From Pseudorhodobacter sp. (GTDB taxonomy: Bacteria > Pseudomonadota > Alphaproteobacteria > Rhodobacterales > Rhodobacteraceae), in assembly GCA_029254215.1 (NCBI GenBank), contig JAQWYA010000050.1, positions 1 through 43,240 on the forward strand: a DNA stretch of 43,240 bases. The letters are read 5' to 3'. Position 1 is the first letter of the stretch. Each line of letters opens with the position of its first letter. The translations under genes and the position numbers were made by a program. This document shows, piece by piece, positions 1 through 43,240 of this stretch. The notes beneath the pieces were generated by a model. The model saw nothing but the letters and a program-made list of their open reading frames with translations, did not search any database and was not told where the DNA came from.

Positions 1-1029
1 ATGACGGACACGCAAACCCTCAACGAGCAGGCGGTGCACGCCTATCTGAGTGAAAACCTCGAGGGGTTTAAAGGCCCGATGGAGGTCACAAAATTCCAGG
101 GTGGACAAAGTAATCCGACCTTCCAGCTGAAAACACCCGACCACACGTATGTCCTGCGTCGTAAACCGCCGGGTGTACTGCTTAAATCCGCCCATGCGGT
201 GGACCGTGAATTCAGGGTGCAAAAAGCGCTGCAAGGCTCGGAAGTGCCGGTGTCGCGTATGCATCTTTTGTGTGAGGACGACAGTGTAATCGGTTCTATG
301 TTCTATATCATGGACCACGTGCAGGGCCGTAATTTCAACGAGCCTTCCATGCCCGATGTCTCGGTCGCCGATCGTGGGCGGATCACCTCCGAGATGAACC
401 GCGTTCTGGCGGCCCTGCATGAGGTGGACATTGATGCTGTTGGCCTTGGGGATTATGGTCCCGAAGGGAATTACTTCGAGCGGCAAGTCGGCCGCTGGTC
501 CAAACAATATCGCGCCTCGGAGACGGACAAGATTCCTGCAATGGACCAGTTGATGGACGCGCTGGTCGGTGAGCGTCCTGAGGATGACGGGCAGCGTACA
601 TTGGTGCACGGGGATTACCGTCTCGACAACATGATCTTTGATGCCACCACTACCGATTGCCGCGCAGTACTGGATTGGGAGCTGTCAACGATTGGCCACC
701 CGTTTGCCGATTTGGCGGCGGTGATTATGCAATGGCAATTGCCCGCAGGCAGTGAAGGGCGCGGCATGGGCGGGCTTGACCGTGCGGCTTTGGGCCTGCC
801 ATCGGATGAGGATTTCATCGCCGAATACTGCGCGTTGCGGGGTCTTAAAGGCATCGACAATTTCGGCTATTACCTTGGTTTTACGTTCTTTCGTATGGCG
901 GCGATCATTCAGGGCGTGTTGAAACGCGCGCTGGACGGGAATGCCTCCAATCCCGAGCGTGCCATGAAAGTAGGCGCTTTTGTCCCCGTCTTTGCACAGC
1001 ATGGGCTTGACGCCCTCAAGCGGGGTTGA
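1..1029 (+). CDS. Phosphotransferase family protein (APH / ACAD10-11 N-terminal type)
   Basis: This is a 342-aa protein of the aminoglycoside-phosphotransferase/choline-kinase fold. A glycine-rich N-lobe turn (GGQSNPTF) lies near residue 34, the Brenner-type catalytic loop HGDYRLDN at 203-210 (catalytic Asp205), and a metal-binding LDWE with Asp225. In proteobacteria this subfamily usually sits near acyl-CoA dehydrogenases and resembles the kinase domain of human ACAD10/11, so the substrate is more likely a hydroxy-acid or acyl-CoA-type metabolite than an antibiotic; that is an inference. The ATG is the first base of the window, so nothing upstream can be read and an earlier start cannot be excluded. 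The stop lies three bases before the IclR gene, so the two are probably co-transcribed. Confidence 0.85.
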   Translation: MTDTQTLNEQAVHAYLSENLEGFKGPMEVTKFQGGQSNPTFQLKTPDHTYVLRRKPPGVLLKSAHAVDREFRVQKALQGSEVPVSRMHLLCEDDSVIGSMFYIMDHVQGRNFNEPSMPDVSVADRGRITSEMNRVLAALHEVDIDAVGLGDYGPEGNYFERQVGRWSKQYRASETDKIPAMDQLMDALVGERPEDDGQRTLVHGDYRLDNMIFDATTTDCRAVLDWELSTIGHPFADLAAVIMQWQLPAGSEGRGMGGLDRAALGLPSDEDFIAEYCALRGLKGIDNFGYYLGFTFFRMAAIIQGVLKRALDGNASNPERAMKVGAFVPVFAQHGLDALKRG

Positions 1030-1032
1030 GCG

Positions 1033-1821
1033 ATGGATGATATTGATCCCGACCTCGATGGCAAAGACCGCAATTTTGTCACGGCCTTGGCGCGCGGCCT
1101 TGAGATCTTGCGCTGTTTTCGCCGTGATGATCTAACGCTGACCAATAGCGATTTTTCCGAGCGGACGGGCCTGCCCAAGGCTACGATTTCGCGTCTGACG
1201 CATACCCTGTGCGAGCTGGATTATCTGGTAGCCGACACCCGTGTGGGTACTTACCGCCTCAGCGCGGGTGTGCTGCGTTTAGGCTTTAGCCGCCTTGCCG
1301 CGATGGAGATGCGCGACCGTGCCAAACACGAGATGCACGGGCTGCGCATGGACGGGCCGAACCCGTTTCTGACCGTGGCCTTGGGAGAGCAACACCGTAC
1401 TGAGGTCATCTATCTCGCGACAGATTGCTCGAACGAAGGGGTGACACTTTTGATGCGCGTTGGCTCCCGTCTGCCGCTGTTTCATTCTGCGATAGGTAAA
1501 GCGATCCTTGCTGTCACACCGCAAGAGCGGGTCGAGCAAATTTTCGGGTTTGCCCGTTTGGATGGTGAAGAAGTCGAGGTCGAAGCGCGTGCGCATTATG
1601 AGATCGCAGTGCAAGAGTATGGCGAGAAGGGCTTTTGCACAGGCTATGGCAATTGGCGTTCTGATGTGAACGGAATTGCCGTGCCTGTGCATTCTCTAAG
1701 TGATGGCCGTGTGTACGGCCTGAATATCGGCGGGCCTTCCTATCGAGTAAAGCCGAAACAGCTCGAGAAGGTTTACGCTGAGCGGTTGGTGAGAGTGGCT
1801 CAGGCGCTAAGCTTGAATTAA
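1033..1821 (+). CDS. IclR family transcriptional regulator
   Basis: This 262-aa protein has an N-terminal winged helix-turn-helix at roughly residues 12-75 (repeated leucines, then the recognition-helix region LPKATISRLTHTL). A C-terminal IclR effector-binding domain runs from about 90 to 260 and includes the characteristic LPLFHSAIGKAILA stretch and a C-terminal IAVPV segment. IclR proteins bind small organic acids or aromatic metabolites and repress or activate neighbouring catabolic or transport operons. It starts three bases after the phosphotransferase stop. A perfect 17-bp palindrome lies 44 bp downstream of its stop, in the gap before the ABC importer, and is a good candidate operator. 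The ligand is unknown. Confidence 0.9.
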   Translation: MDDIDPDLDGKDRNFVTALARGLEILRCFRRDDLTLTNSDFSERTGLPKATISRLTHTLCELDYLVADTRVGTYRLSAGVLRLGFSRLAAMEMRDRAKHEMHGLRMDGPNPFLTVALGEQHRTEVIYLATDCSNEGVTLLMRVGSRLPLFHSAIGKAILAVTPQERVEQIFGFARLDGEEVEVEARAHYEIAVQEYGEKGFCTGYGNWRSDVNGIAVPVHSLSDGRVYGLNIGGPSYRVKPKQLEKVYAERLVRVAQALSLN

Positions 1822-2167
1822 TAGGTACAAATCGCCTTAAATGAGCGTGCGAATAATGGGTTCATGTTCCGCATGGCGGAACGAGTTGAAAAATTATTCA
1901 AGAATAAAAGTACTGAGCCTTCTAAATTTCCTGCTGGTTATCAAACACGCATACCAAACATAAATTCTTATAATATGATTTATATCAAACACATAGAGGC
2001 TATTTATTTTTTGAGTGGTGCGAAAAATTCACTTTTATCGGTGGCTGCGGTTACATAATTCAGCTGACAGTGAACGCTTGACTTACTGTGAGGGTGTGCA
2101 AGTCTCTATGGATAGCCTGCAGGAATAAATTGCGAAACATTGACGGGCTAACTTAGGGAGAACTAAA
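1822..2167 (+). other. A+T-rich intergenic region before the importer operon
   Basis: These 346 bp carry no convincing gene. They hold the 17-bp palindrome at 1866-1882, a consensus -10-like TATAAT at 1969-1974 without a good -35 at the usual distance, a TTGACT at 2079-2084 without a matching -10, and a clear ribosome site (GGGAG at 2157-2161) for the binding-protein gene. The stretch is much richer in A+T than the coding DNA on either side. Confidence 0.6.
1866..1882. promoter_or_regulatory. Perfect palindrome, candidate IclR-family operator
   Basis: Arms GTTCCGC (1866-1872) and GCGGAAC (1876-1882) are exact reverse complements separated by ATG. The size (15-17 bp with a short centre) fits operators bound by IclR dimers. 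It lies between the IclR gene and the importer it may control. The assignment to this regulator rests on proximity. Confidence 0.55.
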
Positions 2168-3412
2168 ATGAAGAATATTAAAAAGTTTGGTGCGGTTTCC
2201 GCACTTTCGCTCATCATCGGTGCAAGTGCTGCGTTTGCCGAAAACATCAAGATCGCATTTGTTGACCCACTTTCGGGACCATTTGCAACAACAGGAACCA
2301 ACGGCGCTGCTGAATGGACCTTTGCTGCAGACGAGCTAGTGAACAAAGCTGGCGGTGTTTTGGGCGGTAGAAACTTTGAAGTCGTTACGTTTGATAACAA
2401 AATGTCCGGTAAAGAAACATTGATCCAAGTGCAGGTAGCAATTGATCAAGGCATTCGTTTCATCGCTCAAGGAAATTCCTCTGGTATTGCTGCTGCGATC
2501 ACAGATGCGGTGAACAAGCACAACAAACGTAACCCTGATGACCGTGTACTGTTCTTGAATTACTCAGCGGTTGATCCAGCGCTGACGAATGAAAAGTGTA
2601 ACTTCTGGCATTTCCGTTTTGATGCAAACGCGGACATTAAAATGGATGCGCTTACAGATGTGATGGCTAAAGATCAAGGTCTTTCAAAGGTCTACCTGAT
2701 TGGGCAAGATTATTCGTTTGGTAAAGCGGTTGCTGCGGCGGCGGAACGCGATATCGCAAAAAAACGCCCTGATGTTGAAATTGTTGGCAACGAACTGCAC
2801 CCAATCGGCAAGGTGAAGGACTTCACACCTTACGCGCGTAAGATTGTGGCTTCTGGCGCAGATTCAGTGATTACAGGCAACTGGGGCTCTGACATGGTTG
2901 GCCTTGGTAAAGCAATCATCGAAGCTGGTTTTGAGGGTCAAATCTATACTTATTATGCGGCATCAAACGGTATTACCCGCACCTTTGGCGAAGATGGTAA
3001 AGGTCACTTGAACCTGGTCCACGAAGGCAAATTAAACCCACCTGTTTCGGACCGTGCATCGGCATATATCGATGCTTTTGAAGCAAAATACCCAGATCAT
3101 GATATTTCTCAAGCTCGGATTGCAAATGCAGTAGAGATGCTTGCAAAAGCGATTGAAGTTGCGGGCACTGCTGACGATGTTGTGCCAATTGCTTTGGCGC
3201 TCGAAGGTATGGAGCACGACAGCATCTGGGGTGGCAAAGTATTCATGCGCCCAGAAGATCATCAAGCGATCCAAGATGTTCATATCGGCGCGCACACGGA
3301 TGAAAATATCCGTCACCCACTCGATAATTCTGCGTTTGGTTTGTCGGACGATGTAACTGTCGAAATGGCATCTATGGACAGCCCTACAACATGTGAAATG
3401 AAGCGCCCTTAA
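2168..3412 (+). CDS. ABC transporter substrate-binding protein, branched-chain amino acid (Peripla_BP_6) class
   Basis: This 414-aa periplasmic binding protein has a typical Sec signal peptide (KNIKK n-region, hydrophobic core, likely cleavage after AFA at residue 24). The mature part begins IKIAFVDPLSGPFA, the standard opening of the LivJ/LivK-like type I binding fold, and continues with the expected two-lobe pattern. A strong GGGAG site lies 7 bp before the ATG. It heads a five-gene operon with two permeases and two ATPases. The ligand cannot be read from sequence; proteins of this class also carry urea, amides and aromatic acids. The gene is GC-poor (about 48-50% in the lines I counted) compared with the rest of the window. 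Confidence 0.9.
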   Translation: MKNIKKFGAVSALSLIIGASAAFAENIKIAFVDPLSGPFATTGTNGAAEWTFAADELVNKAGGVLGGRNFEVVTFDNKMSGKETLIQVQVAIDQGIRFIAQGNSSGIAAAITDAVNKHNKRNPDDRVLFLNYSAVDPALTNEKCNFWHFRFDANADIKMDALTDVMAKDQGLSKVYLIGQDYSFGKAVAAAAERDIAKKRPDVEIVGNELHPIGKVKDFTPYARKIVASGADSVITGNWGSDMVGLGKAIIEAGFEGQIYTYYAASNGITRTFGEDGKGHLNLVHEGKLNPPVSDRASAYIDAFEAKYPDHDISQARIANAVEMLAKAIEVAGTADDVVPIALALEGMEHDSIWGGKVFMRPEDHQAIQDVHIGAHTDENIRHPLDNSAFGLSDDVTVEMASMDSPTTCEMKRP

Positions 3413-3509
3413 GGAGCGGCGGTTTTGGTCCACTGCTACCTTATTGTTGGCGGTGGGCCATTTTCTTGACACAACAATAATCGACTGATTGTCTTACAGG
3501 GGTATGGCT

Positions 3510-4472
3510 ATGGACCTAGTGTTGGTGAACTTAATTGATGGGCTGGTGTTCGGCCTGCTGCTTTTTATGTTATCGAGCGGCTTGACGCTAATTTTTTCCA
3601 TGATGGGTGTTTTGAACTTTGCGCATGCTAGCTTTTACATGCTGGGCGCTTACTTTGGATACCAAATCTCGACAGTGCTTGGCCTGGGATTTATTGGGGG
3701 GCTGATAGTTGCTCCGGTCATTGTTGGTGTCGCCGGTGCCGCCATTGAGCGCTACGGTTTGCGCCGCGTTCATCAATACGGCCACGTCCCCGAACTTATC
3801 TTTACATTTGGCCTCGCACTTTTGATCCAGGAAATGGTCAAATTATTCTGGGGTCAAAATCAAATCCCTTATTTTGAGCCATCATATCTTGATTTCGCAC
3901 TCTTCTCCGTGGGTGACAACGCCATCAAGGCTTACAAAGTCTTCATGATCTTCATCTCCTTGCTGATCTTTGGTGGCTTGCTGTATGTTCTAACCAAGAC
4001 CCGTATCGGCATGATCATCCAAGCTGCGCTTTCATACCCCCAAACTGTTGAGGCACTGGGCCACAACGTCCCCTTTGTCTTCATGGGTGTGTTCGGTGTT
4101 GGTTCAGCTCTTGCAGGTATCGCGGGCGTTATCGCGGGCCCAGCACTTGGAACATTTCCCGGCATGGCCTTTACCCTGGGCTCCATAGTGTTTGTTACAA
4201 TCGTTGTGGGTGGTCTCGGCTCACTTTGGGGCGCGCTCGTTGCCTCGCTACTGATTGGCTGGATGACCACATTCGCGGCCTCCTACAATATTGAGATGTC
4301 CTCAATCCTGCAAGGCATTGGCTTCATCAAGCCCGAAGACCTCTCAGAAAGCGCGTTCCAAGACCTATGGACACTAACCCTGCCACAAATTGGCCCAATT
4401 TTACCCTACCTCCTTATGGTGCTGATCCTGGTGTTTCGCCCACAAGGCCTGCTCGGAAAGCGTGAATCATGA
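3510..4472 (+). CDS. Branched-chain amino acid-type ABC transporter permease (LivH class)
   Basis: This integral membrane protein of about 320 aa has the LivH/BPD_transp_2 signature: an N-terminal segment NLIDGLVFGLLLFMLSSGL, the NFAHASFYMLGAY motif near residue 35-50, and the conserved cytoplasmic GGLGSLWGAL loop near 245 that docks the ATPase. A longer reading begins at TTG 3489, but CAGGGG (3497-3502) has the right spacing for the ATG at 3510 (ATG 3504 is also possible), so I chose 3510. The stop overlaps the start of the next permease (ATGA), showing translational coupling. It forms the membrane channel together with the following LivM-type subunit. Confidence 0.88.
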   Translation: MDLVLVNLIDGLVFGLLLFMLSSGLTLIFSMMGVLNFAHASFYMLGAYFGYQISTVLGLGFIGGLIVAPVIVGVAGAAIERYGLRRVHQYGHVPELIFTFGLALLIQEMVKLFWGQNQIPYFEPSYLDFALFSVGDNAIKAYKVFMIFISLLIFGGLLYVLTKTRIGMIIQAALSYPQTVEALGHNVPFVFMGVFGVGSALAGIAGVIAGPALGTFPGMAFTLGSIVFVTIVVGGLGSLWGALVASLLIGWMTTFAASYNIEMSSILQGIGFIKPEDLSESAFQDLWTLTLPQIGPILPYLLMVLILVFRPQGLLGKRES

Positions 4473-5758
4473 CGGTTGCTCCTACAAACACCCGCAAATA
4501 CGGCACTATCACATTTGGCACACTTGCGCCTTGGATTGTTTGCGCTGTCCTGCTGTTGACCCTGCCACTGATCTTCGGTGATCGTGGTGAAATAACAATC
4601 ATGTCTCAAATGGCGATCATGATTGTCTTCGCGCTTGCCTACAATATGTTGCTGGGGCAGGGTGGAATGCTTTCTTTTGGCCATGCGGTCTACGTTGGTA
4701 TGGGTTCGTTCCTTTGCCTACACGTGATGAATTCTGCTAGTTTTTCCTCTATACCGGTTCCTGTGCTGCCACTTCTCGGGGGCTTATTTGGTCTTGGCAT
4801 CGCAATGATCATCGGCAGCTTTTCAACGCGCTCTGCCGGTACAGTATTTGCAATGATTACACTTGGAATTGGCGAATTGATGGCCGCATGTGTGCTCATT
4901 ATCGTTGTGTTCTTTGGCGGTGAAGAAGGGATCTCTAGCGACCGTACAGAAGGCATGCCTTTTTTTGGCGTTGAATTTTTCACGCACATTGAGGCCTTCT
5001 ACGTCATCGCGTTTTGGTTGTTAGTATCTTCGGTGCTGATGTACCTGTTTTCTCGCACACCCGTTGGCCGTATGGCCAACGCCGTGCGCGACAACCCTGA
5101 ACGGGCGCAATTTTTGGGCTACTCTGCTCGCTGGGTTCGCTACGTATCTTTCTCGGCCTCAGGGTTTTTCTGCGGTATCGCAGGCGGCCTGTCGGCAATT
5201 CTGTTTGAAATTGCTACCGAAAGTGACCTAAACGTTGGCGCCTCTGGGATCATCCTGTTGATCGTTTTTTTGGGTGGTGTAGGCGTATTCTGGGGGCCCG
5301 CACTCGGTGCCATCATATTCATCCTGCTTCAAACAGTCCTAGGACTTCAGACTCACCTTTGGGAACTCTACGTCGGTGTAATTTTTGTGTGCATGGTTAT
5401 GTTCTTTCCCGGTGGGATTGCAGGACTTATCGTCGCTCATGGGGTTGCGATGTCGCTCGGTAAATTAAATCTGCTGATACGACCTTACCTCACATGCGTT
5501 CTTCCAGGCATCATGGGGGCTCTTGGTCTGTGTGGTCTAGTCGAAATGATATTCCACCTTCGTGAAGCGGCAACAGGAGAGTACGAAATGACCTTGTTTT
5601 GGACAGACCTGAACACCCATAACTTTTGGCCGTGGCTCATTTTCGGGGGCATCGCGCTCGGCGGTGCCTTGATCGCGCGCAACCAAACACCTGTGCTTAA
5701 AGAAGCATGGGCCGAAGCTAATACAATCGAAATAACAAGCGTTGGGGAGCCAACATGA
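4469..5758 (+). CDS. Branched-chain amino acid-type ABC transporter permease (LivM class)
   Basis: This 429-aa multi-spanning membrane protein carries the LivM-type motif YNMLLGQGGMLSFGHA near residue 50-65 and the ATPase-docking loop with VGASGIILLIVFLGG near 260-280. Two extra hydrophobic segments follow in the C-terminal 110 residues, so the protein is longer than minimal LivM proteins but near the size of the E. coli one. It overlaps the upstream permease by 4 bp and the downstream ATPase gene by 4 bp. It acts in the inner membrane as half of the translocation pore. GC and codon use remain mixed here compared with the ATPase genes that follow. Confidence 0.88.
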   Translation: MTVAPTNTRKYGTITFGTLAPWIVCAVLLLTLPLIFGDRGEITIMSQMAIMIVFALAYNMLLGQGGMLSFGHAVYVGMGSFLCLHVMNSASFSSIPVPVLPLLGGLFGLGIAMIIGSFSTRSAGTVFAMITLGIGELMAACVLIIVVFFGGEEGISSDRTEGMPFFGVEFFTHIEAFYVIAFWLLVSSVLMYLFSRTPVGRMANAVRDNPERAQFLGYSARWVRYVSFSASGFFCGIAGGLSAILFEIATESDLNVGASGIILLIVFLGGVGVFWGPALGAIIFILLQTVLGLQTHLWELYVGVIFVCMVMFFPGGIAGLIVAHGVAMSLGKLNLLIRPYLTCVLPGIMGALGLCGLVEMIFHLREAATGEYEMTLFWTDLNTHNFWPWLIFGGIALGGALIARNQTPVLKEAWAEANTIEITSVGEPT

Positions 5759-6513
5759 AACCTGCTCTTGAACTTGACGATCTGTGTAAGTCTTTTGGTA
5801 AGTCTGAGATTATTCGCGGTCTAAATCTGAAGGTTGAAAAAGGTGAACGCCACGCGATCATCGGGCCGAACGGGGCGGGTAAATCCACGCTGCTCAACTG
5901 CCTTGTGGGCAAACTGATCCCGGATACGGGTTCGGTGATGTTTGACGGCAAATCCGTTCTGGGGCGCAAGCCGCACCAGATCAATCAGATGGGCATCTCG
6001 CGGGTGTTTCAGACGCCCGAGATTTTCGGCGATCTGACGGTGATGGAAAACATGCTGATCCCCTGTTTCGGCAAGCGGGACGGCGCGTTTGAACTGAACG
6101 CCATGGCCAGCATCGACGGGCAGAAAGACGTGATCGAAAAAGCCGAGGCGATGCTGGTGGATATGAACATGGCGCATAAGCGGCATGACCATTCCGGCTC
6201 TTTGTCACGGGGCGACAAGCGGCGGCTTGAAATCGGGATGTGCCTTATTCAAGAGCCGCGTCTTTTGCTGCTGGATGAACCGACCGCCGGCATGGCCCGC
6301 GCCGATACCAACAACACGATCGACCTTCTCAAATCCATCAAAGCCTCGCGCGATATCACCATGGTCATCATCGAGCATGACATGCATGTGGTGTTCTCTT
6401 TGGCCGAACGGATCACCGTTCTGGCGCAGGGCACGCCTTTGGTCGAAGACACGCCTGAAAAGATCAAGGGTCATCCGAAGGTCAAAGAGGCCTATCTTGG
6501 CGAGGCAGCATAA
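5755..6513 (+). CDS. ABC transporter ATP-binding protein (LivG/UrtD class)
   Basis: This 252-aa ABC ATPase has Walker A GPNGAGKST at residues 37-45, a Q-loop around VFQTPEI (84-90), a divergent signature LSRGDKR at 150-156 in place of LSGGQ, Walker B with LLLDEPTAGM at about 171-180, and a switch histidine in IIEHDMHVV. The signature followed by LEIGM resembles UrtD-like ATPases more than classical LivG, so urea or an amide is a possible substrate class; this is inference. It starts inside the upstream permease stop (ATGA), with GGGGAG as ribosome site. The codon style changes sharply within its first 25 codons, from GGT/ATT/CTA-rich to GGG/ATC/CTG-rich. Confidence 0.9.
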   Translation: MKPALELDDLCKSFGKSEIIRGLNLKVEKGERHAIIGPNGAGKSTLLNCLVGKLIPDTGSVMFDGKSVLGRKPHQINQMGISRVFQTPEIFGDLTVMENMLIPCFGKRDGAFELNAMASIDGQKDVIEKAEAMLVDMNMAHKRHDHSGSLSRGDKRRLEIGMCLIQEPRLLLLDEPTAGMARADTNNTIDLLKSIKASRDITMVIIEHDMHVVFSLAERITVLAQGTPLVEDTPEKIKGHPKVKEAYLGEAA

Positions 6514-6516
6514 GGA

Positions 6517-7281
6517 ATGTCACAGATGAATGATCGCCCGGATTTTTCCAACAACCGCAACATGGCGGAAACGGCCCCGGCCTATCTCTCGGTTTGGGAT
6601 ATGCATGGCTATTACGGCGAAAGCTATATCGTGCAAGGCGTGTCCTTCAACGTCCATGAGGGGGAGATTCTGGCGCTTCTGGGCCGGAACGGGGCGGGCA
6701 AAACCTCGACCCTGCGGGCGATTGCACGGGTTGACAGCCCTCAGGTGACGCATGGCGAGATCTGGCTGGATCATCAGCCGCTCCACAAGATGAAAAGCTA
6801 TGAGGCCGCGATTGCAGGCGTCGGCCTTGTGCCGGAAGATCGCCGGATCATTCCCGGCCTGACGGTGGAAGAGAACCTCAAACTCGCGCAGATCACCAAG
6901 CCCATCGGCTGGAGCATCGAACGCTTGTACGAGCTGTTCCCAAGACTGGGAGAGCGTGCAAAGCAGGATGGCGTGACGCTTTCCGGCGGTGAGCAGCAGA
7001 TGCTGGCGATTGCCCGCGCGCTGGCCCGTGATGTGAAGCTTTTGCTGCTGGATGAACCCTATGAAGGTCTGGCCCCGGTCATCGTGGATGAGATTGAAAA
7101 GACGCTGCGTCTCATCAAGCAGCAGGGCATGACGACGATTCTGGTCGAACAGAACGCTGTGCGGGCGCTGCAATTGGCTGACCGCGCGATCATTCTGGAC
7201 ACGGGCACGATTGTTTTTGACGGCTCCGCGCAGGAAGTGCTGGAGAATGAAAAGCTGCGCGCTGAATATCTGGCGATCTGA
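6517..7281 (+). CDS. ABC transporter ATP-binding protein (LivF class)
   Basis: This 254-aa ABC ATPase is the second nucleotide-binding subunit of the importer. It has Walker A GRNGAGKTS at 56-64, a Q-loop replaced by the LivF-typical VGLVPEDRRI stretch, signature LSGGEQQ near 156-162, and Walker B with LLLLDEPYEGL at about 176-186. About 25 residues precede the ABC core, more than in most LivF proteins; an internal ATG at 6526 is an alternative start, but AAGGA immediately before 6517 is compatible with the first ATG. It is the last gene of the operon and is followed by a strong terminator. Confidence 0.9.
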   Translation: MSQMNDRPDFSNNRNMAETAPAYLSVWDMHGYYGESYIVQGVSFNVHEGEILALLGRNGAGKTSTLRAIARVDSPQVTHGEIWLDHQPLHKMKSYEAAIAGVGLVPEDRRIIPGLTVEENLKLAQITKPIGWSIERLYELFPRLGERAKQDGVTLSGGEQQMLAIARALARDVKLLLLDEPYEGLAPVIVDEIEKTLRLIKQQGMTTILVEQNAVRALQLADRAIILDTGTIVFDGSAQEVLENEKLRAEYLAI

Positions 7282-7305
7282 CATCCGCTCAGGCGGGGGG
7301 GTAAA

Positions 7306-7335
7306 AAAACGGGGGCTCAACCGAGCCCCCGTTTT
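7306..7335. terminator. Bidirectional intrinsic terminator
   Basis: Perfect stem: AAAACGGGGGCTC (7306-7318) pairs with GAGCCCCCGTTTT (7323-7335) around the 4-nt loop AACC. The A-run on the left and T-run on the right make it functional in both directions. It ends the importer operon on the plus strand and the sulfur operon on the minus strand. Confidence 0.9.
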
Positions 7336-7360
7336 GCATTTCACTCCGGGGTGCGCCGGA

Positions 7361-7789
7361 TCAGCCTTTGGCGGCCATCGCATCCAACTGGCCGCGCAGC
7401 CCTTCAAGCTGGTAGCCAAAGCGGGCCGGGATGCCGATCAGATCATCCGTGGGCAGCTTGCCCGCATGGGCCAGCGCCCAGACGATGGAAGACCGGTTCC
7501 CCGAGGCGCAATAGGCCAGAACCGGGCCGGAGGCGGCCTCAATCGCGGCGGCCTGCGCCGTCACATTCTCCATGGTCAGCATTCCGCCGATCACCGGGTT
7601 GACGACGAAGTGCAACCCTGCCGCCTCTGCCGCCGCACGCATGGCGTCGGTATGCAAAGAGGGCGGAATTTCGCCATCCGGACGGTTGTCGATCACGGTG
7701 GTGTAGCCCGCAGCCTTGATCGCCGAGAAATCGGTGCTCTCGATCTGGGGGGAAACGGCGTAGGTGGGTGTCAGGGCGCGAATATCCAT
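7361..7789 (-). CDS. TIGR01244/DUF442 family sulfurtransferase/phosphatase-like protein
   Basis: This 142-aa cytoplasmic protein has the dual-specificity-phosphatase/rhodanese-like fold of the DUF442 family (also the N-terminal domain of Blh proteins). The active-site loop is YCASGNRSS, with Cys94 and Arg99 in the C-x4-R arrangement. Such domains act as sulfur carriers or thiosulfate sulfurtransferases next to persulfide dioxygenases. I placed the start at 7789 (MDIRAL) because a GAGGAG site precedes it directly and the family begins there; the longer upstream reading runs into the permease gene. It is the last gene of the sulfur operon, 8 bp after the second YeeE gene. Confidence 0.85.
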   Translation of the reverse strand: MDIRALTPTYAVSPQIESTDFSAIKAAGYTTVIDNRPDGEIPPSLHTDAMRAAAEAAGLHFVVNPVIGGMLTMENVTAQAAAIEAASGPVLAYCASGNRSSIVWALAHAGKLPTDDLIGIPARFGYQLEGLRGQLDAMAAKG

Positions 7790-7797
7790 GATGCTCC

Positions 7798-8232
7798 TCA
7801 GGCGGTGGCGAGACGGTCGATCCGGGTGCGGATCATCGGTGCGCCGACCATACCGACGAGCATCGACAGAAGAAAGAGCAACCCGCCCCAACCGCCGAAA
7901 CTCAGCGAGGCCATCGCCGGGCCGGGGCAAAGCCCTGCAAGGCCCCAACCCATCCCGAACAGAACCGAGCCGACGACAAGGTTATGGCCAAGACGCGGGT
8001 CGGGGGCTGCGGGCAGGGCACCACCCAAGACGGCGGTCTTGCGCCGCTCTGCCACACGCCAGGCGATTGCCATGGGCAGGATCGCGCCACCAAGCACGAA
8101 GGCCAGCGTCGGATCCCAGTCGCCAAAGACATCCAGCCAGCCCTGCACCTTGGCAGTGTTGACCATGCCCGAGATCAGCAGGCCGAGGCCAAACAGGGCG
8201 CCCGACAGAAATGCGAAAAGATTGCGGATCAT
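7798..8232 (-). CDS. YeeE/YedE family permease, C-terminal half type
   Basis: This 144-aa hydrophobic protein with about four membrane segments carries the conserved GLCPGPA motif near residue 100, whose cysteine belongs to the sulfur-compound path in YeeE/TsuA-type thiosulfate transporters. It matches the second half of the full-length transporters. The ATG at 8232 overlaps the stop of the preceding half-size gene by one base, so the two are translationally coupled and probably form a two-chain transporter in the inner membrane. The predicted cargo is thiosulfate or another reduced sulfur species. Confidence 0.85.
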   Translation of the reverse strand: MIRNLFAFLSGALFGLGLLISGMVNTAKVQGWLDVFGDWDPTLAFVLGGAILPMAIAWRVAERRKTAVLGGALPAAPDPRLGHNLVVGSVLFGMGWGLAGLCPGPAMASLSFGGWGGLLFLLSMLVGMVGAPMIRTRIDRLATA

Positions 8233-8660
8233 CAGATCACCCCCAGAAGATGCCGGAACGTCACCATCACAAGGCCGCCCGCCAGCAGATAGAAAACCGT
8301 GGCCACGATCCCGCGCAGCGAAAAGCGCGAGATGCCGCAAACCCCGTGGCCAGAGGTGCAGCCATTGGCAAGCCGCGTTCCCACGCCGACAAGAAGCCCC
8401 GCGGCAATGATCACCGCCGGGTTTTCCGTGATGTTGGTGTCAACAGGCCCCATGGCCATCGCCCCCAGAAAGGGCAGGCCGATAAGCCCGGCCAACAAGG
8501 CGATCCGTTCAGCAGCGGTGGCGCGGCCAGAGCCGTCCACAAGCCCGCCGATGATCCCCGAAGCGCCCATGATGCGCCCGTTGACCAAGAGATAAAGCGC
8601 CGCCGCGGTTCCGATCAGCAGGCCGCCCGCCAATCCCCACAGCCAATCTTGTTCTATCAT
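8232..8660 (-). CDS. YeeE/YedE family permease, N-terminal half type
   Basis: This 142-aa membrane protein carries the hallmark NGCTSGHGVCG motif near residue 98-108, which in YeeE/TsuA proteins places cysteines along the thiosulfate path. The start at 8660 (MIEQDW) has an AGGAC site 7 bp upstream and is preferred over the longer reading. It is half the size of full-length YeeE and works as a pair with the next gene. An interrupted inverted repeat lies between it and the upstream persulfide dioxygenase-like gene. Confidence 0.87.
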   Translation of the reverse strand: MIEQDWLWGLAGGLLIGTAAALYLLVNGRIMGASGIIGGLVDGSGRATAAERIALLAGLIGLPFLGAMAMGPVDTNITENPAVIIAAGLLVGVGTRLANGCTSGHGVCGISRFSLRGIVATVFYLLAGGLVMVTFRHLLGVI

Positions 8661-8692
8661 GATTTGTCCTGTTTTTGGTCTATATTGCGATG

Positions 8693-8728
8693 AAAATCGA
8701 ACGTCCTTAGTCAAAAATGTTCGATTTT
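8693..8728. repeat. Inverted repeat between persulfide dioxygenase-like and yeeE genes
   Basis: AAAATCGAAC (8693-8702) and GTTCGATTTT (8719-8728) are perfect reverse complements with a 16-nt spacer. They fill the 76-bp gap in the operon. In RNA they would form a 10-bp stem without a downstream T-run, so an operator, processing site or weak attenuator are all possible. Confidence 0.5.
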
Positions 8729-8736
8729 GACAAGTT

Positions 8737-9600
8737 TTAAATCCCGTTGATCGGGACTTTCAGATAGGATTTTCCATTGTCCTCGGGTTCGGGCATCTGT
8801 CCGGCCCGCATGTTGACCTGAAGCGACGGGATGATAAGGCGCGGCATGGCCAGCGTCTTGTCGCGGGCATTGCGCATCGCCACAAATTCCTCTTTCGACT
8901 TGCCAGCCCCGACATGCACGTTCAACGCCTTTTGCGCGCCGACGGTTGTTTCCCAAGCGTAATCCTCCCGGCCGGGGGCTTTGTAGTCATGGCCCACGAA
9001 GATCCGGGTTTCATCGGGAAGGGTCAGTATCTTTTGCACGGATTCAAACAAGGCCTCCGACGACCCGCCCGGAAAGTCACAGCGCGCCGTGCCGAAATCC
9101 GGCATGAACAAGGTGTCCCCCACAAAGGCCGCATCGCCGATCACATAGGTCAGGCAGGCCGGGGTATGGCCCGGCGTATGCAGCACATCGGCGCGCATCT
9201 GCCCGATCATTATGCTGTCGCCCTCTTCAAACAACTTGTCGAACTGCGAGCCGTCGCGTTGAAAGCGCGTGCCTTCGTTGAACACCTTGCCAAAGGTTTC
9301 CTGCACAACGGTGATCCGTTGCCCGATCCCGATCTTGCCGCCCAACCGTTCCTGAATATAGGGCGCTGCGGAAAGATGGTCGGCATGGACATGCGTCTCA
9401 AGGATCCATTGCAGATCCAGACCTTCCTTTTGCACGAAATCAATCACGGCATCGGCCGACCGCGTATCGGTCCGCCCGGAGGCATAGTCGAAATCCAGAA
9501 CCGAATCGACAATGGCGCAGGCGCGGCCTTCGGGCTCGCGGACGACATAGGTCAAAGTGTTGGTGGCTTCGTCGAAAAAGGCGTGAACAGCGGGTTTCAT
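8737..9600 (-). CDS. MBL-fold persulfide dioxygenase-like hydrolase
   Basis: This 287-aa metallo-beta-lactamase-fold protein has the metal motif THVHADHL (His70, His72, Asp74, His75), GHTP with His145, GDTLF with Asp162 and GHDY with His204. This set and the length fit the ETHE1/SdoA/Blh group, iron enzymes that oxidise glutathione persulfide to sulfite. Its company of sulfur permeases and a DUF442 sulfurtransferase supports a sulfide detoxification role in the cytoplasm. GAGG precedes the ATG. A promoter with an overlapping palindrome lies directly upstream. A glyoxalase-II-type activity is a less likely alternative. Confidence 0.87.
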   Translation of the reverse strand: MKPAVHAFFDEATNTLTYVVREPEGRACAIVDSVLDFDYASGRTDTRSADAVIDFVQKEGLDLQWILETHVHADHLSAAPYIQERLGGKIGIGQRITVVQETFGKVFNEGTRFQRDGSQFDKLFEEGDSIMIGQMRADVLHTPGHTPACLTYVIGDAAFVGDTLFMPDFGTARCDFPGGSSEALFESVQKILTLPDETRIFVGHDYKAPGREDYAWETTVGAQKALNVHVGAGKSKEEFVAMRNARDKTLAMPRLIIPSLQVNMRAGQMPEPEDNGKSYLKVPINGI

Positions 9601-9634
9601 GTGGACCTCACCTCAGTTTGGAGTTGCTCAGCAA

Positions 9635-9682
9635 GATATATCATGGCACAAACATATTACAAGAATTGAATATGAAATTCTT
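9635..9682 (-). promoter_or_regulatory. Promoter of the sulfur operon with overlapping operator palindrome
   Basis: On the minus strand, TTGTAA (9662-9657) and TATATC (9640-9635) form -35 and -10 elements 16 bp apart, about 30 bp before the MBL start codon. A perfect inverted repeat, AAGAATT (9661-9667) and AATTCTT (9676-9682) with an 8-nt spacer, overlaps the -35. This is the geometry expected for repression by an ArsR-type sulfide sensor such as BigR or SqrR, but no such regulator is encoded in the window. Confidence 0.55.
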
Positions 9683-9758
9683 TTCCGGCTTTGACTTGCA
9701 TCAAGGTCGGAGGCGATGGGCAGACATAGCGTCAGTGCAGTCACCAAGGGGGGTAAGG

Positions 9759-10076
9759 ATGATTTCTGTCGAAAAACGCAAGGCCAAGCTGGAAGAACGG
9801 TTGTCTTATCTGGACGCCCGGCTGCACGCGATTGATGACGAACTCGACAGCCACCAATCGCGCGATTGGGAAGAGCTGGCGGTTGAGCGGGAAAGCGATG
9901 AGGTGCTCGAACAGCTTGGCGTCTCCGGCACGCAAGAAATCCAGATGATCAAGGCGGCCTTGTCGCGCGTCGCAGACGGCAGCTATGGCGAGTGCACCAA
10001 ATGCGGGGCTCGTATTTCAGAAGCCCGTCTGGATGTTCTGCCCTTCACCCCGTTTTGCAAAACCTGCGCCACCTGA
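9759..10076 (+). CDS. TraR/DksA family zinc-finger protein
   Basis: This 105-aa protein has an acidic helical N-terminal half (coiled-coil-like, residues 5-55) and a complete four-cysteine zinc finger with Cys79, Cys82, Cys100 and Cys103. It lacks the DxxDxA tip motif of true DksA. Proteins of this kind bind the RNA polymerase secondary channel or have unknown targets. The start at 9759 is set by an AAGGGGGG site 6 bp upstream; a longer reading from 9618 would run through the promoter of the divergent sulfur operon. It is divergent from the sulfur genes and followed 23 bp later by a 59-aa gene. Confidence 0.82.
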   Translation: MISVEKRKAKLEERLSYLDARLHAIDDELDSHQSRDWEELAVERESDEVLEQLGVSGTQEIQMIKAALSRVADGSYGECTKCGARISEARLDVLPFTPFCKTCAT

Positions 10077-10099
10077 GCGCCCAAATAGAGGCAATTCAC

Positions 10100-10279
10100 A
10101 TGACTGAACGCAAGACATCCGCATCCGAGAACGGCCCTGAGGCAGATCCCCAGTTGTCGGCTTTGCTGGGGGAAATGCAGGCCCTGTTTACCATCCTGCC
10201 GCTCAATCCCTCTCAACTGACGCAAGAGCTTCCCTCTGAGGACGAGGTTGAGGCCTATTTCGACAATATGCCGGTTTAG
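10100..10279 (+). CDS. Small acidic protein of unknown function (59 aa)
   Basis: Unrecognised. The reading frame from ATG 10100 is preceded by AGAGGC at 10087-10092 at acceptable spacing. It encodes an acidic, serine/glutamate-rich N-terminus, a short hydrophobic helix (ALFTILPL) and an acidic tail ending in FDNMPV. There is no signal peptide or cysteine. It follows the TraR/DksA gene at 23 bp on the same strand and is probably co-transcribed. The wobble pattern and ribosome site suggest it is real, but no homology can be claimed. Confidence 0.55.
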   Translation: MTERKTSASENGPEADPQLSALLGEMQALFTILPLNPSQLTQELPSEDEVEAYFDNMPV

Positions 10280-10425
10280 GCCCGAAGGGCTTGTTCGCGC
10301 CGCCGCAACTTGCGCAAGGCATTGCCACCATGTCCCTTGCGGTTTGAATTGCGGGCCGGACCTGTTGCACGCTATGCCTTGGGCTGATGATTTGGGCCAA
10401 GCCTGTGCTGCAAGGGGGATGAGCA

Positions 10426-11682
10426 ATGGTCGAGACGACAGATACGGTGGTCGTAGGCGGTGGGCAGGCGGGTGTCGCGATGAGCGAACATCTGGGCCGC
10501 GCCGGGATCGATCACATCGTGTTGGAGCGCGGCCGCATTGCCGAACGGTGGCGCTCGGGTCGCTGGGACAGCCTTGTTGCGAATGGCCCGGCATGGCACG
10601 ATCGCTTTCCGGGGATGGAGTTTAAGGAAGACCCGGAAAGTTTTGTTCCAAAAGAGAAAATGGCGGATTACTTCGTCGATTATGCTGCCATGATCAAGGC
10701 ACCGATCCGCACGGGTGTCGATGTCCAAAAAGTGAGCCGCCTTGAGGGAAAGCAAGGGTTCCGGGTTGAAACCTCACAAGGTGTGATTGAAGCGCGATCT
10801 GTCGTTGCGGCCACAGGACCGTTTCAAAAGCCAGTGTTTCCCCGCATGATTCCCGAGAGCACCGAGCTTTTGCAAATGCATTCGGCGGCGTATCGCAATC
10901 CGGGGCAACTGCCGGAAGGGGCGGTTCTTGTGGTGGGGGCGGGATCCTCTGGCGCGCAGATTGCCGAGGAATTGTTGGAGTGCGGGCGGCGGGTCTATAT
11001 CTCGGTCGGCCCGCATGACCGCCCGCCGCGTGCCTACCGGGGAAGGGATTATTGCTGGTGGCTTGGTGTCCTTGGCAAATGGGATATTGCGGCGCGCGAA
11101 CCGGGGGCGGAGCATGTCACAATTGCGGTCAGCGGCGCGCATGGGGGGCATACGGTTGATTTTCGCCGTCTTGCCGCCCGCGGCATGGTGCTTCTGGGCC
11201 GGATTGACGGCTTTGCAGCGGGCCGTTTGACCGTGGCGCCCGATCTTTGCGCAAATCTTGCGACGGGGGATGCAAACTATCTGTCCGTTCTGGACGAGGC
11301 GGATGACTACGCGCATCGCTTCGGGTTGGACCTTCCGCAAGAGCCCGGCGCGCGCGAAATCGTGCCGGAAGCAGAGTGTATTCGTAGCCCGATCCTGTCG
11401 GTTGATCTGGCCGAGGCGGGGATCACAACTGTGATCTGGGCCACGGGATATGTTCCCGATTTCAGCTGGCTTTCGCTGGATGCATTCGACGCGTCTGGCA
11501 AGCCCCGACATCAGCGCGGCGTCTCGCCAGAGCCGGGGCTGTATTTTCTAGGGCTGCCATGGCAGTCTAGGCGCGGTTCCAGCTTTATCTGGGGCGTCTG
11601 GCATGATGCGAAATATGTGGCGGATCAGATCATGATTCAGCGAAGCTACAGCGCATATCATGAGTCCTTATCGTTAAAATAA
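10426..11682 (+). CDS. Flavin-containing monooxygenase-like NAD(P)/FAD oxidoreductase
   Basis: This 418-aa protein has two Rossmann dinucleotide sites: FAD-binding GGGQAG at 11-16 and NADPH-binding GAGSSGAQ at about 171-178. The ATGYVPDF motif near 341 is typical of FMO/CzcO-like flavoproteins. Likely activity is NADPH-dependent oxygenation of a soft nucleophile (N or S) or a ketone; the substrate is unknown. AAGGGGG lies 6 bp before the ATG. It stands alone, 146 bp after the small gene, and is followed by an A+T-rich hairpin at its stop codon. Confidence 0.85.
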   Translation: MVETTDTVVVGGGQAGVAMSEHLGRAGIDHIVLERGRIAERWRSGRWDSLVANGPAWHDRFPGMEFKEDPESFVPKEKMADYFVDYAAMIKAPIRTGVDVQKVSRLEGKQGFRVETSQGVIEARSVVAATGPFQKPVFPRMIPESTELLQMHSAAYRNPGQLPEGAVLVVGAGSSGAQIAEELLECGRRVYISVGPHDRPPRAYRGRDYCWWLGVLGKWDIAAREPGAEHVTIAVSGAHGGHTVDFRRLAARGMVLLGRIDGFAAGRLTVAPDLCANLATGDANYLSVLDEADDYAHRFGLDLPQEPGAREIVPEAECIRSPILSVDLAEAGITTVIWATGYVPDFSWLSLDAFDASGKPRHQRGVSPEPGLYFLGLPWQSRRGSSFIWGVWHDAKYVADQIMIQRSYSAYHESLSLK

Positions 11683-11740
11683 CTCGTGAAGTTATTCTCA
11701 GAAGTTACTGTAAGTAAGAAATAAAGTGAATTCAGTCTGC

Positions 11741-11773
11741 GCGAAAACCAGCCTTGCCAAGGCCTTTTCACGC
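11741..11773. terminator. Imperfect hairpin, possible terminator after the monooxygenase
   Basis: Nested arms GCG...CGC, AAAA...TTTT and GCCTT...AAGGC surround a GCC loop with small bulges. The A and T tracts lie inside the structure, so it could work weakly in both directions. Confidence 0.35.
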
Positions 11774-11989
11774 AACAAATCCCAGACGACTCTGGTCGGC
11801 CGATCCGCAGGCGTGGCAACAGTCCGCGCTATCCGCTGTATGCTAAGGGGGCCGGCATGAAGATTTCCGTGTCTCTTCGGTCGGTGCTGGGCGCGGAATA
11901 GTCCTTGGTTATCGTTCTTCGTCATCGGCGCGTCATCTGGCGGCGATAGCCAAGACCTCGGCTATGTTCGGGGTGGCCCTAGGTCGGTG

Positions 11990-12018
11990 TTGAGTTTCGA
12001 TCCGTGCAAGACTAGCAT
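11990..12018 (+). promoter_or_regulatory. Candidate promoter of the polyamine importer
   Basis: TTGAGT (11990-11995) and TAGCAT (12013-12018) are separated by exactly 17 bp. Transcription would start near 12025, giving a leader of about 75 nt before the binding-protein ATG. The -10 matches the consensus only moderately. Confidence 0.4.
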
Positions 12019-12098
12019 CCTCCTCGACGAGCAACGTCCAATGAAGCGGCGAGGCCCCAAAGCCTGCCGTAAACAATCGAAATGCTTGGGAGAATCCG

Positions 12099-13160
12099 AT
12101 GAAAACCACAACGCTTTTGTCCACGGTGGCCGTTCTGGCCCTGTCCAGCATGGCAGCTCAGGCCGAAACCCTGCGGCTCCTGACCTGGGGCGGCTATGCG
12201 CCCGAGGCTGTGATCGCACAGTTCACGGCAGAAACCGGCCATACCGTCGAAGTCACCAAATCCAACAACGAAGAGATGATCGCAAAGCTGCGGGCCACGA
12301 ACGGCGGCGGCTTCGATCTGGCGCAGCCCAGCCAGGACCGTGTGTCCGGCGCGCAGGAAGAATTCGGCATCTACAAGCCGATGGATCAGTCCAAGCTGGA
12401 AACGAGCTTGTTTATCCCCTCGATGCTGGAAGCCACCAAAACCAATACGACGCTGAACGGCGAAGTCTATGGCGTGCCGCATGTCTGGGGCACGGATGGT
12501 CTGGTCGTGAACACCGCGCTGGCACCGAATGTCAAGGATTACAAGGACCTCTGTGATCCGGCGATGGCGGGGAAAGTGTCTTATCGCGTGAAGCGTCCGA
12601 CGCTGATCGCCTGGGCTTTCTCGATGGGAAAGGACCCCTTTGCGGCCTATGCAGACCCGGTCGCCTATCAGGCCATTCTGGATGAGGTCGAGGCCGCGCT
12701 GATCGCTTGCAAGGCCAATGTGAAAACCTATTGGGACGGCGGCGACGAGATCAAGAACCTGCTGCGCTCGGGTGAAGTCACGGCGGCGATGGCTTGGGAT
12801 ACGGGCGGCTGGCAGTTGAACGCCGAAATGCCCGAGATCACCTTCGTCGCCCCTGCCTCGGGTGCGTTGGGCTGGATTGATACCTTCGTGATCCCGGCCC
12901 GTGGCCGCGCTGATGAAGCGGCCTACGCTTGGATCAACTTCGTGATGCGTCCTGAGATCGCGGCACAGATCACCGCCGAGGCTGGCAACTTTACTGCCTC
13001 GCTGGGCGGCGATGCGGGCGTTGATGATGCGTTGAAGGCCCGCTATCAGGCCAGCTTCCCGCAGGAAGCGATCGACAATATCAAATGGTATCCGACGGTT
13101 CCGGCCGGTCTTGAGACGCTGGAAGGTGCAGCGCTGGACCGTGTGAACGCTGCCAACTGA
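12099..13160 (+). CDS. potD: Spermidine/putrescine-type ABC transporter substrate-binding protein (PotD/PotF class)
   Basis: This 353-aa periplasmic protein has a Sec signal peptide (cleavage likely after AQA at residue 22) followed by TLRLLTWGGYAPEAV, the typical opening of PotD-like type II binding proteins, and the YGVPHVWGTDGL motif near 124. Length and domain order match PotD/PotF. A GGGAG site lies 6 bp before the ATG. It leads a four-gene importer and is followed by a strong terminator, which probably makes it the most abundant product. Polyamine is the family-level ligand; related proteins take up opines, amino acids or quaternary amines, so the exact substrate is open. Confidence 0.85.
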   Translation: MKTTTLLSTVAVLALSSMAAQAETLRLLTWGGYAPEAVIAQFTAETGHTVEVTKSNNEEMIAKLRATNGGGFDLAQPSQDRVSGAQEEFGIYKPMDQSKLETSLFIPSMLEATKTNTTLNGEVYGVPHVWGTDGLVVNTALAPNVKDYKDLCDPAMAGKVSYRVKRPTLIAWAFSMGKDPFAAYADPVAYQAILDEVEAALIACKANVKTYWDGGDEIKNLLRSGEVTAAMAWDTGGWQLNAEMPEITFVAPASGALGWIDTFVIPARGRADEAAYAWINFVMRPEIAAQITAEAGNFTASLGGDAGVDDALKARYQASFPQEAIDNIKWYPTVPAGLETLEGAALDRVNAAN

Positions 13161-13180
13161 TCGGCTGATATTTGACCTTT

Positions 13181-13214
13181 GGTGAAGCGCGCCTCCTCGC
13201 GCTTCACCTTTTTT
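13181..13214 (+). terminator. Intrinsic terminator/attenuator between potD and potA
   Basis: GGTGAAGCGCG (13181-13191) pairs perfectly with CGCGCTTCACC (13198-13208) around a 6-nt loop, followed by six T residues. It sits inside the operon, so partial read-through would keep the ATPase and permeases below the level of the binding protein. Confidence 0.85.
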
Positions 13215-13234
13215 AACGGAAAGCCCAGCCTGCC

Positions 13235-14338
13235 ATGACGGATGTGCCTGACCTTGAATGCCGTGCGCTTTCCAAGCGTTTCGACAGTTTCGAAGCGGTG
13301 AAGGCGATCAGCTTTGAAGTGCCAAAGGGCTCTTTCTTTTCCATTTTGGGGCCTTCGGGCTGTGGCAAGACAACGCTTTTGCGGATGATTGCCGGGTTTC
13401 AGGCCCCGACCAGCGGCGATTTGCGGATCAAGGGGCGCTCGGTTCTGGATGTGCCGCCGAACAAACGCCCCGTGTCGATGGTATTTCAACACCTCGCCTT
13501 GTTTCCGATGATGAATATCGGAGCGAATGTCGGCTTTGGTCTGCGGCAGCGCGGCGTCGGCAAGGCGCAGATCAAGGCGCAGGTGGATCGGGTGCTGGAG
13601 CGGGTCGGTCTCGCCGGGGTTGCCGACCGTTCGGTTGACAGCCTGTCGGGCGGGCAAAAGCAGCGCGTGGCCATCGCCCGCTGCATGGTGCTGGAACCGG
13701 ATGTCTTGCTGTTGGATGAGCCGCTTGGCGCGCTGGATCTGAAGCTGCGCGAGCATATGAAGATCGAGTTGAAGCGGCTCCAATCCGAATTCAACACGAC
13801 CTTTGTCTATATCACCCATGATCAATCCGAAGCTCTGGTGATGAGCGATCAGATCGCGGTGATGAATCGCGGCGTCTTTGAACAGATCGGCACCGCCAAG
13901 GAGCTGTATTACGAACCCAAAACCGCCTTTGTCGCGGGCTTTGTCGGGGAGGCGAATAAATACCGCGCCAAAGTCTCAAGAGCGAACGGCAAGCAATTGG
14001 AACTGCTGACAGAAGACGGAATCGCCCTGCATGGCCTTGATGCCGGCGGTGGGCTGCGTCCGGGCGATGCTGCGCAGGTTTTCGTGCGCCCGGAGGCGAT
14101 CCGGTTGTCGCGACGCGCAGCGGATACGCAAGATCTGGGCAATGCCAGCGCCGGTGTCGTTGACAGTGTGTTGTTCAATGGGGCCAACAGCCAGCTGATC
14201 CTGCGCGATGCCGCCAATGGGGCCGAGATCAGCGTGGCCTTGCCGCAAACCGGCGCCTTCCGTGATCTGAACAAGGGCGATACCGTCTATTTCGGGTGGG
14301 AGCCTGAACAGACCCGCTGCTACCGGGCGGAGGGCTGA
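13235..14338 (+). CDS. potA: Polyamine-type ABC transporter ATP-binding protein (PotA class)
   Basis: This 367-aa ATPase has Walker A GPSGCGKTT at 39-47, a Q-loop in MVFQHLALF near 82-90, signature LSGGQ at 137-141, Walker B LLLDEP at 158-163 and a switch His in THDQSEAL. A C-terminal TOBE-type regulatory domain spans about 285-365. The size and the TOBE domain distinguish it from the LivF/LivG ATPases in the window. It drives import with the two permeases that follow and starts 74 bp after the binding-protein gene, just past the terminator. Confidence 0.9.
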   Translation: MTDVPDLECRALSKRFDSFEAVKAISFEVPKGSFFSILGPSGCGKTTLLRMIAGFQAPTSGDLRIKGRSVLDVPPNKRPVSMVFQHLALFPMMNIGANVGFGLRQRGVGKAQIKAQVDRVLERVGLAGVADRSVDSLSGGQKQRVAIARCMVLEPDVLLLDEPLGALDLKLREHMKIELKRLQSEFNTTFVYITHDQSEALVMSDQIAVMNRGVFEQIGTAKELYYEPKTAFVAGFVGEANKYRAKVSRANGKQLELLTEDGIALHGLDAGGGLRPGDAAQVFVRPEAIRLSRRAADTQDLGNASAGVVDSVLFNGANSQLILRDAANGAEISVALPQTGAFRDLNKGDTVYFGWEPEQTRCYRAEG

Positions 14339-14342
14339 GCCG

Positions 14343-15206
14343 ATGAGCAAGGACGGCTCACGGCTCGGCCTGATCCTGCTGATGGCGCCGCTGTTGCTAT
14401 GGCTGGTGACGTTGATCATCCTGCCACATATCGGGTTGTTCGTGGTTTCGCTCAGCGAAAAGGTCGGTGTGCGGACCTATGAGACGGGCTTTGGCAACTA
14501 TGCCGTCTTCTTCACCGAGCCTTTGTATTGGAACACCTTCGCCCGGACTGCCTATATGTCGATCATGGCGACCGCCCTGACGCTGCTGATCGGCTTCCCG
14601 GTGGCCTATTACATTGCCAAGCTGACACGCGGGCGGAGCAAGACCACGCTGTTCCTGATGTGCCTGATTCCGTTCTGGGTGTCAGAGCTGGTGCGGACCT
14701 TCGGCTGGATGATTTTGCTGCGCGAAACCGGCGTGTTGTCGTCCTTCCTGCAATATCTGGGGGTGATCAACGGGCCTGTGGAGTTTCTGTATAATGATTT
14801 CGCGATCATGACGGGGCTGGTCTATACCTCGATGCTGTTCATGGTGGTGCCGCTGGTCACGACGCTGGACAGCCTTGACGACAGCCTGATCGAGGCTGGC
14901 TATGACCTTGGCGCAAGCAGCCTGTCCATCCTGCGCGAGATCATCATTCCCCATGCCATGCCCGGTATCGTGTCGGGCTGTATCGTGGTGTTTATGCTCT
15001 CTTTGGGTAATTACCTGACGCCTATCCTGCTGGGTGGCAAGGACAGCCTTTGGTTTACGGGGTTGATCTACAGCCAATTCATCACCCGCTTTAACTGGGA
15101 GCTGGGATCGGCCTTTGGCTTTTTGTTGCTGGGGCTGTCGTCCGTCATCGTCTTTGCAGCGCTCAAGCTGACGGGGCAATCGCTTGGCAAGACGATGGGG
15201 CGCTGA
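14343..15206 (+). CDS. potB: Polyamine-type ABC transporter permease (PotB class)
   Basis: This 287-aa inner membrane protein has six predicted segments and the EAA-type ATPase-coupling loop (EAGYDLGASSLSILREIIIP) near residue 182-201. That loop matches PotB/PotH permeases. GGAGGG precedes the ATG and the gap from potA is 4 bp. Its stop is directly followed by the ATG of the partner permease. Confidence 0.9.
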   Translation: MSKDGSRLGLILLMAPLLLWLVTLIILPHIGLFVVSLSEKVGVRTYETGFGNYAVFFTEPLYWNTFARTAYMSIMATALTLLIGFPVAYYIAKLTRGRSKTTLFLMCLIPFWVSELVRTFGWMILLRETGVLSSFLQYLGVINGPVEFLYNDFAIMTGLVYTSMLFMVVPLVTTLDSLDDSLIEAGYDLGASSLSILREIIIPHAMPGIVSGCIVVFMLSLGNYLTPILLGGKDSLWFTGLIYSQFITRFNWELGSAFGFLLLGLSSVIVFAALKLTGQSLGKTMGR

Positions 15207-16052
15207 ATGATCACCGGAATCCCCCAAAGCAGCACGTTCAAATGGACTTACCGCGCCTATATCACGCTGTTTTTTATCTATCTGGCCTTGCCGCTGGTGA
15301 CGGTCTGCGCCTTTGCCTTCAATGACAGCGTCTTTCCCAGCATGCCATGGGACGGGTTCACATGGGATTGGTTCTTTGGCACCGAAACGCCGCGCATCGG
15401 GGTGTTTCATGAACGCCCGATCCTGCGGTCCATCGTCACCTCGGGGTTCGTGGCCTTTTGGGTGGCAAGCCTTTCGGTGCTGGTCGGCACCTGCAATGCG
15501 TTTTTGTTCGTGCGCCATGATTTTCCGGGCAAATCCTTCCTGTACATCCTGATGCTGCTGCCTCTGATCATCCCAGGCATCATCCTTGGCATCTCTATCC
15601 TTGTGTTCAGCAGTGCCATCGCCAACCGGCTGGAGGATGCGACGGGCCTGTGGTTTGACGGGCTGCGCCCCGGTTTGATCCTTGTGATCCTTGGGCAGTT
15701 TTCCTTCATCACCACATTTGCCACTTTGGTGATCTCAGCCCGGTTGCAAAAGTTCGACCCCAGCCTTGAGGAGGCGGCTTTGAACCTTGGGGCCAGCAAA
15801 TGGGGTGCGATCCGGTCGATCACGCTGCCGTTCCTCTTTCCGGCAATGGCCGCCGCCGCTGTCGTCGCCGTTTTGATGAGCTTTGAGAATTTCAACACAA
15901 CGCTGATGCTGGTCGGATCGGATGCGCCGCTGACGGTGACGATGTTTGACCGGCTCAAGCTTGGCTCAACCCCGGTGCTGAACGCAGTATCCTTGCTGCT
16001 GATGCTGGCCTCTGCCGCTTTGGGGCTTTTGTCATTGGTGCTGCGCCGCTAG
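15207..16052 (+). CDS. potC: Polyamine-type ABC transporter permease (PotC class)
   Basis: This 281-aa inner membrane permease pairs with PotB. The coupling loop EEAALNLGASKWGAIRSITLP lies near residue 190-210. The ATG follows the upstream TGA without any gap, showing translational coupling. The gene ends the importer operon; a weak hairpin follows. Confidence 0.9.
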   Translation: MITGIPQSSTFKWTYRAYITLFFIYLALPLVTVCAFAFNDSVFPSMPWDGFTWDWFFGTETPRIGVFHERPILRSIVTSGFVAFWVASLSVLVGTCNAFLFVRHDFPGKSFLYILMLLPLIIPGIILGISILVFSSAIANRLEDATGLWFDGLRPGLILVILGQFSFITTFATLVISARLQKFDPSLEEAALNLGASKWGAIRSITLPFLFPAMAAAAVVAVLMSFENFNTTLMLVGSDAPLTVTMFDRLKLGSTPVLNAVSLLLMLASAALGLLSLVLRR

Positions 16053-16057
16053 GCGGA

Positions 16058-16088
16058 CGTGCGACCAAAGCGCACGATTGCCTGTTTT
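16058..16088 (+). terminator. Weak hairpin after potC, possible terminator
   Basis: CGTGCG (16058-16063) and CGCACG (16071-16076) form a 6-bp stem with a 7-nt loop. A run of T begins 8 nt after the stem, which is further away than in a standard intrinsic terminator. Confidence 0.35.
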
Positions 16089-16211
16089 TTGGGCAAATAC
16101 TGCGTCAGTTCCGGCCAATCCCCGCCAAGTTGGGGCCTTTGGCGTATTGCGGTGGAGCCTCTGTCACGCATGTGGGACACAGGAACTGAACTGACCGGGA
16201 AAATTCACACC

Positions 16212-19200
16212 ATGTCGATCCTCGCCTCTATCCACCATCTGACGCATTACAAATATGATCGGCCCGTGACGCTGGGCCCGCAGGTGATCCGCCTTCGGCC
16301 CGCGCCCCACAGCCGGACGCGGGTGGTGTCGCATTCGCTGAAAGTGACGCCTGCCAATCATTTCGTAAACTATCAGCAGGATCTCTATGGCAACTGGATG
16401 GCGCGGTATGTCTTTCCGGATCCGGTGACGGAATTGAAGATCGAGGTTGATCTGACGGCGGATATGACCGTCTACAACCCGTTTGATTTCTTCGTCGAGG
16501 CCAGCGCCGAGGAATGGCCCTTCACCTATCCCACGGACATCGCCGAGGATCTGGTGATCTATCGCAAGGCCGAAGAGGCCGGGCCGCTGTTGCAGGCGGT
16601 GCTAGATGCGGTGCCGCGCGATCCCAAGCGTACGGTTGATTTCATCGTGCAATTGAACGCCGAGATCGCCAACCGGATCGGCTATGTCATCCGGCTTGAA
16701 CCGGGGGTGCAGACGCCCGAGGAAACGCTCCAGATCGGCAAGGGGTCTTGCCGCGACACAAGCTGGCTTTTGGTGAATGCGCTGCGGCATCTGGGCTTTG
16801 CCGCACGATTCGTCTCGGGTTACCTCATTCAGTTGAAGCCGGATCTGACGGCGGTGGACGGGCCTCAGGGGGCCACCCATGACTTCACCGATCTGCACGC
16901 CTGGTGCGAGGTTTATCTGCCGGGCGCGGGCTGGGTCGGGCTGGATCCGACCTCAGGGCTTTTGACGGGGGAAAGCCATATTCCCCTGTCGGCCACACCG
17001 CATTATTCCAATGCCGCCCCGATTTCCGGCATGGCCAGCTTTGCCGAGGTCACCTTCGATTTCGACATGACCGTGACCCGCACGGCCGAACACCCGCGCA
17101 TCACCAAGCCATTTTCGGATGACGCGTGGGAGGCTCTGAACGCGCTGGGCCGCAAGGTTGATGCCAGCCTTACCGAGGGCGACGTGCGCCTGACCATGGG
17201 CGGAGAGCCGACCTTCGTTTCAATCGACGATTTCGAGGCGGGGGAGTGGAACACCGATGCGGTAGGCCCCACCAAACGGATCTTTGCCGACAAGATGATC
17301 CGCCGCTTGCAGGATAAATTCGCGCCGGGTGGCTTTTTGCACTATGGGCAGGGCAAGTGGTATCCGGGGGAAACCTTGCCGCGCTGGACCTTCAGCCTCT
17401 ATTGGCGGCGCGATGGCAAGCCGATCTGGAACGACCCGGCGCTGATCGCCCCCGAAGACAGCAATGCCAAGGTCACGCCCGCGCAGGCCACCGAATTGCT
17501 GCAAGGCATTGCCGAGGCGCTGGGAGTGCCGCGTGAAAACGTGCTGGAGGCCTATGAAGACCCGGCGGAGTGGATCGTCAAAGAAGGCAATCTGCCTGAA
17601 AACGTGACCCCCGAAAACTCCAAGCTGAAAGACCCGGAGGAGCGTAACCGCATCGCGCGCGTGTTTGGCCGGGGTTTGACAGAGCCATCGGGCGTTGTGC
17701 TGCCCGTGCAGCGTTGGCAGTCACGGGCGGCAAAGACCTGGCTTTCGGAAAAGTGGAAGCTGCGGCGTGGGCATTTGTTCTTGGTGCCCGGCGACAGCCC
17801 GGTGGGCTATCGTCTGCCGCTGAATTCCTTGCCCTATGTGCCGCCCGCAAGCTATCCGCATGTCTTCCCCTCTGACCCGATGCAAAGCCGGGGGGAGTTG
17901 CCGGATTTCCACGCAGCAACCCCTTTTGCCGCCGAAGGCGGGGCCAGATCGCAACACCATCAGGAGCCGGGCAGCTTTACCGCCTCGGACCCCGTGCAGG
18001 ACCGGGTGGAGCAGGTCATCTCTGAGGTTGCAGGCCGGGTGCGCACCGCCATTTCGGTGGAACCGCGCGACGGGCGGCTTTGCGTCTTCATGCCTCCGGT
18101 CGAGGATGTGGAGGATTACCTTGAACTGGTCGCCGCTGCCGAAGCCTCGGCCAAGGCGCTGGGTATTCCGGTGCATATCGAAGGCTATGCGCCGCCCTTT
18201 GATCCGCGTCTGAATGTGATCCGTGTGGCCCCCGATCCGGGTGTGATCGAGGTCAACATCCACCCCGCCCATTCTTGGGAGGATTGCGTCGAGATCACCG
18301 AGGCCGTCTATGAAGAGGCCCGCCAGATCCGTCTGGGCGCGGATAAATTCATGATCGACGGTCGCCATACCGGCACCGGCGGGGGTAATCATGTGGTGGT
18401 GGGCGGCGTCACGCCCTCCGACAGCCCCTTCCTGCGCCGCCCTGATTTGCTGGCCAGCCTGATCCTGCATTGGCAGCGCCACCCCTCGCTGTCCTATCTT
18501 TTTGCGGGGCTGTTCATCGGGCCAACCAGTCAGGCCCCCCGCATCGACGAGGCGCGGATGGACGCGCTTTACGAATTGGAAATCGCGCTGTCGCAGATCC
18601 CGGTTCCGGGGCAGGTGCCGGCCCCGCAGCCTTGGCTGGTGGACCGCCTGCTGCGCAATCTTCTGGTGGATGTGACGGGCAACACCCACCGGGCCGAGAT
18701 TTGCATCGACAAGCTCTACTCCCCCGATGGTCCCACGGGGCGGCTTGGTCTGGTGGAGTTTCGCGGCTTCGAGATGCCGCCAAACCCAAGGATGAGCCTT
18801 GCCCAGCAGCTTTTGATCCGCGCCCTGATCGCGCGGATGTGGAAAGCACCGCTGAAAGGCAATCTGACCCGCTGGGGCACGACCCTGTCAGATCGCTTCA
18901 TGTTGCCGGAATTCGTTTGGGCTGACTTTCTTGAGGTTTTGGCCGATCTGCGCCAGCACGGCTTTGATCTTGATCCCAAATGGTTCGAGGCGCAGGCCGA
19001 GTTCCGGTTCCCCTTCTGCGGTGAGGTCACGGTAGAGGGCGCGAAGCTGGAACTGCGCCAAGCGTTGGAGCCGTGGCATGTCATGGGGGAAACCGGGGCG
19101 ATTGGCGGCACGGTGCGCTATACCGACAGCTCGGTTGAACGTTTGCAGGCCAAGCTGATCACCGCCGATCCGGGGCGCTATACGGTCACCTGCAATCAGC

Positions 19201-19556
19201 GCCGCCTGCCGATGCAGCCGACGGGCACTTCGGGGCAATCGGTTGCGGCGGTGCGGTTCAAGGCGTGGCAGCCTCCCCTGGCGCTGCATCCGGTCTTGCC
19301 GGTGCATGCGCCGCTGACCTTCGACATCTATGACACCTGGACGGGTCGGGCGCTGGGGGGCTGCACCTATCATGTTGCGCATCCGGGCGGGCGGAACTAT
19401 GACACATTCCCGGTCAATGGGAATGAGGCCGAAGCGCGACGTCTTGCGCGGTTTGAACCCTATGGCCATACTTGTGGCGCCTATACGCCGCTTCCCGAAA
19501 CCCCGCATCCTGAGTTTCCAATGACCCTAGATCTCCGCCGCGCGCCCGGTCTTTGA
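16212..19556 (+). CDS. Transglutaminase-like domain fused to DUF2126 ligase-like region
   Basis: This very large (1114 aa) cytoplasmic-looking protein has an N-terminal bacterial transglutaminase-like domain (residues 1-300) with an intact cysteine-protease-like triad: Cys180 in GSCRDTS, His229 in HAWCEV and Asp245 in LDPTSG. A long DUF2126 region follows, containing a [12 protein letters not shown] motif near residue 720-730 reminiscent of glutamine-synthetase-type amide ligases, and a conserved [15 protein letters not shown] stretch. I chose ATG 16212 (MSILASIHH) because the family starts there; an upstream in-frame start at 16059 lacks support. It overlaps the ATP-grasp gene by one base. 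The architecture suggests both cleavage and formation of isopeptide or amide bonds, product unknown. Confidence 0.85.
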
Positions 19557-21949
19557 TGACAGAACCGCTTTCGGCCCCTCATCAGGCCTCGCGCCTGACC
19601 GCAGGGTATCGCCCCCTGCCGGGGGTGCCGGACGAGATGATGGACACCTCCGGGGCGCTGCGCCCCGGATGGGCTCCTTTGGTCGATCACCTCTCGGCCC
19701 GCGGGCCAGAGGCGCTGGCCGAAGATTTCGGCCGGGGCACACAGCATCTGGCCGATGCCGGGGTGTTTTTCCGCAATCATGGCGATGCCTCGCTTGCGGC
19801 GCGTGACTGGCCATTCAGCGCGGTTCCCGTGGTGCTGCCCGAGGCGGAATGGCAGGGGCTTTGCGAAGGGCTTATCCAGCGCGCGGATCTTCTGGAGGCG
19901 GTTGTTGCGGATCTTTACGGCGAAAACCGGCTGATTGCCGAGGGGCATCTGCCCGCAGCCCTGATCGCGCAGAACCCCGAATGGTTGCGGCCAATGGTGG
20001 GCGTGCGGCCAAAGTCCGGGAATTACCTGCATTTTCTGGCCTTTGAAGTGGGCCGAGGCCCGGATGGCCGCTGGTGGGTGATGTCAGACCGGACGGAAGG
20101 CCCCTCGGGCGCGGGGTTCGCGCTGGAAAACCGGGTGGCTGCGACCCGCGTCTTTCCCGAACTGTTCCGCAACATGCCGATCCGGCGGCTGGCGGGCTTT
20201 TTCCAAGGCTACCGGGATGCGCTTTATGGCTTGCGCAGCGACCCGAATTCTCGCGTCGGGATTTTCACCCCGGGCCCGCTGACGGACACCTATTTCGAGC
20301 AAGCCTACATCGCCCGCTACCTTGGCCTGATGCTGCTGGAGGGCGAGGATCTGATCGTCGATCAGGGACAGCTCAAAATGCGTACCATCCGGGGGTTGGA
20401 ACCCGTGGATGTGCTGTGGCGCAGGCTGGACGGGCTTTGGGCGGACCCGCTTGAACTGCGCGAGGATAGCCAACTCGGCACCCCCGGCCTGATGACCATG
20501 GTGCGACAGGGCAAGGTGACGATGGCCAATGCCTTGGGGGTGGGGGTGCTGGAAACGCAGGCCCTCATGGCGTTCCTGCCCAAGATTTCGCGGTTGCTGA
20601 TGGGGGGGCCTCTCAAGCTGCCGAATGTGGCGACGTGGTGGTGCGGCCAAGCTGCCGAACGGGCGCATGTCGCTGCCCATAGCCACAAGATGATGATCGG
20701 GCCAGCGCTGGCAACTCGGATGCCCTATGAAACCGGTGCGGTCCATGCGATCGGCGGCAAGATGAAGGGGGAGGCGAAGGGCAGCCTTCAGGACTGGCTT
20801 TCGGCCAATGCCGCAGGGTTGATGGGCAAGGAGCTGGTCACGCTTTCAACAACGCCCGCCTATTCCAACGGGACGCTGGTGCCCCGCCCCATGACGATCC
20901 GGCTGTTCCTTGCGCGCACGCCCACCGGATGGCTCGTGATGCCGGGGGGCTTTGCCCGGATCGGGGCCAGTGCAGATGCGAGTGCGATTGCGATGCGCAA
21001 GGGCGGGATGGTTGCCGATGTCTGGGTTGTGGGCAAGGAACCCGATACCGGATTGTCGCTTTTGCACCGCGCACAAGGCCCCGAGACCCGCCCGCCGCCA
21101 GAACCCTTGCCCGCACGGGCCGCCGACAACCTTTACTGGCTTGGCCGCTATGTGGAGCGGAGCGAGGGCCTTATGCGGATGGTGCGTGCCTATCAGGCCC
21201 GGCTGGAAAGCAGCGGCTCGGTTCCGCTTTTGGCGGTGATGCAGGCGCGGCTGGAGGCTTATGGGATCAGCGTCGAAGAACCCCTGCCGAAAGGTCTTTT
21301 GGCGACGCTGGCCTCGGCGGTGTATTGCGCGAACCAGATCCGGGACCGCTTTAGCGTCGATGGCTATGCCGCGCTGAAGGATCTTGAAAAGTCTATGCAG
21401 CGGATCTCTCGCACCGCGCAGCCGGGCAATGACTCAGCTCTGGTGATGGGGGTTTTGCTGCGAAAGATCGCGGGGTTTTCGGGGCTTGTGCATGAAAACA
21501 TGTACCGGGCGGCGGGCTGGCAGTTTCTGACCATCGGGCGGGCGCTGGAACGCGCGGCCATGACCCTTGAATGTCTGATCGCCATGGCCGACCCGGAGGC
21601 CCCGGAGGGCAGCCTAGAAGCGGCCATCGAGATCGGGGACAGTGCGATGATCCACCGCCGCCGCCACGCGCTTCTGAGCACGCGGGAAACGGTGATCGAC
21701 CTTCTGGCCTTGGATGAGGGCAACCCGCGGGCGGTGCAGTTTCAACTTGATCTGATCCAGCGCCGTGTGGCCGCGCTGACCGAAATGCGGGTGCCGGGGC
21801 AGATGACCGAAGTGGGGCGCGAAGCCCTTGGCCTGCAAACCAATCTGCGCCTGCAGACGCCTGCCTCGCTGGACCGCGCGGCGCTTGAAGATCTGCGTCG
21901 GCAGGTTTTCTCTTTCGCTGACGCCCTCAACCGGACATTCATTCCGTGA
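19556..21949 (+). CDS. Circularly permuted ATP-grasp (DUF404/407) fused to alpha-E domain (DUF403)
   Basis: This 797-aa protein carries an N-terminal circularly permuted ATP-grasp ligase region over about residues 70-510 (landmarks DLYGENRLIAEG, GPLTDTYFEQAYIARYLG, and a late basic/acidic ligase core). An all-helical alpha-E domain (about 520-797) starts ADNLYWLGRYVERSE. In many genomes these are separate adjacent genes; here they are one chain. ATP-grasp enzymes join a carboxylate to an amine using ATP, so this is the probable ligase partner of the transglutaminase proteins. The ATG at 19556 overlaps the preceding TGA by one base (TTG 19553 is the alternative). Confidence 0.88.
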   Translation: MTEPLSAPHQASRLTAGYRPLPGVPDEMMDTSGALRPGWAPLVDHLSARGPEALAEDFGRGTQHLADAGVFFRNHGDASLAARDWPFSAVPVVLPEAEWQGLCEGLIQRADLLEAVVADLYGENRLIAEGHLPAALIAQNPEWLRPMVGVRPKSGNYLHFLAFEVGRGPDGRWWVMSDRTEGPSGAGFALENRVAATRVFPELFRNMPIRRLAGFFQGYRDALYGLRSDPNSRVGIFTPGPLTDTYFEQAYIARYLGLMLLEGEDLIVDQGQLKMRTIRGLEPVDVLWRRLDGLWADPLELREDSQLGTPGLMTMVRQGKVTMANALGVGVLETQALMAFLPKISRLLMGGPLKLPNVATWWCGQAAERAHVAAHSHKMMIGPALATRMPYETGAVHAIGGKMKGEAKGSLQDWLSANAAGLMGKELVTLSTTPAYSNGTLVPRPMTIRLFLARTPTGWLVMPGGFARIGASADASAIAMRKGGMVADVWVVGKEPDTGLSLLHRAQGPETRPPPEPLPARAADNLYWLGRYVERSEGLMRMVRAYQARLESSGSVPLLAVMQARLEAYGISVEEPLPKGLLATLASAVYCANQIRDRFSVDGYAALKDLEKSMQRISRTAQPGNDSALVMGVLLRKIAGFSGLVHENMYRAAGWQFLTIGRALERAAMTLECLIAMADPEAPEGSLEAAIEIGDSAMIHRRRHALLSTRETVIDLLALDEGNPRAVQFQLDLIQRRVAALTEMRVPGQMTEVGREALGLQTNLRLQTPASLDRAALEDLRRQVFSFADALNRTFIP

Positions 21950-21958
21950 AGGCCCGCC

Positions 21959-22840
21959 ATGATCTATGACATCACATTGAGGCTGAGCTATCACTATGAC
22001 AGCCCCGCGATGGGAGGGCGGCATCTGGTCTGCATCAGGCCGATGGATGACGGTTCTGACCAACGGGTTATCGCATCTCTGCTGGAGGTGGAGCCGCGAC
22101 CGGACGAAGAGCTAAATTGGAAAGACTTTTTTCAAAACAACATGATGGAATTCAATCTTCATGCACCACATGAAGCCGTTTCGGTGCTTTTGCGGGCAAG
22201 GGTTGAACGGTTTCCTGCCGCTGCCCTGCCTGCCGACGGCCTGCTGATCGGTGATCTGCCTGCGGTTCTGCAACGCTCTCGGGACATCGGGCCGAACGCG
22301 CCTCTGCATTTTCTGTCCGCCTCCTTCCGCGTCCCGCAGGACGCGGCGATGGCCCAGTTTGCGCAGGCCCTGATCACAGCGGATATGTCTGTCCAAGCGG
22401 CGGTTCTGGCGGTTGGCTCGGCGCTCTATCGTCACATGCGGTTTGATCCAAAAGCCACAACGGTTGACACCCCCGCAGGCGAGGCCTTTCGCAAGCGCCA
22501 TGGTGTGTGTCAGGATTTTTCCCATATCATGATCGGCTGTCTGCGCGGGGTCGGCATTCCGGCTGCCTATGTCAGCGGCTTTCTGCGCACCGAACCTCCG
22601 CCCGGTGCGGCGCGGCTGGAAGGTGCCGATGCGATGCACGCCTGGGTGCGCGCCTGGTGCGGGCCTGACCTTGGCTGGATTGAATTTGACCCGACCAATG
22701 ACGTTCTGGCTGGGGAAGATCACGTCGTTGTGGCGCGCGGGCGCGATTACTCGGATGTGGCCCCGATCAAGGGAATGATGCGCAGTTCGGGGCGCCAAAA
22801 AAGTCGTCAGGCCGTCGATATGATCCCTGTTCTGGACTAG
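21959..22840 (+). CDS. Transglutaminase family cysteine protease-like protein
   Basis: This 293-aa protein has the N-terminal beta-rich domain common to bacterial transglutaminase-like proteins (MIYDITLRLSYHYDSP) and a complete triad: Cys184 in GVCQDFSH, His227 in HAWVRAW and Asp244 in FDPTND. There is no signal peptide. It starts 9 bp after the ATP-grasp/alpha-E gene and forms the third gene of the set. Members are predicted peptidases or amidases acting on isopeptide-like bonds. The substrate may be the product of the adjacent ligase. Confidence 0.87.
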   Translation: MIYDITLRLSYHYDSPAMGGRHLVCIRPMDDGSDQRVIASLLEVEPRPDEELNWKDFFQNNMMEFNLHAPHEAVSVLLRARVERFPAAALPADGLLIGDLPAVLQRSRDIGPNAPLHFLSASFRVPQDAAMAQFAQALITADMSVQAAVLAVGSALYRHMRFDPKATTVDTPAGEAFRKRHGVCQDFSHIMIGCLRGVGIPAAYVSGFLRTEPPPGAARLEGADAMHAWVRAWCGPDLGWIEFDPTNDVLAGEDHVVVARGRDYSDVAPIKGMMRSSGRQKSRQAVDMIPVLD

Positions 22841-22925
22841 ATGCGCGCGCCATCTTGGCAAGCTTCGCGAAATGGTGAACTCTGCCGAAAACGCATCTGC
22901 CAGCCCTAAGAAAAGGACCCCCGTC

Positions 22926-23906
22926 ATGACGAAACCTCCGCAAAAAGCGGGCTATGATACCGGCCGTCTCAATCTGCCCTTCGTCGGTATCTCGACCTTT
23001 GGCAAGAATGAATATGTGGCTGACTGGGACCGGATCGAGGCGGATGTCGCCATTCTGGGCGCACCCTTCGATTTCGGCACGCAGTGGCGGGCGGGCGCGC
23101 GTTTTGGACCAAGGGCGATCCGCGAAGCCTCGACCCTGTTTTCCTTCGGTCATGGCGGGGCATACGACCACGAGGAAGACACGGTTTTTCTGGAAACCGA
23201 CAAGGTGCGGATCGTCGATCTTGGGGATGCCGATATCGTCCATACCGATACGATGAAAAGCCACGCCAATATCGAATTCGGCGTCCGCAAGATCCTTGCC
23301 GCCGGGGCGCTTCCGGTTGTTCTGGGGGGCGATCATTCGATCAACATCCCCTGCATCAACGCCTTTTCCGACGACTGCGCCGAGAAGGGACCGATTCATG
23401 TGGTGCAGATTGATGCGCATCTGGATTTTGTCGATGAACGCCATGGCGTCCGCTACGGGCATGGAAATCCGATGCGTCGCGCGGCGGAAAAGCCTTATGT
23501 TTCAGGGCTTAGCCAGATCGGGATTCGCAACGTCTCGTCCACGGCAAAAGAAGGGTACGAGGCCGCGCGGGCGATGGGCTCAGATATTCTGAGCGTTCGG
23601 AAGGCGCGCAAACTGGGCACTGAGGCGCTTTTGGCGCGTATTCCCGCGGACGTCCGCTATTATGTCACGATTGATATCGACGGGTTTGACCCTTCGATCG
23701 CGCCCGGAACGGGCACGCCCAGCCATGGCGGATTTCTCTATTATGAGGTGCTGGAGCTTTTGGTCGGGCTGGCCCGTCGTGGCCAGATCGTCGGGCTCGA
23801 CTTGGTAGAGGTCGCGCCCGACTATGATCACAGCGGCAGCACAGCCATTCTAGCGGCCCAGATCCTGATGAACACCATTGGCCATATCCTGCATCAACGC
23901 AGCTGA
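22926..23906 (+). CDS. Agmatinase-family ureohydrolase
   Basis: This 326-aa binuclear manganese ureohydrolase has metal motifs GGDHS (134-138), DAHLD (163-167) and DIDGFD (250-255), followed by APGTGTP. These are complete, so it should hydrolyse a guanidino compound to an amine and urea. Agmatine is the default substrate, but guanidinobutyrate, guanidinopropionate-type compounds or guanidine are possible because the family is hard to subdivide by eye. The start at 22926 is favoured by AAAAGGA upstream; an in-frame ATG at 22872 would add 18 poorly conserved-looking residues. Its last 13 bases overlap the convergent racemase-fold gene. Confidence 0.85.
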   Translation: MTKPPQKAGYDTGRLNLPFVGISTFGKNEYVADWDRIEADVAILGAPFDFGTQWRAGARFGPRAIREASTLFSFGHGGAYDHEEDTVFLETDKVRIVDLGDADIVHTDTMKSHANIEFGVRKILAAGALPVVLGGDHSINIPCINAFSDDCAEKGPIHVVQIDAHLDFVDERHGVRYGHGNPMRRAAEKPYVSGLSQIGIRNVSSTAKEGYEAARAMGSDILSVRKARKLGTEALLARIPADVRYYVTIDIDGFDPSIAPGTGTPSHGGFLYYEVLELLVGLARRGQIVGLDLVEVAPDYDHSGSTAILAAQILMNTIGHILHQRS

Positions 23907-24649
23907 ACCCCCGAATGCAGCCTGCCAAAAGCGGGTTTGTTCGGGGTGATCCCGGCTAGCGACAGCATATGCCAAGCCAGCGCCAGATTGCTGGACAAGA
24001 CGGGGATGCCCAAGGCGTCCTCGGCCTTGGCGGCCACATGGGCGACGCGCAGATTTGTGCAGGCGACGATCACGCCATCACATTTGCTTTGCCCGGCAAC
24101 TGTCAGAATTGATTGGTAGATCGAGGATTCTGCAATACGCGCGACAACGCGGTCATCGCCTTCCTCGAAGCTGCCAAAACTCACGATCTGATGGCCTGCC
24201 TGTTCCAGCTTTTCCTGCATCCGGGCTGAGACGCTTGGCACATAGGGGGTCACGAAGCCCAGACGCTCCAGCCCGAGGGCGCGACAACCGGCCAGCAAGG
24301 CGCTGAGCGGTTCTGTCACCTGAACGCCGGGAAGGCTTTCGCGGATCGCATCGCGCACGCCCTCCGGGCCGATCACGGTCGATGCAGAGGTGCAGCCATA
24401 GCCGATCACGTCAAATTGGGCGGAGCTGGGAAACAAAGCAGCGGCGCGCGGCAAATCGGCCTTCATCTGCATCAAGGTTTCCGCATTGATTTCCGGGACC
24501 ATCGGAATGCGGTTGTGATACAAAGCCACGCCGGGCTCTGCGCAGATCTGGGTCAGTTCCGGCTCGATCGTCTCATCGGTTTGCAGAACGATGAGCCCCA
24601 ACACGGCCTTCGAGCCTGCACCGCGATCCGTTTCAAAACTTAGCTTCAT
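23894..24649 (-). CDS. Asp/Glu racemase / arylmalonate decarboxylase / maleate isomerase-fold enzyme
   Basis: This 251-aa protein of the two-cysteine Asp/Glu racemase superfamily has a first catalytic Cys in GYGCTSAS (near residue 90) and a second in VACTNLR (near 197). The sequence style, with no strong glutamate racemase features, is closest to maleate isomerase, arylmalonate decarboxylase and EutA of hydroxyectoine breakdown. AAGGGG precedes the ATG. It is the last gene of a three-gene minus-strand operon and its stop lies within the end of the convergent ureohydrolase gene. The likely job is racemisation or isomerisation of an intermediate; substrate unknown. Confidence 0.82.
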   Translation of the reverse strand: MKLSFETDRGAGSKAVLGLIVLQTDETIEPELTQICAEPGVALYHNRIPMVPEINAETLMQMKADLPRAAALFPSSAQFDVIGYGCTSASTVIGPEGVRDAIRESLPGVQVTEPLSALLAGCRALGLERLGFVTPYVPSVSARMQEKLEQAGHQIVSFGSFEEGDDRVVARIAESSIYQSILTVAGQSKCDGVIVACTNLRVAHVAAKAEDALGIPVLSSNLALAWHMLSLAGITPNKPAFGRLHSGVQLR

Positions 24650-24661
24650 TCTGTAACCCCT

Positions 24662-25831
24662 TCAAATAACGGGAAGTTCGGCGGCAGCCCTTTTTGACAG
24701 AAGGCGCGGGCCACTCGGCGTGATCACGATGTTTTCTTCATGGACCATCATCCGGCCCTCGCCATAGGACAGGGAGGGTTCCAGCGTCAGAACCATGTTT
24801 TCTTCCAGAACCGTGTCGTCAAACCCCGCGAAGGAGGGCCATTCGGTCAGTTGCAGGCCAAGGCCATGACCAGCGCGACCCACATCACCGCCGCTTTGAT
24901 CCATCGTCGCAATCACCTTGCCCATGGCGGCAAAGACGGTACGGCAGGTGGCACCCGGGCGGGCGGCCTCCAGCCCGGCCTCTACGGCGCGGTGCAAGAC
25001 ATCATAGGCGCGGCGGCTCAGGTCATCGGCATGGCCAATTGCGAAATTCCGGTCGAAATCACAGAAATACCCGTCAAACCGCGATCCGGTATCCAGCATC
25101 AGGATATCGCCACGCTGCAATTCCCGCCCCGAGGGCGGCGAGATGACATCAATATACCCGCCCTGATCGGCACCACCGACCAGATAAGGCACATCATCGG
25201 CCCCCAGCAAAAGCGCCTCACGCCGGAAATCGCGGAACACTGTGCTGAGCGGTTGTCCCGGTGTTGCAAAGCCCGGCACCGCGTCAAAGCTGGCCGATCC
25301 AATCGCGCAGATATGGGCGAGCTTGGCGATCTCTGCAGGCGATTTGACCATGCGCAGCCCGCGGATGATCGGCGTCGCATCGGCGATTTTCAGACCGGGC
25401 AGGCTCTGCACCAGCCGATCAAAATCGCCCAATGGCATCCGCAATCCGGTTTCCGGGCCTTTCAGCAGGCCGATTTGCGCCTTGCGCGCCGCCAAGGGCC
25501 CAAGCAAATCCTGCAACAGCGAGATGCCGTCATCGGCCGGGTTGGGCGCGGACCAGGTGCGAATATCGCGCAACCCGGTCTGGCGCATCAGGGCCGCGCC
25601 AATTTCCGGAATGATCGCAATCGGATCACCCTGAGCCGGCAGGAACAGGAACCACGGCCGGGTCGGGCTTTGCCAGAAAAGCGTCTGGAACCCTGTGAAA
25701 TACAGAAGTTCCGGCTCTGACAGCAGCAAGATGCCGTCAAGCTTCGCGGCCTCCATCTGCCGTTGGGCGGCGTGAACCCGGCTTTGATATTCCGCAGGGG
25801 GGAAGCCGCGGGCGGGTTCAGAGGCCAGCAT
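24662..25831 (-). CDS. M24 family metallohydrolase (Xaa-Pro dipeptidase / creatinase / ectoine hydrolase fold)
   Basis: This protein of about 389 aa has a creatinase-type N-terminal domain and a pita-bread catalytic domain. Counting from ATG 25831, the metal ligands are all present: Asp247 and Asp258 (LDTG and CDFDR), His322 in GHGLG, Glu351 in TLEPS and Glu365 in HEEN. A TTG two codons earlier is the alternative start. It overlaps the end of the diaminopropionate ammonia-lyase gene by 14 bp. The length and operon context (PLP lyase, racemase-fold enzyme) recall the ectoine hydrolase DoeA/EutD setting, so cleavage of an amide or amidine is as plausible as dipeptide hydrolysis. Confidence 0.83.
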   Translation of the reverse strand: MLASEPARGFPPAEYQSRVHAAQRQMEAAKLDGILLLSEPELLYFTGFQTLFWQSPTRPWFLFLPAQGDPIAIIPEIGAALMRQTGLRDIRTWSAPNPADDGISLLQDLLGPLAARKAQIGLLKGPETGLRMPLGDFDRLVQSLPGLKIADATPIIRGLRMVKSPAEIAKLAHICAIGSASFDAVPGFATPGQPLSTVFRDFRREALLLGADDVPYLVGGADQGGYIDVISPPSGRELQRGDILMLDTGSRFDGYFCDFDRNFAIGHADDLSRRAYDVLHRAVEAGLEAARPGATCRTVFAAMGKVIATMDQSGGDVGRAGHGLGLQLTEWPSFAGFDDTVLEENMVLTLEPSLSYGEGRMMVHEENIVITPSGPRLLSKRAAAELPVI

Positions 25832-27014
25832 GATCAAGCACCAGTTCGGCGAAGATCTCGGGGTCGGTGATCCCTTCGGAGCCGATCAACAACACCCGTG
25901 AGCCCGCATCCAGCCCGAGCGCTGCGCGCAGATCGGGTTGCAGCGCACCACTGATCAGGGCCGCGAGCCCCGCCACACCGCTTTCTCCGGCCTCGATCCG
26001 GGGGGTCTTGCCGGTGGGGCGGTACAAAAGCCGCATGGTCGGCCCGATGATCTCATCGGGAATGGTGAGGTAATCCTGCGCCTCTTCGGCCAACACTTCC
26101 CATGCGAGGCCGGATGGCTCGCCGCAGGAGAGGCCGGCCATGACGGTTTCTTCGGCAATGGCAACCGTTGTCGCCGTGCCGTTTTGGGCGCTTTCAATCA
26201 GGCAGGCTGCCAGTTCCGGCTCCACCACCACAACGCGGGGGCTTTGCGCACCCCAATATTGGCGCAAGGCCGCCGCGACCGAGGCCGCCATCCCGCCAAC
26301 TCCGCCCTGCAGGAAAACATGGGTCGGGGCTTTGGTCATAGCCTTGCAGGCTTCGCGGGTCATGACGCCATAGCCCGCCATCACATCGCGCGGCGGTTCG
26401 GAATAACCGGGCCAAGAGGTGTCTGAGACCACAAACCAGCCATTCGCCTCTGCCTCGGCCCGCGTCAGGGCAACCGATGCATCATAATCGCCGTCAATCC
26501 GCACCACATTGGCGCCAAAGGCGCGCATCGCTTCGGCGCGCCCTTCACTGACTTCGGCGTGAATGTAAATCTGACAGGGTGCGCCAAACCGCTGACAGCC
26601 CCAGGCAAGAGAGCGGCCATGATTGCCATCGGTGGCCGAGGTCAGGGTGATTTGTGCAGCCTCTGCGCTGTGCTTGCCGTCCCGGATATCGGCAAAACTG
26701 GCCTCGCGTCCCAAAAGCGCCGAGATTTCCCGTTGCAGCACCCGCAGCCCCGCGTAAGAGCCGCCAAGCGCCTTGAAACTGCCGATGCCAAAGCGCGGGC
26801 CTTCATCCTTGTAAAGAATAGCCTCCAGCCCAAGCGTTTCGGCCAGATCGGTCAGCTCATAGAGCGGCGTTGGGGCATAGCCTTCCCATTGGGTGATCTC
26901 GGCAATGGCGGCATCAAAGCCGGATGCGGGCAAGACCTTGTCTGCGGCCCCTTGCGGCTTGGGAGAGGTTTCGAAATGGCGAAGTTTGGCAGAAGCAAAG
27001 GCAGGGTGCAGCAT
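25818..27014 (-). CDS. dpaL: Diaminopropionate ammonia-lyase
   Basis: This 398-aa fold-type II PLP enzyme has the PLP lysine Lys81 in GIGSFKALGG, the DGNHGRSLAW motif near 150 and the glycine-rich phosphate loop FLQGGVGGMAA. These and the length match DpaL, which converts 2,3-diaminopropionate to pyruvate and two ammonia. The start at 27014 (MLHPAF) is supported by AAAGGACAG upstream; the longer reading is shadow sequence. It heads the minus-strand operon with the M24 and racemase-fold genes, and is divergent from the PxpA gene across 198 bp. Confidence 0.85.
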   Translation of the reverse strand: MLHPAFASAKLRHFETSPKPQGAADKVLPASGFDAAIAEITQWEGYAPTPLYELTDLAETLGLEAILYKDEGPRFGIGSFKALGGSYAGLRVLQREISALLGREASFADIRDGKHSAEAAQITLTSATDGNHGRSLAWGCQRFGAPCQIYIHAEVSEGRAEAMRAFGANVVRIDGDYDASVALTRAEAEANGWFVVSDTSWPGYSEPPRDVMAGYGVMTREACKAMTKAPTHVFLQGGVGGMAASVAAALRQYWGAQSPRVVVVEPELAACLIESAQNGTATTVAIAEETVMAGLSCGEPSGLAWEVLAEEAQDYLTIPDEIIGPTMRLLYRPTGKTPRIEAGESGVAGLAALISGALQPDLRAALGLDAGSRVLLIGSEGITDPEIFAELVLDHAGL

Positions 27015-27212
27015 GACGGTGGTCTGTCCTTTCGGGGCAGGGCATCTGGGTCGGGTGTGCGTAAGGTGGCATGAATACACCGCCCTTGGCCATTTCTTTT
27101 GCGGAGCCTCGCGCGACAAATGCGACGTTCAACCCTTGCTCTTGGCGCTTGCGGAAGGCAGCATGACCGTCAGCAACGCCTCCGGAAGCTGGGGCCGGGA
27201 AAGGACATCTGA

Positions 27213-27983
27213 ATGCGCCAAACGGTCGATCTGAACGCTGATATGGGCGAAAGCTTTGGCCCTTGGAAGATGGGCGATGACGCGGCCCTGCTGAAGGTCA
27301 TTTCTTCGGCCAATATCGCCTGCGGCTTTCATGCGGGGGATGCGGAAACCATGGCCGCGACAATGGCTTTGGCCCAGCAAAACGGGGTTGGGATTGGCGC
27401 GCATCCCGGTTTTCCGGATCTGCAGGGGTTCGGGCGGCGGAACATGGATATGTCTGCCAAGGCGCTGCGTGCGATGGTCTCGTATCAGCTTGGGGCGGCG
27501 CAGGCGATGGCGCGGCTGGCGGGTGGCCAAGTGCGGCATCTGAAGCTGCATGGCGCTTTGGCGAATATGGCCTCGGTGGATGAGGCGATGGCGCGGGCCT
27601 GCTATGAGGGCGCGCTTGGCGTGGACCCGGATATCATCATCATGGTGCTGGCCGCGACCGACCAGCAAAAGGCGGTGCAGGGCCTGGGCTGTCGCTGGGC
27701 GGCCGAGATTTTTGCCGATCGCGCTTACAATGACGATGCGACGCTGGTTGATCGCAGGTTGCCGGGGGCCGTTATCCATGATCCGCAAGAGGCGGGCGCG
27801 CGGATGGTGGCGATGGTGCAGGCCGGGGCGATTCTGACACAAAGCGGGGCGCGCATTCCGACACCGATTGACACGATTTGCCTGCATGGCGACACGCCGA
27901 CCGCGGTTCAGATCGCAGCCAGTGTCCGCGGGGCTTTGGAAGCTTCGGGCATCGGCATCGCTCCCTTCACGGGTCGCCGGTGA
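27213..27983 (+). CDS. pxpA: LamB/YcsF family protein, 5-oxoprolinase subunit A-like
   Basis: This 256-aa protein opens with VDLNADMGESFGPW and contains SSANIACGFHAGD and IGAHPGFPD, the signatures of the LamB/YcsF (PxpA) family. PxpA works with PxpB and PxpC to open 5-oxoproline using ATP. Neither partner is in the window, so it may use partners elsewhere or act on another lactam or amide. AAAGGA sits 7 bp before the ATG. It is divergent from the diaminopropionate ammonia-lyase operon, sharing its regulatory gap. Confidence 0.87.
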   Translation: MRQTVDLNADMGESFGPWKMGDDAALLKVISSANIACGFHAGDAETMAATMALAQQNGVGIGAHPGFPDLQGFGRRNMDMSAKALRAMVSYQLGAAQAMARLAGGQVRHLKLHGALANMASVDEAMARACYEGALGVDPDIIIMVLAATDQQKAVQGLGCRWAAEIFADRAYNDDATLVDRRLPGAVIHDPQEAGARMVAMVQAGAILTQSGARIPTPIDTICLHGDTPTAVQIAASVRGALEASGIGIAPFTGRR

Positions 27984-28089
27984 CGATCCGAGCTTAGATT
28001 GCGCTCCGGCTTAGTCGGTGCGGGGCTATCCTGTCATCGTCGCGGGGAAGACCGTGCCAAAGATCAGCGCCAGAGCCTTTGTGTGCCCC

Positions 28090-29223
28090 TTACACTTCGG
28101 ATTTGAGGCAGTCCAGCATCCGCGCCACCCCGGTTTCGGTTGTCATGACACCCGGTGAAAGGCGCAGGGTCTGGCCCCGCGCATCGGCATAAATACCCTG
28201 TTGGGCAAAGCGGGCCAGCAGGGCTGCGGCGGGCCGCGTCTCCGGCAGGCGTATCATGACGCTGCCGCCGCGATGCGCAGGCCCTTTGGGCGACACAAGC
28301 GGCAGGCCCATCTCGGTCACTCCGGCCTCGATCAGGGCGGTCAGATGGCGGTTATGGGCCAGCAAGCGCCCCGCGTCTTGTCTTGCGAGCCATTCCATTG
28401 CCGGAACCGAGGCCAGCGCCGCCACGACGCCGGGGGTCCCATTGTCAAACCGCCGAATGTCGGGGGCATAGCTGAACTTGTCGAAATCCCATGAGAACGG
28501 ATCCGGCTGGCTGAACCAACCCCGGAACTCCGGATGGCAGGCGGCGATAAGGGCGGGCTTGACGTAAAGCATACCAGCGCCGGGGCTGCCGCACATCCAT
28601 TTCAAACTGGTGGAGATTGCGAAATCGATCTCTGGCGCTTTGACGTCGAAGGGCAAAAGCCCTGCCGCCTGCGTGATATCCACCCCCATCAGGCTTCCCT
28701 TCTGGTGGCCATGTGCCGCAAGCATCGCAATATCGCTGCGATGCGAGGAGGTTGAGCTGACCCATGTCAGCAGCGCCAGCCCGACGCTGTCATCCCAATG
28801 GCTCAGGATGTCTTCATCCTCGGCCCAGCTTGCGCCTTGTCGCAGGGGCACGGTGACGAGTTCAAACCCCAGACGCGGGGCAAGGCCCGCCAACAGGAAA
28901 TGCACCGACGGAAAGCAATCGCCCGCAACCAGCACCTTGCGCCCGGCCAAGTGGGCGGCCTCCAACGCGCCGATCAGCGAATACAAAGAGGCCGTGACAT
29001 TCTCGGTCGTCGTGACCGTTCCGGGATCCGCCCCAATCAACCGCGCCCAATGGCCGATAAACTCTGCCCTTTTGCCAAGCGCATAGCCCCATTGGTTGGT
29101 GTCGGCCGTGCCCCAGCAGGTCGCGAAATCCGTAAGGGCGGCGGCCATGTCGGCGGCCTTCTGCGGGTATTGCCCAATCGAATGGTACAGAAAATAGGCG
29201 GAGCCATCGTGCAAATCGGGCAT
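28090..29223 (-). CDS. Kynureninase-like class V PLP-dependent enzyme
   Basis: This 377-aa fold-type I PLP enzyme of the class V/kynureninase group has VTTTENVTASLYSLI near residue 70-85 (cofactor phosphate region), the Asp in GVDITQAAG near 197 that pairs with the pyridine nitrogen, and the Schiff-base lysine in STSLKWMCGSPGAG near 218. Kynureninase cleaves kynurenine to anthranilate and alanine, but relatives act as desulfurases or lyases, and no other tryptophan-pathway gene is here. The ribosome site AAGG sits within a 5-bp hairpin (29228-29241) just before the ATG. Confidence 0.75.
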   Translation of the reverse strand: MPDLHDGSAYFLYHSIGQYPQKAADMAAALTDFATCWGTADTNQWGYALGKRAEFIGHWARLIGADPGTVTTTENVTASLYSLIGALEAAHLAGRKVLVAGDCFPSVHFLLAGLAPRLGFELVTVPLRQGASWAEDEDILSHWDDSVGLALLTWVSSTSSHRSDIAMLAAHGHQKGSLMGVDITQAAGLLPFDVKAPEIDFAISTSLKWMCGSPGAGMLYVKPALIAACHPEFRGWFSQPDPFSWDFDKFSYAPDIRRFDNGTPGVVAALASVPAMEWLARQDAGRLLAHNRHLTALIEAGVTEMGLPLVSPKGPAHRGGSVMIRLPETRPAAALLARFAQQGIYADARGQTLRLSPGVMTTETGVARMLDCLKSEV

Positions 29224-29379
29224 CGAAAAACCTTCGGGTTTGCCGGTGCAGGGCCTTTGGCCAGTCCACAGGCGAGGTCAAGAAATCAGAGGCCCCAGAA
29301 GATCGGATGGGGCAGGGCGGAGGGTAACCAAATTCTGCCCTGCGGGGAAAGGCCTGATCGACGCCCTTAGGGTGCCCGG

Positions 29380-30060
29380 TTATTTCCAGCGCGCCTCGCG
29401 GCTTTCGATCGCGGCAATGCGGTCGGCGGTTTTGGGATGACTGCGCAGCCATTGCGGCACCTCAACCCCTTTTGCCCCGGTCAACGCGTCCAGCTTCACG
29501 AAAAGCGATTTCTGCGGGGCGGTGCCGATCCCGGCTTTGACGAGAAGGGCCGAGGCATAGGCATCCGCCTCGTGCTCATCCCTGCGCGACAAGCCTGCGG
29601 CAAGCGCGTTGGACACAAAGCTGGCAATCCAGACCCCGACCACCGGGATGACCCGGCCAAGTACGCCCGCGAGCAGGATGAAAACGGCATTCTGCCCGGT
29701 CACATCAATCATCCGCCGCTTTGTATGGCCGAGCGCGACATGGCCTAACTCATGCGCGATGACACTGGCGAGTTCGGCGGCATTCACCACCCCGCGCTTG
29801 TATTGGTTCACAAAACCGCGGGTCAGGAAAATCCGACCGTCCGGGGCGGCAAGACCGTTTACAGGCTCCACCTCATAAACATGCACCTCGATCTTGGGCA
29901 CGTCCAGCGCGCGGGCCAGCCTTGCTGTGATCGCGGTCAGTTCAGGGTCGCGCAGCGGCGTCGATTGCGCGTCCAGCATCTTGGCTGTGCGCCAAGCCGA
30001 AAACCGCACCATGACAAGCGCATAGAGGATCGGCAGAAGGATGGGCAGGAACTTTATCAT
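29380..30060 (-). CDS. M48 family zinc metalloprotease
   Basis: This 226-aa protein has one N-terminal membrane segment (residues 2-20) and the gluzincin motif HELGH at 103-107, with a downstream HEADAYA providing the third zinc ligand. The catalytic domain resembles HtpX/Oma1-like M48 proteases, which act in membrane or periplasmic protein quality control. It is the last gene of the seven-gene minus-strand run that begins with the GNAT gene, 51 bp after the DedA gene. No clear ribosome site is visible before the ATG. Confidence 0.87.
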   Translation of the reverse strand: MIKFLPILLPILYALVMVRFSAWRTAKMLDAQSTPLRDPELTAITARLARALDVPKIEVHVYEVEPVNGLAAPDGRIFLTRGFVNQYKRGVVNAAELASVIAHELGHVALGHTKRRMIDVTGQNAVFILLAGVLGRVIPVVGVWIASFVSNALAAGLSRRDEHEADAYASALLVKAGIGTAPQKSLFVKLDALTGAKGVEVPQWLRSHPKTADRIAAIESREARWK

Positions 30061-30111
30061 GACAGGAATATGGGGCGCGATGGCAGAGGGGGAAAGGCCT
30101 CCGCCATCGAT

Positions 30112-30714
30112 TCAGCCGTCATTTTCCGGTTTCCGCAGGCTACGCCACAGCACCCGCCCCAAAAGCACCGTCACAAGCCCCGCCGTCAACGCGCCGACCG
30201 CATTGCCCAGAAGGCCGCTGATCGCGTCGATCTGGGTGGCAAAGGCAAAGCCGAGCCCGACATAAACGCCGACCCAAGTCGCCTCGCCCAGCGTATCGGC
30301 CAGCGTAAAGCGCAGCCAATCCAGCCGGGTCGCCCCGGCGATGAAATTGACGTAAGGACCAAGCGGGCTGAACAGCCATGTGCTCAGATAAACCGACAGC
30401 AAGCCGTGACGATGCAAGGAGGCCTCTGCGCGCTGCAACAGACGGCCCGCCTTGGGGCGTGCGCGCAACTGTTGCCAGAAGCCAGCACCGCCTTTGCGCC
30501 CGATCCAATATCCCGCTTGATCGCCGGCCACCGCCCCGGAAAAAGCGCCCAAGGCTACGGCCCAAAGCGACAGATCACCCGCCGCCGCGAAGGCCCCGCC
30601 CGACAGCATCGCCAGAGACGAAGGCATCGGAATCGCAAAGCACGACAGAAACGTCGCGGCGATGATCAGATACACCCCATATTGCGACAGCAAAAGCAGC
30701 AGATCAGCCGTCAT
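30112..30714 (-). CDS. DedA family membrane protein
   Basis: This 200-aa integral membrane protein has the DedA/SNARE-associated (VTT) pattern: an N-terminal amphipathic/hydrophobic part with FAIPMPSSLAMLSGG, the GDQAGYWIGRKGG motif near residue 65-77, and the mid-protein FSPLGPYVNFIAG segment. Members are thought to flip undecaprenyl phosphate or phospholipids and help envelope integrity. It overlaps the upstream 114-aa membrane protein gene by 4 bp (ATGA). Confidence 0.87.
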   Translation of the reverse strand: MTADLLLLLSQYGVYLIIAATFLSCFAIPMPSSLAMLSGGAFAAAGDLSLWAVALGAFSGAVAGDQAGYWIGRKGGAGFWQQLRARPKAGRLLQRAEASLHRHGLLSVYLSTWLFSPLGPYVNFIAGATRLDWLRFTLADTLGEATWVGVYVGLGFAFATQIDAISGLLGNAVGALTAGLVTVLLGRVLWRSLRKPENDG

Positions 30715-31055
30715 GGTTGCGGCCGTTCTTGGCGCTGTTCGGCAATCAGATCTTCAATCTCTGCGATCAACTGCTGCGGCGTGCGGCCCGTTTGCACGGC
30801 GATCTCGGCCAAAGACTGACGTTTCAAGGCGCTTGGGTCCAGTTCAAGGAGGTCGCCAAGCGCCTCTCGGGGGATGCCATATGCCATCACGACATAGCGC
30901 GGGGTCATCCAATCCGCGACAGGCTGGTTGGCGCGGGCCGGATCGTTCCAGTAAATCGTCGAGACGAGCGCGCGGATGCCAAAGAACAGCATCAAGGCGA
31001 GCGACAGCAAGAACGCTGTCAGGATGACGGGGCGGCGACGCCAAAGGGCTTTCAT
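30711..31055 (-). CDS. Conserved-looking small membrane protein (114 aa), unknown function
   Basis: Unrecognised. From ATG 31055 it encodes a basic N-terminus (KALWRRR), a single membrane segment at about residues 9-30, a YWNDPA stretch and a charged, helical C-terminal tail (about 60-114) likely in the periplasm or cytoplasm depending on orientation; the positive N-terminus favours N-in. It overlaps both neighbours by 4 bp (CoxE/VWA upstream and DedA downstream), which argues strongly that it is a real gene. Longer upstream starts would lie inside the VWA gene. Confidence 0.75.
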   Translation of the reverse strand: MKALWRRRPVILTAFLLSLALMLFFGIRALVSTIYWNDPARANQPVADWMTPRYVVMAYGIPREALGDLLELDPSALKRQSLAEIAVQTGRTPQQLIAEIEDLIAEQRQERPQP

Positions 31056-32236
31056 CGGCTCAACTCCCTCGTGCCGCGGCTGATCCCGTCCAGCGTCATC
31101 GGCACCATGCGATCCGACATGAGCGACTTGATCAGCCGGGTAGACTGCGTGTGTGGCCAGAACCGTTCCGGCGTTGGATTGATCCAAAGGTGATGCGGCC
31201 AGTGCTGTGTGAGGCGGTCAAGCCAGACCTCACCGCTTTCCGCATTCCAATGCTCGTTTGCCCCGCCGGGATGGAGGATTTCGTAAGGGCTCATCGCGGC
31301 ATCGCCAACAAAGATGCATTTCCAGTCCGGCCCATAGGTGCGCAGCAGGTCATGCGTCGGCGTCTGCGCGTCCCAGCGGCGGCGATTATCCCGCCACACC
31401 CCTTCATAGATGCAATTGTGAAAGTAGAAATGCTCCAGATGCCGGAACTCTGACCGCGCGGCAGAGAACAGCTCTTCCACGGTTTTTACATAGGCATCCA
31501 TGGAGCCGCCAATATCAAGGAAAAGCAAGACCTTGACGGCATTTCGGCGCTCTGGCCGGGTCTTGACGTCAAGATAGCCATGCTCGGCCGTGGCGCGGAT
31601 CGTGCCGTTCAGGTCCAGCTCTTCGGCAGCCCCATCGCGGGCCCATTTGCGCAGGCGTTTCAGGGCGACCTTGATGTTGCGGGTGCCAAGTTCGACCTGA
31701 TCGTCCAGATTACGAAATTCCCGCTTGTCCCAGACCTTCACGGCACGGCCATGGCGGCCTTCTTTCTGGCCGATCCGCACGCCTTCTGGGTTATAGCCAT
31801 AGGCCCCGAAGGGGCTTGTCCCGGCGGTTCCGACCCATTTGCTGCCGCCCTGATGCCGCTCTTTTTGCTCGGCCAGACGCTGGCGCAAAGTGTCCATCAA
31901 CTTGTCGAAGCCGCCCAAAGCCTCCACCGCGGCGCGCTCTTCGGCGCTCAGGTGCTTTTCGGCAAGCTTGCGCAGCCATTCCTCGGGAAGGTCCAGCGCC
32001 TCCAGCACCGCTTCGGGGCTGATGGTTTCAAGCCCTTGAAAACTGGCGGCAAAAGCCCGGTCAAAGCGGTCTATATACCGCTCATCCTTGACCATGGCGG
32101 TGCGGGCCAGATAGTAAAACCCGTCAACATCATAGGTCACAAGACCGGCGGCCATCCCTTCCAGAAAGCTCAGAAACTCCCGCAGGGAAACGGGAACCCC
32201 GTGCTGCCGCAGCGTTTCAAAGAAGGGAAGGAACAT
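31052..32236 (-). CDS. VWA domain-containing CoxE-like protein
   Basis: This 394-aa cytoplasmic protein has an N-terminal helical region typical of CoxE-like proteins (FFETLRQHGVPVSLREFLSF) and a C-terminal von Willebrand factor A domain with the metal-ion-dependent adhesion site FLDIGGSMD near residue 245-255. Such proteins pair with MoxR-type AAA+ ATPases as chaperone systems for metal-cofactor insertion or complex assembly; a MoxR gene lies about 2.4 kb upstream on the same strand. It begins 3 bp after the 54-aa gene. Confidence 0.88.
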   Translation of the reverse strand: MFLPFFETLRQHGVPVSLREFLSFLEGMAAGLVTYDVDGFYYLARTAMVKDERYIDRFDRAFAASFQGLETISPEAVLEALDLPEEWLRKLAEKHLSAEERAAVEALGGFDKLMDTLRQRLAEQKERHQGGSKWVGTAGTSPFGAYGYNPEGVRIGQKEGRHGRAVKVWDKREFRNLDDQVELGTRNIKVALKRLRKWARDGAAEELDLNGTIRATAEHGYLDVKTRPERRNAVKVLLFLDIGGSMDAYVKTVEELFSAARSEFRHLEHFYFHNCIYEGVWRDNRRRWDAQTPTHDLLRTYGPDWKCIFVGDAAMSPYEILHPGGANEHWNAESGEVWLDRLTQHWPHHLWINPTPERFWPHTQSTRLIKSLMSDRMVPMTLDGISRGTRELSR

Positions 32237-32239
32237 CGG

Positions 32240-32404
32240 TCAATACATACGCTCGATGAAGATCGTGATGAAAAGGCCAATCAGCGTGAAGGCAATGCCG
32301 TAGCCCGCAGCATATTGCAGCGCATCAAGCCATTTGCCGCCCCGTTTGCGCGCTGTCCATGCGCCAAAACTTGCCCCCAAGATGAACCCTGCCAAGACGA
32401 TCAT
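32240..32404 (-). CDS. 54-aa two-segment membrane microprotein
   Basis: Read directly from the minus strand: ATG at 32404, stop TGA at 32240. The protein begins MIVLAGFILGASFGAWTARK, has a short basic loop (KRGGKW) and a second hydrophobic segment (GIAFTLIGLFITIFI), ending ERMY. This gives two membrane helices with a positive loop. AGGGG lies upstream at suitable spacing, and only three bases separate its stop from the CoxE/VWA start, so coupling is likely. It is too small for usual gene-calling cut-offs. Function unknown. Confidence 0.75.
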   Translation of the reverse strand: MIVLAGFILGASFGAWTARKRGGKWLDALQYAAGYGIAFTLIGLFITIFIERMY

Positions 32405-32441
32405 TCGCTGCCCCTATCCGCGGGCAGGCTGACCGCCCCCG

Positions 32442-33818
32442 CTATCCTTTTTTCGCGCGCCGGGCCAAGGCTTCGATTTCCGCACTGCGGGCCCGGATCT
32501 GCGCGTCCGTCCCGAAGCCATAGCGCGCCCAGCGTTGACTGTCTATCCGAACGGCCCGCGCCTCTGCGTCGCGGTCCAGCAGTGACAGCCCTTCGGCTTT
32601 GATGAATAACATCGTGGCCATAAGGGCCGCGTTCTGCGCCCGAGAGACGACGGGCATCGCCGCATCGACAATGCTGATCGCGCGCGTCGCCTGCCCCTGA
32701 GACAGCGCATAGGCCGCAAATTGCATGTCAATATGGGCGCTGTGAATCTGGCCTCCGGGAAGGCGGCGATAGATTTTGCCCGCTTCCTCAAAATAGGCGA
32801 GCGCTGCATCGGGGTCTTTTGCCAGCGTCAACCGGCCCAAGGCAAAATAGCTGAAGGCGAGGCGGCCATCCCTCCAGCCTTGTGCCTTCGCAGTTGCAAG
32901 GGCTTGGCGCGCGGACGCCTGCCTGCGCGCCATGGCGTTGCCGCTGGTCAGGGCCACTTCGATTGCGTTGATCCAGAACCGAGGCGTGACATTGGTCCGC
33001 TCGCCACCCCGGTACCGCCCTGCCGGGTTCACCCGTGCCAGAATCGTCGGAAGCCGTGCCGCGACTTCCTTCTGGGTCATGCCGGATTTCAGTTCGCGGG
33101 CGTAAGTGGCCCGCAGGATCACCATGTCGAAGCCCGTCAAGGTGGTGTTGAAGTTATCATCGTTGAAAACCGAATCGCTCAGTCGGTAGAGGTCGTTCAA
33201 CGGCCCCATGGCTTGCGCCATCTCTTCATGCAGGCAGTCCCGGATTTCTTGGGCGGAGCTGTCCGAGGGCACAAAAACCGCCACCCGGTCGCGTTGCGTC
33301 ACAGACGCCCAATTGAGAACGCGGGTATGGCGGGATTGGCGGAACTCCTCCCAGGAGGAGACGCGGGGCACAACGAAACACGCCACATTGCTGTAGGTTT
33401 GCTGAATGCTGCTGCGCGGTACGAATTCCACGTTGATCGAGGCCGGGCCGGAACTGACCTCACGGATGTTCAACTGCGCTTCGCTGCGGATCCTGTTCAA
33501 AAGATGGGAAAGTTCCGATTTTCCGCTTGGCGGGATCTGGCCGCTGGCGCGGACCGTGATGGGCCCCTCGAACCGGCTGAACACCGGCAAAAGTCGACCA
33601 CTTTCCATGCGGAATGTCAGATCCATGAAGTCGCGGGCGATGTCGTCATTGCTGCGGCTGGAGGCTGTTGGCCGTCCGGCGTATTTTCCGGCTATGGGAA
33701 GCGAAGCCGACAGCCCTTCAGAGGACAGCCCCGCAGACCGGCTCATAGAGACTTCTGCTCCGGGACTTGGAACGCAGGCCGCAAGCAGGAAAGCCGCCAA
33801 AACCGACATCAAACGCAT
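32442..33818 (-). CDS. DUF2927 domain lipoprotein
   Basis: This 458-aa protein has a lipoprotein signal: hydrophobic core then lipobox LAAC with Cys15, so it is probably anchored to the inner or outer membrane facing the periplasm. Residues about 60-270 match the DUF2927 pattern (single-turn DLTFRMESG, ACFVVP, CLHEEMAQAMGPLNDLY). The last 170 residues form helical repeats of TPR style. DUF2927 is common in Rhodobacterales and uncharacterised; the conserved HEE suggests a metallopeptidase-like site but this is speculative. It starts 2 bp after the GNAT stop. Confidence 0.8.
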   Translation of the reverse strand: MRLMSVLAAFLLAACVPSPGAEVSMSRSAGLSSEGLSASLPIAGKYAGRPTASSRSNDDIARDFMDLTFRMESGRLLPVFSRFEGPITVRASGQIPPSGKSELSHLLNRIRSEAQLNIREVSSGPASINVEFVPRSSIQQTYSNVACFVVPRVSSWEEFRQSRHTRVLNWASVTQRDRVAVFVPSDSSAQEIRDCLHEEMAQAMGPLNDLYRLSDSVFNDDNFNTTLTGFDMVILRATYARELKSGMTQKEVAARLPTILARVNPAGRYRGGERTNVTPRFWINAIEVALTSGNAMARRQASARQALATAKAQGWRDGRLAFSYFALGRLTLAKDPDAALAYFEEAGKIYRRLPGGQIHSAHIDMQFAAYALSQGQATRAISIVDAAMPVVSRAQNAALMATMLFIKAEGLSLLDRDAEARAVRIDSQRWARYGFGTDAQIRARSAEIEALARRAKKG

Positions 33819-33820
33819 TC

Positions 33821-34276
33821 TCAGGCAGCCTTTTCCAACTGGTGATAGGGGCGGGTCACGGCATCAGGGTCTGCGAGTTTACGGCCGCGGAGCAGGTTTT
33901 CGGCGGCAGGCCAAAGCACAGTGGGGGCTTTGAGGGCGACACCCATGGCATGCAATTCGCGCAGCAGGCGTGCCCCGATCTGTTTGTTGCGATGGTCCGG
34001 ATGAATGAAGAAATCCTGCACGATAATCAGGCTTTCATCTTTGTTTCCAATCGGTTTCAGGTCGTAATGCAGGAAAGCCACCAAGCGACCTTCGTAAAAC
34101 GAAATCAGACAGCCCGCGGGTTTGCTGGCGTCACAGGCCGCCGTAAACAGGGCCGCCCTGTCGGCGCGCGCGACCCGGATCCCCTGATCCGTCTGATAGG
34201 CTTCAAACAGACGGACCCAGCCGCGACGATCGCTGCATTCCAAGGCTCGAACGGAGAGGTCATTGGTCACTGGCAT
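33821..34276 (-). CDS. GNAT family N-acetyltransferase
   Basis: This 151-aa single-domain GNAT protein has FFIHPDHRNKQIGARLL near residue 90-107, containing the acetyl-CoA pyrophosphate loop (R/Q-x-x-G-x-G/A variant as NKQIGA), preceded by the beta-strand IIVQDFF. GGAAG lies 7 bp before the ATG. It heads the seven-gene minus-strand run; the next gene starts 2 bp after its stop. The acceptor is unknown. Confidence 0.82.
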   Translation of the reverse strand: MPVTNDLSVRALECSDRRGWVRLFEAYQTDQGIRVARADRAALFTAACDASKPAGCLISFYEGRLVAFLHYDLKPIGNKDESLIIVQDFFIHPDHRNKQIGARLLRELHAMGVALKAPTVLWPAAENLLRGRKLADPDAVTRPYHQLEKAA

Positions 34277-34636
34277 GTTACTTCCATCAATCGGTTTGTG
34301 TCAGCCGTTACAAAACCGTTGTGGAGTGTCAGTATCGCGGCCCAGTTGTGTCAATGATGGGGAAATTTAGCGATTTGGCCGATCTCTACGGATAGACACG
34401 CATCCAGCATAAACCGCCAGATTTGCTGTATTGAGATCGCGATATATTACAGTTTATTTCAATAAATTCGGGCTTCGTTACTGAATTGTGGCGCGATTGT
34501 GGCGCAGTCGGGGCTGGACTGCCTTATTCCTGCCCCGATTCTCTTTTGAAAAAGAGGTTGTTACTGTCGGTCCTTAATCCCTTGCATGAAGTCCGGCCCC
34601 AATGTTCGATTGTGGCAGATCCGGAACAGGGAAGGC
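34277..34636. other. Intergenic region with short repeated motifs
   Basis: This 360-bp gap between moxR and the GNAT operon has no supportable gene. It contains three direct repeats of GTGTCA (34298-34303, 34326-34331, 34348-34353), three copies of ATTGTGGC (34485-34492, 34496-34503, 34609-34616; the first two extend to ten identical bases with an 11-bp period), an A+T-rich patch around 34438-34468, and a GGGGC/GCCCC arm pair near 34510-34537. A promoter for the GNAT operon is expected here, but I could not fix one. Confidence 0.5.
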
Positions 34637-35473
34637 CTAGCGCTGCCCCCGCGCCATGAAGGCTAGGCGCTCGAACAGATGCACGTCCTGTTCGTTCTTG
34701 AGCAAGGCTCCGTGCAGCTTTGGCAGGGCGACTTTGTCACGCTTTAGGTCTTCTGGCCCCAGATCCTCGGCCAAAAGCAGCTTGAGCCAGTCCAGAACTT
34801 CGCTGGTTGAGGGCTTTTTGCGTAGGCCGGGCGTCTCGCGCAGGTCAAAAAACTGGCTGAGCGCGGTCGTCAGCAGCGCATCCTTGATATCCGGAAAATG
34901 GACCCGAACGATCGCGCGCAGGGTTTCAGCATCCGGGAAACGGATGAAATGGAAAAAGCAGCGGCGCAAAAACGCGTCGGGCAGTTCCTTTTCATTATTG
35001 GACGTGATGATCACAATCGGGCGATGCCGGGCGCTGATTGTCTCGCCGGTCTCGTAGACAAAGAATTCCATACGGTCGAGTTCTTGCAACAGGTCGTTGG
35101 GGAATTCGATGTCGGCCTTGTCGATCTCATCGATCAAAAGCACCACCCGCTCGCCCGCTTCAAACGCCTGCCAAAGCTTGCCCTTGCGGATATAATTGCG
35201 CACGTCATGCACGCGTTCATCGCCAAGCTGGCTGTCGCGCAACCGGCTGACGGCATCATATTCGTAAAGGCCCTGCTGCGCCTTCGTCGTTGATTTTACA
35301 TGCCATTCCAAGATCGGAAGGTTCATCGCGCTGGCCACTTGGCGGGCGAGTTCGGTCTTGCCGGTGCCGGGCTCTCCCTTCACCAGAAGCGGGCGCTGCA
35401 ATACCACGGCGGCATTAACGGCGACGCTGAGATCTTCGGTGGCGATATAGGTATCGGTCGATGCGAATTTCAT
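34637..35473 (-). CDS. MoxR family AAA+ ATPase
   Basis: This 278-aa AAA+ protein has Walker A GEPGTGKT at 33-40, Walker B LLIDEID at 112-118, a sensor-1 region ITSNNEKELPDAFLRRC near 155-170 and a C-terminal lid. MoxR ATPases act with VWA-domain partners to remodel or insert metal cofactors into protein complexes. The CoxE/VWA gene downstream on the same strand is the evident partner. It is divergent from dksA across about 195 bp. Confidence 0.9.
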   Translation of the reverse strand: MKFASTDTYIATEDLSVAVNAAVVLQRPLLVKGEPGTGKTELARQVASAMNLPILEWHVKSTTKAQQGLYEYDAVSRLRDSQLGDERVHDVRNYIRKGKLWQAFEAGERVVLLIDEIDKADIEFPNDLLQELDRMEFFVYETGETISARHRPIVIITSNNEKELPDAFLRRCFFHFIRFPDAETLRAIVRVHFPDIKDALLTTALSQFFDLRETPGLRKKPSTSEVLDWLKLLLAEDLGPEDLKRDKVALPKLHGALLKNEQDVHLFERLAFMARGQR

Positions 35474-35667
35474 TTTGCCAGACTGTCTTGGGTTACTTTG
35501 GCGCGGACCCTATCGGCCTCGGAAAATTGTGGCAACACCTAGTGACATCCCGGACGCGTTGGGCTAATCACCCCGCAATTGGAGCCTGCAATAAAACATT
35601 GCCTGAGCCGGGGGAGACCTGACCAATGCCCGTCTCGACGAAGGCAGTGCCAAAGGAGAGAAAAGCG

Positions 35668-36090
35668 ATGAAAGCCGAATCCTTTCTTCCCGACGATTAC
35701 CGCCCCGCGGAAAACGAGCCCTTCATGAATGAACGGCAGCTGGAATATTTCCGGCGCAAACTGGTGATTTGGAAGCAAGAGCTTCTGGATCAAAGTGCCG
35801 AGACGATCGAAGGTTTGCAGGGCTCTGCGCGCAACGTGCCCGATATTGCGGACCGCGCCTCGGAAGAGACTGACCGTGCGCTGGAATTGCGGACGCGGGA
35901 TCGTCAGCGCAAGCTGGTCTCGAAGATCGACGCGGCGCTGCGCCGGATCGAAAACGGCGAATACGGGTTTTGCGATGTGACTGGAGAGCCGATCTCTCTG
36001 AAACGTCTTGATGCACGGCCCATCGCGACCATGACGCTGGAAGCGCAGGAAAAACACGAGCGGCGCGAGCGGGTCCACCGCGAGGATTGA
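35668..36090 (+). CDS. dksA: RNA polymerase-binding transcription factor DksA
   Basis: This 140-aa DksA has a coiled-coil of about residues 33-100 with the tip motif DIADRA (59-64), the DxxDxA acidic tip that enters the RNA polymerase secondary channel, and a C-terminal globular part. Only one of the four zinc-finger cysteines remains (Cys102 in FCDVTGE; the later pair is replaced in RPIAT), which is typical of alphaproteobacterial DksA such as that of Rhodobacter. The start at 35668 follows an AAAGGAGAG site; an ATG at 35626 would add 14 residues and lacks a site. It mediates the ppGpp-linked stringent response. Confidence 0.92.
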   Translation: MKAESFLPDDYRPAENEPFMNERQLEYFRRKLVIWKQELLDQSAETIEGLQGSARNVPDIADRASEETDRALELRTRDRQRKLVSKIDAALRRIENGEYGFCDVTGEPISLKRLDARPIATMTLEAQEKHERRERVHRED

Positions 36091-36168
36091 TCGACGCGCC
36101 ATCGTCGGCCATGATAAAGAGCGCCGGGCCTGATGGGGTCCGGCGTTTGCATTTGAAAAGGCGGAAAG

Positions 36169-37353
36169 ATGACTCTCAGACATCGGAAAATCACCGTCTT
36201 GGGGGCGGGGATCGGCGGGCTGGCGGCGGCCTGCATTCTGGCCCGACGCGGCGCAAATGTGACGGTGCTGGAGCAGGCCGACGCCATCCGCGAAGTGGGG
36301 GCGGGCTTGCAGGTCAGCCCGAACGGGGCGGCGGTGCTGCGGGCCTTGGGGCTGGAGGAGGCTTTGGCAGCCCGCTCGGTCCGGGCAGAGGCGGTGCAGC
36401 TTTGTGATGGCTATAGCGGAGCGGCGGTTTTGCGGCTGGATCTGGCGCGTCTGCGCCCGGATCAGGGCTATCATTTTGTGCATCGGGCCGATCTGATCGA
36501 CCTGCTTTTGACGGCGGCGCGCGATGCGGGCGTGGAATTGCAGCTGTTGCAAAAGATCAAAAGCGTTGATCTCTCTGGCCCGCTGCCATTGCTTTTGACG
36601 CAACAGGGCGCCTCCCGTGAGGCGGACTTGCTGATCGGGGCGGATGGCTTGCATTCGGTGCTCCGGCAGGCGCTGAACGGAACGGTGGCCCCGTTTTTCA
36701 CGCATCAGGTGGCGTGGCGGGCTTTGGTGCCAGCCTCGGCCGAGGATCCGCCGGTCGCAGAGGTCCACATGGGGCGGGGCCGTCATCTGGTCAGCTATCC
36801 TTTGCGGGGCGGGCAGTTGCGCAACATCGTCGCGGTTGAGGAACGCCGCCGCTGGGCCGAGGAAAGCTGGAGCCTGCGTGACGATCCGATGGAATTGCGG
36901 CTGGCCTTCGAGGGGTTCGGGCCGCGCGTTCAGGGCTGGCTGGATCAGGTGCAGGACGTCTGGCTTTGGGGCCTGTTTCGCCATCCGGTGGCCAAACGCT
37001 GGCACGGGCAGGGGGCTGCGATTCTGGGGGATGCGGCGCATCCGACCCTGCCGTTTCTGGCCCAGGGCGCGAATATGGCGCTGGAAGACGCCTGGGTTCT
37101 GGGGACGGAGTTGGACCGTGGGGTGCCGGATGATCAGGCGCTTGCGGCCTATCAGGCGGCACGGGCTGGCCGTTGCGCGCGGATCGTGGCGGCAGCGAAC
37201 AGCAATGCGCGGGCCTATCACCTCAATTCCCCGCTGCGCGAACTGGCGCATCTCGCGTTGCGGGTCGGTGGGAAGCTTGCCCCCGGACTGCCTCTGGGGC
37301 GGTTCGACTGGCTTTATGGGGCGGATGTGACCGAGGGCCAGCGCCTGACTTGA
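36169..37353 (+). CDS. FAD-dependent monooxygenase (salicylate/3-hydroxybenzoate hydroxylase class)
   Basis: This 394-aa class A flavoprotein monooxygenase has an FAD GxGxxG motif at 12-17 (GAGIGG), a conserved DG motif (GADGLHSVLRQ) near residue 157-167 and the second FAD motif GDAAHPTLPFLAQGANMALED near 287-307. It most resembles salicylate hydroxylase-like proteins, but the aromatic substrate cannot be inferred; no aromatic degradation genes are near. AAGG lies upstream of the ATG. Its stop is back-to-back with the convergent xthA stop in a TGATCA. Confidence 0.87.
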   Translation: MTLRHRKITVLGAGIGGLAAACILARRGANVTVLEQADAIREVGAGLQVSPNGAAVLRALGLEEALAARSVRAEAVQLCDGYSGAAVLRLDLARLRPDQGYHFVHRADLIDLLLTAARDAGVELQLLQKIKSVDLSGPLPLLLTQQGASREADLLIGADGLHSVLRQALNGTVAPFFTHQVAWRALVPASAEDPPVAEVHMGRGRHLVSYPLRGGQLRNIVAVEERRRWAEESWSLRDDPMELRLAFEGFGPRVQGWLDQVQDVWLWGLFRHPVAKRWHGQGAAILGDAAHPTLPFLAQGANMALEDAWVLGTELDRGVPDDQALAAYQAARAGRCARIVAAANSNARAYHLNSPLRELAHLALRVGGKLAPGLPLGRFDWLYGADVTEGQRLT

Positions 37354-38133
37354 TCAGGCCGCAAGATCAATCCAGACCGGCACATGATCCGAGGGCTTTT
37401 CGCCGCCGCGCACGGCCTTGTCGATCTGGACATCTTCCAAAAGGTCGGCGGCTTGGGGCGAGAGCAATAGGTGATCGATGCGGATGCCGTTGTTGCGGTC
37501 CCAAGCCCCGGCCTGATAATCCCAGAAAGAATAATGCCCCGGCGCGGAATGTCGGGCGCGGAAGGCATCCGTCAGCCCCAGATTGATCAGCCGCCGAAAA
37601 GCCGCGCGGGTTTCAGGGCGAAACAGGGCATCGTCAAGCCAAGCCTCGGGCTTGGCGGCATCCTCGGGCTGTGGGATGACATTGTAGTCACCGGCGACGA
37701 CCAGCGGCTCTTCGGCCTGCAAAAGCGCCTGAACATGCCGTTCCATCCGCGCCATCCACGCCAGTTTGTAATCGTATTTCGGCCCCGGCGCGGGGTTGCC
37801 ATTGGGCAGGTAAAGCCCGCACAGCCGCACGGCCCGCGCGCCCATCACCGTGGCCTCGATCCAGCGGGCCTGTTCGTCGCTGTCATCGCCGGGAATGCCG
37901 CGCCGCACATCTTCCAAGGGCAGGCGCGACAGGATGGCGACCCCGTTGAACCCCTTTTGCCCATGAGTTTCAACGCGGTATCCCATGTTTTCAAACAGCT
38001 CGCGCGGAAAGTTTTCGTCCACGGATTTGATCTCTTGCAAGGCGACAGCGTCCGGCTTTGCGGCCTCAAGCCATTGCGGCAAAGCGTCAATCCGGGCTTT
38101 GATCCCGTTGATGTTGAATGTCGCGATTTTCAT
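37354..38133 (-). CDS. xthA: Exodeoxyribonuclease III
   Basis: This 259-aa protein of the endonuclease/exonuclease/phosphatase fold has the full catalytic set for AP endonucleases: FNINGIK at the N-terminus, LQEIKS near residue 32-37, GDYNVIP near 145-151, and the C-terminal SDHVPV. It removes 3' blocking groups and nicks abasic sites in base excision repair. I set the start at 38133 (MKIATF) where the family begins; the longer reading lies in the upstream gene. It is 25 bp downstream of an unknown gene on the same strand. Confidence 0.92.
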   Translation of the reverse strand: MKIATFNINGIKARIDALPQWLEAAKPDAVALQEIKSVDENFPRELFENMGYRVETHGQKGFNGVAILSRLPLEDVRRGIPGDDSDEQARWIEATVMGARAVRLCGLYLPNGNPAPGPKYDYKLAWMARMERHVQALLQAEEPLVVAGDYNVIPQPEDAAKPEAWLDDALFRPETRAAFRRLINLGLTDAFRARHSAPGHYSFWDYQAGAWDRNNGIRIDHLLLSPQAADLLEDVQIDKAVRGGEKPSDHVPVWIDLAA

Positions 38134-38158
38134 CTGATCCCTCCGAGGCTGCCTCTTT

Positions 38159-38893
38159 CTAGGCAGCGGACCGGGAGGCGGCAAGACCTGTCTGGGCCGG
38201 GGCAAGACAGGAAAGCCAGATGGCATCAAGCTTGCGGATCTCGCGAGCATCATAGCGCGCCGCGTCTTCCCAATAGCGGCCCGAGGGGCAGTGGTAACCC
38301 AGTTCTGCCTCGCGCGCCTGCGCGGCGGCCCTGCGTTGCGCATCATGCGAGGCGGGAGCAGCGTGGCGCAGGGCATCAGGGGGGAGGCGGGGAAAGGTCA
38401 GGCGCGATGGTCCGGTGGAGAGGTTGACCATGGCGCAGCCTTGCTCTGCCGCCAGAACTTGCAGCCGCGCCGATTTTGCCTCAAGGGATTGGAGGGTCAC
38501 ATCCGGGCGCAAAGGGTCTGCGGTGCCTTGCCCGTAGAAATGGGTTTGGCCCTTGGGGTAATGCATGTCGCAGCCCATCATCGCGATCACGTCGGGGCGG
38601 TAGGCATGCAGCGACCAATAGGCCGCCGTAAAGGCCATCGTTCCCCCGGCATAGACAAACCCGCCATACGCGTTCTGCGCGGGCACAAAGCGGTCCTGTT
38701 CGACGATCTCACGCCCGTGGCCTTCGGGCGGGCGTCTGTCTTGGGGAAAGTCCCAGGGATAGATCAGCGCGTCCCAATCCGGGCGCACCTGCCAGGCATT
38801 GTTGATGGCAAGGATCAGATCAAAGGGCGCACGTGGCCAGTCGCGGGCGGCAATCACGTTTGGGCCAGAGCCCAATATCAACACCGTTTTCAT
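38159..38893 (-). CDS. Protein of unknown function with Rossmann-like N-terminus (244 aa)
   Basis: I do not recognise a named family. The N-terminus VLILGSGPNVIAARDWP followed by DLILAINNAW looks like the nucleotide-binding start of sialyltransferase-like or DUF115/MptE-like glycosylation proteins. A later stretch, DVIAMMGCDMHYPKGQTHFYG, resembles a sugar-nucleotide transferase core. There is no signal peptide. It lies between erpA and xthA on the same strand, probably in one transcript. A perfect 8-bp inverted repeat lies 17 bp before the ATG. Confidence 0.6.
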   Translation of the reverse strand: MKTVLILGSGPNVIAARDWPRAPFDLILAINNAWQVRPDWDALIYPWDFPQDRRPPEGHGREIVEQDRFVPAQNAYGGFVYAGGTMAFTAAYWSLHAYRPDVIAMMGCDMHYPKGQTHFYGQGTADPLRPDVTLQSLEAKSARLQVLAAEQGCAMVNLSTGPSRLTFPRLPPDALRHAAPASHDAQRRAAAQAREAELGYHCPSGRYWEDAARYDAREIRKLDAIWLSCLAPAQTGLAASRSAA

Positions 38894-38910
38894 TCTGCCC
38901 TCGATCCATT

Positions 38911-38932
38911 TTCATCGCTGTTAGGCGATGAA
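38911..38932. repeat. Perfect inverted repeat upstream of the unknown gene
   Basis: TTCATCGC (38911-38918) and GCGATGAA (38925-38932) are exact reverse complements around a 6-nt centre. On the minus strand this falls 17 nt upstream of the ATG at 38893 and is not followed by a T-run, so an operator or 5' leader hairpin is more likely than a terminator. Confidence 0.5.
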
Positions 38933-38981
38933 CTAGGGCAGGGCAGATACGAGGCCAGAAAAAAGCCGCGCGCAGGTGGTT

Positions 38982-39314
38982 TTACATGGAGAAGGAGGTC
39001 CCGCAGCCACAAGAGGATGAGGCATTCGGGTTTTCGACCACAAAGCGCGCGCCGATCAATTCCTCGGTGAAATCAATCACAGCATTGGACAGGAACGGCA
39101 GGGACACCGTATCCACCAGAACTTTCTGGCCGTCCTTTTCCAGCACAATGTCATCTGCGGCGGGGTCGTCCAACTGGATGTTGTATTGAAAGCCCGAACA
39201 GCCGCCCCCATCAACCGCCACGCGCAGGGCTTTCTGTTCGCCCGTCATTTCGGCGATTTCCGCCAGTCGGGCGAAGGCACGGTCAGTCACGCGAGGGGGA
39301 AGGGTCAGGGTCAT
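38982..39314 (-). CDS. erpA: Iron-sulfur cluster insertion protein ErpA-like (A-type carrier)
   Basis: This 110-aa HesB/IscA-family protein has the three invariant cysteines: Cys39 in GGGCSGFQY, and Cys102 and Cys104 in SCGCGTSF at the C-terminus. It delivers [2Fe-2S]/[4Fe-4S] clusters to target enzymes. The start at 39314 (MTLTLPP) matches family length; a longer reading would cover the promoter. The promoter region carries a clear palindrome overlapping the -10. It is divergent from dgt. IscA or SufA are alternative names, but the stand-alone setting favours ErpA. Confidence 0.85.
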   Translation of the reverse strand: MTLTLPPRVTDRAFARLAEIAEMTGEQKALRVAVDGGGCSGFQYNIQLDDPAADDIVLEKDGQKVLVDTVSLPFLSNAVIDFTEELIGARFVVENPNASSSCGCGTSFSM

Positions 39315-39326
39315 GGCATCCGCCTT

Positions 39327-39373
39327 ATTGGTCTTGCAAGGACCAATATAGGCTTTGCCCCGGCTTCCGACAA
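39327..39373 (-). promoter_or_regulatory. erpA promoter with overlapping operator palindrome
   Basis: On the minus strand, TTGTCG (39373-39368) and TATATT (39350-39345) are 17 bp apart. A perfect inverted repeat, ATTGGTC (39327-39333) and GACCAAT (39341-39347) with a 7-nt spacer, overlaps the -10 and the expected start point, an arrangement that fits repression. An iron- or Fe-S-responsive regulator is a reasonable guess from the gene's role. Confidence 0.55.
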
Positions 39374-39536
39374 GCACCCAGCCGCGCGGGCGACCGTTCG
39401 GCCCTGCGCCGGAAGGGCAAACCCATGAAGGGCCTGTCTTTTCTGTCAAAACCCACTATAGAAACAGCATGGAGCCTTGATGCGCGCGTAGCGTGCTGTC
39501 CAAGGGCTCCCCCAAGGAAAGACTGGCCAAGCTGTG

Positions 39537-40691
39537 ATGACCGAAGCCCTTTTTGCCTGTAAGCCCGAAGAGTCGCGCGGTCGGCTTCATGCTGAACGTA
39601 TGTCCTCTTTCCGGTCGCCGTTTCAGCGCGACCGCGACCGGATCATCCATTCCTCGGCGTTTCGCAGGCTCAAGCACAAGACGCAGGTCTTTGTGGAACA
39701 TGAGGGTGATTACTATCGCACGCGGCTGACCCATTCCATCGAGGTGGCGCAGGTGGCGCGCACGATCTCGGGCGTGCTGGGGTTGAACTGCGATCTGGCA
39801 GAGGCCATCGCGCTGGCCCATGATCTGGGCCACACCCCCTTCGGCCATACCGGAGAGGACGCGCTGGGCGCGTTGATGGCCCCGTTCGGCGGGTTTGACC
39901 ATAATGCGCAGGCCATTCGCATCGTCACCCGGCTGGAGCGGCATTACGCCGATTTCGACGGTCTGAACCTGACCTGGGAAACGCTGGAAGGCATCGCCAA
40001 GCATAACGGCCCGGTACTGGAGACCGCCGATCATCCGCTGCCCTATGCCTTGGCGCAGGCGAATGCCGAATGGGATCTGGAGCTTGGCACCTTCGCCAGC
40101 GCCGAGGCGCAGGTGGCCGCCATTGCCGATGACATCGCCTATTCGCATCACGATCTGCATGACGGGCTGCGCTCGGGCCTGTTTGACGAGGCCGATCTGA
40201 TGAGTTTGCCGGTCACTGGCCCCGCCTTTGAGGAAGTGGACCGGCTCCATCCCGGCCTCGAAAAGATGCGCCGCCGGCATGAGGCTTTGCGCCGGGTCTT
40301 TGGCCGGATGGTCGAAGATGTGATCGCGGTGGCCAAGAACCGGCTGGAGGCCGCGCAGCCGAAATCCGTGTGCGAGATCCGCGCGATGGAAGGCACGGTG
40401 ATCCGTTTTTCCAAGCCGCTTTATCAGGAACTCAAGGCGATCCGGTCTTTTCTGTTCACCCGCATGTATCGCGCGCCATCCGTCATGCGGGAACGCGAGA
40501 GGGTCACGGCGATGGTGACGGATCTTTTCCCGCTGTTCATGGCGCAGCCGGACCTTTTGCCGACCGAATGGGCCGAAGATGTGGCCCGCGTGTCGTCAGA
40601 GGTGGAACTGGCCCGCATCGTGGCCGATTACGTCGCAGGCATGACCGACCGCTTCGCCATTCAGGAACATGCGCGCCTGTTTGGCGGCTGA
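39537..40691 (+). CDS. dgt: Deoxyguanosinetriphosphate triphosphohydrolase-like protein
   Basis: This HD-domain dNTPase of about 384 aa has the RDRDRIIHSSAFRRLKHKTQVF N-terminal signature, with the HD metal residues in RLTHSIEVAQ, LAHDLGHTPFGHTGE and the later DDIAYSHHDLHDG. The length matches type 2 dGTPase-like proteins. It hydrolyses dNTPs to the nucleoside and triphosphate and helps control dNTP pools. ATG 39537 was chosen; a GTG one codon earlier is possible. AAGGAAA is present but about 16 bp upstream. The gene ends back-to-back with dsbB in a TGATCA. Confidence 0.9.
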   Translation: MTEALFACKPEESRGRLHAERMSSFRSPFQRDRDRIIHSSAFRRLKHKTQVFVEHEGDYYRTRLTHSIEVAQVARTISGVLGLNCDLAEAIALAHDLGHTPFGHTGEDALGALMAPFGGFDHNAQAIRIVTRLERHYADFDGLNLTWETLEGIAKHNGPVLETADHPLPYALAQANAEWDLELGTFASAEAQVAAIADDIAYSHHDLHDGLRSGLFDEADLMSLPVTGPAFEEVDRLHPGLEKMRRRHEALRRVFGRMVEDVIAVAKNRLEAAQPKSVCEIRAMEGTVIRFSKPLYQELKAIRSFLFTRMYRAPSVMRERERVTAMVTDLFPLFMAQPDLLPTEWAEDVARVSSEVELARIVADYVAGMTDRFAIQEHARLFGG

Positions 40692-41150
40692 TCAGCGCCG
40701 CGCGGCCAGCAGCCACAGCGCGGCCAGCGCGATTGAGGCAAGCCCGTTCCAGCTTGCCATCGACAGGCCCAGCATCTCCCACGCGACGGCATCGCAACGG
40801 ATGGGGGCTGCCACGGTCACATTCGGGTTCAGCAACTCGTCCATCGTCAGGCCCGCGATGGACCCCGCGTTGCACGAAGCAAGCCCTTCCCACCACGCCC
40901 GCTCGACGCCCGTGTGAAACAGCGCGATCCCGGCCGAGGTCGCCGCCGCAAGCCCCCCCAGAACGGGCAGAACACGCCCGCCAAATGCCAAGGCCAGCGC
41001 GCCGATCAGCACCGCCGCCGCATGGGGCCACCGCTGCCAAAGGCACAGGGTGCAAGGGTAAAGGTCACCCAGATATTGAAAGGCAAAGGCCCCGGCCAAA
41101 AGTGCGGCCGAGCCGCCGGCGGCAAGAAGGACAAGGAGGCGGCGGGTCAT
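40692..41150 (-). CDS. dsbB: Disulfide bond formation protein DsbB family
   Basis: This 152-aa membrane protein has four predicted segments and the two redox cysteine pairs: Cys33/Cys36 in PCTLC and Cys93/Cys119 in the second periplasmic loop. DsbB reoxidises DsbA and passes electrons to quinones. The start at 41150 (MTRRLL) overlaps the stop of the upstream DedA/YqaA gene by 4 bp (ATGA). GAGG (from AAGGAGGCGG on the plus strand) does not serve this gene; translation is probably coupled. Confidence 0.88.
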   Translation of the reverse strand: MTRRLLVLLAAGGSAALLAGAFAFQYLGDLYPCTLCLWQRWPHAAAVLIGALALAFGGRVLPVLGGLAAATSAGIALFHTGVERAWWEGLASCNAGSIAGLTMDELLNPNVTVAAPIRCDAVAWEMLGLSMASWNGLASIALAALWLLAARR

Positions 41151-41725
41151 AGGAACCTCAATAAGACAAAGCTGCCGATCAGGATCACGACAAACAAGGT
41201 GAACAAAATCCCAAGGCGGCGGTCGATGAAATCGCGGATCGGTTCGCCGTAGCGCTTCAACAGGGCGGCGATCAGGAAGAACCGCAATCCCCGCGCCACA
41301 ACACTGGCAACCATAAAGACCGGCAGCGATAGCCCCGTCACCCCCGAAAGAATCGTGATGACCTTGTAGGGGAAGGGCGTGACCCCGGCGATCAGCACGG
41401 CCCAAGCGCCCCATTCATTGTAATTCTGGCCGAAGGTCTCAAAATAGGCGGTCTTGCCATAGAACTCCAGCACCGGAAGGCCGATCGTTTCGTAGAACGA
41501 AGCGCCGATCCAATATCCAAGCAGGCCCCCCAGCACGGACGAGACCGTAGCCACCCCCGCAATCACGAAAGCTTTGCGCGGGGCGGCAAGGATCATCGGG
41601 ATCATCAGCACATCCGGCGGGATCGGAAAGACAGAGCTTTCAATGAAAGCCACCGCCGCAAGCGCCCAGAGGGCATGGGGTGACCGGGCAAGGGACAGGG
41701 TCCAATTGTAAAGCCTGCGGATCAT
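41147..41725 (-). CDS. YqaA/DedA family membrane protein
   Basis: This 192-aa membrane protein has the short YqaA-type DedA pattern: FIESSVFPIPPDVLMIP near residue 28-44, a GYWIGASFYETIG motif near 72-84 and the conserved PYKVITILSG segment. GGAGG sits 5 bp upstream of the ATG at 41725. It is co-transcribed with dsbB through a 4-bp overlap and divergent from the zinc metallopeptidase gene. It is the second DedA-superfamily gene in the window. Confidence 0.87.
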   Translation of the reverse strand: MIRRLYNWTLSLARSPHALWALAAVAFIESSVFPIPPDVLMIPMILAAPRKAFVIAGVATVSSVLGGLLGYWIGASFYETIGLPVLEFYGKTAYFETFGQNYNEWGAWAVLIAGVTPFPYKVITILSGVTGLSLPVFMVASVVARGLRFFLIAALLKRYGEPIRDFIDRRLGILFTLFVVILIGSFVLLRFL

Positions 41726-41849
41726 TTTATCCTCCGGGTTGCATGGCCCTTGCATCATGGGGTTTGGACAAGGTCAAGCGGCGATCCGGGCTTGTCAGCG
41801 GCCTCGGCGTCGATCACCCTCGGTTCCTGGCAGATCGCGGAGGGATCAG

Positions 41850-42713
41850 ATGCAGTGGAAGGGGCGGCGCGGCAGCCGGAACATCGAAGATCGTCGGTCC
41901 AGCGGCGGATCTCGTCGGGGCAGGGGCCTTGGCGGTGCGGGCAGTCTTGGCGGGATGGGCCTGCTGGCGTTTTTGGTGCTCGGCTATGTTTTTGGCATCG
42001 ACGTGACGCCCTTCTTGCAGGATCAGGGGGGGCGGACATCCGCCCCCGCAGAGGTCTCGGCACAGGACCGTCAGGCAGGCGCATTCGTCTCCGTCACGCT
42101 TGCCGATACCGAAGAGGTTTGGGCCGAGGTATTCAAGGCGCAAGTGGGCCGGCCCTACCGTCCCGCAACGCTTGTGCTGTTCAGCGGGTCGACGGCTTCG
42201 CCCTGCGGCGGCGCATCGGGGGCCACAGGCCCGTTTTACTGCCCCGCCGACCGCAAGGCCTATCTTGATACCGCCTTCTTCACCACGCTAGAGCAGCGTC
42301 TGGGCGCAAAGGGTGATTTTGCTGCCGCCTATGTCGTTGCCCATGAAATCGCCCATCATGTTCAGAATGAATTGGGTATTCTGGGGCAGGCCAACACCAT
42401 CCGTCAGCAAGTGTCCGAAGCGCAGAGCAATGAAATCTCGGTCCGGCTTGAATTGCAGGCCGATTGTTATGCGGGCATCTGGGCAAAAGAGGCGCAGGCC
42501 CGCTTTGCCTCGATCGATCCGGGGGATCTGGAAGAAGCGGTGAACGCCGCCCGCCAGATCGGTGATGACACCTTGCAGCGCAATGCCGGGCGGCAGCCGA
42601 TGCCCCATACCTTCACGCATGGAACGTCAAAGCAGCGCTCTGCGTGGTTCTTGCGGGGCTATAAATCGGGGCAGATCCGCGATTGCGATACATTTGCAAC
42701 CTCGCGTCTGTGA
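41850..42713 (+). CDS. Neutral zinc metallopeptidase, YpfJ family
   Basis: This 287-aa protein has a basic, glycine-rich N-terminus, one membrane segment at about residues 34-50, and the zinc site HEIAHH at 165-170 followed by ELQADCYAG, the third-ligand motif. Four cysteines (SPCGG, FYCPAD, ADCYAG, RDCDTF) are spaced for disulfides outside the cytoplasm. These features fit the YpfJ/DUF complex of predicted neutral zinc metallopeptidases. GCGGAGGGA precedes the ATG at 41850, so I prefer it over the longer reading from 41739. Substrate unknown. Confidence 0.87.
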   Translation: MQWKGRRGSRNIEDRRSSGGSRRGRGLGGAGSLGGMGLLAFLVLGYVFGIDVTPFLQDQGGRTSAPAEVSAQDRQAGAFVSVTLADTEEVWAEVFKAQVGRPYRPATLVLFSGSTASPCGGASGATGPFYCPADRKAYLDTAFFTTLEQRLGAKGDFAAAYVVAHEIAHHVQNELGILGQANTIRQQVSEAQSNEISVRLELQADCYAGIWAKEAQARFASIDPGDLEEAVNAARQIGDDTLQRNAGRQPMPHTFTHGTSKQRSAWFLRGYKSGQIRDCDTFATSRL

Positions 42714-42723
42714 AATAGCATCG

Positions 42724-42768
42724 CGAGGGTGATTGACGCGCCACGGCAGGCAGGCTAAATCGCCCTCG
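42724..42768 (+). promoter_or_regulatory. Candidate tRNA promoter inside an inverted repeat
   Basis: TTGACG (42733-42738) and TAAATC (42756-42761) are separated by 17 bp, about 80 bp before the tRNA. Arms 42724-42734 and 42758-42768 pair over 11 positions (one G-T wobble) with a 23-nt loop, so the repeat brackets the promoter. It could also be a structure at the end of the metallopeptidase transcript. Confidence 0.4.
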
Positions 42769-42846
42769 TCGGATGCGCCGTACTGGTGCCCGGCAGTCCG
42801 GATGCCTTAGATCCCAAGGGGTCACTACCATAGGTGTCTTTGCAGG

Positions 42847-42930
42847 GCGGGTGTGGCGGAATGGTAGACGCGACAGACTCAAAATCTGTTTCCGCAAGGA
42901 GTGTCGGTTCGAGTCCGACCACCCGTACCA
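42847..42930 (+). tRNA. tRNA-Leu(CAA)
   Basis: An 84-nt cloverleaf with encoded CCA. The acceptor GCGGGTG pairs with CACCCGT (first pair G-U). The D-arm GGCGGAATGGTAGACGC is standard for class II tRNA. The anticodon stem CAGA/TCTG holds the loop CTCAAAA with anticodon CAA, reading UUG codons. A variable arm (TTCCGCAAGGAGT region) and the T-arm GTCGGTTCGAGTCCGAC follow. The long variable arm supports leucine. A spurious protein on the opposite strand is a known artefact of such genes. Confidence 0.93.
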
Positions 42931-43240
42931 GACCTTTATTGACCCCTGTATTCGTGCATAGGTTGTATCGCGCTTGAATGGGTCGCGATGTGATTCGCGC
43001 AGCGTTAGCCAATTTAATGCCTAATTCGCGGATAATTCAGCGTTTTTCCCTGTGATTTCGATCCATCTGGAAACGCGACGACCTGACGCAGGTAACAGAA
43101 AGTTTCAAATGTTCGACGGCGAGTTTACCCCTCGTGTGCAGGCTGATTGGTGCTTCTTTCGAAACACTGGCATGGCCGCGAATTTGTAGTGATCTGAAAC
43201 GAAAGAGCTTTTGCAGAGCCTTTCGTTTGCTTCTTCGAAA
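42931..43240. other. Gene-free region after tRNA-Leu
   Basis: No supportable coding frame in 310 bp. Near the right edge AAACGAAAG (43197-43205) and CTTTCGTTT (43220-43228) form a perfect 9-bp inverted repeat with a 14-nt loop, followed by a T/C-rich tail. Nothing here resembles an integrase or attachment site, but the sequence stops before the next gene. Confidence 0.5.

Follow-up and report, generated by a model that had tools for sequence, protein, structure and literature searches.

Iyer et al. reportedly predicted, in 2009, an amidoligase system composed of ATP-grasp, glutamine synthetase (GS)-like, alpha-E, transglutaminase-fold (TGL), and Anbu components. In this system DUF2126 is said to be the GS-like component, and the GS-like domain is said to be circularly permuted. 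The M. tuberculosis genes Rv2566-Rv2569c are presumably a similar gene set. Glutathionylspermidine synthetase/amidase unites an ATP-dependent ligase and a cysteine amidase in one chain. The prediction of Iyer et al. is cited in PMC5666114, PMC6376114, and PMC3597751, and as of 2021 the function of Anbu was stated as none known (PMC8665760).

The window, the whole 43,240-nt stretch of Pseudorhodobacter DNA analyzed here, carries three genes of these families on its plus strand:

16212..19556, + strand: gene 1, TGL-DUF2126, 1114 aa (Bact_transglu_N 6-83, Transglut_core 139-246, DUF2126 278-1109)
16749-16751, 16896-16898, and 16944-16946, + strand: triad codons of gene 1, Cys180, His229, and Asp245, invariant in 80/80 sequences
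17019..19553, + strand: DUF2126 region of gene 1, whose structure model resembles the glutamine synthetase/GCS superfamily
19556..21949, + strand: gene 2, fusion of a circularly permuted ATP-grasp and alpha-E, 797 aa (Pfam 91-469, 518-795)
19556..21106, + strand: ATP-grasp part of gene 2, without the K...GGxG loop of standalone paralogues and PDB 3N6X
21089..21946, + strand: alpha-E part of gene 2, model all-helical (mean pLDDT 92)
21959..22840, + strand: gene 3, second TGL protein, 293 aa (Bact_transglu_N, Transglut_core)
22508-22510, 22637-22639, and 22688-22690, + strand: triad codons of gene 3, Cys184, His227, and Asp244, invariant in 52/52 sequences

The open reading frames, their positions, and their spacing are as the initial annotation described them: The ATG of gene 2 at 19556 overlaps gene 1 by 1 nt (TGATG), and 9 nt separate gene 2 from gene 3. 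Pfam confirms the domains, all far above their cut-offs (DUF2126, 1334.5 bits; CP_ATPgrasp_2, 426.4; Alpha-E, 165.8). Both TGL triads are intact, as had also been noted, and are retained in every homologue counted; the gene 1 count comprises the window and 79 named loci, and the gene 3 count leaves out 27 of 79 rows in which the ORF, taken from the upstream stop, was longer than 420 aa or coincided with gene 1. According to their published descriptions, an inactive, membrane-fused TGL of Shewanella and the hvyA product of Caulobacter are different proteins.

The three genes almost certainly belong to the predicted amidoligase/Anbu system, whose circularly permuted ATP-grasp, alpha-E, TGL, and DUF2126 are found here, with Anbu elsewhere in the genome. 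The locus seems to depart from the prediction in that the components lie at two loci and the fused ATP-grasp lacks K...GGxG. It shares ATP-grasp, alpha-E, and TGL with the canonical Anbu operon (P. putida PP_2685-2688, Y. bercovieri), a run that also occurs on another contig (C5) of the same genome; unlike that operon, however, it has DUF2126 in place of Anbu, and its ATP-grasp falls in a separate, fused group. The B. cenocepacia cluster I35_5080-83 resembles it in combining DUF404/407, DUF403, TGL, and large TGL proteins, but there the ATP-grasp and alpha-E are described as separate genes (PMC5491218). The system was already predicted in 2009; what we add are the matches of the DUF2126 model to the GS superfamily and the absence of the loop from the fused ATP-grasp.

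The order TGL-DUF2126, ATP-grasp/alpha-E, TGL recurs in 44 of the 47 family loci with room for it (L040, at a contig end, is left out) and in 70 of the 75 named loci that have such room, the named loci being the best 80 of at least 580 confirmed (L092, L126, L133, L134, and L162, at contig ends, are left out). The three genes are therefore a conserved set. Part of the set is missing despite sufficient room in the family loci L078, L080, and L081 and in the named loci L093, L109, L119, L137, and L156. In L082 the DUF2126 gene is broken into two frames, and genome G008, whose DUF2126 is divided between contigs, was left out of the fetched loci. Clustering of neighboring ORFs yielded no further conserved gene; it returned the core genes together with large minus-strand ORFs, apparently antisense shadows of the core genes.

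No Anbu gene is present in the window operon, where a ureohydrolase follows the end of gene 3 (22840). The initial annotation's remark that the proteasome-like peptidase is absent thus stands for the window but not for the genome: Contig C5 carries a run of ATP-grasp, alpha-E, TGL, and an Anbu-type gene of the Proteasome family (G000:C5:16365-17081; Pfam Proteasome 27.5 bits against a cut-off of 22.4), and we reject the absence of Anbu. The three genes may accordingly form a DUF2126 arm, and the C5 genes for the standalone ATP-grasp, alpha-E, TGL, and Anbu the other arm, of one system. Co-occurrence, assessed on genomes as drawn with kinship ignored, is consistent with such an arrangement. Alpha-E is found in all 84 phylum genomes with DUF2126 versus 72 of 215 without, and in all 50 family genomes with DUF2126 versus 60 of 99 without, so that among the genomes drawn DUF2126 never occurs without alpha-E. 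Among the control genomes, Synechococcus elongatus likewise gave matches to both families. Anbu accompanies DUF2126 in 47 of 50 family genomes (versus 58 of 99 without DUF2126); the remaining three, where no Anbu was detected, count against the two-arm reading.

Since 20 phylum loci had been chosen partly for nearby alpha-E, linkage was counted over the whole phylum draw. The two arms lie within 12 kb of each other in at least 38 of the 84 phylum genomes with DUF2126 (the standalone alpha-E was located in at least 82 of the 84, and G298, split over contigs, is included). These linked cases fall, in 37 of 38 instances, outside the class of the window genome, in which the arms sit on separate contigs; both facts count against two arms of one system. 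Within the window's own family, the complete set of seven genes forms a single 11-kb run on one strand in L072 (order: ATP-grasp, alpha-E, TGL, Anbu, TGL-DUF2126, ATP-grasp/alpha-E, TGL). Three further loci, L207, L211, and L212, have Anbu directly beside TGL-DUF2126 in the same orientation, with 62-216 nt between the matches.

The fusion of ATP-grasp and alpha-E in one chain is not a local peculiarity, as the initial annotation might suggest: A fused row is present in 136 of 153 loci examined, alpha-E lies in the same ORF for 136 of 137 rows labeled fused, and a single branch with support of 100 divides fused from standalone ATP-grasps (quick tree of 100 rows, dereplication having dropped 58 of 158 domains; the cut gene L092_1_S was excluded beforehand). 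The two groups also differ in the K...GGxG loop, which is absent from the window copy, found in none of 136 fused ATP-grasps, and present in 22 of 22 standalone copies. The one exception by label, L202_1_F, bears the motif and was counted as standalone; we take it to be a standalone gene inside a long ORF, the separate divergent ATP-grasp of that locus. A lysine at the aligned column is kept in eight of 85 dereplicated fused ATP-grasps, and GGxG in none. The fused protein, earlier called a ligase, should not be taken for an active one: To judge from these motifs it seems to have lost the loop that grips ATP and is probably no ordinary ligase. It is possible, and we propose it tentatively, that the fused protein is a phylum-wide pseudo-ligase. 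It would descend from an old duplication of the Anbu-operon ATP-grasp, followed by loss of the loop and fusion to alpha-E, and would now hand substrate between the active standalone ATP-grasp, the GS-like ligase, and the cleavage enzymes TGL and Anbu. Such an adaptor would explain why DUF2126 is never found without alpha-E and is nearly always found with the other arm.

Modeling of DUF2126, suggested as a test for a GS-like ligase fold, points toward such a fold. In two fold searches with the DUF2126 model, all 50 matches listed in each belong to the GS superfamily, YbdK, GmaS, GS, and (by Foldseek) Dop among them. The scores are modest: pLDDT is 75, the best Foldseek E-value is 1.3e-3, with no match at 0.001 or better, and the best Z, 8.6, barely exceeds the 7 to 8 that models matching nothing clearly tend to reach. 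Both aligners compared the structures in unpermuted chain order. The DUF2126 profile matched nothing among solved structures, nor did it match GS or GCS2, a comparison of little weight since those templates were poorly built (ORF picks ignored strand). For alpha-E, the profile gave E-values of 0.1 and worse against solved structures. The best VIA match of its model, NasR (Z 10.1), falls below the approximately 13 advised for helical bundles, the best Foldseek E-value is 0.11, and we claim no relation.

The presence of YbdK, GmaS, and GS among the matches listed, together with the nitrogen-limitation regulation seen in other bacteria, would also fit a nitrogen-salvage route by gamma-glutamylation of various amines, with DUF2126 acting in the manner of the GS-like ligases of amine catabolism and TGL removing the glutamyl group later. 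We consider this rather unlikely, as it leaves unexplained both the linkage with Anbu and the fact that DUF2126 never occurs without alpha-E, and the neighbor clustering, blurred by the apparent antisense ORFs, gave no further conserved gene.

The reading that we favor, a two-locus system for amide ligation and cleavage that conjugates reversibly in nitrogen-limited cells and has the three genes as its DUF2126 arm, falls as a whole just short of probable. The GS-like part of gene 1 would activate a carboxylate with ATP and join it to an amine, and the TGL part of gene 1 and gene 3 would hydrolyze the amide; gene 1 would thus resemble glutathionylspermidine synthetase/amidase in holding ligase and cysteine amidase in one chain, though its ligase and amidase folds differ from those of that enzyme. 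The standalone ATP-grasp of the C5 arm would be the canonical acyl-phosphate ligase, and the fused ATP-grasp/alpha-E a substrate-holding or regulatory partner. In support, a standalone ATP-grasp of Yersinia releases phosphate from ATP (PMC6376114); against it, the same paper reports peptidase activity in none of the Anbu proteins tested and no specific interaction found between the operon proteins. The Anbu/alpha-E system is widespread, 156 of the 299 phylum genomes drawn having alpha-E. The question of what it does is narrowed by the DUF2126 arm accompanying the standalone arm and by one of the two ATP-grasps being probably unable, by its motifs, to hold ATP in the usual way.

The likeliest role would be to conjugate a small amide or peptide reversibly under nitrogen limitation, by a logic resembling that of the actinobacterial Pup-proteasome. 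The latter may be likened to the present system in its GS-fold ligase, cleavage enzyme, and proteasome-fold protein, and possibly also in its role in nitrogen starvation (PMC8223512). Unlike the Pup-proteasome, Anbu is described as apparently without a partner AAA ATPase (PMC5666114), and no Pup-like gene was found near the arms here: Within 2.5 kb of the arms there is no widely shared small ORF that could be a tag gene, the largest clusters comprising eight loci, all rhizobial records, though a tag gene may lie farther away. This lack of a conserved tag gene would suit a product that is no protein tag but a non-ribosomal peptide or storage amide of nitrogen-limited cells, with Anbu and TGL as the peptidases. 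The genomic evidence for the two arms applies equally to such a product, and PMC5666114 cites Iyer et al. for peptide synthesis in which Anbu would be the peptidase. We nevertheless regard it as unlikely, since adjacent genes for ligation and cleavage suggest turnover and not storage.

Two neighbors of the set had led to the proposal of a polyamine- or diamine-containing conjugate as substrate:

12099..16052, + strand: spermidine/putrescine-type ABC importer (binding protein, ATPase, two permeases), local context
22872..23906, + strand: agmatinase-like ureohydrolase, local context and no conserved partner

The ureohydrolase scores 190.6 with the agmatinase model TIGR01230, above the cut-off of 174.3, and the importer's best NCBIfam match is PotD at 103.8 bits, far under the cut-off of 582. 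A separate conjugation pathway, in which an imported polyamine or diamine is ligated to a carboxylate and released by the TGL amidases beside the ureohydrolase, would draw on this position of the two neighbors, on the absence of any listed plus-strand terminator-like site from the last permease to gene 1 and from gene 3 to the ureohydrolase, and on the label of 3N6X, the nearest solved relative of the ATP-grasp, as a putative glutathionylspermidine synthase (a label only). However, an agmatinase orthologue occurs in 23 of 50 family genomes with DUF2126 and in 53 of 99 others (P = 0.39, Fisher), so there is no association, and matches to the importer binding protein or permease or to the ureohydrolase are rare near DUF2126 elsewhere: four of 48 family loci, none of the 80 named loci (the best 80 of at least 580), and none of three same-genus loci, one of which has only 2.6 kb upstream. 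On these neighborhood and co-occurrence counts the polyamine substrate is unsupported and we reject it; the importer and the ureohydrolase are local context, not conserved partners, and the pathway as a whole is very improbable.

For the favored two-arm reading, the link to nitrogen limitation would be one by analogy, regulation having been shown in other bacteria only. The B. cenocepacia cluster I35_5080-83 is NtrC-dependent (PMC5491218). In P. putida, PP_2686-2688 rise 11- to 15-fold under nitrogen limitation, while the Anbu gene PP_2685 stays level in wild type (1.12-fold) (PMC7801951); PP2685-2687 were raised in a study with a nitrogen link (PMC3325844), and the PP_2688 promoter responds to nitrogen limitation (PMC8050072). 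Apart from nitrogen limitation in P. putida, a range of conditions is said to leave Anbu-operon expression unchanged (PMC5666114). PP_2686-2688 are still induced, 14- to 20-fold, in an rpoN mutant (PMC7801951), which argues against strict sigma-54 control in P. putida. Our confidence in the mechanism is unchanged by this result, since the claim concerns nitrogen limitation and not sigma-54. Scanning upstream regions, which begin at the tblastn match and not at the annotated start, we find sigma-54-like sites before gene 1 at chance level in the alphaproteobacterial set (three of 131 versus 2.16 expected) and none before the seven standalone ATP-grasps of that set. In the phylum set, where L216 alone represents the window's class, such sites precede the standalone ATP-grasp in eight of 15 loci, versus 0.12 expected.

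The set consists of three genes, each called from its open reading frame and Pfam matches:

16212-19556, + strand, gene 1, a transglutaminase-fold (TGL)-DUF2126 fusion
19556-21949, + strand, gene 2, a fused ATP-grasp/alpha-E protein
21959-22840, + strand, gene 3, a TGL protein

Genes 1 and 2 overlap by 1 nt, and a 9-nt gap separates genes 2 and 3. The Pfam search detected every domain of the three genes; the NCBIfam models gave no match to them at E 0.001. Among solved structures, a stretch of gene 3 matches 3ISR, a putative cysteine protease (E 1.3e-10), and the gene 2 ATP-grasp matches 3N6X, labelled a putative glutathionylspermidine synthase (E 1.1e-62). No relative of alpha-E stood out among solved structures, from a model of good quality (pLDDT 92).

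The set is well conserved and represents an ordinary case of a system reportedly predicted in a 2009 study by Iyer et al.; the parts of the literature consulted report no product for it. In a draw of Rhodobacteraceae, DUF2126 is present in 50 of 149 genomes. Among 47 countable family loci (48 fetched, one ending at its contig), the gene order is kept in 44, including L052 with its third gene ∼3.3 kb away, and broken in three. Of the best 80 of 580 named loci, five are cut off too early by their contig ends, and all three genes are kept in 70 of the remaining 75. The TGL catalytic triad is invariant in 80/80 gene 1 and 52/52 counted gene 3 sequences. The initial annotation's reading of the three genes as one set with intact triads is thereby borne out, and chance does not explain either pattern. 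TGL-DUF2126 also occurs without the other two genes nearby in L222, a locus of the same genus, and without both nearby in L093, L109, L119, L137, and L156; in L078, L080, and L081 the DUF2126 gene lacks a fused ATP-grasp/alpha-E and is divergent from an Anbu-type ATP-grasp.

A spermidine/putrescine-type ABC importer lies 5′ of the set and an agmatinase-like ureohydrolase 3′, which had been taken as a clue to a polyamine- or diamine-containing substrate. This clue was not supported. An agmatinase orthologue is found in 23/50 genomes with DUF2126 vs. 53/99 without (P = 0.39, no association). Matches to the importer binding protein/permease or the ureohydrolase occur near the set in 4/48 family loci (L039, L053, L056, and L062), in 0/80 of the best named loci, and in 0/3 loci from the window's own genus; 4/9 genomes of that genus (this one included) carry DUF2126. 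The polyamine link is local. Other features surround the set: a flavin oxidoreductase gene just 5′ of the importer (10426-11682; nearest model MSMEG_0569, TIGR04046, 360.7 bits, below the cut-off of 498), a stem-loop of 11 pairs with a T run after it, lying between the genes for the binding protein and the importer ATPase (13181-13208), and, downstream (23894-27983), EutA/racemase-like, M24 peptidase-like, and diaminopropionate ammonia-lyase-like genes, the cluster closing with a LamB/YcsF-family gene (27213-27983, 323.1 bits).

The proteasome-like peptidase that the initial annotation had found missing from the window is present in the genome, since a second contig (C5) carries a run of ATP-grasp (CP_ATPgrasp_2, 551.5 bits), a second alpha-E (302.3 bits), TGL, and an Anbu-kind Proteasome-family gene (27.5 vs. 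a cut-off of 22.4). In the family draw, Anbu occurs in 47/50 DUF2126 genomes vs. 58/99 others, and alpha-E in 50/50 vs. 60/99; in the phylum draw, where 84/299 genomes have DUF2126, alpha-E occurs in 84/84 vs. 72/215 (all these tests ignore kinship). In 38 of those 84 genomes, DUF2126 has a standalone alpha-E no more than 12 kb away: 1/32 in the Alphaproteobacteria vs. 37/52 elsewhere. The clearest case of linkage is L072, of the window's family, where ATP-grasp, alpha-E, TGL, Anbu, TGL-DUF2126, ATP-grasp/alpha-E, and TGL follow on one strand within 11 kb (3822-14572). Anbu adjoins TGL-DUF2126 on the same strand in L207, L211, and L212, and in L086 the set and the four-gene Anbu run are divergently arranged. 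Because of this co-occurrence and physical linkage, the two arms, the three-gene set and the Anbu run, are best read as one system, and this tie is a useful addition.

In a quick, unrooted tree of ATP-grasp domains (100 of 158 rows left after dereplication), a single branch with support 100 parts fused from standalone copies, which fits one old duplication and one fusion. In ATP-grasp enzymes, a lysine and a glycine-rich loop grip the ATP phosphates. A Lys followed by SGGYG characterizes the standalone copies, and 3N6X in its alignment. The motif K-x(2,9)-GGxG is found in 21/21 rows labelled standalone and 1/137 labelled fused; with that one row, taken for a standalone copy whose ORF is long, reassigned, the counts are 22/22 and 0/136. 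Among 85 aligned fused rows (C5-copy numbering), Lys317 and Asp424 are retained in none, Lys463 in 14, and Lys364, before the loop, in eight, all within the 17 phylum-set rows. D265, D297, N325, and R449 (window-protein numbering) are still common to both groups. From the absence of the loop motif, we infer that the fused copy is probably not an ordinary ATP ligase. This apparent loss of the nucleotide loop is a useful addition; it goes unmentioned in the consulted parts of the literature on circularly permuted ATP-grasp and DUF2126, the 2009 paper lying outside these.

Excerpts of published work connect the system with nitrogen limitation. The Burkholderia cenocepacia cluster I35_5080-83 is NtrC-dependent (PMC5491218). 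In Pseudomonas putida, PP_2686-2688 are induced 11- to 15-fold under nitrogen limitation (PMC7801951), PP_2685 and PP_2688 reach higher levels on nitrate than they do on ammonium, and the PP_2688 promoter responds to nitrogen limitation (PMC8050072); PP2685-2687 were raised in a separate P. putida study (PMC3325844), and two Anbu papers cite one P. putida study for the nitrogen link (PMC5666114, PMC6376114). Among the entries of a Bradyrhizobium RpoN table is a CP_ATPgrasp_1 gene assigned a sigma-54-type site, and marine metagenomes show co-occurrence with urea metabolism domains. However, PP_2685 was not raised in wild type (1.12-fold), the induction of PP_2686-2688 persists in an rpoN mutant (both PMC7801951), and no change was seen under various other conditions (PMC5666114). 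Against expectations from mononucleotide shuffles, sigma-54-like sites lie 5′ of standalone ATP-grasp in 8/15 phylum-set loci (0.12 expected) and 5′ of gene 1 homologues in 3/20 (0.30 expected); in the alphaproteobacterial set they lie 5′ of gene 1 in 3/131 (2.16 expected) and 5′ of standalone ATP-grasp in 0/7. The nitrogen link thus comes from other bacteria and is putative for this organism.

The glutamine synthetase-like fold suggested for DUF2126 finds partial support. Profile searches with DUF2126 against solved structures and against glutamine synthetase and GCS2 profiles (these poorly built) gave no match. With an AlphaFold model of gene 1 residues 270-1114 (57 aligned sequences; pLDDT 75, pTM 0.78), all 50 Foldseek rows listed, of 252 against solved structures at E 10 or better, belong to the glutamine synthetase superfamily, as do all 50 listed by VIA. 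YbdK-type ligases head the Foldseek list (E 1.3e-3, probability 1.00), and GmaS and the depupylase Dop are among the superfamily matches. Single scores are modest (the best Z is 8.6, spanning 205 residues at rmsd 3.3) and at most marginal by the tool's own yardstick; it is the uniformity of the list that argues for the modelled fold. The genome itself contains seven glutamine synthetase family matches, two of them partial.
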